From: a virus
Length of the DNA: 45,816 nt
Strand: one strand, 5' to 3'
IMG/VR virus record: IMGVR_UViG_3300008259_000283
Location: 1-45,816 of that record
The notes beneath the pieces are model-generated. The model did not search any database. It was not told the DNA's origin and saw only the letters and a program-made list of their open reading frames with translations. The translations under genes and the position numbers were made by a program. Every line of letters starts with the position of its first letter. Within the stretch, counting starts at the first letter, position 1. This document shows positions 1 to 45,816 of the stretch, one piece after another.

Positions 1-380
1 ACTTCAAGATCTGATGGTAAAGATGTTATATTGGTATCTCGAAGATCTAGACTACCTTTAACTTTGAGTCCGTTTGGTAGTGATTCAATATTTTTACAAA
101 ATTCTAAATCTAAATATCCGTTCACCATAAGATTGTCTGGTAGTTTTTCAATTTGTGAGTAGAACAAATTCAAACTACCACCGACCTTGGTTAGATTCTT
201 TGGTAGGAATCGTATGAGTGAACCCACTAACATCAAACGACCTTCAGAACCATTTTTTATGTATTCCTGTATTTTATCATTGATTCTTCTAATCAATACT
301 TTATCCTTTTCCTCTTTTGATCCTCGAGGAATAAAGATGTTATCATCACTTTCTTTCAATATGTCTAAGAATTTGATCAC
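1..380 (-). CDS. Leucine-rich-repeat protein, 5' part only
   Basis: The minus strand is open from a GTG at 378-380 to the window edge, so the gene is cut at its 3' end (126 codons seen). After about 55 N-terminal residues come at least three repeats of about 20 residues with the pattern GxLxLxxxxIxxLPxxLxV (for example GSLDLRDTNITSLPSDLE). This is a leucine-rich repeat of the short kind common in phage and bacterial proteins, usually a binding surface. No ATG exists in frame before the upstream TGA; the GTG is supported by a TATTTATA box 4 bases upstream, the same spacing as at several other starts here. The binding partner cannot be told from the sequence. Confidence 0.75.
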   Translation of the reverse strand, partial: MIKFLDILKESDDNIFIPRGSKEEKDKVLIRRINDKIQEYIKNGSEGRLMLVGSLIRFLPKNLTKVGGSLNLFYSQIEKLPDNLMVNGYLDLEFCKNIESLPNGLKVKGSLDLRDTNITSLPSDLE

Positions 381-384
381 TAGA

Positions 385-392
385 TATAAATA
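385..392 (-). promoter_or_regulatory. Phage-type TATTTATA box
   Basis: Sense-strand TATTTATA, 4 bases before the GTG start of the leucine-rich-repeat gene. It is one member of the recurrent box described in the findings. Confidence 0.5.
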
Positions 393-408
393 TTCTCATT
401 AATATTAA

Positions 409-416
409 TATTTATT
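409..416 (+). promoter_or_regulatory. Phage-type TATTTATT box
   Basis: TATTTATT lies 12 bases before the ATG at 429, divergent from the box at 385-392. Confidence 0.5.
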
Positions 417-428
417 TGAAAATTCAAA

Positions 429-1034
429 ATGAAAGAACTTATCAAGCAAATTCTCAGGGAAGATGTAATTAAACGTCCAATGTTATTGAAAGAAAATTGT
501 GAAATTTCAGAGTCTTTGAAACATCATTTAACTAATAAATTAACTCTTTCTGAAAATGTTTATAGACCATTTTCTGATAGTTATTTTGAGTTAATTAACG
601 AAGTTCGTGAATTGTATTCTATGGATATGATTGAATTGAATGAAGATGACGAATGGTTTATAAATACAGACATTGGAAAGACCGCGTATTACAATGGTGA
701 TATAGTTTGGTTAGATATTCCATTCAGGGATGGAAATTTTTTGTCAGAAGCTGAATATCGAGGTCGAAAAGTAAATTTGAATTCACCATTCAGAACCCCA
801 GGAGGCCCAAAAAAGTTTTCAGTATATGTGAAGAACAAATCTGGAAATGTTATCAAAGTTTCATTTGGCGATCCAAATTTAAGAGTGAGAAATAATAATC
901 CAAAAGCTGCAAAATCATTCAGAGCTAGACATAAATGTCATACCAAAAAAGATAAAACAAAAGCAGGATACTGGTCTTGTAATATTTCCAGATATAGATC
1001 CAAACTCGGCATTAAATCATCAAGTCCTTGGTAA
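429..1034 (+). CDS. Conserved phage protein with SFRARHxC...YWSC motif
   Basis: A 201-residue protein. The N-terminus (about residues 1-25) is a short charged helix with ILRE and LLKE, resembling the leader peptides found on other proteins in this window. The C-terminal half carries FSVYVKN, KVSFGDPN, SFRARHKCHT and YWSC, a small domain I recognise from hypothetical proteins of many large T4-like phages. The two Cys and two His in the RARHKCH...YWSC stretch could bind a metal, but that is inference. The function is unknown; the leader suggests a virion protein. Its stop codon overlaps the next ATG (TAATG), so the two genes are translationally coupled. Confidence 0.8.
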   Translation: MKELIKQILREDVIKRPMLLKENCEISESLKHHLTNKLTLSENVYRPFSDSYFELINEVRELYSMDMIELNEDDEWFINTDIGKTAYYNGDIVWLDIPFRDGNFLSEAEYRGRKVNLNSPFRTPGGPKKFSVYVKNKSGNVIKVSFGDPNLRVRNNNPKAAKSFRARHKCHTKKDKTKAGYWSCNISRYRSKLGIKSSSPW

Positions 1035-1303
1035 TGTCAAAACTACCTTTTACTCAAATATTAGAAAATAACTCGATAGTTCGTAAATTTTCGGAAAAAG
1101 TTAAAACACACGAACTAAAGTGGCATTACGATTTAAAACATCGTAAAGTTGTTTGTGAACACGATACCGATTGGTTATTCCAAAGAGATAATGAACTACC
1201 AATTAAAATTGAAAAAGGAACTGTAATTGAAATTCCATCTTTTCAGTATCACAGAATAATTAAGGGTAATGGTGATCTAGTTGTAAGAATATGGGAATTT
1301 TAA
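1034..1303 (+). CDS. Small cupin-like protein
   Basis: An 89-residue protein starting at the ATG that overlaps the previous stop (TAATG); a TTG six bases earlier is possible but less likely. The sequence has the two-part cupin rhythm: HxxxD..W.FQxDNELP followed by xxGxxIEIPxxxYHRIIKG. This is typical of single-domain cupin folds where His residues line a barrel. I see no substrate clue; comparable small cupin-like proteins occur in T4-like phages without known function. Confidence 0.7.
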   Translation: MSKLPFTQILENNSIVRKFSEKVKTHELKWHYDLKHRKVVCEHDTDWLFQRDNELPIKIEKGTVIEIPSFQYHRIIKGNGDLVVRIWEF

Positions 1304-1360
1304 AAATTCAAGAAAACAAATAGTTCGAAACTCAAATTCAATATCCGCTGAAATTATCTT

Positions 1361-1612
1361 CTAAACACCAGCCATAACCTCAAGGTTATCTTCTGGTTCT
1401 AATAAAAACTGTGTTTTCTCAACTTCGTATTTTGCGTTTATTTCTAGTGTTTTTGCGTCACACAACGATGCGTTAGATGTTTTTGGTAAATTTTTGATGT
1501 GTTTCAAAATATAAGGTGGAAGTTCAGTCATTATTGAGTCGATTTGATTATCCAAGACATTCCAAAATGTGGGTGAACTTTCATCATTTACATCCCAAAA
1601 AATCTTGAGGAT
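1361..1612 (-). CDS. C-terminal part of a frame-split phage protein
   Basis: This frame is open from 1612 (just after a TGA at 1613-1615) to the stop at 1361-1363 but has no ATG near its beginning; the first possible start is a TTG at 1553-1555. Read from the opening it gives FWDVNDE, then FWNVLDNQIDSIMTELPPYI. In the family I associate with the upstream fragment, a stretch like this follows a WCT-containing core. It is in the -1 frame relative to the upstream fragment and overlaps it over 1588-1612, so the two are almost certainly parts of one gene. The C-terminus is acidic. A standalone gene starting at the TTG is the less likely alternative. Confidence 0.6.
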   Translation of the reverse strand: MLKIFWDVNDESSPTFWNVLDNQIDSIMTELPPYILKHIKNLPKTSNASLCDAKTLEINAKYEVEKTQFLLEPEDNLEVMAGV

Positions 1613-2097
1613 TCATAAGTCAATGGTCTTACTATGAGCCATTCTTGATCATCAACAACTTTAACTACCTCTTTATGTGAGGTATTTGCAATGAACTTCG
1701 AATGTGCTTTATTATAAATTTCTCTTAATTGATCTAAATCAGAGATAGTATTAAGATCTAAATTTTCAACATAATTCCTTTGGTAAAGATCCATAAAATC
1801 TAGTATGATATCTTTTCCACAAGTATCTAGCAATATGTGATTAAAAAAATCGATAAAAGGTTCAATATAGTTCAAATCTTTTTTTGACTCTAAGAATTTA
1901 CTTTTTATTTTGTCCATTCGTAAGTTATTAAATTGAATTTCACGAGTTGTTATCCTTTTTTTAAATTCACTGTTAATACAATTGATCATCATCGGAACAA
2001 ATTTATTAGTGTCCGACGTATCTACAAGTGTTAAAAAATCAATTAAAGAAAAGTTTAATTCAGGATTTTTTTGTTTTATTTCTGATAATTTTGCCAT
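1588..2097 (-). CDS. N-terminal part of a frame-split phage protein
   Basis: A 169-residue reading frame ending in EWLIVRPLTYESSRFFGM and a TAA. The EWLIVRPLTYE(A/S)S motif is, from memory, the lead-in to a conserved (Y/F)GANT(R/K)WCT segment in a widespread phage protein family of unknown function; that segment is absent here. Instead, one base of slippage at TTTTTTGGG joins it to the fragment ending at 1361, which resembles the family's C-terminal end. Either a deletion, a base lost from the six-T run, or recoding separates the two. The gene follows the thioesterase gene by 22 bases and probably shares its host-type promoter. Confidence 0.7.
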   Translation of the reverse strand: MAKLSEIKQKNPELNFSLIDFLTLVDTSDTNKFVPMMINCINSEFKKRITTREIQFNNLRMDKIKSKFLESKKDLNYIEPFIDFFNHILLDTCGKDIILDFMDLYQRNYVENLDLNTISDLDQLREIYNKAHSKFIANTSHKEVVKVVDDQEWLIVRPLTYESSRFFGM

Positions 2098-2119
2098 TAT
2101 TAAAATTTTTGATAAGTTA

Positions 2120-2533
2120 TTATTGAGTTGAATTATTAGTTTCTAAGCCAAAACCATATTTGAGTTTAACTCTCTGTGAAATTGGGATTGGATTACCATC
2201 TTCATCAATTCTTACAAAAGTGATGTAGGTTGACAGTATGGTTGTTTGGTTTCCTGTGTAAACATTATGAGCCCTAGCTTCAATGTAAAGTTTCAAAGAT
2301 GTATTTCCAATATTATCGACTTTACCATAAACTTTAAGCAGGTGACCTTCTCTAGCTGGTTTTTTGAATAAACATTCATCTATTTTAATTGTAACCACAC
2401 GAGGTGTATCACACACTTGCATAGCCAACGAGGCACCAGCTGAATCCAGCCACTTCAGTAAGGTTCCACCGAATAAATTTCCGTGAAACCCTAAATCGGA
2501 TTTTTTCACAGGATGTGTTGATATGAGTTCCAT
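2120..2533 (-). CDS. Acyl-CoA thioesterase, hotdog fold (YciA/ACOT type)
   Basis: A 137-residue protein of normal length for a single hotdog-domain acyl-CoA thioesterase, which hydrolyses acyl-CoA to free fatty acid and CoA. Family hallmarks are in order: HPVKKSDLGFHGNLFGG (the N-x-F-G-G turn), the hotdog helix LLKWLDSAGASLA carrying the Asp, RVVTIKIDECLFKKP, then VDNIGNTSLKLYIEA. All are intact, so the enzyme is likely active. A host-type promoter with exact TTTG-N19-TACATTTG spacing lies directly upstream. It looks like an auxiliary metabolic gene that could adjust host lipid or acyl-CoA pools early in infection; the exact chain length cannot be read from sequence. Confidence 0.9.
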   Translation of the reverse strand: MELISTHPVKKSDLGFHGNLFGGTLLKWLDSAGASLAMQVCDTPRVVTIKIDECLFKKPAREGHLLKVYGKVDNIGNTSLKLYIEARAHNVYTGNQTTILSTYITFVRIDEDGNPIPISQRVKLKYGFGLETNNSTQ

Positions 2534-2538
2534 ATCAA

Positions 2539-2569
2539 CAAATGTAAATCAAAAAGTATTCAAGTCAAA
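2539..2569 (-). promoter_or_regulatory. Host-type promoter of the thioesterase gene
   Basis: On the minus strand TTTG (2566-2569), 19 bases, TACATTTG (2539-2546), exactly the Bacteroidota primary-sigma form TTTG-N19-TAnnTTTG. The -7 box ends 5 bases before the ATG, implying a very short leader. Confidence 0.75.
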
Positions 2570-2606
2570 TTACTTGAATTGTAAGTTATTCACAAACACA
2601 CAAAAA

Positions 2607-3197
2607 CTATTTTTTGGTGACTTTCTGGAGAATTTTTTTGATTAAACTTTGGTTTACTGAAACCACACTCAAAGCAACAATACGTTTTGCCAAATCACTG
2701 AGATCCTCATTTGAGAAAGCACCAGCATTTAATTTCAGAATGTAATCTAGTACAGGTAAGAGAAATATAAAGAAAACAATTTCATTGATCATTTTCAATG
2801 ACTTAGTTGAATTTGATATAAATATTTTAAACAAATCCATCATTTTATCGGTTTTTTTCCTTATTGAATTAAATTCCTTGGTCAAATTTTTTTCCCTAAT
2901 TAGTCTTGCAATTTGACGAATTTCAGACGCATTCTGATTATAGTAAACTGAACATACACCAATAATCAAAAGAATTTTTTCTGAATCAGTAAGATCAGGG
3001 AAATCTGAATTTAAAGATGCATTTAATGGTCTTGCTAGAGCCCCAATAATTGCAGAATATGTGAGTAAAAACTTTGTGTTTTCAATTCCTAGACTTTTAG
3101 CTGTTCTATAAATTGATTTTGTCGTTCTTTCAAAACCAGAAAAAATTTTGGTAATGTCTTCATTTATCCCTTCAGATAAGATCAAATTTTGTTTCAT
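2607..3197 (-). CDS. Conserved membrane-associated phage protein
   Basis: A 196-residue protein. It begins MKQNLILSEG, similar to the ILSE leader motif on other genes here. Four hydrophobic stretches are visible: about residues 43-58 (FLLTYSAIIGALARPL), 74-87 (KILLIIGVCSVYYN), 135-155 (MINEIVFFIFLLPVLDYILK) and near 172-182. The segment KSIYRTAKSLGIENTKFLL is of a type I have seen in hypothetical proteins of T4-like phages of environmental bacteria. The function is unknown; a membrane role or an internal virion protein both fit. A TATTTATA box 4 bases before the ATG supports this start. Confidence 0.75.
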   Translation of the reverse strand: MKQNLILSEGINEDITKIFSGFERTTKSIYRTAKSLGIENTKFLLTYSAIIGALARPLNASLNSDFPDLTDSEKILLIIGVCSVYYNQNASEIRQIARLIREKNLTKEFNSIRKKTDKMMDLFKIFISNSTKSLKMINEIVFFIFLLPVLDYILKLNAGAFSNEDLSDLAKRIVALSVVSVNQSLIKKILQKVTKK

Positions 3198-3201
3198 CCT
3201 C

Positions 3202-3209
3202 TATAAATA
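3202..3209 (-). promoter_or_regulatory. Phage-type TATTTATA box
   Basis: Sense-strand TATTTATA, 4 bases before the ATG at 3197. Confidence 0.5.
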
Positions 3210-3228
3210 CAAGAAGAACAAAAAAAAA

Positions 3229-3300
3229 GTCACACGGTAACCCCCAAATTTAACTAACAATCGCCGACCAAGACTATGAAATTAATTTGACCCGTGTGAC
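3229..3300. repeat. Long-armed inverted repeat between divergent genes
   Basis: GTCACACGG at 3229-3237 and CCGTGTGAC at 3292-3300 are exact 9-base complements separated by 54 bases. The enclosed stretch is the least AT-rich part of this intergenic region and contains no plausible gene. It could be a structured RNA, a protein-binding site or a terminator remnant; nothing decides between these. Confidence 0.5.
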
Positions 3301-3335
3301 ATTTAAAATATAAAATATTTTTTTTGTAAATCAAA

Positions 3336-3343
3336 TATTTATA
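3336..3343 (+). promoter_or_regulatory. Phage-type TATTTATA box
   Basis: TATTTATA, 11 bases before the ATG at 3355; the spacer is A-rich. Confidence 0.5.
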
Positions 3344-3354
3344 AGAAAAAAATT

Positions 3355-3939
3355 ATGAACGCATATTTCGTAGGAATCACTCAACAAGAAAAAAATAATA
3401 TACTGGATCAACATAAAAAAATTTATGATGGATACAGATTAATTCAACAAAATAATACCGAACCACAACCATTGTATGTTCAAGATTTTGCGAACGATAA
3501 GGAAGGATTTGTTGTGAATAATAAAGGTGATGTAAAAAAATATACCAATATGGGTATCAATGAGTCTCAAGAAGAGTTTGAAACTATGGAAATGGAGATG
3601 GAGGAAGATGATTGTGTGGAGTGTGGAATGAAGGAAACTTATGAAGATATGGATATGTCTGATGCTTATGCGTATCGTGATGATACGATTATAAACCCAG
3701 AAGCGGATGAAATTGATTCTGAGGATTTGGATGCCGCATCCGATTTTTATGACAATTTGAAATCAGGTAAAGGACAAAAACCAAGTGATAGGTTGAATGA
3801 ACCATCGGATGATGATGAAGAAGATAATAACTGGATGTTTGTTGAGGATGAGTTTACTGAAAATGAAGATTTGGATGAATCTTTCAATACACAAAGAAAC
3901 AAAATTCTTGAGATGTTTCAAAGAACATCCAGATTCTGA
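3355..3939 (+). CDS. Acidic probable virion protein
   Basis: A 194-residue, strongly acidic protein. The N-terminus reads GITQQEKNNILDQHKKIYDGYR, a helix of a type recurring in phage proteins of this group, followed by LIQQNN, which resembles the leader-peptide end seen elsewhere here. The middle is rich in Asp, Glu and Met (EMEMEEDDCVECGM) with a CxxC pair. The C-terminus FNTQRNKILEMFQR is a short basic/amphipathic tail. No enzymatic motif is visible. Acidic, low-complexity composition like this occurs in core or scaffold-associated proteins; function is inference only. Confidence 0.7.
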   Translation: MNAYFVGITQQEKNNILDQHKKIYDGYRLIQQNNTEPQPLYVQDFANDKEGFVVNNKGDVKKYTNMGINESQEEFETMEMEMEEDDCVECGMKETYEDMDMSDAYAYRDDTIINPEADEIDSEDLDAASDFYDNLKSGKGQKPSDRLNEPSDDDEEDNNWMFVEDEFTENEDLDESFNTQRNKILEMFQRTSRF

Positions 3940-3991
3940 GATTTTTAAGTAAGTTTTTTTTTGAAATATTGATTTTTTCAAAAAATCTTGA

Positions 3992-3999
3992 TATTTGTA
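3992..3999 (+). promoter_or_regulatory. Variant phage-type box TATTTGTA
   Basis: TATTTGTA, one base off the usual box, 13 bases before the ATG at 4013 with an A-rich spacer. Confidence 0.35.
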
Positions 4000-4012
4000 A
4001 GAAAAAAAAATT

Positions 4013-4315
4013 ATGGAAATAAGAGAAATTTTGGAAACTAATTTGGTTTCAAATAATTTGGAGGTTAAATTTAGAATAGATGAGGACACCGACGAGGTAA
4101 TTAGGACTTATACCTTTGATTTGGATGTCATTTTGGAATATGGATATGATATTTTTCCAGAACCTTTGGATATGTCCGATATGGACGAAGAATATTTGGA
4201 TGAAGAGTATGAAATGGAAGAATTTGAAACAGAAATCGATGAAAGTGAATTAACACTATTTATGAATGAGTTTTTTTCTATTACTGAGAAACTTCCTGAA
4301 GCAGAAAGTTATTAA
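4013..4315 (+). CDS. Small acidic hypothetical protein
   Basis: A 100-residue protein beginning MEIREILETNLV. The first half looks like a short folded domain with alternating hydrophobic residues (VKFRIDEDTDEVIRTYTFDL); the second half is almost wholly Asp, Glu, Tyr and Met (DMSDMDEEYLDEEYEMEE). I do not recognise the family. It lies in a run of short same-strand genes, each with its own TATTTAT-like box, between two likely virion genes, so a late, virion-associated role is plausible. Confidence 0.6.
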   Translation: MEIREILETNLVSNNLEVKFRIDEDTDEVIRTYTFDLDVILEYGYDIFPEPLDMSDMDEEYLDEEYEMEEFETEIDESELTLFMNEFFSITEKLPEAESY

Positions 4316-4320
4316 TATGA

Positions 4321-4328
4321 TATTTATA
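4321..4328 (+). promoter_or_regulatory. Phage-type TATTTATA box
   Basis: TATTTATA, 4 bases before the ATG at 4333. Confidence 0.5.
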
Positions 4329-4332
4329 ACTT

Positions 4333-4575
4333 ATGAGTGGTGTTGACATTGATTACTACATAAGAATGTTACGTTCTTTGATAGGTGATAAAATCGAATT
4401 TGATGAACAAGAAGACGCAGGTACTACAACAAGTGCAGGATCACCACCACCACCTTATCCAACAGTAACTAAATGGGAAACTGGAATTAAAAGAGGTTCC
4501 GCCAACCAAATAGGTAATACCAAGTGGAAAGATTCCTATCCTATAACTAGAGGTAAAGCGAATACTTTATTATAA
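4333..4575 (+). CDS. Small hypothetical protein with proline-rich centre
   Basis: An 80-residue protein: an N-terminal helix (YYIRMLRSLIGDKIEFDEQ), then a flexible linker containing SPPPPYP, then a basic Gly/Ser-rich tail. The FDEQ end of the helix is reminiscent of the x-x-E-Q leader peptides of neighbouring genes. I do not recognise it. Its box and position argue for expression together with the adjoining virion-like genes. Confidence 0.55.
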   Translation: MSGVDIDYYIRMLRSLIGDKIEFDEQEDAGTTTSAGSPPPPYPTVTKWETGIKRGSANQIGNTKWKDSYPITRGKANTLL

Positions 4576-4580
4576 TCTGA

Positions 4581-4588
4581 TATTTATC
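4581..4588 (+). promoter_or_regulatory. Phage-type TATTTATC box
   Basis: TATTTATC, 11 bases before the ATG at 4600, followed by nine A residues. Confidence 0.5.
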
Positions 4589-4599
4589 AAAAAAAAATT

Positions 4600-5712
4600 A
4601 TGAGCTACACCAAAAATGAAGGTATGGAATCTCTAAGAAGGAGTTTATTACTGATGTCTTATGACAATAAAAAAACATTGTCGGAAAATGTAGATGAAAT
4701 TTTATCAGAACAAGGGTTTGCCCCTCTGTTTCAGGGAAGAACTGCACCAGCCCAATCAAATAGACCAGCCCAATCAAATAGTATTGATACCATATACAAT
4801 GAATTGAAAAGTGCTGTGGGTGGAGCAGGAACAAACGAAAGAGATCTTCAAAATGCTATTGATAAATTGACATCTATAGCCGACTACAATACATTGAATA
4901 CAAAAATATCACAAACCCCAATTGATGGTTCAAATAATTTACAAGAGATATTAAATAGTGAACTAGGAATAAGTGATGCAAGAACTGCGGCATACATCCA
5001 AAGAAAATTGAAAACTATAGGAATTGATATGACTTACGGGGCAAATAATACCAATGTTTTTACCAATTCAATAAGATTAAAAACATCTGGTGGGTCTGGA
5101 GGATCTGGAGGAGGTACAGGCGCTCGTCGATCTAAATATATTCCAGTAGGAAAAAATGATTGTGTAATCAATATTCAGACATTCTTAAAAAACCAAGGTA
5201 TTAGTCTAGGCCCGAAAGATGTGGATGGTATTTACGGTCCGTATACTATTAGAGCCGTACAAGAATACCAAAGAAAAAATAACTTAACAGCTGACGGAAT
5301 TTGGGGACCAGCAACAGCCGCAAAAACTGGAAATCAAGTCTTACCTTGCGGAGTAACCCAAACTAACGTTAATCCAACTGGTACTACAACATCAGATATT
5401 AGACCATCACAAGATACTATCTCAAAAGCGGAAATGTTAACCACAAGAAATACTGAAGAACCACAAATCAAACCAGGAAACCCATTAGTAATTGAACCCT
5501 CACAAATTAATCTTACAAGAGAATTTTGCCAGAATTTGTATTCATTCATTGAAAGAAATGATCAAGAACGTGGTGGCAGAACTGCAAATTCAAAACAATT
5601 AGCTGATGTTGAAAAATGTCTACAACAATATAACATATTCCAAGCGGATGCTGCGAAAATTAGGAGAAGATATGGTTATACTATGTCTGGAGGTGATAAA
5701 GGAATAAGGTAA
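4600..5712 (+). CDS. Virion-like protein with peptidoglycan-binding domain
   Basis: A 370-residue protein. Residues 1-37 form a leader ending ILSE|QG, matching the putative prohead-protease signal. Residues about 65-125 contain a helical segment with GAGTNERDLQNAI, loosely like the GxGT turn of annexin repeats. A Ser/Gly-rich linker (near 165-172) leads to a PG_binding_1 domain at about residues 185-245 with the hallmarks DGIYGPYTIRAVQEYQ and LTADGIWGPATAAK, which normally binds cell-wall peptidoglycan. No lytic catalytic domain is visible. A plausible role is a virion protein that contacts the cell wall during entry; the annexin likeness is weak. Confidence 0.8.
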   Translation: MSYTKNEGMESLRRSLLLMSYDNKKTLSENVDEILSEQGFAPLFQGRTAPAQSNRPAQSNSIDTIYNELKSAVGGAGTNERDLQNAIDKLTSIADYNTLNTKISQTPIDGSNNLQEILNSELGISDARTAAYIQRKLKTIGIDMTYGANNTNVFTNSIRLKTSGGSGGSGGGTGARRSKYIPVGKNDCVINIQTFLKNQGISLGPKDVDGIYGPYTIRAVQEYQRKNNLTADGIWGPATAAKTGNQVLPCGVTQTNVNPTGTTTSDIRPSQDTISKAEMLTTRNTEEPQIKPGNPLVIEPSQINLTREFCQNLYSFIERNDQERGGRTANSKQLADVEKCLQQYNIFQADAAKIRRRYGYTMSGGDKGIR

Positions 5713-5717
5713 TTAAA

Positions 5718-5725
5718 TATTTAAA
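5718..5725 (+). promoter_or_regulatory. Variant phage-type box TATTTAAA
   Basis: TATTTAAA, 3 bases before the ATG at 5729. Confidence 0.35.
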
Positions 5726-5728
5726 GTT

Positions 5729-6409
5729 ATGGAAAATTTATCAAAAAGTTTAAGGAAAAACATTTCTGAAATTAAAGAAAAGAAAAATAATCTCATTATT
5801 GAACATAGTATTGTTCAGTCAAGATTGAAATTTGTTTTGGAACAAAACTATAAAAATAAGAACCAAAAAGTTTGGGCTTTAATATCTGAAATGGTTAATT
5901 TGGAAGAACAAGGTTTTGATTTAAGACAGTTGAACGAGCAATTTGATTTATTCGGATTTTTGGGTAGTTTGATGGGTGGATCTGTTAGATCTATTTCTCA
6001 AGTCATCGGTGAATATATCACAGATGCTATTGCAAATAAATTTGGGATTGACAAAACAAATTATTTTTATAATGTATTGAGAAGTGCTATTACTAGTACA
6101 AATATCTCAGATTATGGTAAATTGTTCTCTGATTGTAGATTTTTAACTAATAGAATTTGTGATAGTTTGATTGAGGCCGTAGTAACACAACAACAAGCTA
6201 AACATTTAGGTTCTCAATCTGGCGGTGGTGAATTCATCACAAATGCGTTGAGAAATTCATTGTTAGAAATTTTAACTGAAAAAAAAGACAGTCTAATACA
6301 AAAGTTAGAGGATGTTTTAGGAACTATTGTATGTGATTCTGTCGCTGGTTGGCGTAAAAATCTTGCAAATGTTGGAAAAGAAATGCAATCAAAAGTTGGA
6401 TTAACTTAA
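5729..6409 (+). CDS. Conserved phage protein with leader and hydrophobic core
   Basis: A 226-residue protein. The first 38 residues are a charged coiled-coil leader ending FVLE|QN. After it come a hydrophobic Gly-rich segment (LFGFLGSLMGG, about 72-82), a domain with SDCRFLTNRICDSLIEAVV, and a C-terminal pattern LRNSLLEIL...VLGTIVCDSVAGWRKNL. The overall pattern, with CRFLT and a late VC motif, matches hypothetical proteins I associate with T4-like environmental phages. Function unknown; the leader suggests packaging into the head. It converges with the HNH gene and overlaps it by 4 bases. Confidence 0.7.
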   Translation: MENLSKSLRKNISEIKEKKNNLIIEHSIVQSRLKFVLEQNYKNKNQKVWALISEMVNLEEQGFDLRQLNEQFDLFGFLGSLMGGSVRSISQVIGEYITDAIANKFGIDKTNYFYNVLRSAITSTNISDYGKLFSDCRFLTNRICDSLIEAVVTQQQAKHLGSQSGGGEFITNALRNSLLEILTEKKDSLIQKLEDVLGTIVCDSVAGWRKNLANVGKEMQSKVGLT

Positions 6410-6897
6410 AAAAAATCCCTTTTAAAATTTTCCCAAGTAGTTTCCAAATTTTTACCAGCAATTTCGGTAAAAAATTGAGGTTCATATGGTTGTGAATTCA
6501 ATTTCATTTTGGCTTGTTCCAAACTCTTATCTCCTTTTTTCACATTACAACTAGAACAGGATGTGACCATGTTTGACCAAGTATTTGGTCCACCTTTAGA
6601 TCTAGGTATAATGTGATCAAGAGTTAAATTTCTTTTTGATCCACAATAAACACATTGATGATTATCTCGAGCATAAATTCTATGACGACTAATTTTGATT
6701 GCTTTGGGTCTAAATTTTACATAATTAAATAACCTAATAATTAAAGGACGGACGAATTCGCCCGAAATCGTTAAAATTTTTTCGATATCTTCTTTCAAAA
6801 TCTCAGCCTTACCTTTCAAAATTAACTTGATACTTTTTTGTAAAGAAGTTACATTTAGTGGTGTAAAATCGGCATTTAGAACTAATACATTACTCAT
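6406..6897 (-). CDS. HNH endonuclease (McrA-like, free-standing)
   Basis: A 163-residue protein with an intact HNH core: YARDNHQCVYCG (Cys82, Cys85), LTLDHIIPRSKGG (catalytic Asp94-His95), then WSNMVTSCSSCNVKKGDK (Asn109 and Cys114, Cys117). The two CxxC pairs should hold a structural zinc, and the beta-beta-alpha fold cleaves DNA. The N-terminal 60 residues (LVLNADFTPLNVTS, then a helical segment ending in RPLIIRLFNYV) are typical of bacterial HNH proteins of this length. It could be a homing nuclease or a recombination or packaging helper. It has its own host-type promoter, divergent from the next gene. Confidence 0.9.
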   Translation of the reverse strand: MSNVLVLNADFTPLNVTSLQKSIKLILKGKAEILKEDIEKILTISGEFVRPLIIRLFNYVKFRPKAIKISRHRIYARDNHQCVYCGSKRNLTLDHIIPRSKGGPNTWSNMVTSCSSCNVKKGDKSLEQAKMKLNSQPYEPQFFTEIAGKNLETTWENFKRDFF

Positions 6898-6899
6898 TG

Positions 6900-6930
6900 T
6901 TTGACTTTTTGAAAAAAAATACTAAATTTT
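6900..6930 (+). promoter_or_regulatory. Host-type promoter, plus strand
   Basis: TTTG (6900-6903), 19 bases, TAAATTTT (6923-6930), fitting TTTG-N19-TAnnTTT(G) ahead of the ATG at 6952. It overlaps, back to back, the promoter of the HNH gene. Confidence 0.6.
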
Positions 6931-6944
6931 CTTTGTAAATCAAA
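6914..6944 (-). promoter_or_regulatory. Host-type promoter of the HNH gene
   Basis: On the minus strand TTTG (6941-6944), 19 bases, TATTTTTT (6914-6921), 16 bases before the ATG at 6897. The overlap with the plus-strand promoter implies that polymerase can occupy only one of them at a time. Confidence 0.55.
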
Positions 6945-6951
6945 TAAAATT

Positions 6952-7146
6952 ATGTCTTATTGTATTATCAAAAATATTAAAATTAAAAACGAATCATCAG
7001 ACATACCTAAAATACTACCAGTAATTCTTTTGGATAGTCAAGATGAGGTTTTAGAATTTGAAAATTTTGACGAGGCTGAAAAATTCAAAGTACTCCTCCA
7101 AAAAAATTCAGATTCAAATCACACGTATTTAGTCAAAGAAATTTAA
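6952..7146 (+). CDS. Small conserved hypothetical protein
   Basis: A 64-residue protein with PVILLDSQDEVLEFENFDEAEKF and a C-terminal TYLVKEI. The pattern (a beta strand, LDxxxEVxEFxxxxEAE, then a strand) is common among very short phage proteins of unknown function. It is the first gene of a three-gene run whose members are 2 and 12 bases apart, and a host-type promoter lies just upstream. Confidence 0.65.
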   Translation: MSYCIIKNIKIKNESSDIPKILPVILLDSQDEVLEFENFDEAEKFKVLLQKNSDSNHTYLVKEI

Positions 7147-7148
7147 GA

Positions 7149-7502
7149 ATGGCTCATCCAATTCTTCACGCTAAATCGTCTGCCAAAAAATTTGGTGGAA
7201 AATGGGAAGATTATATCCATTTACATAATTGGCTCGATGAAACGAAAGGATGGGTAGGACATTCTATACACCGAATGTTTCGTCACCATAGTGAAGGAAT
7301 TTTTGAAATGGAAAAAATTTTTGGTGTATCATTTCAAAATAGTGAAGATAAAATAGTTTATACTCGCTATGTTGGTGAACAACATGTGTTGGAGGATTGT
7401 TACAATTACATACCATCAGCAAAAGAATGGATCGACGCAATTAAATCAGAAAAAAAACCTATTTGGTTTTTAAGAACAGGAAAAATAGAATTGGAAGACT
7501 AG
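7149..7502 (+). CDS. DUF6915 family protein
   Basis: A 117-residue protein opening MAHPILHAKSSAKKFGGKWEDYIHLHNWLDETK, followed by HRMFRHHSEGIFEMEKIFG and YVGEQHVLEDC...IPSAKEWIDAI. This order is characteristic of DUF6915, found in phages and mobile elements. The several conserved His (RHHSEG, GEQHV) could bind a metal ion, but the function is unknown. It follows the previous gene by 2 bases and the length is normal for the family. Confidence 0.8.
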   Translation: MAHPILHAKSSAKKFGGKWEDYIHLHNWLDETKGWVGHSIHRMFRHHSEGIFEMEKIFGVSFQNSEDKIVYTRYVGEQHVLEDCYNYIPSAKEWIDAIKSEKKPIWFLRTGKIELED

Positions 7503-7503
7503 A

Positions 7504-7511
7504 TATTTACT
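7504..7511 (+). promoter_or_regulatory. Variant phage-type box TATTTACT
   Basis: TATTTACT, 3 bases before the ATG at 7515; it would add late transcription inside the host-promoter operon. Confidence 0.35.
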
Positions 7512-7514
7512 GGT

Positions 7515-8264
7515 ATGAATCCACTAGCACAACAACTTTTAAGTGTAATTTATTATTGGCAAAGAAAATGTTCTTTAACTTATTTAGAATTAGACGCACA
7601 AGAGGATTTGATGACTTATGATTATAGGTATGGATGTGACTGTACGTTAATTAGTAGAAACGGCGAAAAAATAAATAAACCATACCCAATACCTGTGACA
7701 GATGTAATGGTTTATTTGGTTGAGTTACTCGATTTAACAAATTTAGCATATGATGCTATCGAGACGGAAACAGACCCATATTTACAACATTATAGTTTCG
7801 TGTTTAATTTTACAGAAAACTTGTTTACGGTACTTTTGGATTATAGTTATGTCGGGATTGGTCAAGAGTTGAATTCGATCAGATCTAGTGATGGTGATGA
7901 AAATTTAATTGAAATATTCAATGATTTATTAAAAGACGGTGTAATTGGAAAATGGCGAGTAGACTTCAATGGTTCTGGTGATTCAGGATATATTGATGAT
8001 AATATGACTAGTCTCCAAAAATCTGATGCAAGAGAAATTTCTGAGTCATTAAACGAATATTTATATGATTTTTTGGAATCCAGACATTATGGATGGGAAG
8101 AACAAACAGGAAGTTATGGGTTTTTTATTATTGATATAGACAAAAAAACAATTGAATTAGATTATACTGAAATGGAAGATGTGAATGATGAGATAACAAT
8201 ATATCAGACTTCAATTGATGAACTAATTCAAACTATTAGTGTCGGTGAGGAAAGTGTCGATTAA
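7515..8264 (+). CDS. DUF6878-like hypothetical protein
   Basis: A 249-residue protein. The C-terminal half has VDFNGSGDSGYIDD, a helix LNEYLYDFLESRHYGWEEQTGSYGFFIIDIDKKTIELDY: the G-x-GDSG...HxGWE..xGxxGxF pattern I associate with DUF6878. No catalytic function is established. The N-terminal half is less conserved and mostly helical. Its last 42 bases overlap the convergent lipoprotein gene, so the two 3' ends share sequence. Confidence 0.7.
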   Translation: MNPLAQQLLSVIYYWQRKCSLTYLELDAQEDLMTYDYRYGCDCTLISRNGEKINKPYPIPVTDVMVYLVELLDLTNLAYDAIETETDPYLQHYSFVFNFTENLFTVLLDYSYVGIGQELNSIRSSDGDENLIEIFNDLLKDGVIGKWRVDFNGSGDSGYIDDNMTSLQKSDAREISESLNEYLYDFLESRHYGWEEQTGSYGFFIIDIDKKTIELDYTEMEDVNDEITIYQTSIDELIQTISVGEESVD

Positions 8265-8591
8265 CTTGGCACTATTATATTGTTCACGCGAGAGGTAAAT
8301 CAAACATTCAATTTCTTTTTCTCTCAATTTTTTTTCTTTGATTTTCATTTCTAAACGTACTTTTTTCAGAGAATCGTTGACTTGTACATATAAAATTCTT
8401 TTCTCTTTGATTTTTGGAATTCGATATTCAATACTATCCAAAATTCTATTCAAACTATCCAAATTTGTTGTAGTTTGTGTTGGAATAGTATCCAAAAAAA
8501 TAATTACTGAATCCATTTCTGGATTTGTATTTTCAAAATTGTTCGAGTTACAAGAAATTAAAAACAAAAAAATAATTAACAAGTATCTCAT
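8223..8591 (-). CDS. Outer-membrane lipoprotein, candidate o-spanin
   Basis: A 122-residue protein with a signal peptide (MRYLLIIFLFLISC) and a lipobox LISC, so Cys14 would be lipidated and the protein anchored to a membrane facing the periplasm. The mature part is highly charged and helical, with likely coiled coil around residues 60-100. The start overlaps the stop of the upstream gene by 4 bases (8588-8591), and that gene encodes a single-pass membrane protein with a coiled coil. This arrangement is what a two-component spanin (Rz/Rz1) looks like: the two proteins join inner and outer membranes and fuse them at lysis. No sequence family match is claimed. Confidence 0.75.
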   Translation of the reverse strand: MRYLLIIFLFLISCNSNNFENTNPEMDSVIIFLDTIPTQTTTNLDSLNRILDSIEYRIPKIKEKRILYVQVNDSLKKVRLEMKIKEKKLREKEIECLIYLSREQYNSAKLIDTFLTDTNSLN

Positions 8592-8842
8592 TTTGTTTCG
8601 TCGTTTAACACCGATAAGATCCCTTGTGTTCGAGCTAATGTACTATCAGTTTTTCGTAACCTTTCAGTCAATGTTTTCACATCTTCCCTCAATTCAACAA
8701 CATCTGATGAACAATTTGTTATTTGTTTCTGATAATTCATTTTGTTGTCGATCCACAAATACCCAACAACTAAAATCAAAATAAATTGAATGTATTTTAG
8801 TGGATCTTTCAAATAATCTTCGAACGATAAAGGAATCTTCAT
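8588..8842 (-). CDS. Single-pass membrane protein, candidate i-spanin
   Basis: An 84-residue protein with a transmembrane segment at about residues 16-31 (KYIQFILILVVGYLWI) and a periplasm-sized coiled coil after it (VVELREDVKTLTERLRKTDS). Topology and size fit an inner-membrane spanin subunit (Rz-like), and it is coupled by a 4-base overlap to a downstream lipoprotein gene. A TATTTATA box 4 bases before the ATG suggests late expression, as expected for lysis. A generic membrane chaperone or superinfection protein cannot be excluded. Confidence 0.7.
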   Translation of the reverse strand: MKIPLSFEDYLKDPLKYIQFILILVVGYLWIDNKMNYQKQITNCSSDVVELREDVKTLTERLRKTDSTLARTQGILSVLNDETK

Positions 8843-8846
8843 AACC

Positions 8847-8854
8847 TATAAATA
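8847..8854 (-). promoter_or_regulatory. Phage-type TATTTATA box
   Basis: Sense-strand TATTTATA, 4 bases before the ATG at 8842. Confidence 0.5.
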
Positions 8855-8887
8855 TTCTAAAACATAATTATATTAAAACCAAAAAAA

Positions 8888-9523
8888 ATGGCATATCTAA
8901 ATCATAACATACCAACATTAACTTGTTACATTCGAAATCAATTTTTATTTAACCACGAGAAGGGTCACGGAGATTTTACTCTTGCTGATGTTCATTCTGT
9001 TGCATCAATTGAAAAAAGAGTACCCTTGTTTGAAGCTTTTCTAGAAAATGGTGTAAACTGGACAAGAAGACCAATAAACGCATTTTGTTGGAAACAAGAT
9101 GCTGAAGTGTTACCTCTAAACGAACACATATATTGGGATTGTTTTAGTTCGTATATTGATGTTCAAGTCAGAGCGAGACTCAGTGGATTAAGGGCGGATT
9201 TGATTTCAATTACAGGTATTAAAAGACAAGGAGTTTATCTATTTACACTAGATTGGTCATTTGAAAATAGAGCAATGCTCGATACAAATTTTTCTGAAAC
9301 ACCAGAACATAAATGTGGACATGTATTCAAAATGGACAATGGAAATTACTTTATTTATCCGAATAATCGAATAATCTGGATGGACAATGCTTGGACGTTT
9401 AATAGAATTGAAAAAAATCCTGGGTATAGAATTGATATGAATATTTATTCAGTGGAAAATAAAACAAATTTTGAGACAGACTATCAATATTTTACCGAGT
9501 TTATTGAGAAACGTGATATTTAA
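8888..9523 (+). CDS. Conserved T4-like phage protein, function unknown
   Basis: A 211-residue protein with very distinctive conserved stretches: PTLTCYIRNQFLFNHEKGHG, RVPLFEAFLENGVNWTRRPI, VQVRARL, FSETPEHKCGHVFKMDNGN, FIYPNNRIIW and FNRIEKNPGYRID. I recognise this as a well-conserved hypothetical in many large T4-like phages, but know no function for it. The His and Cys residues around HNHEKGH (near 23-28) and EHKCGH could bind metal. Length appears complete. It begins a three-gene run ending at 10799. Confidence 0.75.
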   Translation: MAYLNHNIPTLTCYIRNQFLFNHEKGHGDFTLADVHSVASIEKRVPLFEAFLENGVNWTRRPINAFCWKQDAEVLPLNEHIYWDCFSSYIDVQVRARLSGLRADLISITGIKRQGVYLFTLDWSFENRAMLDTNFSETPEHKCGHVFKMDNGNYFIYPNNRIIWMDNAWTFNRIEKNPGYRIDMNIYSVENKTNFETDYQYFTEFIEKRDI

Positions 9524-9543
9524 TTGTTAAATCAATTTAACAA

Positions 9544-10170
9544 ATGAATTGGATTAACATTGTTACAACCTTAATAACATCCACAACTTCAATTATAGTT
9601 GCACTCATTGCTGCTGGGTTTTTCAAGAACTGGATGGAAAAATTTAAAGAAAGAAAATCACAAGGAAAATTAGTCAAACAAATTCAAAAAGATGAGGTTG
9701 TACATTATACAATCCGAGAAATTAGAAGAAAATATAATGCTGATAGGATTTACATTATGCAGTTTCATAATGGAGGTATGTTCTATACACAAGCACCGAT
9801 GCAGAAAGTTTCAATAACATTTGAAAGATGTTCAGATGGTTTAGAAAGAATGTTTGAAAGATTTCAAAATGTTTTTGTCTCTCACCATACTTGGTATATT
9901 TCTGAGTCTATTAACTTGAATATGTTTTCAACAAACATAGAGGAAGATGTAAGAGATTTACCAACTAGAAGTTTATTAAAAACATTTGGTAATTATGCTC
10001 TGAGTTCAGTACCAATTTATGATACCAACAAAAATTTGATTGGATTACTTTCTTTAAGTTGGGTTTTTTCTGAAATACCAGATGAGATTTTAGATGGTAA
10101 TAATTTCTCAGAAAAATTCAAAGAAGAGTTATTAAGTGAATCAAATTCTCTACAAGCATATTTATTATAA
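9544..10170 (+). CDS. Membrane-anchored GAF-like domain protein
   Basis: A 208-residue protein. An N-terminal transmembrane segment spans about residues 4-27 (INIVTTLITSTTSIIVALIA), followed by a basic linker. The rest resembles a GAF-type sensor fold: IREIRRKYNADRIYIMQFHNGG near 57-78, then a helix around FERCSDGLERMFERF and a closing strand SSVPIYDTNKNLIGLLSLSW. Such domains usually bind small molecules or form dimers. There is no output domain. Its stop overlaps the ATG of the M23-like gene, suggesting coordinated expression. A cytoplasmic sensor role at the membrane is inference. Confidence 0.65.
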   Translation: MNWINIVTTLITSTTSIIVALIAAGFFKNWMEKFKERKSQGKLVKQIQKDEVVHYTIREIRRKYNADRIYIMQFHNGGMFYTQAPMQKVSITFERCSDGLERMFERFQNVFVSHHTWYISESINLNMFSTNIEEDVRDLPTRSLLKTFGNYALSSVPIYDTNKNLIGLLSLSWVFSEIPDEILDGNNFSEKFKEELLSESNSLQAYLL

Positions 10171-10799
10171 TGGCAACAAAATTATTTGACACTGATAACG
10201 TCAGAGTTGATTCTACACCACAAGATCATCAAAACCGACCAGGTCACAAAGAAAAAGATTGGTTTAGTGGTAATGGTTATGACTTAAATGTCAGACCTGG
10301 TACAAAAGTATATTCTTTAACGGATGGTAAAGTAATCTCAAATAATTGGAGCCCAGCGACACCTAATGTTTACGGAAATAGGGTTCAAATAGACACTGGT
10401 AATGATACCCTTTATTACACACACATCAGAAGTAATGTTAAAGTAGGGCAAGATATAAAAAAAGGAGATTTAATTGGTACGGTTGAGCGTTGGGGTGAAA
10501 ACCCAGCTGGTAGTCATTTACATATTGCAAGTAAAAACAGAGACGTTGGAAATTATGTAGATTTCAAAACTTGGTCAATTGTCGGTGCTAGTCAATCACC
10601 TTCGGGGGATAAAACCCCAGAAAAAGGTGAAGAACCAGAAACACCAACATCAACACCAAAACCAAAAACGGCACTTGATGCGTTCAGTGATGCATATTTC
10701 AATAAAGTAACATATCCTATGATTTTTGCCGCTTTACCAGGTTTAGCTAAAGAATCCAGATTAATGGAACAAATCAATAGAATAAAAAATTTAATGTAA
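10170..10799 (+). CDS. M23/LytM-like protein lacking one zinc ligand
   Basis: A 209-residue protein. Residues about 30-125 form a LytM/M23 domain: GTKVYSLTDGKV, LYYTHIR (His85), KKGDLIG and GSHLHIA (His116-x-His118). M23 enzymes are zinc peptidases that cut peptidoglycan cross-bridges. The first metal motif, normally HxGxD, reads GNGYD here (34-38), so the His ligand is replaced by Gly while the Asp is kept. The domain may bind peptidoglycan without cleaving it or use another ligand. A Pro/Thr-rich linker and a C-terminal helix (LMEQINRIKNLM) follow. There is no signal peptide, so it is likely carried on the virion or released by lysis. Confidence 0.8.
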   Translation: MATKLFDTDNVRVDSTPQDHQNRPGHKEKDWFSGNGYDLNVRPGTKVYSLTDGKVISNNWSPATPNVYGNRVQIDTGNDTLYYTHIRSNVKVGQDIKKGDLIGTVERWGENPAGSHLHIASKNRDVGNYVDFKTWSIVGASQSPSGDKTPEKGEEPETPTSTPKPKTALDAFSDAYFNKVTYPMIFAALPGLAKESRLMEQINRIKNLM

Positions 10800-10804
10800 A
10801 AAAA

Positions 10805-10828
10805 AAAGTCCGAATTACTTCGGACTTT
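10805..10828. terminator. Bidirectional hairpin terminator
   Basis: AAAGTCCGAA, loop TTAC, TTCGGACTTT: a 10-base-pair stem flanked by A and T runs, between convergent genes ending at 10799 and 10851. Confidence 0.85.
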
Positions 10829-10850
10829 GATGATTCGTTAACAATCAGAA

Positions 10851-11009
10851 TTACTGAATAGTTTGAGTGGAATCAGTTGCTACTGCTGTAGTATCTACAG
10901 TTTCAGTAGTTTCTTCAACAACGGTTTCTTCGACAGTTGTTTCCTCTGTGGTTTCTTGACAAGAAACGAGGGCGGTGGCGATTAAAGCCAAGAAAAGAAT
11001 GTTTTTCAT
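10851..11009 (-). CDS. Small Glu/Thr-rich lipoprotein
   Basis: A 52-residue protein from the ATG at 11007-11009; a longer frame to 11072 exists but starts outside the signal peptide. The N-terminus MKNILFLALIATALVSC is a classic lipoprotein signal with the lipidated Cys at 17, followed by a tail made almost only of Glu, Thr and Val (EETTEETTVEETVVEETTE). Lipoproteins of this kind are common in Flavobacteriia genomes and the gene has a host-type promoter, so it may have come from the host. A role in surface exclusion or envelope modification is possible but unproven. Confidence 0.75.
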   Translation of the reverse strand: MKNILFLALIATALVSCQETTEETTVEETVVEETTETVDTTAVATDSTQTIQ

Positions 11010-11030
11010 AAATTTGTTTTGTTTATGATG

Positions 11031-11061
11031 TAAATATACACTTGAAGTTATAAATGTCAAA
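11031..11061 (-). promoter_or_regulatory. Host-type promoter of the small lipoprotein
   Basis: On the minus strand TTTG (11058-11061), 19 bases, TATATTTA (11031-11038), 21 bases before the ATG at 11009. Confidence 0.65.
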
Positions 11062-11159
11062 CAAATGTCCAAAAAAATAGTTACTTTTTTTTTGAAGTGT
11101 ATACTTTTTTAGACATTTATTTTTTTTTTTAGATATTTTGAATATTTACAAGTATACGA

Positions 11160-11167
11160 TATTTATG
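11160..11167 (+). promoter_or_regulatory. Phage-type TATTTATG box
   Basis: TATTTATG, 3 bases before the ATG at 11171; it also contains an alternative in-frame ATG at 11165. Confidence 0.45.
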
Positions 11168-11170
11168 TTT

Positions 11171-11473
11171 ATGGATAATTTAAAGAGAACTTTAAGAGAG
11201 AATCTTAAGAGACATCTAAGAGAACAAAACACCAAGAAAAAAACAGAGGTACAAGTCCCTGAAAATTGTTTCGGTGGTCCGAAAACTTATGCTGGAGGAC
11301 TTGTGGCTCTTATTCAACTTTTAATGAAAGATAATGACAGAGAAGCTAAATTAGCTGTTGAAGACTTTAAACAATTTTTAAAGGGAAGTTCTAAAATTGA
11401 TGGGAAAGTAGTGGTTCAAATTCTACAAAAGCACGGAAAGAACCAGTATATTTCTTTTGCTGGTTGTTTCTAA
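11171..11473 (+). CDS. Small leader-bearing protein, likely virion protein
   Basis: A 100-residue protein. Residues 1-18 are a basic amphipathic helix (MDNLKRTLRENLKRHLRE) ending HLRE|QN, the same form as the putative prohead-protease leader on other genes. The remainder has FGGPKTYAGGLVALIQLLM and a helical domain ending ISFAGCF. I do not recognise the family. The start at 11171 is preferred over 11138 (TTG) and 11165 (ATG) because of the TATTTATG box. The perfect palindrome just after the stop is the likely terminator. Confidence 0.7.
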   Translation: MDNLKRTLRENLKRHLREQNTKKKTEVQVPENCFGGPKTYAGGLVALIQLLMKDNDREAKLAVEDFKQFLKGSSKIDGKVVVQILQKHGKNQYISFAGCF

Positions 11474-11479
11474 AACAAA

Positions 11480-11503
11480 AAACCCATCGAATTCGATGGG
11501 TTT
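11480..11503. terminator. Palindromic terminator shared by the gene and the tmRNA
   Basis: A 24-base perfect palindrome (AAACCCATCGAA and its complement, centre GAATTC) followed by T residues on the plus strand. It lies between the 3' ends of the leader-bearing gene and the minus-strand tmRNA and could serve both. Confidence 0.8.
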
Positions 11504-11509
11504 AGATTG

Positions 11510-11910
11510 TGGAGCTAGGTGGATTCGAACCACCGTCCTGTGAATTACTTCACGAGAGGCCTACATGATTATTCGATTATTCATAACCGACAAATAGTTG
11601 GTTCTTATTTACCATCATTACCAACAACTATGGGAGATTCACTTAAATCGGTAGAACCTCCAACAAGACCTTTATTCCTTTTTGGGTAGAAACCACACCG
11701 TAAGGACTTCTGTTGCAAGGTACTTAGTCCATAACCCCTGGTGATTGTCTCAATTAAGCTACAACCGCGACATCAGACTTCAAGAGTCCGATAGCCTCCA
11801 TGTTTGCGAAAACATCGCCATTTGATTGTTTGAACCAGTTTTTTCGAGGTTAATTCAGCCCCGTCATGCCCTCTCAGATCCATTGAAACCAGTCGATTCC
11901 TGTTAGCCCC
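11510..11910 (-). ncRNA. ssrA: Transfer-messenger RNA (tmRNA)
   Basis: A single-piece tmRNA of about 401 nt on the minus strand. The 5' end GGGGCTA (11904-11910) pairs fully with TAGCTCC (11511-11517) as the acceptor stem. The T arm GGTGGTTCGAATCCACC sits just inside the 3' end. The 5' part has the tRNA-like opening GGGGCTAACAGGAATCGACTGG. A short tag frame ends at a TAA at 11754-11756. CCA is not encoded. tmRNA frees stalled ribosomes and adds a degradation tag, acting with SmpB, which would have to come from the host or from elsewhere in the phage. A TATTTATA box ends 7 bases before the 5' end. Pseudoknots were not modelled. Confidence 0.92.
11754..11807 (-). other. Candidate tmRNA tag-peptide frame
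   Basis: Reading from GCA at 11805-11807, in the context TCGCAAAC as in E. coli, the frame gives ANMEAIGLLKSDVAVVA then TAA: 17 residues. It ends in Val-Val-Ala, a plausible ClpX/ClpC-type degron, but differs from the short GENNYALAA-type tag usual in Bacteroidota. The resume codon is inferred; a start at an upstream GGC would add four residues. Confidence 0.55.
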
Positions 11911-11917
11911 GAGTGAA

Positions 11918-11925
11918 TATAAATA
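11918..11925 (-). promoter_or_regulatory. Phage-type TATTTATA box before the tmRNA
   Basis: Sense-strand TATTTATA ends 7 bases before the first base of the tmRNA acceptor stem, the distance expected if it is a -10 element. Confidence 0.6.
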
Positions 11926-11936
11926 TACGGAAAAAA

Positions 11937-11967
11937 ATTGAAATGTCAAATTCGTTTACTATATTTG
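11937..11967 (+). promoter_or_regulatory. Host-type promoter of the peptidase gene
   Basis: ATTG (11937-11940), 19 bases, TATATTTG (11960-11967), 7 bases before the ATG at 11975. This is a textbook Bacteroidota promoter with a very short leader. Confidence 0.75.
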
Positions 11968-11974
11968 TCTTATT

Positions 11975-12793
11975 ATGGAATATAGAAATTATGACTTGTT
12001 GAAAACTCTTTTGACAGTTCCCACAAAAACCTATCAAGAAGATTTGATGATTGAGTTTTTAGACAATTATTTGACCGAACAGAATATTCCCCACTATGTG
12101 GATGATTATGGAAATGTTTATGCGACTAAAACCTCCGAAAGGTTTAATGATGAAATTTTCCCTTGTGTGATTTCTCATACAGACACAGTACATCAACTTG
12201 GGGATGAAATCATTGTTGAAGAGTTCATCGGTAAAGATAGACAACAGAGATCCAAAACTTGTTTAAAAGCTGTAAACGCACTTGGTAAACCAACTGGGAT
12301 CGGCGGTGACGACAAATGTGGAATTTTTGGTGCACTTACTATGTTGTTAGATTTACCACACGTCAAAGCGGCTTTTTTTGTTAGTGAAGAAACTGGATGT
12401 CACGGTTCAAAAAATAGTGATCCAGAATTTTTTAAAAATGTTGGATACACTATTCAACTAGATGCTCCAGAAAATTATATGATTTCCGAAGTTTGTAGTG
12501 GTGTAAGATTGTTCGATAGAAAATCAGAATTTTTTTCCAAGGTAAATCCAATTATTTCTGAAATGATGATCGATGCGGAATATATGTATCATCCATATAC
12601 TGATGTTTCTCAAATGGTTCTAAAACACGGACTGGCATCTATTAACATTTCTTGTGGGTATTACAATTACCACACCAAAAACGAGTATATTGTCTTAGAT
12701 GATCTTTACAACTCAATTGAAGTTGTAAAACGAATGATCGAGTCACTAGGATATGAAACTCATCAAATGAAACCAAAAGGACACCGATGGTAA
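11975..12793 (+). CDS. M20/M42-like zinc aminopeptidase
   Basis: A 272-residue protein with a dinuclear-zinc peptidase core: SHTDTVH (His68, Asp70), GIGGDDKCGIFGAL (bridging Asp112 or Asp113), FVSEETGCHGS (catalytic Glu138, ligand Glu139), QLDAP (Asp163) and YYNYHTKNE (His233). This order is that of the M20/M28/M42 clan (peptidase T-like), which releases amino acids from short peptides or dipeptides. It is shorter than typical M20 enzymes (about 400 residues), probably because the dimerisation lid is missing or reduced. It lies between the tmRNA and clpC, with its own host-type promoter. Peptide clean-up after Clp degradation is an attractive inference. Confidence 0.85.
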   Translation: MEYRNYDLLKTLLTVPTKTYQEDLMIEFLDNYLTEQNIPHYVDDYGNVYATKTSERFNDEIFPCVISHTDTVHQLGDEIIVEEFIGKDRQQRSKTCLKAVNALGKPTGIGGDDKCGIFGALTMLLDLPHVKAAFFVSEETGCHGSKNSDPEFFKNVGYTIQLDAPENYMISEVCSGVRLFDRKSEFFSKVNPIISEMMIDAEYMYHPYTDVSQMVLKHGLASINISCGYYNYHTKNEYIVLDDLYNSIEVVKRMIESLGYETHQMKPKGHRW

Positions 12794-12796
12794 AAA

Positions 12797-12820
12797 AAAA
12801 GGGGACTTAAGTCCCCTTTT
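12797..12820. terminator. Bidirectional palindromic terminator
   Basis: AAAAGGGGACTT and its exact complement form a perfect 12-base-pair stem between the convergent peptidase and clpC genes. Confidence 0.85.
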
Positions 12821-14816
12821 TTGTTGATATCTTGATTTCTTCATCTTTGTAGGATAAATAATAATTTTTACCCTCCACGATATCGCCTGACAAGTATTTT
12901 TCGGATACCAAATCTTCGATCTTTTCTTGGATTGCTCTTTTGATAGGTCGTGCCCCATAGGTTTCATCGAATCCAATTTCGGCAATATGTGCAATAACTG
13001 AGTCTTGACAATTGATATTGATTTTCAAACCTTTGAGACGACTTGTAAGTTTAGTAACTTCAATTTTTACAATCTCTTTCACTTCTTCTTTACCAAGGGA
13101 ATTAAAAACAATCACATCATCAATTCGGTTGAGAAATTCAGGTTGAAAATATTTTTTCATTTCAGATTGAAGAATTGATTTTTTCTTTTCTTCTTCAGCA
13201 TACCTACTCGTAGTAAATCCGATACCAGTACCAAAATCTTGAATTTTTTTGATACCAATATTTGATGTCATAATGATCAAACAATTTTTGAAACTGATTT
13301 TTCTACCTAGACCATCGGTGATATGTCCTTCATCTAACATTTGAAGAAGTGTGTGAAAAATATCTTTGTTGGCTTTTTCAATCTCATCAAATAAGACAAG
13401 TGAATATGGTTTGGCTTTGACCTGTTCGGTAAGTTGTCCACCTTGATCGTAACCAACATAACCAGGGGGTGCACCAATAAGTCTAGACACATTGTGTTTT
13501 TCTTGATATTCACTCATATCTACACGAATTAAAGCGTCAGGTGAACCAAAGATTTGTTCGGCTAGTTGTTTCGCCAAATGTGTTTTTCCAGTTCCTGTAC
13601 CACCTAAGAAGATGTAACTACCAATAGGTTTATTGGGATCTTTGAACTTCAATCGGTTTCTACGAATTGACTTTGAGATTTTGGTAATCGCTTCGTTCTG
13701 TCCGATTACTTTTTTTGACAACTCACTTTCAAGATTGGACAAATTATTTTTATCATCCAAGGTCAAACGATTCAAAGGTATTTTTGTCATATTTGATACA
13801 ACATCCAAAACAACATCAACATCAATTGGACGTTTGTTCATCAAAAGTTCTTGTTCGAACTTATTTTTTTCGACTTCAAGTTTATCAAGAATTTTCTTTT
13901 CTGCATCCCTCAAATCAGCAGCTTTTTCGTAGTCTTGTTTTTTTACAACATCCAACTTTTGTTTTTTGATTTCAACCGCTTTGGCTTTAAGATTCTCAAT
14001 GATTGGTGGTGCTTTGATATCAATTTGTGATTTAGACCCAACTTCATCCAAAATATCGAACGCTTTATCTGGAAACTCTCTGTCTGTGATATAACGATCA
14101 GCCAAATTCACACAAAGCTCTAATACTTCATCAGAATATGTGACTTTGTGAAAATCCTCATACCTTGACTTAGATTGTTTGATGATTTGAAGTGTTTCTG
14201 ATTTTGACGGAGGATCCACGACAACTTTTTGAAATCTTCGTTCAAGAGCACCATCTTTCTCAATGTTTTGTCTGTATTCATCAAAAGTTGTCGCGCCAAT
14301 ACAATGAATTTCACCGCGAGATAAAGCTGGTTTGAATATGTTTGACGCATCCATACTTCCTGAAGAATTTCCAGCACCTACCATAGTGTGAATTTCATCA
14401 ATGAAAATAATCACGTCAGGATTTTCAGCAATCTCCTCAATAATTGCTTTCATACGTTCTTCAAATTGTCCACGATACTTTGTCCCAGCAACGATAGATG
14501 TTAAATCTAAATTGACAATTCTTTTGTCTCGTAGATTTCTCGGACACTTACCCTCGTGAATTTGGATGGCCAATCCTTCTACAATTGAAGTTTTACCAGC
14601 ACCCGGTTCACCGATAATAATTGCATTATTTTTTTTCCTCCGAGAAAGAATTTGAGCAATTCGAGTAATCTCTGATTCACGACCAACAACAGGGTCTAGT
14701 TTACCTTCTGATGCAAGTTTGTTTAAGTCCCGACTGAAATTATCCAATACAGGCGTGCCACCACTTTTTTTACGAATGTCTTGATCCTTTTCGTTTTCGT
14801 CCATTGATTCAATCAT
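12807..14816 (-). CDS. clpC: ClpC-type AAA+ unfoldase without N-domain
   Basis: A 669-residue double-ring ATPase. NBD1: Walker A GEPGAGKT (69-76), Walker B IIFIDE (136-141). A short UVR-type middle segment (KKQDYEKAADLRDAEK, about 292-307) marks it as ClpC rather than ClpB. NBD2: GGTGTGKT (405-412), LVLFDE (473-478), pore motif PPGYVGYD, and a GIGF loop (531-534) where ClpP-binding loops lie. The usual N-terminal Clp repeat domain (about 150 residues) is absent; the protein starts just before the D1 domain. It should unfold proteins and could feed host ClpP. The ATG at 14814-14816 is chosen; 14804 is an alternative and 14873 falls upstream of the promoter -7 box. Confidence 0.93.
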   Translation of the reverse strand: MIESMDENEKDQDIRKKSGGTPVLDNFSRDLNKLASEGKLDPVVGRESEITRIAQILSRRKKNNAIIIGEPGAGKTSIVEGLAIQIHEGKCPRNLRDKRIVNLDLTSIVAGTKYRGQFEERMKAIIEEIAENPDVIIFIDEIHTMVGAGNSSGSMDASNIFKPALSRGEIHCIGATTFDEYRQNIEKDGALERRFQKVVVDPPSKSETLQIIKQSKSRYEDFHKVTYSDEVLELCVNLADRYITDREFPDKAFDILDEVGSKSQIDIKAPPIIENLKAKAVEIKKQKLDVVKKQDYEKAADLRDAEKKILDKLEVEKNKFEQELLMNKRPIDVDVVLDVVSNMTKIPLNRLTLDDKNNLSNLESELSKKVIGQNEAITKISKSIRRNRLKFKDPNKPIGSYIFLGGTGTGKTHLAKQLAEQIFGSPDALIRVDMSEYQEKHNVSRLIGAPPGYVGYDQGGQLTEQVKAKPYSLVLFDEIEKANKDIFHTLLQMLDEGHITDGLGRKISFKNCLIIMTSNIGIKKIQDFGTGIGFTTSRYAEEEKKKSILQSEMKKYFQPEFLNRIDDVIVFNSLGKEEVKEIVKIEVTKLTSRLKGLKININCQDSVIAHIAEIGFDETYGARPIKRAIQEKIEDLVSEKYLSGDIVEGKNYYLSYKDEEIKISTKKGT

Positions 14817-14832
14817 TTTCTTTAATTTTTTA

Positions 14833-14864
14833 CAAATATAGTGAACTATTGATAAAAAAACAAT
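14833..14864 (-). promoter_or_regulatory. Host-type promoter of clpC
   Basis: On the minus strand ATTG (14861-14864), 20 bases, TATATTTG (14833-14840), 16 bases before the ATG at 14816. Confidence 0.7.
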
Positions 14865-14904
14865 CTTTGTCAAATTGTCAGTAAAATAAATTTTTAAGTG
14901 TCAT

Positions 14905-14937
14905 ATTGACTGATTTTTTTTGTTGGTATATTATTTG
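14905..14937 (+). promoter_or_regulatory. Weak host-type promoter of dnaK
   Basis: ATTG (14905-14908), 20 bases, TATTATTTG (14929-14937). The -7 box has one extra base between TA and TTTG, so this is a weaker match than the others. Confidence 0.4.
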
Positions 14938-14974
14938 TTTGTGTTAATGTAAAATAAAACAAAAAAACAAAGTT

Positions 14975-16846
14975 ATGAATAAAAATGTTATTATCGGTAT
15001 CGACTTAGGTACCACAAACTCAGCGGTGGCAATTATTGAAGGTGGACAACCTATCGTTGTTGCCAATTCAGAAGGTAAAAGAACGACCCCGTCGATTGTT
15101 GCTTTCACTGATAAAGACAGGAAAGTTGGTGATCCCGCTAAAAGACAAGCGGTGACTAATCCTGAAAAAACAGTTTACTCAATAAAAAGATTTATTGGTA
15201 AAAATTTTGATAATTGTAAATCTGAATCAAAGAAAGTTCCTTATAAAACAACAAAAATTTCAAACGGTTTAGTTGGTGTAAAAATTGATGAAAAAACATA
15301 TACACCACAAGAAATTTCGGCAACTATTTTACAGAAAATGAAAAAAACAGCTGAAGATTATTTGGGATATGAAGTGACAAGAGCCGTTATTACAGTACCT
15401 GCCTATTTCGGTGATCAAGAAAGAAACGCAACGATTGAGGCTGGTGAGATTGCTGGTCTAAAAGTTGAAAGAATTATCAATGAACCAACGGCAGCGGCAT
15501 TAGCATATGGTTTGGACAAAAAATCTAAAGACTCAAAAATATTGGTATTTGACTGTGGTGGTGGTACACATGATGTGTCCATATTAGAAATCGGGGATGG
15601 AATTTTTGAAGTAAAATCAACAGATGGTGATACACATTTAGGTGGTGATGATTTTGATAACGCAATCATCAATTGGATGACATCTGAATTTCAAACAGAA
15701 TATGGTATTGATCTCTCAAAAGATCCAATGGCACTTCAGAGAATTAGGGAGGCGGCTGAAAAAGCGAAAATTGAATTATCATCATCTTCAAGTAGTGAAA
15801 TTAATTTACCTTACATCACAGCTCGTGAAAATGTTCCAGTTCACTTTGTTAAATCATTATCGAGGAGTAAGTTTGAACAATTAACAAAAGAATTAGTCGA
15901 CAGAACAATTGCTTGTGCAAAAAAAGCACTCAAAAACGCTAAGTTGAAACCATCCGACATAGATGAAGTAGTATTAGTCGGAGGATCTACCAGAATTCCA
16001 GCTATTCAAGAAGCGGTTGAAAATTTCATCGGTAAAAAAGCAAACAAATCAGTAAATCCCGACGAAGTTGTTGCATTAGGCGCCGCAATCCAAGGTGCGG
16101 TTCTTACTGGAGATATGAATGATGTACTTCTTTTAGATGTTATTCCATTGTCATTCGGTATTGAGACTATGGGTGGTGTAATGACAAAAATCATTGAAGC
16201 AAACACGACTATCCCAATCAAAAAACAACAAACATTCTCAACAGCCGTTGATAATCAACCGACCGTAGATATTCACGTACTACAAGGTGAAAGACCAATG
16301 GCGAACGATAATAGATCTTTGGGTAGATTTTTCTTGGAAGGTATTACACCAGCACCGAGAGGTGTCCCACAAATCGAAGTCACAATTGATATTGATGCGA
16401 ATGGAGTTCTTCACGTTACAGCCAAAGATCAAGCGTCTGGTAAGGAAAACAAAATTAGAATTGAAGGTGGTTCTTCATTAACATCAGAAGAAATTGAAAG
16501 AATGAAACGTGAGGCTCAAGAAAATTTGGAACAAGACAAATTAGCCCAACAAAGAGTTGAATTATTCAATCAATGTGACACCCAAATTTTCAACACCAAG
16601 AAAAATATGGAAGATTGGAAAGATAAATTTACTGAATATCAATCTAGTAAATTAAACGAATGTCTCAAAAATTTGGAAGACGCATATTCCGAACGAAATG
16701 AGGAAAAGTGTAAAGAATACTCAGAAAAACTCAATCAAGTTTTCACCGAAGTTTCGAATGAAATTTACTCAACAATGAAACCAGAAAATGATATGAATGT
16801 TTCAAATGACGTTCAAGATATTGAATACACTGAGATAGAAAAGTAA
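14975..16846 (+). CDS. dnaK: Hsp70 chaperone DnaK, full length
   Basis: A 623-residue protein close to the normal DnaK length. The ATPase domain has [13 protein letters not shown] (8-20), [28 protein letters not shown] and [14 protein letters not shown], where most DnaK proteins have DLGGGTFDVS; then [17 protein letters not shown]. The linker [10 protein letters not shown] leads to a complete substrate-binding domain ([19 protein letters not shown]) and a helical lid, ending DIEYTEIEK. It should bind exposed hydrophobic stretches and fold or hold proteins with DnaJ and GrpE, neither of which is in this window. It is divergent from clpC across 158 bases. Completeness suggests relatively recent capture from a host and retained function. 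Confidence 0.96.
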
Positions 16847-16854
16847 CTTGTGTA

Positions 16855-16862
16855 TATTTATA
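16855..16862 (+). promoter_or_regulatory. Phage-type TATTTATA box upstream of a hairpin
   Basis: TATTTATA begins 8 bases after the dnaK stop codon. Unlike the other boxes it is separated from its gene (ATG at 16907) by a terminator-like hairpin. Confidence 0.45.
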
Positions 16863-16863
16863 G

Positions 16864-16894
16864 AAGACCGACCCCTAAAAAAGGTCGGTCTTTT
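16864..16894 (+). terminator. dnaK terminator hairpin
   Basis: AAGACCGACC (16864-16873) and GGTCGGTCTT (16883-16892) pair over 10 bases and are followed by T residues. It ends dnaK transcription but also falls in the leader of the next gene. Confidence 0.85.
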
Positions 16895-16906
16895 AATTTT
16901 GAAACT

Positions 16907-17152
16907 ATGGCAATATCAAAACAAACAATCGAGGGAACAAAAATTATAAATGAACTACAATCAAGTAATCTAGTAAGAACGGAATACGACACTAGTGATA
17001 GTAGTTTGATTGTCGAATTCAAGAATGGAACTAAATATTCTTACGAAAACGTCCCTCACAAAATCTATGCTCAGTTCAGACTAGCCGAGTCCCAAGGAAA
17101 TTTTTTCAACACAAAAATTGCAAAAGTGTTCAAATACAAAAAACTGACTTGA
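16907..17152 (+). CDS. KTSC domain protein
   Basis: An 81-residue protein starting at the ATG after the hairpin; an upstream GTG at 16850 would put the terminator inside the gene and is rejected. The KTSC signature is complete: SSNLVRTEYDTSDSSLIVEF, NGTKYSYENVPHKIYAQF, then GNFFNTKI. KTSC domains are about 60-70 residues, frequent in phages and also fused to lysyl-tRNA synthetase; their role is unknown, possibly nucleic-acid binding. The N-terminal 20 residues are an extra helix. Confidence 0.85.
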   Translation: MAISKQTIEGTKIINELQSSNLVRTEYDTSDSSLIVEFKNGTKYSYENVPHKIYAQFRLAESQGNFFNTKIAKVFKYKKLT

Positions 17153-17157
17153 TAATA

Positions 17158-17165
17158 TATTTATC
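17158..17165 (+). promoter_or_regulatory. Phage-type TATTTATC box
   Basis: TATTTATC, 4 bases before the ATG at 17170. Confidence 0.5.
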
Positions 17166-17169
17166 GTGA

Positions 17170-17904
17170 ATGGAAGGTTACCAAGAAATACTCAAATCTT
17201 TTGAAACAAGAGACATACTCAATGGTGAGATATGGAATGATGTATTCTCGGACAACCCAAAATTGAAACCCCAAATTAGAAAAATTTTATTAAAAATAGC
17301 ATCTGAGTTTCAAGGTTACTTGGGTGATGATATTTTTATTTCAGATGTAAGATTTACAGGTTCTCTAGCTAATTATAATTGGTCTAAGTTTTCAGATATT
17401 GATTTACATTGTATTGTAGATTTTGAACAATTCAATCCATCGGAGAGAGAATTATACAAAGAACTTTTCAATTTAAAAAAAACACTTTTTAATGAAAATC
17501 ATAACATAAGAGTTAAAGGTTATGAAGTTGAATTGTATGCTGAGGATATTACAGAAAAACACGTGTCATCGGGTGTCTATTCAGTCCTATTTAATGATTG
17601 GATTAATCAACCAATAAAGAAAAAAGTTAATATAGATAAGAAATTTTTCTTGAAGAAGGCTGATACAATGATGGATAGAATAGATAATCTGATGATTGAT
17701 GTAAGAGATTTAGATATTGATACTGCATTAACCAAAATAAAAGATTTTAACGACAAACTCAAAAAATACAGAAAATCTGGACTAGACAGAGGTGGTGAAC
17801 TTTCATATGAAAATATGATATTCAAGTTTTTAAGACGAAATGGATACTTAGAAAAACTTTTCACATTCAAAAATGAGTTGATGGATAGAAAACTTTCACT
17901 CTGA
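17170..17904 (+). CDS. Nucleotidyltransferase-fold protein
   Basis: A 244-residue protein with the polymerase-beta type nucleotidyltransferase signature: FTGSLANYNWSKFSDIDLHCIVDF (about residues 58-80), that is GSxA followed by the metal-binding D-x-D, and a third acidic strand VELYAED near 122-128. The remainder is helical. Enzymes of this superfamily add nucleotides to RNA, proteins or small molecules, or make cyclic oligonucleotides; no partner domain shows which. Related proteins are common in large T4-like phages near structural genes. No antitoxin (HEPN) partner is adjacent. Confidence 0.8.
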   Translation: MEGYQEILKSFETRDILNGEIWNDVFSDNPKLKPQIRKILLKIASEFQGYLGDDIFISDVRFTGSLANYNWSKFSDIDLHCIVDFEQFNPSERELYKELFNLKKTLFNENHNIRVKGYEVELYAEDITEKHVSSGVYSVLFNDWINQPIKKKVNIDKKFFLKKADTMMDRIDNLMIDVRDLDIDTALTKIKDFNDKLKKYRKSGLDRGGELSYENMIFKFLRRNGYLEKLFTFKNELMDRKLSL

Positions 17905-17938
17905 TTATCAAGAAAACCAATTATTTAACATTTCAGTA

Positions 17939-17946
17939 TATTTATA
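17939..17946 (+). promoter_or_regulatory. Phage-type TATTTATA box
   Basis: TATTTATA, 12 bases before the ATG at 17959, with an A-rich spacer. Confidence 0.5.
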
Positions 17947-17958
17947 ACATAAAAAACT

Positions 17959-18147
17959 ATGGAAGGAGCATTCAGCGCAGGCACAGAATATTTTGAGTGT
18001 AGAGAATGTTATAGTAGTACAGGATGTACTTGTACATCTCTAACTCAAAAAACATTACCACATCCTATTTGGTCATCCAATCGAGAAGTTGCTATAATCC
18101 AACTAGGTATGGTTCAGTTGGGCGGTATGCACGGTTTAAATTCATAA
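17959..18147 (+). CDS. Small Cys-rich protein
   Basis: A 62-residue protein with a compact cysteine cluster CRECYSSTGCTC (about 14-25), that is CxxC and CxC, which could bind zinc. The C-terminal half is hydrophobic (REVAIIQLGMVQLGGMHG). I do not recognise it. It is the first gene after a TATTTATA box at the head of the morphogenesis block, 23 bases before the next gene, so it is probably made late. Confidence 0.55.
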   Translation: MEGAFSAGTEYFECRECYSSTGCTCTSLTQKTLPHPIWSSNREVAIIQLGMVQLGGMHGLNS

Positions 18148-18170
18148 AAAAAAACTAAAAAAATAATAAA

Positions 18171-19328
18171 ATGGCAGATCTAAAACCTATTGGAAGTGAA
18201 AAATTAACAGGTGAATCTAAAATCAAAAGAATTCTAGAAATTTCTCGTTACAAAGAAAACATTCCAAATAATATTAATGAAACCACAAGAACTGAATACA
18301 GTAAAGTTCTATCCGATGGAAAAGAATATGAAATTGTTAAAGAAAAAATGGGATATGTAATCAAAAAAAGGGTAGATGAATCCTATGATTACATTGAACC
18401 TATGAAAAATAGAAAACATTACAATTCATATTCCGCAGCTTTGAAGCGTTTAAATTTGATAGCTAAAGAAGTCAATAGACTATCGGAAAACGAAGAAGAA
18501 ACACCTTTATTCAATTTGGGTGAACAAAAAAGATTTACACTAAAAACCCCAAAACCACAATTACCTCCACCAGCACCAGCCACAGATCAACCAGTCGCAT
18601 CAAGTGAAATGCCAGTTCCGATGGGAGATGTAACTTCAGCTGATGATATGCCACCTGTTGATATGAGTCAAAATATGGGAAGTGAAGAAACACCTATGCC
18701 TGATATGGGTAGTGAAATGCCCGATATGGGTGGTGGAAAAGAAGAGGTTACTTTTCGTACAATTCAAAAATTAACAGGCAAATTAGGTCAAAAACTTAGA
18801 ATGTTAGATGATACTATATCGAAATTAGAGGACGAAGATCGTGAAGATATTTTGGCTAAGTTTGAAGAAGATTATGATGAGGATATGATGGGTTCTGAAG
18901 ATATGGGTTCTGAAGATATGGGTGATCAAATTGATGTTGACACCGAAGTTGATATTGAAGAACCTACTATGGCCGCACCCAAAGAAGAATTCGATGAAGA
19001 AACTGAAGAGGGAATGATTCGAAAAAAAATTGGATCAATTATGGACTCAGTTTTCACAGAATCTGAAGTTGAAAAACTTTTATCTCAATATTATCGTGTA
19101 AATGAAAACGAGAAAAAGTTGAAAGAAAAAAGGGTAAGTGAATATAGAAAAGTAGTTTTGAATCAAGTAAAACAACTTGCTGAAACAAAAAAACAACAAG
19201 ATAGTGCTGAGTTCATTATAACCGAAACTAAAGGATTTAAATTCAAAGGTAAAACAAATCTTAAAAACTTAGTTTTTGAAAATAATGGTGAAATTTTAAA
19301 AATCGATTTAGATGGACAATTTCTATGA
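18171..19328 (+). CDS. Acidic structural or assembly protein
   Basis: A 385-residue protein. N-terminal 110 residues form a basic helical domain ending LFNLGE|QKRF, again an x-x-E-Q site (near residue 119). A Pro/Met/Asp-rich low-complexity middle (MPDMGSEMPDMGG) follows, then FRTIQKLTGKLGQKLRMLDD, a motif I associate with conserved proteins of T4-like environmental phages. After an acidic stretch with repeated MGSED, the C-terminus is a long helix and a short basic strand domain. Function unknown; position directly upstream of the terminase group and shared site suggest a head or neck component. Confidence 0.7.
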   Translation: MADLKPIGSEKLTGESKIKRILEISRYKENIPNNINETTRTEYSKVLSDGKEYEIVKEKMGYVIKKRVDESYDYIEPMKNRKHYNSYSAALKRLNLIAKEVNRLSENEEETPLFNLGEQKRFTLKTPKPQLPPPAPATDQPVASSEMPVPMGDVTSADDMPPVDMSQNMGSEETPMPDMGSEMPDMGGGKEEVTFRTIQKLTGKLGQKLRMLDDTISKLEDEDREDILAKFEEDYDEDMMGSEDMGSEDMGDQIDVDTEVDIEEPTMAAPKEEFDEETEEGMIRKKIGSIMDSVFTESEVEKLLSQYYRVNENEKKLKEKRVSEYRKVVLNQVKQLAETKKQQDSAEFIITETKGFKFKGKTNLKNLVFENNGEILKIDLDGQFL

Positions 19329-19720
19329 GTCATTTAATTTATATCAACGGACTAGGTCCGAATTATAAAGGGGATAACATTTACGAATTTATCTTCAGTG
19401 ACTCTTTTGATGTGTGGGGTGAAAACTGGGACTCTAAACCAGCTCACGGACATCCATTACCACCTGAAATAAAATACATATCTAAAGTCGGTGTTCTACG
19501 TAACACCGAAGTCGTATTAGACTTAGTTCAAAATTCAGATTATATGGGTGTAATAGATGCGATGGAGGATATAATTGCACTTGGTTGGGAAACGGATGAT
19601 AGTTGTGGTGAAAATAAAAGATTAGTCTTCAAGTTCGGTGAACCTGAACAAAATATTAAAGATAAACTTTACGAAAGAGATATCGTATTGGAATTTGAAA
19701 AACAAATGTCTTATGTCTAA
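19325..19720 (+). CDS. Conserved phage protein, function unknown
   Basis: A 131-residue protein with IYINGLGPNYKGDNIYEFIFSDSFDVWGENWDSKPA, a strikingly conserved opening in my memory of T4-like environmental phages, then LPPEIKYISKVGVL and a C-terminal half pairing an Asp/Glu-rich helix with VFKFGE. It overlaps the previous gene by 4 bases (ATGA) and the next by 8 bases, so it is translationally coupled inside the operon. No function is known to me. Confidence 0.75.
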   Translation: MSHLIYINGLGPNYKGDNIYEFIFSDSFDVWGENWDSKPAHGHPLPPEIKYISKVGVLRNTEVVLDLVQNSDYMGVIDAMEDIIALGWETDDSCGENKRLVFKFGEPEQNIKDKLYERDIVLEFEKQMSYV

Positions 19721-20531
19721 AATTAAAATTAACAAGTTAGTAAAAGCGGGACTAAGTAGAAATATGGTTTCACAATTGTCCGAAAGAGAAATGGATGTTT
19801 TAATTCAAAAATTTATTTTGAATGAACAAACAACTATGGTTCCAGCAAGAGATCAGGCGACAATTAAAAAGTTGAAAGATCAGAAAAAAATATTTGCGGT
19901 TTATGAAAAAGAAGTTACTGAGGATGAGGAAGATCCTATGAACTTTGAGAAAGGAGAAAGAACTCAAGATCCTCACCAAGTTGGACCATCGTCAGATGAT
20001 GGTTTTGGTGATTACGGGGATGGTATGGATGAAGGTGAAATGACTGAAAAAACCCAAAAGAAAAATCCTTGGGCAATTTGTACCGCCACGATGGGTAAAA
20101 AATTTGGTACAACAGAAAGAAGCGATTGGTCTAAAAGACAGATGAAAGAATATGAAAGATGTGTAATGGATGTTAAAAAACAAATCAAAGAAAATAAGAA
20201 TCCAATACTTCCGATTTTAGAAAATATAACTAGGAAACAGATTGAAACCAATTTGTTACCTCAAATGGATAAAGCCTCGTTAATTGAGATGATTACCAAG
20301 AACCAGTCTATTGTCAAAAGACCACTCTATAATTCACTCGACAATAAAACAAAAAAAATGGACAAACCAATTGGAAAAATGTTTTCAATTACCAAGGAAG
20401 AACTTGAAAGTGAAGTTGGAGAGATGGAAAAAACAGAGGGAAAAACACGCGAGTTATCACCTAACCCTGGTAAAACGAAAATCCCTGATTACTTAACTTT
20501 TGATCAACTTAATATTAAATTTAAAAAGTAA
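19713..20531 (+). CDS. Leader-bearing probable virion protein
   Basis: A 272-residue protein from the ATG at 19713 (an earlier TTG-type start at 19638 lies deep in the previous gene). Residues 1-38 are a helical leader ending ILNE|QT. A charged linker leads to NPWAICTATMGKKFG...WSKRQMKEYERCVMDVKKQI, the NPWAICTA...YERCVxxVK module seen in many phage proteins, with two conserved Cys. The C-terminal half is helical with another acidic patch. Function unknown; the leader suggests packaging into the head. Confidence 0.7.
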   Translation: MSKIKINKLVKAGLSRNMVSQLSEREMDVLIQKFILNEQTTMVPARDQATIKKLKDQKKIFAVYEKEVTEDEEDPMNFEKGERTQDPHQVGPSSDDGFGDYGDGMDEGEMTEKTQKKNPWAICTATMGKKFGTTERSDWSKRQMKEYERCVMDVKKQIKENKNPILPILENITRKQIETNLLPQMDKASLIEMITKNQSIVKRPLYNSLDNKTKKMDKPIGKMFSITKEELESEVGEMEKTEGKTRELSPNPGKTKIPDYLTFDQLNIKFKK

Positions 20532-21781
20532 TGTTAAAGAAAAAATTTATTCAAGAAGCACCAATTGACTATGGTGATAGACCAGAAAGAATGGATCCTG
20601 GTATGCAAAGGAAAATAGAAACTGGACAAACCCCTATTTCAAAACAACCTTTTATGCCCAAAATAACAGGGCCACAAACTTTTGAGGAAGTTATCGCATC
20701 CGAAAGATTTAAACAAGTAATTGAAAACATTCGTAGGTATGCTGATCTACCAGGTCCAGTTGATATGCGAAATATTGGTCAATTACAGATGTTATTAATG
20801 TCAGCACTACGTGAGATTGTAGGAATTGAAAGACAACACAAAGAATATTTAGAAAACTTGTCAATTGAGTTGGTAAGAAAAGAGTTGGAAATAGCCCCCT
20901 CAGAAATAGAGTATGAATCTTATTTGGTTAGTCCTGGTGATATTTCCAACGAAGGTTTTCAAATGAAACCTGAAGAGAAATCCGCAGAAGAAATAGCAAA
21001 ATTATTTCAATCTCCAGAAACGGAAGAGACTGAAGAAGAAAATCCAGTCGAAGCTTTACTCAAAGCCTTAGATGATTTCAATATCGAGAGAAGTAAGAGA
21101 AGATTGATTAATATGTTTATTCAAGGGGCTGGAGCTAAAGCCCAGTATATGTATCATTTGATTGAGGAAAAATTAAATGAACTAAATCCAAGATTATTAA
21201 ATTTATATGGAACATTAATGTCCATCAATGAAATGCTTTATTGGATATTAAGTGAAAATATGTTAGAAAATTTGATGGGTAGTAAAGCAGGTTCTGTGGA
21301 GGTTGATACAAATCAAGACCCCCCGAAAGTTATCGCCAAAGGTGTCATTTTTCCAGTATTACTACACGAGTTGGTGAAAGGAACATATGAAGTTATTGGA
21401 AAATTTGGTCTTCCATCAAATCCTGAAAAACAAAAAATGATTACAGGATACGAGGATACACTTCCTGCTGAAGTTTGGGATTTAAGATTCGGACCAGTAT
21501 TTTGGGAAAGATTGATCAGTGTATATCCTGATAGAATCTTTGAACCAGGTCAAAGATTCATACAAAATTACTTGTTTCAAAAGTTTGTTATGATGACACC
21601 CGAAGAATTTATTAATCTTACAAAAATGATTCTTTTGGGTAATCCTAAGGCAAATCAAATTTTGGACAGAATGGTAAAAGAAATAGCTGAAAGATTAAGA
21701 GAATTGGAAAATCAAGCTAGTGAGGAAGATGAGGACGATGGATTGGGTGATATTAATATTGATGATATCTTCAATCGATAA
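20531..21781 (+). CDS. Conserved phage structural protein upstream of terminase
   Basis: A 416-residue protein starting on the last base of the previous stop. Its N-terminus MLKKKFIQE|AP carries a very short version of the leader with an I-x-E-A type site. The core contains ERSKRRLINMFIQGAGAKAQY, LNPRLLNLYGTLMSINEMLYW, GVIFPVLLHELVKGTYE and LPAEVWDLRFGPVFWE, conserved in my memory among T4-like environmental phages. Together these suggest a folded helical domain of a virion or assembly factor. The C-terminus is acidic. Function unknown; no ATPase or nuclease motif. Confidence 0.75.
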   Translation: MLKKKFIQEAPIDYGDRPERMDPGMQRKIETGQTPISKQPFMPKITGPQTFEEVIASERFKQVIENIRRYADLPGPVDMRNIGQLQMLLMSALREIVGIERQHKEYLENLSIELVRKELEIAPSEIEYESYLVSPGDISNEGFQMKPEEKSAEEIAKLFQSPETEETEEENPVEALLKALDDFNIERSKRRLINMFIQGAGAKAQYMYHLIEEKLNELNPRLLNLYGTLMSINEMLYWILSENMLENLMGSKAGSVEVDTNQDPPKVIAKGVIFPVLLHELVKGTYEVIGKFGLPSNPEKQKMITGYEDTLPAEVWDLRFGPVFWERLISVYPDRIFEPGQRFIQNYLFQKFVMMTPEEFINLTKMILLGNPKANQILDRMVKEIAERLRELENQASEEDEDDGLGDINIDDIFNR

Positions 21782-21791
21782 CTGAAATGAA

Positions 21792-23561
21792 ATGGGATTT
21801 ACAAAAGAACAACTTTTACTTGAGTACACCAAGTGCGTTAGAAATACCGAATATGCTTTAAAAACATATTTGCAAACTTACGATAACACACAATCAAAGT
21901 ATGTCCCTCTAGAACTTTTTCCAGATCAAGTAACTCTTATTAATGATTACGAAGAACACAACGAAAACATAGCAAAAAAATATAGACAAGCTGGTGTATC
22001 TACCGTGACTGCCGCTTGGATCAGTAAAAAATTAGCATTTGCGCTCAAAAACAAACCTGAAAAGGTTTTGTGTATTGCGAATAAATTAGATACTGCGGTT
22101 GAATTTGCTAATAAAGTAAGAGGATTTATTGATCAATGGCCAAATTGGGTAGGTGTTACGTATAGTAATGAAAAAAACTCACAAAGACACTTTAAAATTT
22201 CTAACGGATGTGAAGTCAAAGCGGTTGCTACGTCTAAGGATGCTTTGAGAGGTTATACACCAACAATTCTTATTTTTGATGAGGCAGCATACATTGAAGC
22301 GGATAGTGATTTCTGGGCGGCTTGTATGGCCTCATTGTCTACTGGTGGTAAAGTAATTGTTATTTCAACACCCAACGGATATGACCCGATTTATTACGAA
22401 ATATATGATCAATCTTTACGAGGAATCAATGATTTCAAAATAACTGAAATGTTTTGGTGGAGAGATCCAAGATATACCAAAGATTTACAATTTTTGAAAG
22501 TAGATGACCTCATTCACTTCTATCTCAACAGAGACGAATATCCAGATTTGGAAATTGTAGATTTTTCTGAAACCTTACCATCAGATCGTGACTATGGTGA
22601 GATACAAAAATTAATTGAGACTGGATACAAACCAACTTCAAATTGGTTTGAAAAAATGGTCAAAAAATTAAAGTATGATAAAAGAAAAGTAGCTCAAGAG
22701 TTAGAATGTAATTTTTTGGGATCTGGTGATAATGTATTTGATTCTAATTTGGTTCAAAAAATATTGGAAAATGATGTAAAAGATCCAGTGAATAAAATGG
22801 TTAGTGGTGGTTTGTGGTTATGGAAAGAACCGATTTTGGGACACAGATACATAATGGGAGTTGACGTAAGTAGGGGTGATAGTGAGGATTTTTCAACTTT
22901 CCAAATTTTTGATTTTGATGACAAAGAACAAGCAGTTGAATATTTGGGAAAACTACCACCTGATAATTTGGCGGATATAGTTTATAAGTGGGCAACAATG
23001 TACAAAGCATTTGTTGTTATTGATATTACTGGTGGTATGGGTGTGTCAACTGCAAGAAAACTTCAAGAACTCGGTTACAAAGATCTTTATGTCGATGGTA
23101 TGGATATTGCTAACAAATGGAAATTCGATCCAAAAATGCAAGACAAAATACCAGGGATTAATTTCAATAATAAAAGAGTACAGATTATCTCAGCTTTAGA
23201 AGAATACTTTCGTCACGGTTTAAAGATACATTCAATTCGTCTTATAAATGAAATGAACACATTTGTTTATATCAATGGTCGTCCAGATCATATGAAAGGA
23301 CAACACGACGATTTAATTATGTCACTTGCTATGGCGGTGTACGTTGCTGATTACTCATTCACTCAGCTACAAAAAGTATCACAACAAGCAAAAGTCTTAC
23401 TAGAATCTTGGGAAGTAAAAACATATGAACAACCCTCGTCCCAACACTTTAATCCAGCATTACCAAATACAAATTATAAAGAAAATCCAGCGTTTAGAAA
23501 CCAACCATCAAGAGCTGACTACGAACAGTATTCTTGGTTGTTTGGTGGCGGTAAGCGTTGA
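21792..23561 (+). CDS. terL: Terminase large subunit (T4 gp17 type)
   Basis: A 589-residue packaging motor with both domains. ATPase: Walker A variant RQAGVST (65-71), Walker B TILIFDE (158-164), coupling motif ISTPNG (191-196). Nuclease (RNase H fold): DVSRGDSEDFS (358-368), VIDITGGMG (409-417) and HDDLIMSLA (504-512), supplying the three acidic positions. It pumps DNA into the prohead through the portal and cuts the concatemer at headful, as T4-type terminases do. It is followed at once by the portal gene. No small subunit was recognised in the window. Confidence 0.95.
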   Translation: MGFTKEQLLLEYTKCVRNTEYALKTYLQTYDNTQSKYVPLELFPDQVTLINDYEEHNENIAKKYRQAGVSTVTAAWISKKLAFALKNKPEKVLCIANKLDTAVEFANKVRGFIDQWPNWVGVTYSNEKNSQRHFKISNGCEVKAVATSKDALRGYTPTILIFDEAAYIEADSDFWAACMASLSTGGKVIVISTPNGYDPIYYEIYDQSLRGINDFKITEMFWWRDPRYTKDLQFLKVDDLIHFYLNRDEYPDLEIVDFSETLPSDRDYGEIQKLIETGYKPTSNWFEKMVKKLKYDKRKVAQELECNFLGSGDNVFDSNLVQKILENDVKDPVNKMVSGGLWLWKEPILGHRYIMGVDVSRGDSEDFSTFQIFDFDDKEQAVEYLGKLPPDNLADIVYKWATMYKAFVVIDITGGMGVSTARKLQELGYKDLYVDGMDIANKWKFDPKMQDKIPGINFNNKRVQIISALEEYFRHGLKIHSIRLINEMNTFVYINGRPDHMKGQHDDLIMSLAMAVYVADYSFTQLQKVSQQAKVLLESWEVKTYEQPSSQHFNPALPNTNYKENPAFRNQPSRADYEQYSWLFGGGKR

Positions 23562-23575
23562 TTTATAAAGCGAAA

Positions 23576-23583
23576 TATTTATT
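23576..23583 (+). promoter_or_regulatory. Phage-type TATTTATT box
   Basis: TATTTATT, 8 bases before the portal ATG at 23592. Confidence 0.5.
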
Positions 23584-23591
23584 GTTAAAAG

Positions 23592-23960
23592 ATGGAAGAT
23601 AAAAATCTAACAATATGGCAAAGGTTATCTCAATCCTTGGGACCGAACTCACTTTTAGGTCAAGATATACCCACTTACAAGTTTGATAAAAAAGAGTTAC
23701 TCAGAACACAAAGTAAAGATGAGTATGAAAAACAAAAACTTCAAGCACAACAAACTTACTATCTAGTAAGTCAATGGGCTAAAGTTGAAAATAACTTATA
23801 CAACCAAGCAGTATACTATGAACCTACTAGATTAGCATCATACTATGATTTCGAAAGTATGGAATATTCGTTAAGTTCTGAAACACTCATAGCAACACCT
23901 GATGGTTTTATAACTATAAAAGACCTTGCAGATAAAGGTATGATGATGGATCACATATAA
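23592..23960 (+). CDS. Portal protein N-extein plus intein block A
   Basis: A 122-residue frame. The first 92 residues are the N-terminal arm of a T4 gp20-type portal (TRLASYYDFESMEY). At 23868 the sequence switches to an intein N-terminus: Ser1, then LSSETLIATPDGFITIKDL, a normal block A. The frame stops 30 residues into the intein (TAA 23958-23960), in the middle of what should be the splicing domain. The rest of the intein and the portal continue in the -1 frame. As written, no full portal can be made without recoding, trans-splicing or a sequence correction. See the intein entry and finding. Confidence 0.8.
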   Translation: MEDKNLTIWQRLSQSLGPNSLLGQDIPTYKFDKKELLRTQSKDEYEKQKLQAQQTYYLVSQWAKVENNLYNQAVYYEPTRLASYYDFESMEYSLSSETLIATPDGFITIKDLADKGMMMDHI

Positions 23961-24715
23961 TCGCAACTTATGGTCACAGATTTTTGAAACGCGATGGTGT
24001 TTTCGAGGTTGTTGAGAATTTGAAACCGGGTGATTCTATGATGCCATTTTATCGTAAATCATTTTATGATAATCAAAATTATAATTGGGTATATGTATGT
24101 AATTCTAATGAAGGACATCACGGATGGGTTTCTGAACACAAATTAATTGCTGAATGGTATTACAACACTAAAGTTAGTACTGACGAGGAAGTTCATCACA
24201 AAGATTTTAATGGTAAAAATAATAACCCTGAAAATTTACAAATTATGAATATTTCAGAACACAGGGCTTACCACAGGAAATTGAATAATGAAAAACTTTG
24301 GGCTAATCCAGAGTATAGGGAAAAAATGTCAATTGTTGCTAAAAGAAAAGGAAAATTGAGTTGGAATGGAAGAAGAGCTGGGGTAAAGAATCCAGCTTAT
24401 TTTCATATACCATACGACTTGATAGTTCAAAAAGCAACTGAACATAAAACTTTAATGGGAACAGCGAACGCTCTTAAGGTTTCATATAAAAAATTACAAA
24501 GAGAAATAACCTATGCTGGTTATAAAGATTGGAGTACTTTTTGTTTTGCTTATGGTATTGAAAGATCAAAATACTCAACAGCCAAAGTTAAAGGTGATAG
24601 TTATGTGTTCAACCATAAAATTGTAAGTATTGAACCACATGGAGTTGTACCAGTATATGATTTGAGTGTACCTGGATATAAAAACTTTGCTACTGACACC
24701 ATATTTTCCCATAAC
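23868..24715 (+). other. Intein with HNH homing endonuclease in the portal gene
   Basis: Block A begins at Ser1 (23868). Block B, SHIIATYGHRF...VENLKPGD, starts near 23951 in the -1 frame. An HNH nuclease sits inside: LIAEWYYN, VHHKDFNGKNNNPENLQIM and SEHRAYH (about 24130-24280). The end is block F/G, VPVYDLSVPGYKNFATD then SHN at 24715, with Thr as +1 residue. The portal motif continues as TPEIASALDTYAEES. Between blocks A and B, where about 40-50 residues are usual, there are almost none and the frame changes. The homing nuclease appears intact. Confidence 0.8.
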
Positions 24716-26278
24716 ACACCAGAAATTGCGTCTGCGTTGGACACATACGCTGAAGAATCAACAACAGTTGATGAAAATGGTTTTATGTTACAGATTTATT
24801 CTGATTCACCCAGAATTAAATCAATTCTAGCAGATTTATTTAATAATGCTCTAGACATCAACACAAACTTACCTATGTGGACACGTAATACAGCAAAATA
24901 TGGTGACAATTTTGTGTTTTTAAAACTAGACCCTGAAAAAGGTGTTGTTGGCTGTTTACAACTCCCAAATATTGAAATAGAAAGGATTGAGGTTGGAATG
25001 AAAGGACGGGCAACATCAGGATTCGGTGCTGCACAAGCTTCGAATGCTGACACAAAAAGTCTAACATTCACTTGGAAAAACAAACAATTGGATTTTAATA
25101 GTTGGGAAATAGCACACTTCAGATTGTTGGGGGATGATCGTAAATTACCTTACGGAACTGCTATGACAGAAAAAGCTAGGAGGATTTGGAAACAATTGGT
25201 ACTGGCTGAAGATGCAATGCTTGTTTATAGAACATCTAGAGCACCTGAGAGAAGAGTATTCAAAGTTTACGTAGGTAATATGGACGATGCCGATGTTTAC
25301 CCATATGTCCAAAGATTTGCACAACAGTTCAAAAAAGATCAGATTGCTGACCCGAAAACAGGAAATGTTGATATGAGGTTCAACCAAATGGCGGTAGACC
25401 AAGATTTTTTCATACCTGTTCGTGATCCAGCAGCACCAACACCGATTGATACATTGGCTGGTGCTCAAAACCTATCAGAAATTGCGGATATAGAATATAT
25501 TCAGAAAAAACTTTTAACCGCACTTAGAATTCCTAAAGCATTTTTAGGTTTTGAAGAACCCGTGGGTGATGGGAAGAATTTGTCGTTACAGGATATCCGA
25601 TTTGCAAGAACTATCAATAGAATTCAAAAGTGTATGATTGCCGAACTAAATAAAATTGCAATTATACACTTGTTTCTACTTGGGTTTGAAGATGAATTAG
25701 GTTCATTTCAATTATCACTTACTAATCCATCCAAACAAGCTGATTTACTTGCGGTAGAAGTTTGGAAAGAAAAAATGTTGTTGTATAGAGATGCGGTTAC
25801 AAAAATTGAAGGGATTGCCCCAGTATCGGTAGCTTGGGCTAAAAAACACGTTCTTGGGTTTTCGGACGATGAAATCAAACTTGATTTACAACAACAGAGA
25901 ATGGAAATGGCGGTTGCCGCAGAACTCACAAACACACCTAATGTTATTAACAGAACTGGTTTATTTGATAACATTGATAAGTTATATGGAAAACAAACAT
26001 TGAGTGGTGAAACTTCTACGTCAGAAACCGCACCTATGGGTGGAGCAGAACCTTTACCACCAATAGGTGGTGATATGGGAAGTCCTCAACCTGATTTTGG
26101 TGGCGGAGGGTTACCACCCGCACCAGAAGAACCTACGTTAGCTCCAGAGAGTAGGAAAAAAACACCAAATATAATTTTGGAAAGAATGCAAATTGATACT
26201 ATAGATGACATTGATTTCAGTAAAGGTGAAAAAATACTGAACTCAATTCAAAATGAACTAGACAAATTATCGGATTGA
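23936..26278 (+). CDS. Intein C-part with HNH, then portal protein C-extein
   Basis: This frame is open from 23936 (after a TAA at 23933-23935) and has no ATG before 24036; the first non-ATG start is a TTG at 23984, which would already have lost block B. After the intein ends at 24715, about 520 residues of portal follow: PEIASALDTYAEES, MWTRNTAKYGDNFVF, HFRLLGDD, YGTAMTEKARRIWKQL, EDAMLVYRTSRAPERRVF, and KLLTALRIPKAFLGFEE. This is a gp20-type portal, the dodecamer through which DNA enters and leaves the head. Total extein length, about 612 residues, is normal. The tail is Pro/Gly-rich and acidic. Confidence 0.9.
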   Translation, partial: RYDDGSHIIATYGHRFLKRDGVFEVVENLKPGDSMMPFYRKSFYDNQNYNWVYVCNSNEGHHGWVSEHKLIAEWYYNTKVSTDEEVHHKDFNGKNNNPENLQIMNISEHRAYHRKLNNEKLWANPEYREKMSIVAKRKGKLSWNGRRAGVKNPAYFHIPYDLIVQKATEHKTLMGTANALKVSYKKLQREITYAGYKDWSTFCFAYGIERSKYSTAKVKGDSYVFNHKIVSIEPHGVVPVYDLSVPGYKNFATDTIFSHNTPEIASALDTYAEESTTVDENGFMLQIYSDSPRIKSILADLFNNALDINTNLPMWTRNTAKYGDNFVFLKLDPEKGVVGCLQLPNIEIERIEVGMKGRATSGFGAAQASNADTKSLTFTWKNKQLDFNSWEIAHFRLLGDDRKLPYGTAMTEKARRIWKQLVLAEDAMLVYRTSRAPERRVFKVYVGNMDDADVYPYVQRFAQQFKKDQIADPKTGNVDMRFNQMAVDQDFFIPVRDPAAPTPIDTLAGAQNLSEIADIEYIQKKLLTALRIPKAFLGFEEPVGDGKNLSLQDIRFARTINRIQKCMIAELNKIAIIHLFLLGFEDELGSFQLSLTNPSKQADLLAVEVWKEKMLLYRDAVTKIEGIAPVSVAWAKKHVLGFSDDEIKLDLQQQRMEMAVAAELTNTPNVINRTGLFDNIDKLYGKQTLSGETSTSETAPMGGAEPLPPIGGDMGSPQPDFGGGGLPPAPEEPTLAPESRKKTPNIILERMQIDTIDDIDFSKGEKILNSIQNELDKLSD

Positions 26279-26280
26279 AC

Positions 26281-26288
26281 TATTTAAT
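26281..26288 (+). promoter_or_regulatory. Variant phage-type box TATTTAAT
   Basis: TATTTAAT, 12 bases before the ATG at 26301. Confidence 0.35.
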
Positions 26289-26300
26289 AATAAAAAAACT

Positions 26301-27002
26301 ATGAAATTTGGAGAACTATTTTCAGCGGTAGAAAATCACTTGATATCCTCTTACGAAAAGGGAATATTTGAATCAGAAATAAAAACATTCAAAAATTTAA
26401 TTTTGAGAAATGAAGAGCTATCATCGATATTTCATCTTTACAATCAATTGAATGAAACAAAATCTTTAGATAGAGAATCGGCTGAATTATTAATTCAAGA
26501 AACAATTAGACAAATTGACACTCTGAAACCTAACACAAAAAAGAAATTAGCCGAATTATGGGTAAAAAATGTAAAGACAAAAAATATCTATGAGGATATA
26601 GACAATTTAATTTATACGGACATTTCAAATTTAGTAGAAACCGTACAATCCAAAAAGAAATTAATTTCAACACTAACGGAAACTATTCAGCCTAAAGAAA
26701 AAATCAATATACCAATAACAACACTATTTAAGATAGCCAATCGAACAACAGCTGAATATGTTCAAAGTTTGGATGAAGATACAAAAAAAGAATTGTCAAA
26801 CATCCTCACAGAAGATGCTCAAGTATTAGAAAACAAATACGACAAGTTGAAAGAGGAAACAATAGAAAAGTTGAAACAAAAATTGTCAGAAAATTCGGGT
26901 GAAGTTTACGATAAAATTGAACAAGTTCTCTATCAAATTGACAAGGAGTCATTTGACAAAATTAATTACGTAAGATTAAAGTCTTTATCAGACAATTTAT
27001 AA
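26301..27002 (+). CDS. Helical protein following the portal
   Basis: A 233-residue, almost entirely helical protein (EIKTFKNLILRNEELSSIFH, ETIRQIDTLKPNTKKKLAEL, and a C-terminal coiled coil around KYDKLKEETIEKLKQKLSE). No catalytic motif. Proteins of this size and composition sit directly after the portal in related T4-like phages, from memory. It probably helps head assembly. It converges with the bS21 gene with a gap of only 2 bases. Confidence 0.65.
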   Translation: MKFGELFSAVENHLISSYEKGIFESEIKTFKNLILRNEELSSIFHLYNQLNETKSLDRESAELLIQETIRQIDTLKPNTKKKLAELWVKNVKTKNIYEDIDNLIYTDISNLVETVQSKKKLISTLTETIQPKEKINIPITTLFKIANRTTAEYVQSLDEDTKKELSNILTEDAQVLENKYDKLKEETIEKLKQKLSENSGEVYDKIEQVLYQIDKESFDKINYVRLKSLSDNL

Positions 27003-27004
27003 TC

Positions 27005-27196
27005 TTAGTTTTCTGAGTCACGTTTTTTTTGAATGAACTGGGCTTTCAAAATTTCTTTTCTTCTTTTTTGAGACTTACTTTCAAAAGACAATCTTGATAA
27101 TAGTCCTTCATTCTGTTTAGTTTTGATAATTTTTCCTTTTAATAATTTTAAGGATCTATCAAGATTTGGTGTTCCGTTTACTTTAATTTTAATCAT
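27005..27196 (-). CDS. rpsU: Ribosomal protein bS21 homologue
   Basis: A 63-residue basic protein: MIKIKVNGTPNLDRSLKLLK, GKIIKTKQNEGLLSRLSFES, then KSQKRRKEILKAQFIQKK. The order (a short strand, a helix with LDRSLKxLK, a RLxFExxSxKRRKEIxKAQ helix) and length match bS21. It binds the 30S platform near the anti-Shine-Dalgarno end of 16S rRNA. In Flavobacteriia, bS21 with bS18 and bS6 is reported to bury the anti-Shine-Dalgarno sequence, so a phage copy could change which mRNAs are started. It is alone on the minus strand inside the plus-strand head block and has a host-type promoter. The ATG at 27194-27196 is preferred to an upstream frame extension. Confidence 0.85.
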   Translation of the reverse strand: MIKIKVNGTPNLDRSLKLLKGKIIKTKQNEGLLSRLSFESKSQKRRKEILKAQFIQKKRDSEN

Positions 27197-27212
27197 GTGT
27201 AATAAATAATAC

Positions 27213-27243
27213 AAAAGTTAAAAAAAATTTGATTTCTATCAAT
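27213..27243 (-). promoter_or_regulatory. Host-type promoter of the bS21 gene
   Basis: On the minus strand ATTG (27240-27243), 19 bases, TAACTTTT (27213-27220), 16 bases before the ATG. It indicates transcription by the host polymerase. Confidence 0.6.
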
Positions 27244-27291
27244 AATTGTGTTATTTTTTTGTCAAAATAAACGAGTATAGAATATGAATAA

Positions 27292-27741
27292 ATGAAGAAA
27301 GGTAAGACCTGTAAATTGACTGGATTTACAAGATTAAAAAGTACGTATGGAACTGTGGATTCCAAAACATTTAAATCTTTGTATTTAAACATACAAAGTT
27401 GGGTGACACCCCAAAAAAATGTCGATAACTGGTCAAGAATTGTAAATTTTTTAAATAGAGAAATTAAAGAGACCATAAACGAATTTTTGGACACAACGTT
27501 ATTACAACCAAAATTCATTTTAGATTTAGACCTTAGAACAAGTGGATTAGTAACGGGAAAGAAAAGTTTTATGAACTTAGAAATAACTTTTTTTGTAGCA
27601 AAAAATGTGGAGTTCAAATCATCTTCATTAAGAAATCACCTTCAAAATCTAACATCAATTATAAACTCCGAAAATTTTACTAAGAATAACTACTTCAAAT
27701 TTGAAAAAACAAAGAAACTGAAAACAATTGATATTAACTAA
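27292..27741 (+). CDS. Conserved phage protein between portal and protease
   Basis: A 149-residue basic protein with CKLTGFTRLKSTYGTV, FKSLYLNIQSWVTPQ, FLDTTLLQPKFILDLDLRTSGL and KKSFMNLEITFFV. The strand-rich DLDLRTSG...KKSFMNLE(I/V)TFF pattern is conserved in T4-like environmental phages that I recall, with no assigned function. The location in the head operon suggests head assembly or completion. Confidence 0.7.
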   Translation: MKKGKTCKLTGFTRLKSTYGTVDSKTFKSLYLNIQSWVTPQKNVDNWSRIVNFLNREIKETINEFLDTTLLQPKFILDLDLRTSGLVTGKKSFMNLEITFFVAKNVEFKSSSLRNHLQNLTSIINSENFTKNNYFKFEKTKKLKTIDIN

Positions 27742-27749
27742 TATTTATC
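27742..27749 (+). promoter_or_regulatory. Phage-type TATTTATC box
   Basis: TATTTATC, 13 bases before the protease ATG at 27763. Confidence 0.5.
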
Positions 27750-27762
27750 AATAAAAATTTCA

Positions 27763-28494
27763 ATGAAAATATTAGGACCTAATGAAGTTGGTAGAGGAAT
27801 ACTAATCGAAATGGATGCTGGATACATTTCAGCAACCGATGAAAGAAACTTAAAAGTTATTCAAGAACAAAAAAGTCAATTAGATTATTCGAAACCTTTT
27901 GAATTTTACGCAGTACTTCAAAAATACAATACACCAAATAGAAATGGTAGAATATATCCCGAAGAAATTCTTAAAAGAGAAGCTGAAAACTATAAAAAAT
28001 TAATTAAGAAAGGTGTCGCATTATCTGAATTGAATCACCCAGAATCGTCCCTAATTGATTTGGATAGAGTTTGTCACATTATCACAGATCTTTGGTGGGA
28101 AAATCAAATGTTACTAGGTAAGTTGAAGTTATTGACCTCACCAGGATTTCACGAGAGAGGTATTGTTTCCACAAAAGGAGATCAGGCCGCAAACTTATTA
28201 AGACAAGGTGTTACTTTAGGTATATCATCAAGAGGTGTTGGATCATTAAAAAAAGTCGGAGAACAAAATGAAGTTCAAAAAGATTTCGAATTAATATGTT
28301 TTGACTTGGTTTCTTCACCATCAACACCGGGAGCATATCTATTTTCGAATATTGATGACAGACATTCGTTTGATGAAAATATTGAAGAAGAAAAAAGAAT
28401 GAGACAAATATCCACAGAATCATCAAATAATGGTAATCCCATGAACCGCTCTATTGACTTAATGAATAAATTGAATAACTTTTTAAGAAAATAA
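27763..28494 (+). CDS. Prohead core protease (T4 gp21 type)
   Basis: A 243-residue serine protease. The core matches gp21-like enzymes: FYAVLQKYNTPNRNGRIYP, ALSELNHPESS (catalytic His92), LWWENQMLLGKLKLLTSP and GVTLGISSRGVGS (catalytic Ser155 or Ser156). In T4 this enzyme cleaves the scaffold, the capsid protein and other head proteins after (L/I)-x-E, then itself. It contains its own candidate site VIQE|QK (31-37), consistent with self-processing, and its presumed substrates with L-x-E sites surround it in this window. It lies between portal and scaffold, as in T4. Confidence 0.92.
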   Translation: MKILGPNEVGRGILIEMDAGYISATDERNLKVIQEQKSQLDYSKPFEFYAVLQKYNTPNRNGRIYPEEILKREAENYKKLIKKGVALSELNHPESSLIDLDRVCHIITDLWWENQMLLGKLKLLTSPGFHERGIVSTKGDQAANLLRQGVTLGISSRGVGSLKKVGEQNEVQKDFELICFDLVSSPSTPGAYLFSNIDDRHSFDENIEEEKRMRQISTESSNNGNPMNRSIDLMNKLNNFLRK

Positions 28495-28497
28495 TCT

Positions 28498-28710
28498 ATG
28501 GAAGAATCAAAGTATTTTGTATCAAAGATACAATATGACCTACCTGATGAAAATTCAGGTAAGATCAAAAAGATCACTGAAATGAAACTTGTTAAAGCAA
28601 TTTCAGTTACAGACGTTGAAGCTAAGGTTACTGAAAAGTATCAAGGTTTCCAACACGATTGGCGAATAACATCGGTAATCGAAAGTAAAATCGATGAAGT
28701 GATCGAGTAA
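28498..28710 (+). CDS. DUF4494 family protein
   Basis: A 70-residue protein: KYFVSKIQYDLPDENSGKIKKITEMKLVKAISVTDVEAKVTEKY, then DWRITSVIESKIDEVI. This strand-helix order with G.xKK.TE.xLV.A.S.T(E/D)(A/V)E is that of DUF4494, found mostly in Bacteroidota and their phages, which supports the host call. No function is known. It begins 3 bases after the protease stop and is followed by a strong terminator. Confidence 0.8.
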   Translation: MEESKYFVSKIQYDLPDENSGKIKKITEMKLVKAISVTDVEAKVTEKYQGFQHDWRITSVIESKIDEVIE

Positions 28711-28715
28711 AAATC

Positions 28716-28744
28716 AACCCCACCAAAGAGTGGGGTTTTTTTTT
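28716..28744 (+). terminator. Intrinsic terminator after DUF4494
   Basis: AACCCCAC, loop CAAAGA, GTGGGGTT, then a run of T (to 28744): a strong rho-independent terminator separating the protease from the scaffold transcription unit. Confidence 0.9.
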
Positions 28745-28800
28745 GGAAATTTTTTTTACAACAAAAATTGTAAAAATCAATATTTTTTACGCTATGGGCA

Positions 28801-28808
28801 TATTTATA
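28801..28808 (+). promoter_or_regulatory. Phage-type TATTTATA box
   Basis: TATTTATA, 20 bases before the ATG at 28829. An ATG at 28808 overlaps the box, so 28829 is the likelier start. Confidence 0.5.
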
Positions 28809-28828
28809 TGGAAAAATTTAATATTTCT

Positions 28829-29188
28829 ATGGCAGACAAAAAGTCATTAGTAGAGGAAGCACTTCTTCAGATGAAAAATCTTGAAGATGTTGTTACTGAA
28901 AACGCAAAAGGAATACTTGCTTCGACTATGAAGGAAGAAATCTCTGAGTTGGTAAAAGAGTCTTTGAAAAAGAAGACTAAAAATAAATTAAAAGAACAAG
29001 ACGAACCAGATATGGATTCTGAGGAAGAAATGGATATGGATTCTGAAGAAGAAATGGATATGGATTCTGAGGAAGAAATGGATATGGATTCTGAGGAAGA
29101 AATGGATATGGGTACTGAGGAATTTGACATTGATGTAGAAGATGATGTGGTTGAAATACCAGACAATGCCCGAAACTATGTCCGATAG
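28829..29188 (+). CDS. Scaffold-like acidic protein, first frame
   Basis: A 119-residue protein. The first 56 residues are a helical domain (LVEEALLQMKNLEDVV) ending KLKE|QD, a candidate protease site. Four copies of MDSEEEMD follow, then EFDIDVEDDVVEIPD. Position after the protease and before the capsid gene, helical plus acidic composition, and L-x-E sites all fit a gp22-type core scaffold. The stop comes 23 bases into the next frame, which continues with further scaffold-like sequence, so the two may be one protein interrupted by a +1 shift. Starts at 28730 or 28808 are less likely because they fall in the terminator or box. Confidence 0.7.
   Translation: MADKKSLVEEALLQMKNLEDVVTENAKGILASTMKEEISELVKESLKKKTKNKLKEQDEPDMDSEEEMDMDSEEEMDMDSEEEMDMDSEEEMDMGTEEFDIDVEDDVVEIPDNARNYVR
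29009..29104 (+). repeat. Tandem 24-base repeat, four copies
   Basis: The unit GATATGGATTCTGAGGAAGA plus AATG occurs four times with one silent G/A change (copy 2), encoding DMDSEEEM. A fifth, degenerate copy follows at 29105. It is coding, in frame, and likely to vary in copy number. Confidence 0.9.
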
Positions 29189-30227
29189 TCAGTTAGATCA
29201 ACTTATGAATGATATTTTCTCAGAAGAAATGGATGAAGAGATGTATGATGAGATGGGTGATGAAATGGGTGAAGAGATGGATGAGGAAATGGATGAAGTT
29301 GTATATGAAATCTCGATGGACGAAGAGGAAATGGATGAAGAAGAAATGGATGAAGAGGAAATGGATGAAGAAGTCGAAGAAACTATGCACGAATCCAAGT
29401 TTGGTATGAAACCTATTATGTTTTCCGACTGGAAAAAAGGTAAAGCTCTTGGTACTAAAGCTGAGACAAAAGAGTCAACAACTACCAAACCTAAAGAAAA
29501 AGAAAAGGTAAAAACTGATAAGGAAAAATCAAAAAGTCCTTTTCATAGACCAGGTGAAAAAACAGCACCTAAAGCTAAAAAAACTGAAACCAAAGAAGGT
29601 ATGGGTAAAATTCAACCAACAGGAAAATCTAAAGGTGTTGGAATGAATCTTTCGCCAAAAAAATTCGAATACAAAGAAGGAAAAAAACATGATATTTCTG
29701 CGGTTGAAAGAAAAATAGCTGGAGCTTTTTCTAAGGGAGAAACTAAGGAAGCGGCTAGAACTTTAGGTAATGGAACAAGAAATTACGCCTTGAGAAAGGG
29801 TTTACCAAAGATGAAAGTCATCCCTAATTCTGCGATTAAAGAAGAAGTTGAATCATTGAGACAGAAAAATGTTGAATATCAAAAAGCATTGAATGTATTC
29901 AGAGAAAAGCTTAATGAGGTTGCTGTTTTCAATTCAAATTTGGCTTATGCTACAAGATTATTCACAGAACATTCAACTTCCAAACAAGAGAAAATCAACA
30001 TCTTAAGAAGATTTGATGATGTAGAGACGATTAAAGAATCTAAAAATCTTTACAACACCATCAAAAACGAATTAACTAGTTCAATTAATAATGTGGTTAC
30101 AGAATCGATGGAAAAAATTGAAAAAACACATTCATCTGGATCAGCACAAAATTTGATTGAATCAAAAACGTATGAAAATCCTCAGTTTATGAGAATGAAG
30201 GACATCATGCAAAAAATTAACAAATAA
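29166..30227 (+). CDS. Scaffold-like protein, second frame (gp22 type)
   Basis: From the ATG at 29166 this is 353 residues (29142 and 29178 are other starts). It opens with MSDSQLDQLMNDIFSEEMDEE, then blocks of DEEEM repeats and EVVYEISMDEE, a lysine-rich middle, and a long C-terminal helical region (ESLRQKNVEYQKALNVFREK, LAYATRLFTEHS, QEKINILRRFDDVETIKESK). The last part resembles the helical core of T4-like scaffolds (gp22), which forms the inner shell on which gp23 assembles and is later chopped up by gp21. It overlaps the preceding gene by 23 bases in the +1 frame. It directly precedes the capsid gene, as in T4. Confidence 0.75.
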   Translation: MPETMSDSQLDQLMNDIFSEEMDEEMYDEMGDEMGEEMDEEMDEVVYEISMDEEEMDEEEMDEEEMDEEVEETMHESKFGMKPIMFSDWKKGKALGTKAETKESTTTKPKEKEKVKTDKEKSKSPFHRPGEKTAPKAKKTETKEGMGKIQPTGKSKGVGMNLSPKKFEYKEGKKHDISAVERKIAGAFSKGETKEAARTLGNGTRNYALRKGLPKMKVIPNSAIKEEVESLRQKNVEYQKALNVFREKLNEVAVFNSNLAYATRLFTEHSTSKQEKINILRRFDDVETIKESKNLYNTIKNELTSSINNVVTESMEKIEKTHSSGSAQNLIESKTYENPQFMRMKDIMQKINK

Positions 30228-30254
30228 ACAAATAAAAAACTAAATAAAACTAAA

Positions 30255-32117
30255 ATGGGTGCATTATTAGAAAGCGGTCTAGTTGGTAATATCGGGTTGA
30301 AACACCTCAAAGTTATCAAAGAAGACACAATTAACAAGTGGGATAAACTTGGGTTCTTAGAAGGACTTAAAGGCCATATGAAAGAAAACGTTGCTCAATT
30401 GTATGAGAACCAAGCGTCTTTCTTGATTAACGAAGCTTCATCAACTTCAGACAGCGGTTCATTTGAAACTGTTGTATTCCCTATCGTAAGAAGGGTATTC
30501 TCTAAACTTTTAGCGAACGATATCGTATCGGTTCAGGCTATGAACTTACCAATTGGTAAATTGTTCTACTTTGTTCCAAAGATTCAAGGTTATTCTGGTG
30601 GTACATCACCAAACGACTTGGGTTGGTTAGGACAAAGTGGTGACCACTACGCTCCAATCGGATCACCTGGAAACTATCCAGGAAACCAAAATGCTGGTTA
30701 TACTGCAGGTGATAGTACAGGTACTTACAACCCATATTACCAAAAAGATCTTTACGATTTATTCTATGAAGGTGATGAGGCAACTCTTAACCCTCCAGGT
30801 CTTTTCGATTATTCAAAAGGTAAATGGACAGCAACAACAGCAACAACAGCAACGGTTGCTTGGAATGCTGGTGGTAACTTAGTTGTCTCTGGTTATGGAT
30901 CATCTGATTATCGTAAGGTAATCTTGGTTATGAGTGGTTTCTCAAATGCTGGTGCTGGTCAATTGATTGGTCCTAATGGTAACACTATGGATACTGAAGA
31001 ATTCCTTTCAGGTCTTAACATCTTCGGTGCGTATGCTAACACAACAACATCTAGTCAAGCACCAGGTAATGGTAATCCTTATCTTTTCAGAGTCGTAACT
31101 CAGAAATATGGTAAAGGTATTGTACAATATGGTACACAAACGAACACAACATGGCCAATCGGTAATAACTCAGGTGGTGCATACAATAACGTATGTGATG
31201 CCAATGGTATTATTTATTTGGAAGTTGATCTACAACAACCAGTATGTGTATCTTGTGGACAGACAACACCTGATGGTTATACAGGTTCTACATTCTCTTC
31301 GTCAACTGCGAATAACAATGCGTTCATTGCTATTTACAGAGTTTATAAAGAATTAGAATTTGAAGATCAAATTGGTGAAGTTTCTTTCGATTTGGAATCA
31401 GTAACAGTATCTGTGACTGAAAGAAAATTGAGAGCACAATGGTCTCCTGAACTTGCTCAAGACGTTTCGGCATTCCACAATATTGATGCAGAAGCTGAGT
31501 TAACAGCTCTTCTTTCTGAGCAAGTTGCGGCCGAAATCGACAGAGAAATCTTAAGAGATTTGAGAAAAGGTGCTGCTTGGAATTTGAGATGGGATTACAA
31601 CGGTTGGAAGAGATTAGCTTCTACTGGTACAACTCCTTACACTCAAAAGGATTGGAATCAAACACTTATCACCGCCATCAACCAGTTGTCTGCACAAATT
31701 CACAAGTCAACTTTAAGAGGTGGTGCTAACTGGATCGTTTGTTCTTCTGAAATTTCTGCGATTTTTGATGATTTGGAATACTTCCACGTATCAAACGCGG
31801 CTCCTGAGCAAGATCAGTACAATATGGGTATCGAAAGAATCGGTACACTTTCTGGAAGATATCAGGTTTATAGGGATCCATACTTCCCACCAAACCAGTT
31901 GATCATCGGACACAAAGGTACGTCATTGTTAGATACAGGTTACATTTACGCTCCGTATGTACCTCTACAATTGACACCTACAATGTACAATCCATTCAAC
32001 TTTACACCTATCAAAGGTATAATGACAAGATACGCTAAGAAAATGGTTAACAACCGTTTCTACGGACGTGTGACTTGCGATGGTATTCGTACTTTCGATT
32101 TGAGAGAATTACGCTAA
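30255..32117 (+). CDS. Major capsid protein (T4 gp23 type)
   Basis: A 620-residue protein. Residues 1-60 are a helical propeptide ending SFLINE|ASS, a gp21-type (L/I)-x-E site as in T4 gp23 (cleaved after residue 65). The mature protein opens with GSFETVVFPIVRRVFSKLLANDIVSVQAMNLPIGKLFYFVPK, the gp23/HK97-fold signature. A long Gly/Asn/Thr-rich insertion spans about residues 115-350, likely a surface-exposed domain. ELEFEDQIGEVSFDLESVTV and LRAQWSPELAQDVSAFHNID resume the conserved core, and the C-terminus has YFPPNQLIIGHKG and YAPYVPLQLTPT. Codon usage is visibly richer in C-ending codons than in neighbours, as expected for the most expressed gene. Confidence 0.95.
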   Translation: MGALLESGLVGNIGLKHLKVIKEDTINKWDKLGFLEGLKGHMKENVAQLYENQASFLINEASSTSDSGSFETVVFPIVRRVFSKLLANDIVSVQAMNLPIGKLFYFVPKIQGYSGGTSPNDLGWLGQSGDHYAPIGSPGNYPGNQNAGYTAGDSTGTYNPYYQKDLYDLFYEGDEATLNPPGLFDYSKGKWTATTATTATVAWNAGGNLVVSGYGSSDYRKVILVMSGFSNAGAGQLIGPNGNTMDTEEFLSGLNIFGAYANTTTSSQAPGNGNPYLFRVVTQKYGKGIVQYGTQTNTTWPIGNNSGGAYNNVCDANGIIYLEVDLQQPVCVSCGQTTPDGYTGSTFSSSTANNNAFIAIYRVYKELEFEDQIGEVSFDLESVTVSVTERKLRAQWSPELAQDVSAFHNIDAEAELTALLSEQVAAEIDREILRDLRKGAAWNLRWDYNGWKRLASTGTTPYTQKDWNQTLITAINQLSAQIHKSTLRGGANWIVCSSEISAIFDDLEYFHVSNAAPEQDQYNMGIERIGTLSGRYQVYRDPYFPPNQLIIGHKGTSLLDTGYIYAPYVPLQLTPTMYNPFNFTPIKGIMTRYAKKMVNNRFYGRVTCDGIRTFDLRELR

Positions 32118-32138
32118 TTTTCTCAATGGTAATTGAAG

Positions 32139-32165
32139 AAAAGGGACAAGAAATTGTCCCTTTTT
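32139..32165. terminator. Terminator after the capsid gene
   Basis: AAAAGGGACAA, GAAA tetraloop, TTGTCCCTTTT, then more T: a strong 11-base-pair hairpin serving the capsid gene and, on the other strand, the gene ending at 32169. Confidence 0.9.
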
Positions 32166-32168
32166 TTT

Positions 32169-32408
32169 TTACTCTTCAGTTTTGGGTGATGATAAGAGTA
32201 AAATTCTCAACGATTTTGAAATTACTTCACTTTCTTTGAGAGAAAAAACACCATTCATATGAGCAAAAGTTAAAGCTTGTTGTATACAATAAGCCGCTTG
32301 GGCGGGATTAATATCGTCTATAAATTTAGATAAATTTTCTTCCGAATCATAATTTATTGAACCAAATAAAGTTCCCAAAATTTTAGATTTTTCCTGTTCA
32401 TTTTCCAT
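32169..32408 (-). CDS. Small conserved phage protein
   Basis: A 79-residue protein: LGTLFGSINYDSEENLSKFI, then AAYCIQQALTFAHMNGVFSLKESEVISKSLR. The AxYCIxxAxxxAHxxGVF...ExxxIxKSLR pattern is one I recall as a conserved short helical protein next to the capsid gene in T4-like environmental phages. Function unknown. It converges on the capsid terminator. Confidence 0.65.
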   Translation of the reverse strand: MENEQEKSKILGTLFGSINYDSEENLSKFIDDINPAQAAYCIQQALTFAHMNGVFSLKESEVISKSLRILLLSSPKTEE

Positions 32409-32442
32409 ATTGAATGTATTTACAATAAGTTAGTAAAAAAAA

Positions 32443-33021
32443 ATGAATAATCAACTTAGGGAAGATTTAGCTGTTTGGTTTGGAACCAAAAAAAAGAAGA
32501 AAGGGAGTAAAGAACCACAAGGTCCTTGGGTTAATATTTGTCGAAAAAAAGAAGGAGGTGGACATCCACCTTGCGGAAGAGGTGACACGGATAAAGGTGC
32601 ATATCCAAAATGTAGAGCTAAGAGTGTTGCATCAAAAATGACAGATGCACAAAAGAAATCGGCTTGTCAACAAAAAAGAACTGCAGAAAAAAAAGACACA
32701 CAATCAGGTAAAGGTCAAAAACCTGTGTATACATCATATAAACCTAAAAAAACTAAAAAAAACGAGGCTATGAGAGCCATCATAAAAAATCTTCTGCAGG
32801 AAACAATAAATCGTAAACAAATGCTTGAACTCGGGACATTAGTAGAGTTAGAACATACTAAAAATCCAAAAAGAGCTAAAGAAATTGCCAAAGATCATTT
32901 AGACCAAAATTCAAAATATTATTGTCTAATGTTTAGAATTGGTCTGATTGATGAAAAAGATGCAAAAAAAATGGCAAAAGAGGTTTGTCCTACGATTCGA
33001 GAAAATGAAGAATACCTCTGA
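32443..33021 (+). CDS. DUF5872-like and DUF5661-like two-domain protein
   Basis: A 192-residue basic protein. Residues about 1-90 have VWFGTKKKKKGSKEPQGPWV, CGRGDTDKGAYPKCRAKSVA and MTDAQKKSACQQKR, as in DUF5872 proteins with conserved Cys. Residues about 108-192 have AIIKNLLQE (another leader-type site) and VELEHTKNPKRAKEIAKDHL, as in DUF5661-like phage proteins. Both families occur singly in phages with unknown roles; the highly basic N-terminus could bind nucleic acid. The gene overlaps the convergent next gene by 32 bases. Confidence 0.7.
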   Translation: MNNQLREDLAVWFGTKKKKKGSKEPQGPWVNICRKKEGGGHPPCGRGDTDKGAYPKCRAKSVASKMTDAQKKSACQQKRTAEKKDTQSGKGQKPVYTSYKPKKTKKNEAMRAIIKNLLQETINRKQMLELGTLVELEHTKNPKRAKEIAKDHLDQNSKYYCLMFRIGLIDEKDAKKMAKEVCPTIRENEEYL

Positions 33022-33394
33022 GGGAATATTTGATATTCTGGGTAATCCTTTTTTCCATCAAAGACCTTTTTAATTCAATTTTTTCGTTGAATTTTTGAAT
33101 GAGTTTTTCGTGAAGAAATTCGTTCAAGTACACATTATACGCACAATGATCATTAACGATGTTTACGTTTACTGAGTCAATTGTAACAAACAAGTTTTTA
33201 CCATCATTTTTGATGTATCGTTTGTTCGTAATTGGTGTCATTAAGAGTTCACTAGTGTCATCATCAATCAAGTTGATACAAATTTTGAAAGCAATCATTT
33301 CATATCTTGATTGCATTTTCGGTCTGTAATACCTAAGAGTTTGGATGTATCTCTTTTTGAAAAATCGTTTGACTTGTAAATAAATTTTTTTCAT
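32990..33394 (-). CDS. Basic hypothetical protein
   Basis: A 134-residue very basic protein from the ATG at 33392-33394; a GTG at 33412 lies at the promoter -7 box and is rejected. It starts KKIYLQVKRFFKKRYIQTLR, then has strand-rich sequence (AFKICINLIDDDTSELLMTP) and a helical C-terminus (FNEKIELKRSLMEKR). I do not recognise it. A host-type promoter upstream sets it apart from the late virion genes around it, suggesting early expression. Confidence 0.65.
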   Translation of the reverse strand: MKKIYLQVKRFFKKRYIQTLRYYRPKMQSRYEMIAFKICINLIDDDTSELLMTPITNKRYIKNDGKNLFVTIDSVNVNIVNDHCAYNVYLNEFLHEKLIQKFNEKIELKRSLMEKRITQNIKYSLRGILHFLES

Positions 33395-33411
33395 TGTCTT
33401 GGTTTGTGTCA

Positions 33412-33443
33412 CAAATATAAAATGGATAATTCAAAAAACCAAA
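33412..33443 (-). promoter_or_regulatory. Host-type promoter
   Basis: On the minus strand TTTG (33440-33443), 20 bases, TATATTTG (33412-33419), 17 bases before the ATG at 33394. Confidence 0.6.
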
Positions 33444-34073
33444 TCAACAATAAGGTGGTGAACATCTTTTTTTTCCATCCAATCCTTTGATCTTTCCTTT
33501 ACAAACTTGGATAGCGTAACCATTGGCGTAAGCACTGGGGTAAACGTCAAATTTTGCCTTAGCTGCTGTTTTACCACGTGCACACAGTTTAGTCCCAGTT
33601 TTTTTACGACCCTCTTGTACTTGTAATTGATCACCATTAGATCGAGACTCCAAATACTTGATATACATTTCCAAACCATTCAAACCAAAGTAATCGAGAT
33701 TATTTTCATTGAACCAACCTAATACTTCTTTGAAATCGACTTGTCGGTGTATGTTTTTTAAACATTCAACTTCACCTTTCATACTAGATGATGTTGTTTG
33801 TTCCTGCATCATACTTGTCGAATCAGTCAAGTGATTTTTCATAAAATCATAAACCTGATCAATAGATTCGGTTGACGATGCAATATGATCTTGAGCCCAA
33901 TCATGACCATCGTCCAATAATTGTTCGACTTGAGTTTTATCGTATTGTAATAATTCGGTTGCTTGGTCTCGAATTTGTTCCAAGTTAGAAAAAAACATAT
34001 ATCTATCTTTCTGTTCTGATAGAATTTTAGATAGTTTTTCGTACTGTTCTTTAGTCAAAATAAGTTTTTTCAT
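33444..34073 (-). CDS. Leader-bearing protein with VYPSAYANGYA motif
   Basis: A 209-residue protein. Residues 1-20 are a leader KKLILTKEQYEKLSKILSE followed by QK, one of the clearest leader peptides in the window. The middle is helical (YDKTQVEQLLDDGHDWAQDH). The C-terminus has TGTKLCARGKTAAKAKFDVY, PSAYANGYAIQVCKGK and CSPPYC: a small basic Cys-containing domain (KFxVYPSAYANxYAxxVC) found in many phage virion-associated proteins, function unknown to me. Its start overlaps the stop of the upstream structural gene by 4 bases. Confidence 0.7.
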   Translation of the reverse strand: MKKLILTKEQYEKLSKILSEQKDRYMFFSNLEQIRDQATELLQYDKTQVEQLLDDGHDWAQDHIASSTESIDQVYDFMKNHLTDSTSMMQEQTTSSSMKGEVECLKNIHRQVDFKEVLGWFNENNLDYFGLNGLEMYIKYLESRSNGDQLQVQEGRKKTGTKLCARGKTAAKAKFDVYPSAYANGYAIQVCKGKIKGLDGKKRCSPPYC

Positions 34074-35551
34074 TTTTCATTCACGATTTGAAAAGTTAAT
34101 TGTCTTTTATAAGTATCTTTTTGTCCACTAGTATTCACTTTGATATCAACATAGTATTCATTAGGAATTTTATCTCTAGTGTCAAAAATAAAATAATATT
34201 CATTTGGTGTTCTGTTGATCGGTGTCCATCCTTGGACTTCAACTTCAGTTTGTCCTTCCCTCACATACACTCTGTATTGTGCTTCAATGTTTTGTAAAAC
34301 GAAAGCACTACTATAGGCTTGTTTAATTACCACCATTACCTTCCGAATGTCTGTATTTACAATCTTTTCATTTTGTTTGATACCACTGAAATCAAAACCA
34401 TATAGAAGTGGATCTTTGGACACGCTTCCGATTTGATAAAAAGCTGAAGAAGATTGTAATACAAACTGGTTCTCAACATCATCAAGGCTGTTTCCTTGAG
34501 CTATGATGTTTGTCCATTTATCCGTAAATTGACAAGGTGTGTTGTATCCCGATAATGGTGGAATTGTGACTTCGTAAACCCCCCTACTTATAAGACAAGT
34601 CGAAAGACCTGTGTAACCTGATATTGGTTCATCATCTGGATCTAGAATGTCAACTACAGGGTTTTGGTCTAAGTTTAAATAATCACCATTTGCAAAAATA
34701 TACAAGTATAATTTATTGGTTCTTCCTTGTACGAACGTTACTCTGTTATCTTCAATCAGATCATCAAACGTAGTTTGTAGAAATGGTTGATAAAATGTTT
34801 GAGTATGTCTTGTAAAAAATCCCACAGAATACGTTACGGTGAGTCCTGTGATGTTTTCTATCTGTGGGACATACGCAATACCCCAACCCGTAGATCCTGT
34901 CGTAGAACCCGTTATAATCGAATTTATCTCGTGGGTCATATCAAAGTTAATATCTTCATTACCAAATTCGAAATGTTGTATATCAACAATTGTGAGTGCT
35001 GAATAATTAAGTCCAGTGTTTCCACTACTTGTATTATTATTACTATAGATTCCAGGATAAGACCAATTTGTAATTGTGGTTGTTTGATACCAGTTAGATG
35101 GTCTTGTAGAGAAGGCTTTATTGAACCCCCAACTATCAAGTGCTATTGTATCAACATAATCATAACCAACACCTTCATCCCAAGACTGGGGGTTTCCAGT
35201 TGATCCTGAAGATTTTGGTATTCGAAATAATATTAAGTCAAAAGATGTTGCTCTGATTGAACCATCAGAGGCTTCTGTATTGAGTAAATCAATATCAAAA
35301 CTTGAGGTATTGGTCATCTTGAGAGTGTGTGTCATCGCTGACGTACACCCTGTTGATATGACACCTGATGCAATATTTTCTAGTAATGGTGTAAGATCTA
35401 AATCAAAGATAAATCTAGAAAACCCATTCGGCGCGAAATTGTTTAAAGTCGGACCGAAAAATAATTGCATTACAGGATTACGACCTGTATTAACATAACT
35501 ATCCTTCTGAATCGTGTTGTTTTTAGAAAAATAAGACCTGAAAATCGACAT
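34070..35551 (-). CDS. Virion structural protein, probably tail or baseplate
   Basis: A 493-residue, strand-rich protein with Ser/Thr/Gly/Asn-rich loops typical of phage fibre, baseplate or neck proteins. It opens MSIFRSYFSKNNTI...SYVNTGRNPVMQLFFG and has SRFIFDLDLTPLLENIAS, CTSAMTHTLKMTNTSS and RATSFDLILFRIP, all conserved in my memory of T4-like environmental phages. No enzymatic motif. A TATTTATA box 13 bases upstream supports late expression. A precise T4 equivalent cannot be named. Confidence 0.75.
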   Translation of the reverse strand: MSIFRSYFSKNNTIQKDSYVNTGRNPVMQLFFGPTLNNFAPNGFSRFIFDLDLTPLLENIASGVISTGCTSAMTHTLKMTNTSSFDIDLLNTEASDGSIRATSFDLILFRIPKSSGSTGNPQSWDEGVGYDYVDTIALDSWGFNKAFSTRPSNWYQTTTITNWSYPGIYSNNNTSSGNTGLNYSALTIVDIQHFEFGNEDINFDMTHEINSIITGSTTGSTGWGIAYVPQIENITGLTVTYSVGFFTRHTQTFYQPFLQTTFDDLIEDNRVTFVQGRTNKLYLYIFANGDYLNLDQNPVVDILDPDDEPISGYTGLSTCLISRGVYEVTIPPLSGYNTPCQFTDKWTNIIAQGNSLDDVENQFVLQSSSAFYQIGSVSKDPLLYGFDFSGIKQNEKIVNTDIRKVMVVIKQAYSSAFVLQNIEAQYRVYVREGQTEVEVQGWTPINRTPNEYYFIFDTRDKIPNEYYVDIKVNTSGQKDTYKRQLTFQIVNEK

Positions 35552-35564
35552 TCATAAATTTTAT

Positions 35565-35572
35565 TATAAATA
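35565..35572 (-). promoter_or_regulatory. Phage-type TATTTATA box
   Basis: Sense-strand TATTTATA, 13 bases before the ATG at 35551, immediately after the stop of the previous gene. Confidence 0.5.
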
Positions 35573-36514
35573 TCAATTTATTCGGATATTTTCATTTAAC
35601 GCTCTGAATCTCCAAGGAAAAGAAAATAATTCTGTTTTTTGATCACCAGCCCAAGTGAGAGCGTCTGGAGGTAGACTTGGATGAGAATGAACGTGATTTT
35701 GTAAAAATCGTGATATCTTCTCAAGATAATCAAATAGTATTTCTCCTCTGATCATTGAATACGTATTTGGTATTACATTATCTTGAAGTTGTTGTTGCGT
35801 GATACCCATTAAAGTGTTTGGGTTGGGGGATAGTGAAGGGTCAAATACAATATTACCAGTTCTATGAGACATCATTACTATTGTATCGGCAGCACTCATC
35901 ATATAGGTTCCAGAATCAGTTGTTACTTGTTTGGGGGTGATTGTTTCGATCACAAGTTCACTTGGTTTACCAATCACACCTTTACTACTTACTAACCCGA
36001 ATGAATATCCCTTAGGACCTTGACCGGGATTGAGTGTTATTCTAGAGATAAATTGAGACGCATTTGAAAAAACAATAGGATTGTCTACATTTGAACCGGG
36101 TTTAAGTAAATTTCGTATTTGAACATTTGGTCTGTAAGCAAATGGAAATCTTTGATTTCCTAAACTAGGTCCGTTTGTGATGTTTCCTTCATTTATTTGA
36201 TTAATAAATGAATTGATTGCTGTGACTGTAGTCTCTAATGTTGTACCCACAAATTGTTGAGTGTAAACAACATATGAAACATCAGCGAGATCTGAGTCAT
36301 AATTAATATTATCTGTAAGTGTTTTTTCTACCGATTTTAATTTATACAAGGTTATATCACCCGTGAATGCATTTTGTTGATTATCCAAATTATAAACATT
36401 CCACTCAATGAGGTATTGGGTTTCTTGATTGATTTGATTTATTTTTATCAAATCTTGTGATTTTAAATTTTGGGTTTTTGTGTCGAAAGAAGAAACCTGA
36501 ATATACCAAAACTT
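35573..36514 (-). CDS. C-terminal part of a frame-split gp5-like baseplate hub
   Basis: The frame is open from 36514 (just after a TAA) but has no ATG near its start; the earliest non-ATG start is a TTG at 36449-36451. It reads YIQVSSFDTKTQNLKSQDLI, YLIEWNVYNLDNQQNAFTGD, then, further on, YMMSAADTIVMMSHRTGNI, NTYSMIRGEILFDYLEKI and QNHVHSHPSLPP. The last parts are typical of the region after the OB domain in gp5-like hubs. It overlaps the upstream fragment over 36463-36514 in the -1 frame. The two very likely form one gene. Confidence 0.7.
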   Translation of the reverse strand, partial: KFWYIQVSSFDTKTQNLKSQDLIKINQINQETQYLIEWNVYNLDNQQNAFTGDITLYKLKSVEKTLTDNINYDSDLADVSYVVYTQQFVGTTLETTVTAINSFINQINEGNITNGPSLGNQRFPFAYRPNVQIRNLLKPGSNVDNPIVFSNASQFISRITLNPGQGPKGYSFGLVSSKGVIGKPSELVIETITPKQVTTDSGTYMMSAADTIVMMSHRTGNIVFDPSLSPNPNTLMGITQQQLQDNVIPNTYSMIRGEILFDYLEKISRFLQNHVHSHPSLPPDALTWAGDQKTELFSFPWRFRALNENIRIN

Positions 36515-36918
36515 TTAACATTTTTAAATGACCCATCTTTATTTTTGATTGCCAAATTTTGTTTTATCCTATAACCCAAAGAAGTATTCTTATTAGCTGC
36601 CTGTGCGTTTTCATACTTCATAGTCATCGGACTACTGTATGCTCCTTGTACATAATAAGCATCTTGGTATCTTCTTTCACTATTTTGAAGGATGACACTA
36701 ATCCTTTCACCAACAGCTGGTACTTGAGAAATAAACATTGGAAGAAGGGGTAAAATAATAAAAGGATCTTTTTCAGTCCAATCATCTTTTCCAGGTACAA
36801 AGTTATATCCTTCAAGAACCGATTCAATATTTTGATCAAAAGGATATGCTCTTACACGACCTAACATCATCGGATCTTCGTTATTAACAACAGATGCTGG
36901 ATATAATATTTTACTCAT
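36463..36918 (-). CDS. N-terminal part of a gp5-like baseplate hub (OB domain)
   Basis: A 151-residue frame: LYPASVVNNEDPMMLGRVRA, WTEKDPFIILPLLPMF, VPAVGERISVILQNSE, YVQGAYSSPMTM. This is the OB-fold of T4 gp5/VgrG-type hub proteins, which sit at the tip of the tail tube and carry the puncturing device. It ends KSFGIF then an out-of-frame tail to a stop; the continuation is in the -1 frame (to 35573). In relatives, as I recall, SYGIFPEPG is followed by about 50 residues not seen here. The start overlaps the next gene's end by 8 bases. Confidence 0.75.
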   Translation of the reverse strand: MSKILYPASVVNNEDPMMLGRVRAYPFDQNIESVLEGYNFVPGKDDWTEKDPFIILPLLPMFISQVPAVGERISVILQNSERRYQDAYYVQGAYSSPMTMKYENAQAANKNTSLGYRIKQNLAIKNKDGSFKNVKSFGIFRFLLSTQKPKI

Positions 36919-37132
36919 AGTTATTCCTCAAATTATATTCGTGAAGTACTTTATTATACAAGTTCTCTACATTATCTAAATGTGTTGAAAGATTTATAAT
37001 CATTTGTTTGGTTTCTTCAAAATCCTCAGCTAAAAAATCCATAGCCTGAACTAATTCATTATTACCACTCGACTTAATCTCGGTAATTATAGAATTTAAT
37101 TTATCGATATCAATTTTAGATGATTGTATCAT
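36911..37132 (-). CDS. Small helical protein next to the hub gene
   Basis: A 73-residue, wholly helical acidic protein (LVQAMDFLAEDFEETKQMII, LDNVENLYNKVLHEYN). It overlaps the hub gene by 8 bases and follows the large structural gene by 4 bases, so it is translated with them. It could be a small chaperone or clamp for baseplate assembly; no family recognised. Confidence 0.6.
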   Translation of the reverse strand: MIQSSKIDIDKLNSIITEIKSSGNNELVQAMDFLAEDFEETKQMIINLSTHLDNVENLYNKVLHEYNLRNNYE

Positions 37133-37136
37133 ATCA

Positions 37137-39212
37137 CTATAAAGTTATTCCCCAAGCTTCTACTGGGGGTTGAGGTACTCCAAATCCCACCGCGGGTGGT
37201 AATGGTACTAAAACACTTGTTTTCGAATTTAAGTATCTTTCCCGTTCAACTCCTTGTTGTGAACTGAAAAATGATTGTGTCATAAAGTTGGGAGCACCAC
37301 TAGGCATAGCTCCTGTGGGAATTCCAACACTTTGAAATTCTTTGATCATTTCTAAGTTTGCTCTAGCTTCTGAAAAACCAGATCTAAATCTTGACAAAGG
37401 TAAAAATATTGCTGGTATCTCTATTCGACTACCAGCTAAAGCAACTTGAAATATTTGTTGTATTTCATCTATAATACTTTGACATCTTCGATAATCACCA
37501 AATAGTTTGACTAAAATACCTCCAACAGTTAAGAGTTGAAGAATAATCGCCTCCTTCTTGGCTCCATTCTTTTTAAGTTCTTTAATCAAAATCTGTAATA
37601 ATAATACAATCTCCTTTTTGATTTCTCGAACTAAAATTTTGATAAATTTAGCAAATACTTTTGATGATAGATTAATGAACAATTTACTAAAAACTACAGA
37701 AAATTGTACGATGTTTGTAACTTTATCCAATATTTGTCGATATGTGGGTACGGTTGCCGATAACATAATATAAAATCCCAATAAAATTTTGGGTGTCAAG
37801 ATTGACGAAAAAAACGCTTGTGGAATCGCTTTTAATAATTCAGTATCTACCGCTAACCTAAAATTTAAACCAGGTATAGATATGTTGTTTTGTAAATTGT
37901 CAACAAAAGAACTTTCTACAGATTCAAATGCTTGGAGAATTTCTCCAGCAGTGTTGGCACTTAAAACTAACAATATTTGGTTTGTAATTTCTTCATTGTT
38001 AACAGGTAATTTGATATTATCACAATCTTGAAACTCAACAACTCCCCTTCTCAAATTTTCAATTGTATAATCTATCTCTCTTAAATCAATTTCGTTAAAT
38101 TGAAAAAAACTAGCATCAACATCTTGAGTTGGTGAAACTTTAGCAATACCAGATACATCAATTTCGTTTCTATCGTCGAAACATAAACCCAATACTCTTT
38201 GTAATAAAAGTTGATATTTACCTTTCACTTCGAGTTGTTGAGAAGATAAATTCATTTGTATACTTACAGCACCACAAATAAGGTCAAAAATCTGACCGAA
38301 TATGTTTTGTAGATTAATAATTTCAACTTTTCCATAATAGTCAGTTAAAAATTGAGATACTATATTATTTTGTGGTCTATTGATCAAGTCAATTTTAAAA
38401 AAACCTCCAGTGTTTCCTAAATTATCGGTTGTACTGAATTCTATATTGAATAGTGGGTTATTTGATACGCCATTATAAAAATTATTAGTGGCCGCAAAAT
38501 ATGATTGTCCTGGTGTTTGAGTCAGCTCGTAAAGGTCTTTATTTAATGGGTAAGTACCATTTACTTGAGTATTGTAGGTTGTTCCAGTTTCATAAAAAAT
38601 TTTACCGACTTTTGATTCAGGATTAGTCTGTAATATACCAAATAAATCAATCGATTGAATTGGTATGTATAATGAATTTGTGTTTGTACCAACTTGATTT
38701 ATTAAATTTGAGATGTCATTCCCTAAGAATGTTTGTTCTTGGGAACACCCTAATTGATTGATGGTTTCAGCAATAAATAATTCGGGTAATTCTGATCGAA
38801 CACTATTAATAGCTTTCACAAAAATTTTCTTTACTGAATCAACTTTTGATTTTGCCTTATCTGTTTTATTTTTTGCACTATCTAGTGAACTAGAGACTTG
38901 AGTCCCTACCGATTTCGTACTACCTTCTACAGACTCAATTGCTGATGTTACTTGTGAAGCCAAGTTTTGGACTGGAATTGTTTTTAAAATCTCAACAAGT
39001 TGTTCTAATTTGTCTTTTGTTTTTCTTTGATATTCTTTTTTTTGATCCTGTATCTTCTTTAATTGTTCAACAAGTTTTTTTTCTCCAATTTCAAGATTGG
39101 ATTGTCTTCTTTTGACAATTTCTTGTTTTTGGTTCTGAACCTCGTTATAGGCGGCAACAGCTTCTATTTCATCTCTGATGCCTTGCCATTGTTGATCATA
39201 TACACCACCCAT
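37137..39212 (-). CDS. Large virion protein of the tail/baseplate operon
   Basis: A 691-residue protein. The N-terminus (MGGVYDQQWQGIRDEIEAVA) leads into a long coiled coil (about 25-75) and a Ser/Lys-rich linker. The middle is strand-rich with Asn/Thr loops. Residues about 465-600 are long hydrophobic helices (FFSSILTPKILLGFYIMLSA, VFAKFIKILVREIKKEIVLL), unusual for a baseplate protein and compatible with membrane contact or a buried core. The C-terminus is Pro-rich (PPAVGFGVPQPPVEAWG). I recall similar large proteins in the baseplate operon of T4-like environmental phages; function unknown. Confidence 0.75.
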   Translation of the reverse strand: MGGVYDQQWQGIRDEIEAVAAYNEVQNQKQEIVKRRQSNLEIGEKKLVEQLKKIQDQKKEYQRKTKDKLEQLVEILKTIPVQNLASQVTSAIESVEGSTKSVGTQVSSSLDSAKNKTDKAKSKVDSVKKIFVKAINSVRSELPELFIAETINQLGCSQEQTFLGNDISNLINQVGTNTNSLYIPIQSIDLFGILQTNPESKVGKIFYETGTTYNTQVNGTYPLNKDLYELTQTPGQSYFAATNNFYNGVSNNPLFNIEFSTTDNLGNTGGFFKIDLINRPQNNIVSQFLTDYYGKVEIINLQNIFGQIFDLICGAVSIQMNLSSQQLEVKGKYQLLLQRVLGLCFDDRNEIDVSGIAKVSPTQDVDASFFQFNEIDLREIDYTIENLRRGVVEFQDCDNIKLPVNNEEITNQILLVLSANTAGEILQAFESVESSFVDNLQNNISIPGLNFRLAVDTELLKAIPQAFFSSILTPKILLGFYIMLSATVPTYRQILDKVTNIVQFSVVFSKLFINLSSKVFAKFIKILVREIKKEIVLLLQILIKELKKNGAKKEAIILQLLTVGGILVKLFGDYRRCQSIIDEIQQIFQVALAGSRIEIPAIFLPLSRFRSGFSEARANLEMIKEFQSVGIPTGAMPSGAPNFMTQSFFSSQQGVERERYLNSKTSVLVPLPPAVGFGVPQPPVEAWGITL

Positions 39213-39213
39213 T

Positions 39214-39585
39214 TCATTTGTTCATTTTGTATCTATCATCCTCTAATGCTTCAACATCTTTCAAAATGAGAGATTGTAACATATCCTCATCAATATCTGT
39301 TAATGACATATCTGATTGATGACTCATAGATTTTTCCCAAATTGTAGACTGAAGTTTAGCCAAAGTGAGTTTTTTTTCAACAACATCATTTATAATCTTT
39401 TGTTGTTTTTCTAATACAGGACCAATGGTTTGCATATCTTCAGGATCTTTCAAAAATGACAACATTTTATTTTGAACTCTGATTGCGGTAGATCTTTGCT
39501 CAACAAGTTCATTGTATATTTCTTGTAGGAGAGCAAGAATTGAATCCTTAGATAAATTTATTTCTTTTTTTCTTGATATTGACAT
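39214..39585 (-). CDS. Coiled-coil protein, tail/baseplate operon
   Basis: A 123-residue helical protein (SILALLQEIYNELVEQRSTA, QQKIINDVVEKKLTLAKLQS). It lies directly upstream of the large virion gene with no intergenic gap (stop 39214, next ATG 39212) and has a TATTTATT box 3 bases before its start, making it the likely first gene of the late minus-strand unit. Function unknown; it may be an assembly factor. Confidence 0.65.
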   Translation of the reverse strand: MSISRKKEINLSKDSILALLQEIYNELVEQRSTAIRVQNKMLSFLKDPEDMQTIGPVLEKQQKIINDVVEKKLTLAKLQSTIWEKSMSHQSDMSLTDIDEDMLQSLILKDVEALEDDRYKMNK

Positions 39586-39588
39586 ATA

Positions 39589-39596
39589 AATAAATA
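39589..39596 (-). promoter_or_regulatory. Phage-type TATTTATT box
   Basis: Sense-strand TATTTATT, 3 bases before the ATG at 39585; an overlapping second match (39585-39592) covers the start codon. Confidence 0.45.
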
Positions 39597-39611
39597 CTTA
39601 AAATTTAATAA

Positions 39612-40334
39612 TTAATCGATCATTTTATTTACAACAGTCAAATATAACTTTTTAAATTTTTTCATAGATGATCTTATTTCTTTAGTATTTAAATTTGTCA
39701 TTTCCCTAATGGATAGTAAAATAATGTTTTTGTTGTATTTGTTGTTTTCTGTACTTTCAAAATTGGTTTTATAATTCTCAAACAATTCTAGTAGGGAAAT
39801 ACCAAGTTTTATTTCATTATCAGAAAGATTTTGGTCTTCTAAATAAGTTTTTAACTCCGAAATAAAAACTTGAATTATATCATCAGCTTCAGCTTTTTCA
39901 TTTTCCAAGTAATAAACCAGATCTGGTCGATTTTCCAAAGTTGATGATATGTCTTCATATGAAACGTTTCTGTTTGTATCTTTTTGATCCTTGATAATTT
40001 GACCCATTAGATAATTTTTACATATTGTTCCGAAATATGAATAAGCCTTTTTATTTTTAGCTGGTTTAAATTTTTCAACTTTAGTCATCAAAAAACTATG
40101 AGTGTCGTGATGGATTTCGTTGAAATCCATATCTTTACGATACAACTTATATCTCCTAATGATAGAAGATATCATTTTGTCCAAAGGACCTTTCAAATAG
40201 GTATTATAGATATCATTTCTTTCTTCGGCAGAATTTGTTGCGAGAAATCTTAGAACCGCATCTTCTTCCCTTTGATCAAAATAATTTTCTTTTGTCCCCT
40301 TTTTGACTTTGTTTTTTTCTTCTTCTATGGACAT
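39612..40334 (-). CDS. Sigma-factor-like protein (T4 gp55 type)
   Basis: A 240-residue protein. Residues about 48-118 resemble sigma region 2: LKGPLDKMISSIIRRYKLYR, FNEIHHDTHSFLMTKVEKFK, KAYSYFGTICKNYLMGQII. This order (a core-binding helix pair, then an aromatic-rich helix that melts the -10 element) recalls T4 gp55 and its relatives, which recognise a -10 box only and direct late transcription. The C-terminal third is helical and could include region 4-like or clamp-binding parts. It overlaps the next gene by one base. The window's recurrent TATTTAT boxes would be its natural target. Confidence 0.75.
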   Translation of the reverse strand: MSIEEEKNKVKKGTKENYFDQREEDAVLRFLATNSAEERNDIYNTYLKGPLDKMISSIIRRYKLYRKDMDFNEIHHDTHSFLMTKVEKFKPAKNKKAYSYFGTICKNYLMGQIIKDQKDTNRNVSYEDISSTLENRPDLVYYLENEKAEADDIIQVFISELKTYLEDQNLSDNEIKLGISLLELFENYKTNFESTENNKYNKNIILLSIREMTNLNTKEIRSSMKKFKKLYLTVVNKMID

Positions 40335-41149
40335 TAACCCATTTGTGAATCAAATTTTATGTTTCTGTCATCTTTAAAGTAAAACTCTTTTTTAGCACAA
40401 GCAATCCAAAATTTAATTTCATCTTCACTCATTACAGATGACCCATTTTTGTAATTCCAAAATATAGAACCCTCCCTCATTGTCGTGTGTTTATAACCGA
40501 TCCTCGGAATAGTCATAATTTTAGCTGTGTTGTAGGTCATTCGTAACAAGAACTCATAAACAAATGTTAATTTCATAGATGGTTTAAACCCTCCAAAATC
40601 AACAATACTGGATTTTTTGACAACACAACCAGATGTTTGGAAATTTTGATATTGTAATAGAGTTTCATTAGATAAATAACCTATTTCTTGTGAAAAATTA
40701 GCAGCAAAAGTTGCTTCATTTGTAAACCCTAAAAACATACCCTTATCATCAACATCAACCACAATTGGTAAAAATACGTCTACATCAGAATAGAAATTAA
40801 TATATTTTTGAACGTTCCTAAACCATACATTAGAATATTCATCGTCAAATTCAAAAAAACTTACATAGGTCGATTGAGCATTTTCAATACCATAATTAAG
40901 TTGTGACTGAAAATTTGGTTTTTCAGAATATGGTAATAATTTAACATTTAAATTATCAAAGTTATAATTTTTCAACTTATCAACAAGAGTTTCCTCATCA
41001 GTATGAACAATAATAACTTCATTCAATGAAACATCTTGAATTTGAAGAGACTTGATTGCCTTATCAAAGTATTCGTCGAAATCTCTGATTAATCCAGATT
41101 TTATAGGTAATATAACACTTATGTCTAAACTTTCCATTTTATTTTTCAT
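40334..41149 (-). CDS. Family 2 glycosyltransferase
   Basis: A 271-residue protein with a GT-A fold: ISVILPIKSG (N-terminal nucleotide-binding strand), DKAIKSLQIQDVSLNEVIIV, then FEFDDEYS (DxD-like metal site, near residue 98) and SGCVVKKSSIVDFGGF. It probably transfers a sugar from a nucleotide-sugar. The start may be the ATG at 41149 (overlapping the previous gene) or at 41137, which leaves a 1-base gap. It belongs to a glycan operon next to the late sigma factor. Confidence 0.8.
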   Translation of the reverse strand: MKNKMESLDISVILPIKSGLIRDFDEYFDKAIKSLQIQDVSLNEVIIVHTDEETLVDKLKNYNFDNLNVKLLPYSEKPNFQSQLNYGIENAQSTYVSFFEFDDEYSNVWFRNVQKYINFYSDVDVFLPIVVDVDDKGMFLGFTNEATFAANFSQEIGYLSNETLLQYQNFQTSGCVVKKSSIVDFGGFKPSMKLTFVYEFLLRMTYNTAKIMTIPRIGYKHTTMREGSIFWNYKNGSSVMSEDEIKFWIACAKKEFYFKDDRNIKFDSQMG

Positions 41150-42194
41150 TTAATTGGTTTAATTGTTGTAAGAAAAATTCTTTTCTTTTATTTTGAAACT
41201 CGTCGAATATTTTGTTGACTTGTTTGTCAAAGTCCTCTGACATTCTGTAGTTATTGGCCGTAACTTCACCTTCACTGTATAATGTGGGGAGTACACTATC
41301 TTCTAACCACGTTTGTGCAAAATCCGCGACCACATCAACGAGTTGTAATGTATTCTCCACCCAAACACCATTTTTTTCATTCATCCATTCTGGTTTTAGA
41401 TTTGGAATTTTACCAATTACGGGAACTCCTGATGCCATACATTCTATTGGGAAAGTCCCAAATGACGATGTTTGATCTAACCATACACCCAAAAATGCGT
41501 CCTTCATAGCATTTGCAAACTCTTCCTCACTCAAACCTCTAAGATCTCTGAATGTAAAAAATCTAAATTGTGGGTATTTCAGGTAAAAACTTTTGATTAA
41601 GTTAAGACCCTCACGTTGTTCTCTCGCCCAAACTAAAATAATTGGTTTTGGTGGGTGAGTTTGTTTTACAAAACAATCAGAAATTGTAGGTTTTAAAATG
41701 TCAAAAGAAACATTTCTCATAATTTTAGAAATTTCATCTTTTTGTGTTTCTGATGTGGCAATACACTTATAGAAACCATATTGTTGCCAAGTAGCACCAG
41801 GACTTAATGTTTCTAAAATATGATCATAGGCTTGACATAGTACAATTTTACCACAGGGTAAGTTTTTTACCTGTTCCATAACAAACCCAAAAATTTCAGG
41901 TATAACTAAAATATCTTCAGGTGCGATTTGTAAATTTGTTCCTTCAATGACTTGAAATTCTAAACCTTCATATTTTCTATATGACCAACTATCAATTGGT
42001 GTATAGTCAGATTTTTCGTATAACATTACAACCTTATATCCCTCTTTGGTAAGAGAATTGGCTATGTCGTAAATAAATCGGATCGATGCTTTAGCATTTC
42101 CCTTCGTGTCTTGAACAAAAAAATATATTTTGTTTGACTTGGTATCTATATTGTAAAGAGACCTCTGTAGATTTTGTTTTAAATCTTCACTCAT
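41139..42194 (-). CDS. GT-B fold glycosyltransferase
   Basis: A 351-residue protein with two Rossmann-like halves: IYFFVQDTKGNAKASIRFIYDIANSL near the N-terminus, ILVWAREQREGLNLIKSF in the second half and LDQTSSFGTFPIECMASGVPVIGKIP (about 240-265), the E(x)7E-like donor site of GT4/GT1-type enzymes. It likely uses a nucleotide-sugar donor. It follows the next upstream small gene by 2 bases. The acceptor is unknown; virion or host-surface glycans are both possible. Confidence 0.8.
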   Translation of the reverse strand: MSEDLKQNLQRSLYNIDTKSNKIYFFVQDTKGNAKASIRFIYDIANSLTKEGYKVVMLYEKSDYTPIDSWSYRKYEGLEFQVIEGTNLQIAPEDILVIPEIFGFVMEQVKNLPCGKIVLCQAYDHILETLSPGATWQQYGFYKCIATSETQKDEISKIMRNVSFDILKPTISDCFVKQTHPPKPIILVWAREQREGLNLIKSFYLKYPQFRFFTFRDLRGLSEEEFANAMKDAFLGVWLDQTSSFGTFPIECMASGVPVIGKIPNLKPEWMNEKNGVWVENTLQLVDVVADFAQTWLEDSVLPTLYSEGEVTANNYRMSEDFDKQVNKIFDEFQNKRKEFFLQQLNQLNEK

Positions 42195-42196
42195 TT

Positions 42197-42463
42197 TTAA
42201 AGTTTTTGTATAAATTTATTGAATAACATTGTGTTCCAAGCCAATCGAAATGAAACACTCAAATCTTGGGATTTTGAAATCATTTTTTCATCTATAGGTT
42301 GCATCTCAGAAAAAACAACTTCAGTTAGTGTCTTGATTATTTCGTATTTTATAACTGAAATATGTTGATTTTCGCCTGTTCCTGAAAACTCAGGTCGATC
42401 GACAAAAGAGTCTATAGCATTAATATTTAAATAGTATTTTTCACCTAACACGTCTAACATCAT
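42197..42463 (-). CDS. Small conserved phage protein
   Basis: An 88-residue protein: LGEKYYLNINAIDSFVD, ISVIKYEIIKTLTEVVFSEM, and SFRLAWNTMLFNKFI. The GxxYYLxxxxIDxFV...HISVxKYE...F(K/R)LAxNT pattern is one I recall from small proteins in the same neighbourhood of T4-like environmental phages. Function unknown. It overlaps the HAD gene by 4 bases. Confidence 0.65.
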   Translation of the reverse strand: MMLDVLGEKYYLNINAIDSFVDRPEFSGTGENQHISVIKYEIIKTLTEVVFSEMQPIDEKMISKSQDLSVSFRLAWNTMLFNKFIQKL

Positions 42464-43056
42464 ATCAAATTTTTAATGTAATCATTTAGTTCGCCAATAG
42501 AATTTATCATAATATTGGTTTTTATTTCTGAATTATACGGTTTTTCAAATTTAATTAAAGTTTTATTTTTATTTATTTGTAATAATTCAGGTTCTGCGGT
42601 GACTAAAATGTCAAATTCTTTCCAGATTTTTCGTTTATTCTTATGATTGTAAAAAACTATTTTCTCAATTTCACATCCAAACTTAGAAATAAAAAATAAT
42701 GTGGCGGGTTTACTTTTACCAACTTGTTTTGAAATTAATAAAAACTCAACTTTACCAAAGTACTCTCTGTAAATTTCATTCAAGATATGAAATGTACCCA
42801 TTTCTGTTGAAGGTGCATGACCAAAAATCTGCATTGTAAACTCATTATACATAAAGTTGTAGTACTCCTCATCATTTTTAAAATTGAAATGGTTTTTATA
42901 GTTGGAAGTGTTGTAAGGTTTATAGATTTCAAATTTGAAATCCTCATCAACTAGTTCTAATTCATCAATAAAGAACTTTTGATATATTTGTTCTATTTTT
43001 TCGAATGTGTCTCTTAAAACACCTTCGATATCAATTGCTATTCGTAATTTTGGCAT
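42460..43056 (-). CDS. HAD-like phosphatase-fold protein
   Basis: A 198-residue protein from the ATG at 43054-43056. The first HAD motif reads RIAIDIEGVLRD: nucleophile Asp9 kept, but the second Asp (general acid/base, normally DxD) is Glu11. Later parts have EFLLISKQVGKSKPATLFFI and KEFDILVTAEPELL, corresponding to the Ser/Thr and C-terminal acidic motifs. Relatives include deoxynucleotidase-type phage proteins. With D-x-E activity is uncertain. It overlaps the epimerase gene by 26 bases. Confidence 0.7.
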   Translation of the reverse strand: MPKLRIAIDIEGVLRDTFEKIEQIYQKFFIDELELVDEDFKFEIYKPYNTSNYKNHFNFKNDEEYYNFMYNEFTMQIFGHAPSTEMGTFHILNEIYREYFGKVEFLLISKQVGKSKPATLFFISKFGCEIEKIVFYNHKNKRKIWKEFDILVTAEPELLQINKNKTLIKFEKPYNSEIKTNIMINSIGELNDYIKNLI

Positions 43057-44167
43057 ATGTCTTTTTAAGATGAACCATTTTATCAATCCAATTATACGTT
43101 TTTTCCACACCTTCTTTAAGTGTCAATGTACTTTCCCAACCAACTTTTTCTTTGTAAAGTTTATTATCAGAATTCCTACCTCTCACACCAGTCGGACATT
43201 TGAATCCGTACTTATTGAAAAATTCATCACCATCAATGTTGATAATTTTTACATCTTTTCTTGAAATATTAATAACTAATTGAGCTAACTCATTCATTGA
43301 TACCATTTCCTCAGATCCAATATTTACAGGTCCAGTGAATTCACTTTCCATAAGTCTTAGTACTGCCTCCACACATTCATCAACATATAAAAAAGATCTA
43401 GTTTGTTTTCCATCACCCCAAACTTCAATTTCATAATCTGGTCTTGACTGTCCTTCAATTTTTATTGTGTCGTCGATTTCCGCAACCTTCCTACATATAG
43501 CTGCTGGCGATTTTTCTTTCCCACCAGTCCAAGTACCTTGAGGCCCGAAAATGTTATGAAATCTAGCTATCCTTACGTTCAGTCCGTAGTTTCTGGCAAA
43601 CGCCAAATACAAACGTTCAGAAAAAAGTTTTTCCCAACCATATTCTGAATCTGGATTAGCTGGGTATGCTGATGATTCTTCACAATTGGGATTATCTGGA
43701 TCCAGTTGATTATGTTCGGGATACATACAGGCTGAGGAAGAATAAAATAGTTTACCTACATTTGTTTTAACAGCTTCATAAGCGACATTAAGATTTATTG
43801 ATGCGGAGTTATGCATCACATCAGCATCGTGATTACCTGTAAAAATGTATCCAGCTCCACCCATATCGGCAGCAAGTTGGTAGACCTCATCGAAACCTTG
43901 AGTTTTCAAAAAAGGTTGTTTAAGATATTTGAATGGTTGTGGATAACCACCATTATTGACTTCCAGTCTCATTATCGCTTCGACGTTGTGAGGATTTCTC
44001 AAATCATAGGTGAGAAATTCATCACATATTTCATTTTCTTTGAAGTATTCGTGTCGTTTTAAATCAACCACTCGTACATAATGTCCTTCCGACTTTAATC
44101 TTTTTGCTAAATGTCCTCCGATGAAACCCCCTCCACCAAGAACCAAAATATTTTTTAATTGTTTCAT
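43031..44167 (-). CDS. GDP-mannose-3,5-epimerase-like enzyme
   Basis: A 378-residue extended short-chain dehydrogenase. NAD-binding GGGGFIG (11-17), YQLAADMGGAGYIF (96-109), SSSACMYPE (143-151) and the catalytic pair Tyr176...Lys180 (EYGWEK). RFHNIFGPQGTWTGGKEKSP, WGDGKQTRSFLYVDECVEAV and CPTGVRGRNSDN closely follow plant GDP-mannose-3,5-epimerase, which makes GDP-L-galactose and GDP-L-gulose. An extra acidic insert near 230-245 is not typical. It sits among glycosyltransferases, so it probably supplies an unusual sugar for transfer. Confidence 0.88.
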   Translation of the reverse strand: MKQLKNILVLGGGGFIGGHLAKRLKSEGHYVRVVDLKRHEYFKENEICDEFLTYDLRNPHNVEAIMRLEVNNGGYPQPFKYLKQPFLKTQGFDEVYQLAADMGGAGYIFTGNHDADVMHNSASINLNVAYEAVKTNVGKLFYSSSACMYPEHNQLDPDNPNCEESSAYPANPDSEYGWEKLFSERLYLAFARNYGLNVRIARFHNIFGPQGTWTGGKEKSPAAICRKVAEIDDTIKIEGQSRPDYEIEVWGDGKQTRSFLYVDECVEAVLRLMESEFTGPVNIGSEEMVSMNELAQLVINISRKDVKIINIDGDEFFNKYGFKCPTGVRGRNSDNKLYKEKVGWESTLTLKEGVEKTYNWIDKMVHLKKTYAKITNSN

Positions 44168-44173
44168 ATTTAA

Positions 44174-44800
44174 TTATTTTTTTACGTAAATCATACCCCA
44201 CTTATCCTTTCGTTCACTATTTAAATTTTCTATCAAATTAAGTTCATTAATAGTTCTCCAAGTAATTTCATCACTGAGTTGTATCTTATCGGCTTCAGTA
44301 TAACTAAAATTTTTATAGCCCAAGTCAAAAAGATAATTAATGGTCTGTTCAATTTTATTTTTTTGTTCTTCAGCCCATTCAAAGGAGATTATGGTGTTTT
44401 CCAAAAGTTTAGTCAATGAAGTCAATACCTCAAATTCATATCCCTCTACATCAATTTTAATATAATCAGGAATACCATATTGTTCAATTATTGAGTCCAA
44501 CGTCGTTGTTTCAACAATAATACCATCGTTCCAAGTATATCCACCAGTGAATCTAGAATTGTTGACCCAATCATCTGAAAATGTCGAGATAGTGTCAGCA
44601 TTAGCTATCCTAAAATTTTTATGACCAATTTCATTTGATAAACCACGTGGATCGATTATTACGTTACGATTTTCAAATCTTTGTTGTAATCTTTTGAATA
44701 AAGTTGGATTTGGTTCAAACCCGATAACTTTACTAGTCCTTTGACTAAAAAATTCTATTGTAGTTCCTATATTAGAACCAATGTCGAATACTAATTTCAT
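44174..44800 (-). CDS. FkbM-family methyltransferase
   Basis: A 208-residue protein from the ATG at 44798-44800 (an upstream start at 44836 would add a basic, A-rich run and is less likely). SAM-binding motif LVFDIGSNIGTT, then VIGFEPNPTLFKRLQQRF, NVIIDPRGLSNEIG, and YIKIDVEGYEFEVLTSL. FkbM enzymes methylate hydroxyls, often on sugars or polyketides. Its position between the epimerase and a glycosyltransferase suggests O-methylation of the transferred sugar. It is followed by the epimerase gene with a 6-base gap. Confidence 0.85.
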   Translation of the reverse strand: MKLVFDIGSNIGTTIEFFSQRTSKVIGFEPNPTLFKRLQQRFENRNVIIDPRGLSNEIGHKNFRIANADTISTFSDDWVNNSRFTGGYTWNDGIIVETTTLDSIIEQYGIPDYIKIDVEGYEFEVLTSLTKLLENTIISFEWAEEQKNKIEQTINYLFDLGYKNFSYTEADKIQLSDEITWRTINELNLIENLNSERKDKWGMIYVKK

Positions 44801-44864
44801 TATTTTTTTTAAAAAAAATAAAAATATTCGAAACAAAGTAAATATGTTATTGAATCTTGATTAA

Positions 44865-45800
44865 TTAATCAAAATATTTTCGATATTCTTTAAAATATAA
44901 ATTTGTATTTTCAGGTAAATATTCTGAGTAATTTTGAATATTATTAATTAAATTCAAAGTATTTCGATAACCTATTATTTCATTTTCTAAATTACGAATA
45001 AGATCTTGTGGATTTCTTTCTTGATATACAGAAGCGGAAGTAAAAATAACAGAGCCGGGATGATAAAATTGTTGAATATAAGCACCCCATATATCATCCA
45101 TTCTACCGACAAATGGTAAAACCGAATAATTCTTTAATACACTTCTATGTAGAAAAGTATTTTGAGAGTTATAGGGTGTCATTTGTTTTGTGGTAAACGG
45201 ATCAAAATTTTCGAATTTTACAATTGGTTTTTTACTTAATCTACAAATAGCATCAATATCTGGATCACCATCCCAAAACTCAGCCTGTATTAATGGTACA
45301 ATCTCAACTTTACCTTTGTATTCAATTTCGTTTTTGATTTTCAAATATTCAATAGGAAATCCTCTGTGCCATAAATCATTGTGATTCGTAACTGACAAAG
45401 GGTCAAAATAAGGACAAGACAAATTTTCATAAAGATCAACAATAGTTTTTTTTCCGATATAAATTTGATCTCCCCAAAAATCATAAGGAACATTGTCATC
45501 ATCTACTGTTGCTACTATTTCAGCGTCATTGATATAGGAATAAATAAACCCAATGTTTCTTCTTTGTATTGTATGCCAACCAATTAGTGCGGATATTTCT
45601 GGAAATAATTCATCTTGTTGTTTTGGTGAAAGGTATGTTACATTTTTGTGTTTGGTTTCTAATTTTCGATATTCTTCGTGTGGTGTTTTTTTATCACCAA
45701 TGATTACAAACTTAAAATTTTTTCCGTCAGCAATTTCACAAAATTTTAGTGTTGCTTCGGTTGGACTATTAATTGTTGTGGTTACTATGAATTTTTCCAT
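44865..45800 (-). CDS. STELLO/RGP-like glycosyltransferase
   Basis: A 311-residue protein with a GT-A like core: FIVTTTINSPTEATLKFCEI, then GWHTIQRRNIGFIYSYINDAEIVATVDDDNVPYD (about 73-106), where DDDN is the metal/nucleotide site and QRRNxGF is typical of STELLO (DUF288) and reversibly glycosylated polypeptide families. VPLIQAEFWDGDPDIDAICR and GRMDDIWGAYIQQ follow. It likely handles a nucleotide-sugar, but whether it transfers or interconverts sugars cannot be told. It is the most upstream complete gene of the glycan cluster, which continues beyond the window edge. Confidence 0.8.
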   Translation of the reverse strand: MEKFIVTTTINSPTEATLKFCEIADGKNFKFVIIGDKKTPHEEYRKLETKHKNVTYLSPKQQDELFPEISALIGWHTIQRRNIGFIYSYINDAEIVATVDDDNVPYDFWGDQIYIGKKTIVDLYENLSCPYFDPLSVTNHNDLWHRGFPIEYLKIKNEIEYKGKVEIVPLIQAEFWDGDPDIDAICRLSKKPIVKFENFDPFTTKQMTPYNSQNTFLHRSVLKNYSVLPFVGRMDDIWGAYIQQFYHPGSVIFTSASVYQERNPQDLIRNLENEIIGYRNTLNLINNIQNYSEYLPENTNLYFKEYRKYFD

Positions 45801-45816
45801 CTTTTATTTTTTGTAC

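Follow-up and report, generated by a model that had tools for sequence, protein, structure and literature searches.

A conserved tmRNA-peptidase-clpC cassette with a long tag peptide in huge phages of Bacteroidota-type bacteria

A tmRNA gene, a gene for a small PepT-like peptidase and a clpC gene form a conserved core cassette in a lineage of huge tailed phages, and the tag peptide encoded by the tmRNA is under selection as a protein sequence. The DNA analysed here (the window) is a 45.8-kb piece of a tailed-phage genome that contains terminase, portal, head protease and major capsid genes; it belongs to a huge virus of Bacteroidota-type bacteria, and the cassette is common to about 70 relatives. 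Our preferred interpretation, which we regard as evenly balanced between right and wrong, is that the cassette combines trans-translation with proteolysis by means of a phage-specific degron. A preliminary description of this DNA had treated tmRNA, peptidase, ClpC and DnaK as one protein-quality-control island, an interpretation that is partly supported by the results below.

Virus-encoded parts of trans-translation, as found here, have been described before: tmRNA and SmpB occur in huge phages, where they were found with ARAGORN and the main text contains no tag analysis (PMC7162821), and ssrA genes are present in Bacillus phage G and mycobacteriophage Bxz1 (PMC4131195). Neither the long conserved tag nor the tmRNA-peptidase-clpC cassette is reported in the open-access literature searched.

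The first 25 kb of the window gave no match to GenBank phages at the DNA level. The lineage resembles the published moraphages, which are aquatic phages of 200 to 307 kb with predicted Bacteroidota hosts, and whose core genes likewise include a Clp ATP-binding subunit and a putative peptidase (PMC12619734); this likeness was judged by core genes and predicted host rather than by the TerL, MCP and PolB trees of that study. DnaK and DnaJ are encoded by some moraphages, so that chaperones are variable there as they are here, whereas the main text of the same paper mentions no tmRNA, tag or gene clustering. The assignment of the window virus to Bacteroidota hosts is based on its promoters, its homologues and the moraphage parallel. 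In the portal ORF of the window (23984-26278), the first ~110 residues contain an HNH endonuclease domain and the portal domain follows; fusion to a homing endonuclease, read-through of an intron or a wrong start could each produce this arrangement.

Table 1. Features of the tmRNA-peptidase-clpC locus and the adjoining dnaK gene in the window
Feature	Position	Strand	Basis
tmRNA intrinsic terminator, CCCATCGAATTCGATGGG + T-run	11474..11500	-	sequence
tmRNA (ssrA), one-piece, 404 nt	11507..11910	-	RF00023, acceptor stem, homologues
Tag frame from the GGC resume codon through TAA, encoding GDVFANMEAIGLLKSDVAVVA	11754..11819	-	Rfam alignment, host context
Probable tmRNA promoter, TTTG-N19-TATATTTA	11920..11950	-	Bacteroidota type, one -7 mismatch
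TATATTTG -7 element before peptidase gene	11960..11967	+	sequence
PepT-like (M20-type) metallopeptidase, catalytic domain only	11975..12793	+	profile, residues, model, fold search
ClpC unfoldase without N domain; two AAA modules, GIGF as ClpP-contact loop	12807..14816	-	alignment, motifs
TATATTTG -7 element before clpC	14833..14840	-	sequence
Full-length DnaK, accessory	14975..16846	+	TIGR02350, PRK00290 above cut-off

Relatives were sought through dnaK and through clpC. The 80 clpC loci represent one phage neighbourhood, and most of them also contain KTSC, nucleotidyltransferase, terminase and portal genes. A DNA profile made from the first tmRNAs found a tmRNA in 72 loci (the window and 71 relatives); in 72/72 loci with a match it lies on the clpC strand, 897 to 5644 bp away, and in the 16 clpC loci without a match the available sequence on that side does not exceed 5.5 kb. 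The presence of the tmRNA was confirmed by Rfam in all 13 clade loci that were spot-checked. The peptidase gene is antiparallel to tmRNA and clpC in 68 loci and parallel in four, at 44 to 3815 bp from the tmRNA, with changing neighbours between them. The preliminary description had placed four parts of one pathway side by side and proposed a search for their linkage in related phages; such a search retains tmRNA, peptidase and clpC as the core, whereas dnaK is absent from most of the clade records checked. The constant linkage of tmRNA and clpC, together with the short flanks of the relatives that gave no hit, argues for the cassette.

The three genes could instead be independent neighbours, kept together only by infrequent rearrangement in this part of the phage genome. 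The order of the KTSC, nucleotidyltransferase, terminase and portal genes is also kept, and proximity alone is no proof of joint function; moreover, four records with tmRNAs of the same family were reached through dnaK, not clpC. However, the trio persists while the spacing and relative strand of peptidase and tmRNA vary (four flips), and of the four clade records that encode SmpB, three have smpB only 0.1 to 0.9 kb from the tmRNA. We consider independent neighbours very improbable.

A further point against a functional cassette is that 62 loci have an unrelated gene between peptidase and tmRNA, which is absent from this position in the window's subclade. The proteins of this intervening family (for example, L145:13525-14583) are divergent, with a confident AlphaFold model (pLDDT 89). 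They have no match in Pfam, PADLOC or NCBIfam and no PDB fold match under E 0.03, and a known adaptor was rejected on these grounds. Almost throughout the clade, clpC is accompanied by the genes for the KTSC and nucleotidyltransferase-like proteins (window 16850-17904).

The window tmRNA, noted in the preliminary description, is complete and matches the full RF00023 model (positions 1-374) with 90.1 bits (cut-off 47; E 8e-34). Its acceptor stem, earlier called perfect, consists of seven pairs, including the G3.U70 alanine identity pair that is present in 69/69 full-length tmRNAs of the family, this one among them. The 3' end reads ACAA in the DNA, and CCA is not encoded. The terminator hairpin folds at -16.1 kcal/mol (52-nt stretch). 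The element upstream, first taken for a phage-type box, is indeed promoter-like but reads close to the Bacteroidota type, and TAnnTTTG occurs at this position in many relatives. ARAGORN missed the tmRNA in the window and misread or missed most others of its family; as it sets the frame wrongly in these tmRNAs, its tags were dropped wherever they conflicted with the resume codon given by Rfam.

The tag had been left unread in the preliminary description, and it is the most informative part of the locus. The Rfam alignment sets the resume codon as GGC at 11819, in an xAAxY-GGC context that is common to phage and host Bacteroidota tmRNAs. The encoded peptide, which comes after the added alanine, has 21 codons before TAA. 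The 69 full-length tmRNAs of the family encode 48 different peptides, 43 with 21 residues and five with 22. Every unique sequence (55/55) has an open tag frame, whereas the two other frames are open in three and six; pN/pS in the tag frame is 0.63, the lowest of the three (0.82 and 1.0 in the others), and the third codon position is the most variable. Gly-11 and Leu-12 are invariant despite the use of three different Gly codons and five different Leu codons, the first glycine and the alanine at position 21 are nearly invariant, and internal conservation extends over G-L, K/N and M/L. The open and conserved frame, the low pN/pS and the invariant G11-L12 with varied codons indicate selection on the peptide and not on RNA structure alone.

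Host tags differ from these in both length and ending. All 39 readable Bacteroidota tags, which come from genomes at large and may differ from those of the actual hosts of these phages, have 9 or 10 residues and end in LAA (25), MAA (13) or YAA (1). There is no overlap in length between phage and host tags, and the phage tags depart from the canonical ssrA degron of about 9 to 11 residues with an LAA or similar xAA end. In a 2025 tmRNA database that used RefSeq viruses, the commonest tag length is 10 residues. Three huge phages reached via dnaK (L320, L322 and L324) have tags of the same family, which were read manually starting at the shared resume context; two others have longer tags, GNTNEVGSVEDLVFALRNNILKANRLAVA with 29 residues in L325 (from ARAGORN) and GNVITNEVGSLSDILSVLAKSKTTATQVEELEIA with 34 residues in L321 (read by hand; ARAGORN gives only the last 16). 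Mimicry of phage protein C-termini was rejected because no ORF at the clade loci ends like a tag, and a clear amphipathic-helix signal was absent.

The C-termini of the phage tags also leave room for ordinary supplementary trans-translation, in which the phage tmRNA would provide extra rescue during heavy translation, the tag would send products to host ClpXP, and ClpC and peptidase would serve other substrates. Most tags have a small hydrophobic C-terminus with a final alanine (VA in 32/48 peptides, AA in 5/48), and the variants LVA, AAV and SVA serve as degradation tags in Escherichia coli, LVA, with its VA end, through ClpXP (PMC9382460); VVA and VTVA ends may thus suit host ClpXP too, which counts against the cassette, and the known tmRNA and SmpB genes of huge phages fit a supplementary role as well. 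Such a role leaves unexplained why the tag is twice the host length with conserved G-L, K/N and M/L, and why the xAA ending was lost while the resume context stayed the same. We consider it unlikely, yet the most credible of the alternatives.

The cassette interpretation draws on these same features of the tag, namely its open frame, low pN/pS and invariant G11-L12 and the short LAA, MAA or YAA-ending tags of all 39 hosts, and it has a precedent in Mollicutes without active ClpXP, where a longer ssrA tag is read by Lon (PMC9382460). The ssrA-Lon system of Mesoplasma florum resembles that of the phage in combining a longer, divergent tag with a change of protease; it differs in being cellular, in using Lon instead of ClpC and in its tag end, NYAFA.

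The phage ClpC was correctly described as N-domainless with intact motifs and a GIGF loop. Its alignment begins at residue 154/156 of bacterial ClpC, so that the adaptor-binding N domain of ~150 residues found in bacterial ClpC is absent, and both Walker motifs are intact; the UVR-like middle region was judged from sequence. Two AAA modules, pore loops and an [IVL]GF-type loop are shared with ClpC of Bacillus subtilis and Staphylococcus aureus (PDB 3j3t, 6em8). NCBIfam equivalog cut-offs lie above its scores for both ClpB (796 vs 1232 bits) and ClpA (716 vs 993 bits). The ClpP loop, [IVM]GF, is kept in 88/88 ClpC sequences, including those of lineages without a phage clpP. The TATATTTG -7 elements just before the clpC and peptidase genes agree with the host-type promoters described earlier.

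The preliminary description had recorded neither clpP nor smpB in the window. Searches of the relatives recovered clpP in 18 clade records, all on the clpC strand and the tmRNA side, 14 to 43 kb off, and smpB in the four records mentioned above. The serine motif is kept in the five clpP ORFs that were read. Because the clpP of relatives falls past the left end of the window, nothing can be concluded from the lack of clpP and smpB in the window itself, and a lack of clpP as a property of this phage was rejected. No clpP was found within 56 kb of the locus in the closest relatives of the window, a point against the cassette, nor in several records that extend beyond 50 kb on the tmRNA side, including L004, which is close to the window; most relatives are fragments, so that absences carry little weight. 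On the ClpC tree, clpP presence requires just three gains or losses, while tmRNA and clpC are constant. Since the ClpP loop is conserved throughout, the phage of the window probably uses host ClpP and host SmpB.

The missing clpP genes could also fit a protective or diverting tag, which would let the phage tmRNA out-compete that of the host with a label that host ClpXP reads poorly, thereby sparing the products or passing them to ClpC as a chaperone. The departure from xAA, the lineages with no nearby clpP across more than 50 kb and the addition of DnaK or DnaJ in some members are consistent with this, but the ClpP loop is kept even without a phage clpP, the peptidase is a constant neighbour and many members encode ClpP. 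A protective tag thus appears improbable. The same loop, the G3.U70 pair in every tmRNA of the family, the constancy of tmRNA and clpC against the few gains or losses of clpP, and the shared side and strand of clpP in 18 records all argue for the cassette.

The peptidase, earlier described as M20/M42-like with intact key residues, is PepT-like (M20 type) by profile and fold. Its sequence alone falls under the Pfam cut-offs for M20 and M42 (PF01546, 24 vs 24.6 bits) and under the curated PepT cut-off (40.7 vs 255 bits); however, a profile of 41 relatives matches PepT in the PDB, and an AlphaFold model (pLDDT 92.5) has PepT as its top match in a fold search. H68, D70, D112/D113, E138/E139, D163 and H233 are invariant in the 41 sequences, and the catalytic fold and metal/catalytic residues are those of peptidase T (PDB 1vix, 3gb0). 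Peptidase T has ~410 residues and a lid/dimerisation domain, whereas the phage protein has 272 and lacks this domain. Thus, it is a minimal PepT-like enzyme, with predicted tripeptidase activity.

Within the cassette, the phage tmRNA would be charged with alanine and would bind SmpB of the host, or that brought by the phage in a few relatives. It would then rescue stalled ribosomes by trans-translation, adding alanine and the phage-specific tag of 21 to 22 residues. The short host degron with its xAA end would thereby have been replaced, so that trans-translation is kept and the address label changed. As ClpC is the constant neighbour of the changed tag and lacks the adaptor-binding domain, the leading hypothesis for recognition is that ClpC reads the tag directly. 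ClpC would feed ClpP, probably that of the host here and the phage's own in many relatives, and the lidless peptidase would then trim the released peptides for recycling. A stricter form, in which the 21-22-residue tag is read only by viral ClpC (with host or viral ClpP) as an orthogonal tag-protease pair, is possible, but we lean against it.

These features suggest that the viruses mark unfinished proteins in a code of their own. Until now phage tmRNAs have been catalogued with no purpose assigned to them; a conserved non-host tag beside an unfoldase that may read it turns the question of why a phage carries a tmRNA into that of which protease degrades the tag. If the tag-protease pair is orthogonal, the phage would decide what becomes of each stalled chain in the infected cell, and the pair would be a candidate degron system for Bacteroidota. 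The length of the tags would also help in detecting phage-tagged products during infection.

The DnaK gene next to clpC is full-length, as described (917.5 bits against the TIGR02350 equivalog cut-off of 822.6), and its promoter is weak; it does not belong to the unit in which it had been included. Only in the window, ten close relatives and L138 does dnaK lie between clpC and the KTSC gene. In L104 it is elsewhere in the record, and 18 of 25 checked clade records have no dnaK, a distribution by which DnaK was rejected as a core member. Five larger records (L314, L315 and G002-G004) encode J-domain proteins of ~310 residues without DnaK. Chaperones are thus variable additions, as reported for moraphages (PMC12619734).

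In ~22/72 loci (L090:6387-6793 and L093:13974-14385, both on the minus strand, and ~20 further clade loci), GOLLD RNA (RF02032), a large RNA whose function is not known, lies opposite in strand to the tmRNA and within ~4 kb of it. Most of these loci belong to lineages that yielded no phage clpP, and the RNA does not occur in the window. It is also present ~2 to 6 kb from clpC in LR745206 and LR756502 (635-642 kb; L316:7535-7940, L317:4007-4413), at whose clpC loci a search for a tmRNA found none. Short RF00023 matches in two huge phages (L326:1501-1627 and L327 near 1501-1630) were rejected as TLD-only tmRNAs: they are tRNA-like genes of ~127-130 nt with a long insertion, located inside tRNA clusters.

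What the first reader, a model, noticed from the sequence alone, without database searches (positions are those of the whole stretch)
23868..24715. Portal intein with HNH nuclease, broken between blocks A and B
Block A (Ser1...GFITIKDL) is in frame 0 and stops after 30 intein residues. Block B, the HNH nuclease and the terminal SHN|T are in the -1 frame, which has no ATG before block B. About 40-50 residues that normally separate A and B are missing. The portal is essential, so the sequence as written cannot be the whole story. Possibilities: an assembly or population deletion, recoding, or an atypically split intein; natural split inteins with N-parts of only about 16-25 residues are known in phage genes, and this break falls at the same place, but here the C-part lacks a start codon.
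Basis: partly seen in the sequence, partly recalled or inferred. Interest (0 to 1): 0.72.

Follow-up and report, generated by a model that had tools for sequence, protein, structure and literature searches.

The report
Phage portal intein with internal deletion
A phage capsid-portal gene carries an ordinary self-splicing protein insert (intein) from which 112 bases are missing in this one sequence; about 80 related copies are intact there, so this is a damaged copy or an assembly artefact and not a new way of splitting a gene.

Summary
A T4-type portal gene (gp20, PF07230) holds an HNH-endonuclease intein (Ser1...SHN|T). The reading frame breaks between splicing blocks A and B, at 23940/23941. 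Relatives explain the break. Three contigs about 87-91% identical in DNA (L002, L004, L005) carry the same intein intact (320 aa, one ORF). Against them the window lacks exactly 112 bp, intein codons 25-62 (37 codons plus one base), hence the frameshift. In all 75 measurable contigs of a wider survey, intein residue 1 and the GDSMMPF motif are exactly 91 residues apart; only the window differs. [quoted passage not shown] The missing segment is not elsewhere in the window. There is no slippery site and no start codon before block B. The downstream frame is stop-free with dN/dS about 0.055, as low as between intact relatives, so the lesion is very recent or exists only in the assembly. A split intein or recoding is very unlikely. 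Raw reads are needed to tell an assembly error from a real defective genome.

The parts
23592..23867 (+). Portal (gp20-like) N-extein, 92 aa, ending MEY
   Evidence: Aligned to intein-free portals, in which MEY runs straight into TPEIA
23868..23940 (+). Intein N-terminal remnant: codons 1-24 (Ser1, block A) plus one base of codon 25
   Evidence: Gap-free alignment to intact L002/L004/L005
23940..23941 (+). Deletion junction: 112 bp present in all intact relatives are missing between these two bases; no microhomology at the ends
23941..24715 (+). Intein C-terminal remnant (last base of codon 62, then residues 63-320; block B, HNH region, block G ending SHN), in the -1 frame
   Evidence: PF14890 E=3.6e-10 and TIGR01443 E=9.5e-6; alignment A1
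24182..24265 (+). HNH_3-like nuclease motif of the intein (weak, below the curated cut-off)
   Evidence: PF13392, E=2.7e-4, 20.9 bits against a cut-off of 24.8
24716..26278 (+). Portal C-extein (Portal_T4), starting at Thr+1 (TPEIA)
   Evidence: PF07230 E=1.5e-69
21792..23561 (+). T4-type terminase large subunit, intact, directly upstream of the portal gene
   Evidence: PF03237 E=6.8e-13; no indel against L005 in 21096-23939

Best explanation
This is an ordinary, contiguous HNH-containing intein in the portal gene of a T4-type phage. In this contig it has lost 112 bp (intein codons 25-62), which removes core strands of the splicing domain and shifts the frame. It is a loss-of-function lesion and not a split intein: either an assembly or chimeric-read artefact, or a very recent deletion in a defective or minority genome while intact copies supply portal protein. 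In intact relatives the intein is translated in one frame with the portal, excises itself and joins MEY to TPEIA; the HNH domain presumably drives homing into intein-free portal alleles. Shown here: the deletion relative to relatives, the conserved intact architecture and the empty sites. Inferred: splicing and homing by the intact form, loss of splicing in the window copy, and the cause of the lesion.
For: Three close relatives have the same intein in a single 933-aa portal ORF, and the window differs by one 112-bp gap inside 2.8 kb plus 2.1 kb of otherwise gap-free alignment. In 75 of 75 measurable contigs, residue 1 to GDSMMPF is exactly 91 residues; three more, checked by tblastn, are gap-free there. 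Intein-free relatives show the exact empty site. The missing segment is core fold in the alignment to 1mi8, and a smaller deletion at this position abolishes splicing in another intein (PMC13014065). Downstream intein codons have dN/dS 0.054-0.057 and no stop in 258 codons, like intact relatives (0.069), so there has been no decay since the lesion.
Against: No raw reads are available. The junction has no repeat that would explain an assembler collapse, so the artefact half of the statement is not directly supported. Records very near the window may be hidden from the searches, so other copies with the same lesion cannot be excluded.
Confidence: 0.95

Rival explanations
1. Sub-case A: the deletion exists only in the assembly (chimeric read, mis-join of mixed strains, or a minority allele taken into the consensus); the phage population has the intact intein.
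For: The portal is essential, the neighbouring structural genes are intact, and the frame downstream of the break shows no relaxation of selection. No other record held carries the junction.
Against: No direct repeat or microhomology at the junction, so a simple repeat collapse is excluded. Read support cannot be examined.
Confidence: 0.65
2. Sub-case B: the deletion is real in the sequenced phage genomes, which are defective or helped by intact co-infecting genomes.
For: A blunt 112-bp deletion with no repeat at its ends is what a genuine random deletion could look like.
Against: A portal-null phage cannot persist by itself; no other copy was found, although near-identical records may be hidden.
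Confidence: 0.3
3. An atypically split intein: a short N-part and a separately translated C-part splice in trans.
For: The N-part ends near the S2 split position of AceL and GOS TerL inteins.
Against: 37 core residues are missing from both pieces and from the whole window. The C-part has no start codon before block B. All relatives are contiguous.
Confidence: 0.02
4. Programmed -1 frameshifting or bypassing joins the two frames.
For: The two frames overlap for 22 nt (23936-23957), so a shift is geometrically possible.
Against: No slippery heptamer in or near the overlap. Intact relatives need no shift. A shift would still give an intein that lacks 37 core residues.
Confidence: 0.01

Closest known systems
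Contiguous portal-gene inteins with HNH endonuclease in related uncultured T4-type phages (IMG/VR: L002, L004, L005 and about 75 more)
   Same: Same insertion site (MEY|intein|TPEIA), same blocks, same HNH and DNA-binding modules; about 95% protein identity to the closest over shared parts
   Different: They have the 112 bp that the window lacks and read through in one frame
Natural split inteins with short N-parts (AceL-TerL 25 aa, GOS TerL, VidaL 16 aa, PolB16 OarG 15 aa; PMC13014065)
   Same: A short N-part; AceL and GOS TerL are split at the same structural position (S2)
   Different: They divide the fold between two translated pieces; the window has lost residues outright and its C-part has no start codon before block B
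Ssp DnaB mini-intein (PDB 1mi8)
   Same: Same HINT core by profile alignment, including the segment lost in the window
   Different: Mini-intein without endonuclease; complete core

Membership tests
Intein (HINT protein-splicing element) | Ser/Cys at position 1 and a C-terminal His-Asn followed by Ser/Thr/Cys | tested here: met
   Ser1 at 23868 and SHN|T at 24716 in the window; Cys1 or Ser1 in relatives
Intein (HINT protein-splicing element) | Complete splicing domain (blocks A, B, F, G with the core between) in one reading frame | tested here: not met
   Window copy lacks codons 25-62 and is frameshifted; met by relatives
Intein (HINT protein-splicing element) | Precise insertion in a host gene with an empty site in relatives | tested here: met
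   Intein-free portals run straight from MEY into TPEIA
Intein (HINT protein-splicing element) | Splicing activity | not testable with these tools
   Needs a bench assay
Naturally split intein | Two separately translated pieces that together hold the whole HINT fold | tested here: not met
   Core segment absent from the window; no start codon before block B in the C-part
T4-type portal gene (gp20) | Portal_T4 domain beside T4-type terminase, prohead protease and gp23 | tested here: met
   PF07230, PF03237, PF03420 and PF07068 matches

The most novel reading that the evidence does not exclude
The N-part of 24-30 residues and the truncated C-part still splice (in trans, or after a -1 shift) despite the loss of 37 core residues, which would make this a new minimal split intein in an essential phage gene.
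Probability: 0.02. Interest if true: 0.75.

Novelty: new member of a known kind. Interest (0 to 1): 0.14.

Why it matters
By itself it matters little: a damaged or mis-assembled copy of a conventional intein. The by-product is more useful: a widespread HNH intein, strictly conserved in length in its N-terminal splicing region, at one site in T4-type portal genes of uncultured phages, with many empty sites, suited to homing studies. It is also a caution that a frame break in one metagenomic contig is not evidence of a split intein.

Tried and rejected
The exact junction 28-mer was searched in IMG/VR without a hit, but records very near the window may be hidden, so this is weak. Contigs spanning the site were sought with two exact patterns; only the contigs of L002, L004 and L005 came up, all intact. 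Microhomology or direct repeats at the deletion ends: no microhomology and nothing longer than 6 bp. A hairpin that could promote deletion: DNA folding z = 0.44, nothing unusual. Slippery site: none. AlphaFold of the intact L002 intein gave low confidence (pLDDT 47.8); it predicts strands at 28-35, 40-52 and 55-61 inside the lost segment but is too poor to rely on. No similar DNA in annotated phage records; by protein, only distant matches, below 60% identity. One paper on split inteins in fractured genes was not held.

Full report
What was reported. All of this is in the sequence. ORF 23592-23960 carries 92 portal residues and 30 residues past the splice junction (the last six out of register). 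The -1 frame, open from 23936, runs from block B to the end of the portal at 26278 and has no ATG before block B; the first common start is TTG 23984 and the first ATG is 24038. The downstream part matches PF14890 Intein_splicing, TIGR01443 intein_Cterm and PF07230 Portal_T4.

What relatives show. A scan of IMG/VR with the C-part gave 79 loci. Three long contigs (L002, L004, L005; 61.7, 131.8 and 115.1 kb) are about 87-91% identical in DNA and have one 933-aa portal ORF with a 320-aa intein. Against them the window has no indel for 2,844 bp upstream, then lacks exactly 112 bp, then aligns without a gap for 2.1 kb until the variable tail of the portal gene. The 112 bp run from the second base of intein codon 25 to the second base of codon 62, that is 37 codons plus one base; this alone explains both the missing residues and the change of frame.

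How constant the intact form is. With an alignment of 13 portal inteins (A1) as query, 80 loci came back. In 75 of 75 that could be measured, intein residue 1 and the GDSMMPF motif are exactly 91 residues apart; total lengths are 319-322 or 380-390 residues, with 40 distinct full sequences. Three that the text search did not resolve were checked by tblastn and are gap-free in that region. Many other relatives have no intein and read straight from the N-extein into TPEIA/TPEIS, which fixes the splice junctions. The survey favours high-scoring copies, and records very near the window may be hidden, so it does not prove that no other copy has the lesion.

Why the window copy should not splice. 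The lost residues align almost one to one with the Ssp DnaB mini-intein (PDB 1mi8), a minimal fold, so they are core. TIGR01445 (intein N-terminal splicing region) matches the intact L002 protein but not the window's N-part. In the split intein derived from Aes123 PolB1, deletion of residues 27-33 or 27-37 is tolerated but deletion to residue 42 abolishes splicing (PMC13014065); the window loses codons 25-62. That splicing is lost here too is an inference by analogy.

Split intein or recoding? That is right: AceL and GOS TerL inteins are split at the S2 position, after helix 1. But split inteins divide the fold; they do not lose part of it. The missing segment is not elsewhere in the window: the best tblastn match has E = 0.27, in an unrelated place. 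There is no slippery heptamer near the overlap. These readings are left at 1-2% each.

Age and cause. The downstream intein frame has dN/dS 0.054-0.057 against its relatives and no stop in 258 codons; two intact relatives compared with each other give 0.069. So there is no sign of decay since the deletion. The junction has no microhomology and no notable hairpin, so it is not a repeat collapse; a chimeric read, a minority allele in the consensus, or a genuine blunt deletion all remain possible. A very close contig, L003, begins inside the intein at window position 24552 and does not cover the site. Because the portal is essential and the structural genes around it are intact, I favour an assembly or minority-allele artefact (0.65) over a real defective genome (0.30). 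This split is judgement; only raw reads can decide.

Verdict. A real sequence feature, correctly described, with an ordinary explanation: a broken or mis-assembled copy of a conventional portal intein.

Noticed in passing
L073 and L079, about 4182-5251; long portal ORFs (1295-1413 aa) also in L165, L170, L194, L207, L218, L222, L232, L234, L235: Some relatives have about 1.07 kb more inside the portal gene at a second site, in frame; probably a second intein in the same gene.
   Followed up: no
L084, L093, L211-L213, L217, L219-L232: A longer form of the same intein (380-390 aa) has an extra stretch of about 67-70 residues after the HNH region that looks like a repeated DNA-binding module.
   Followed up: no
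window 12807-14873 (-) and 14975-16846 (+): This phage fragment encodes a Clp/ClpB-type AAA+ ATPase and a full-length DnaK/HSP70 (PF00012, E=6e-247). The region is collinear with relative G004 (85% identity over 10782-20064), so it is not a contig chimera. Chaperone genes of this kind are unusual in a phage, to my knowledge.
   Followed up: partly
window 29009-29122: A short acidic tandem repeat (MDSEEEMDMDSEEE...) between the prohead protease and the major capsid gene; multiple overlapping alignments suggest that copy number differs between close relatives.
   Followed up: no
L003:1, window 24552: A contig 99.4% identical to the window over the portal begins abruptly inside the intein; 7 of its 11 differences from the window in the compared stretch lie in the last 110 bp of the intein.
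   Followed up: no
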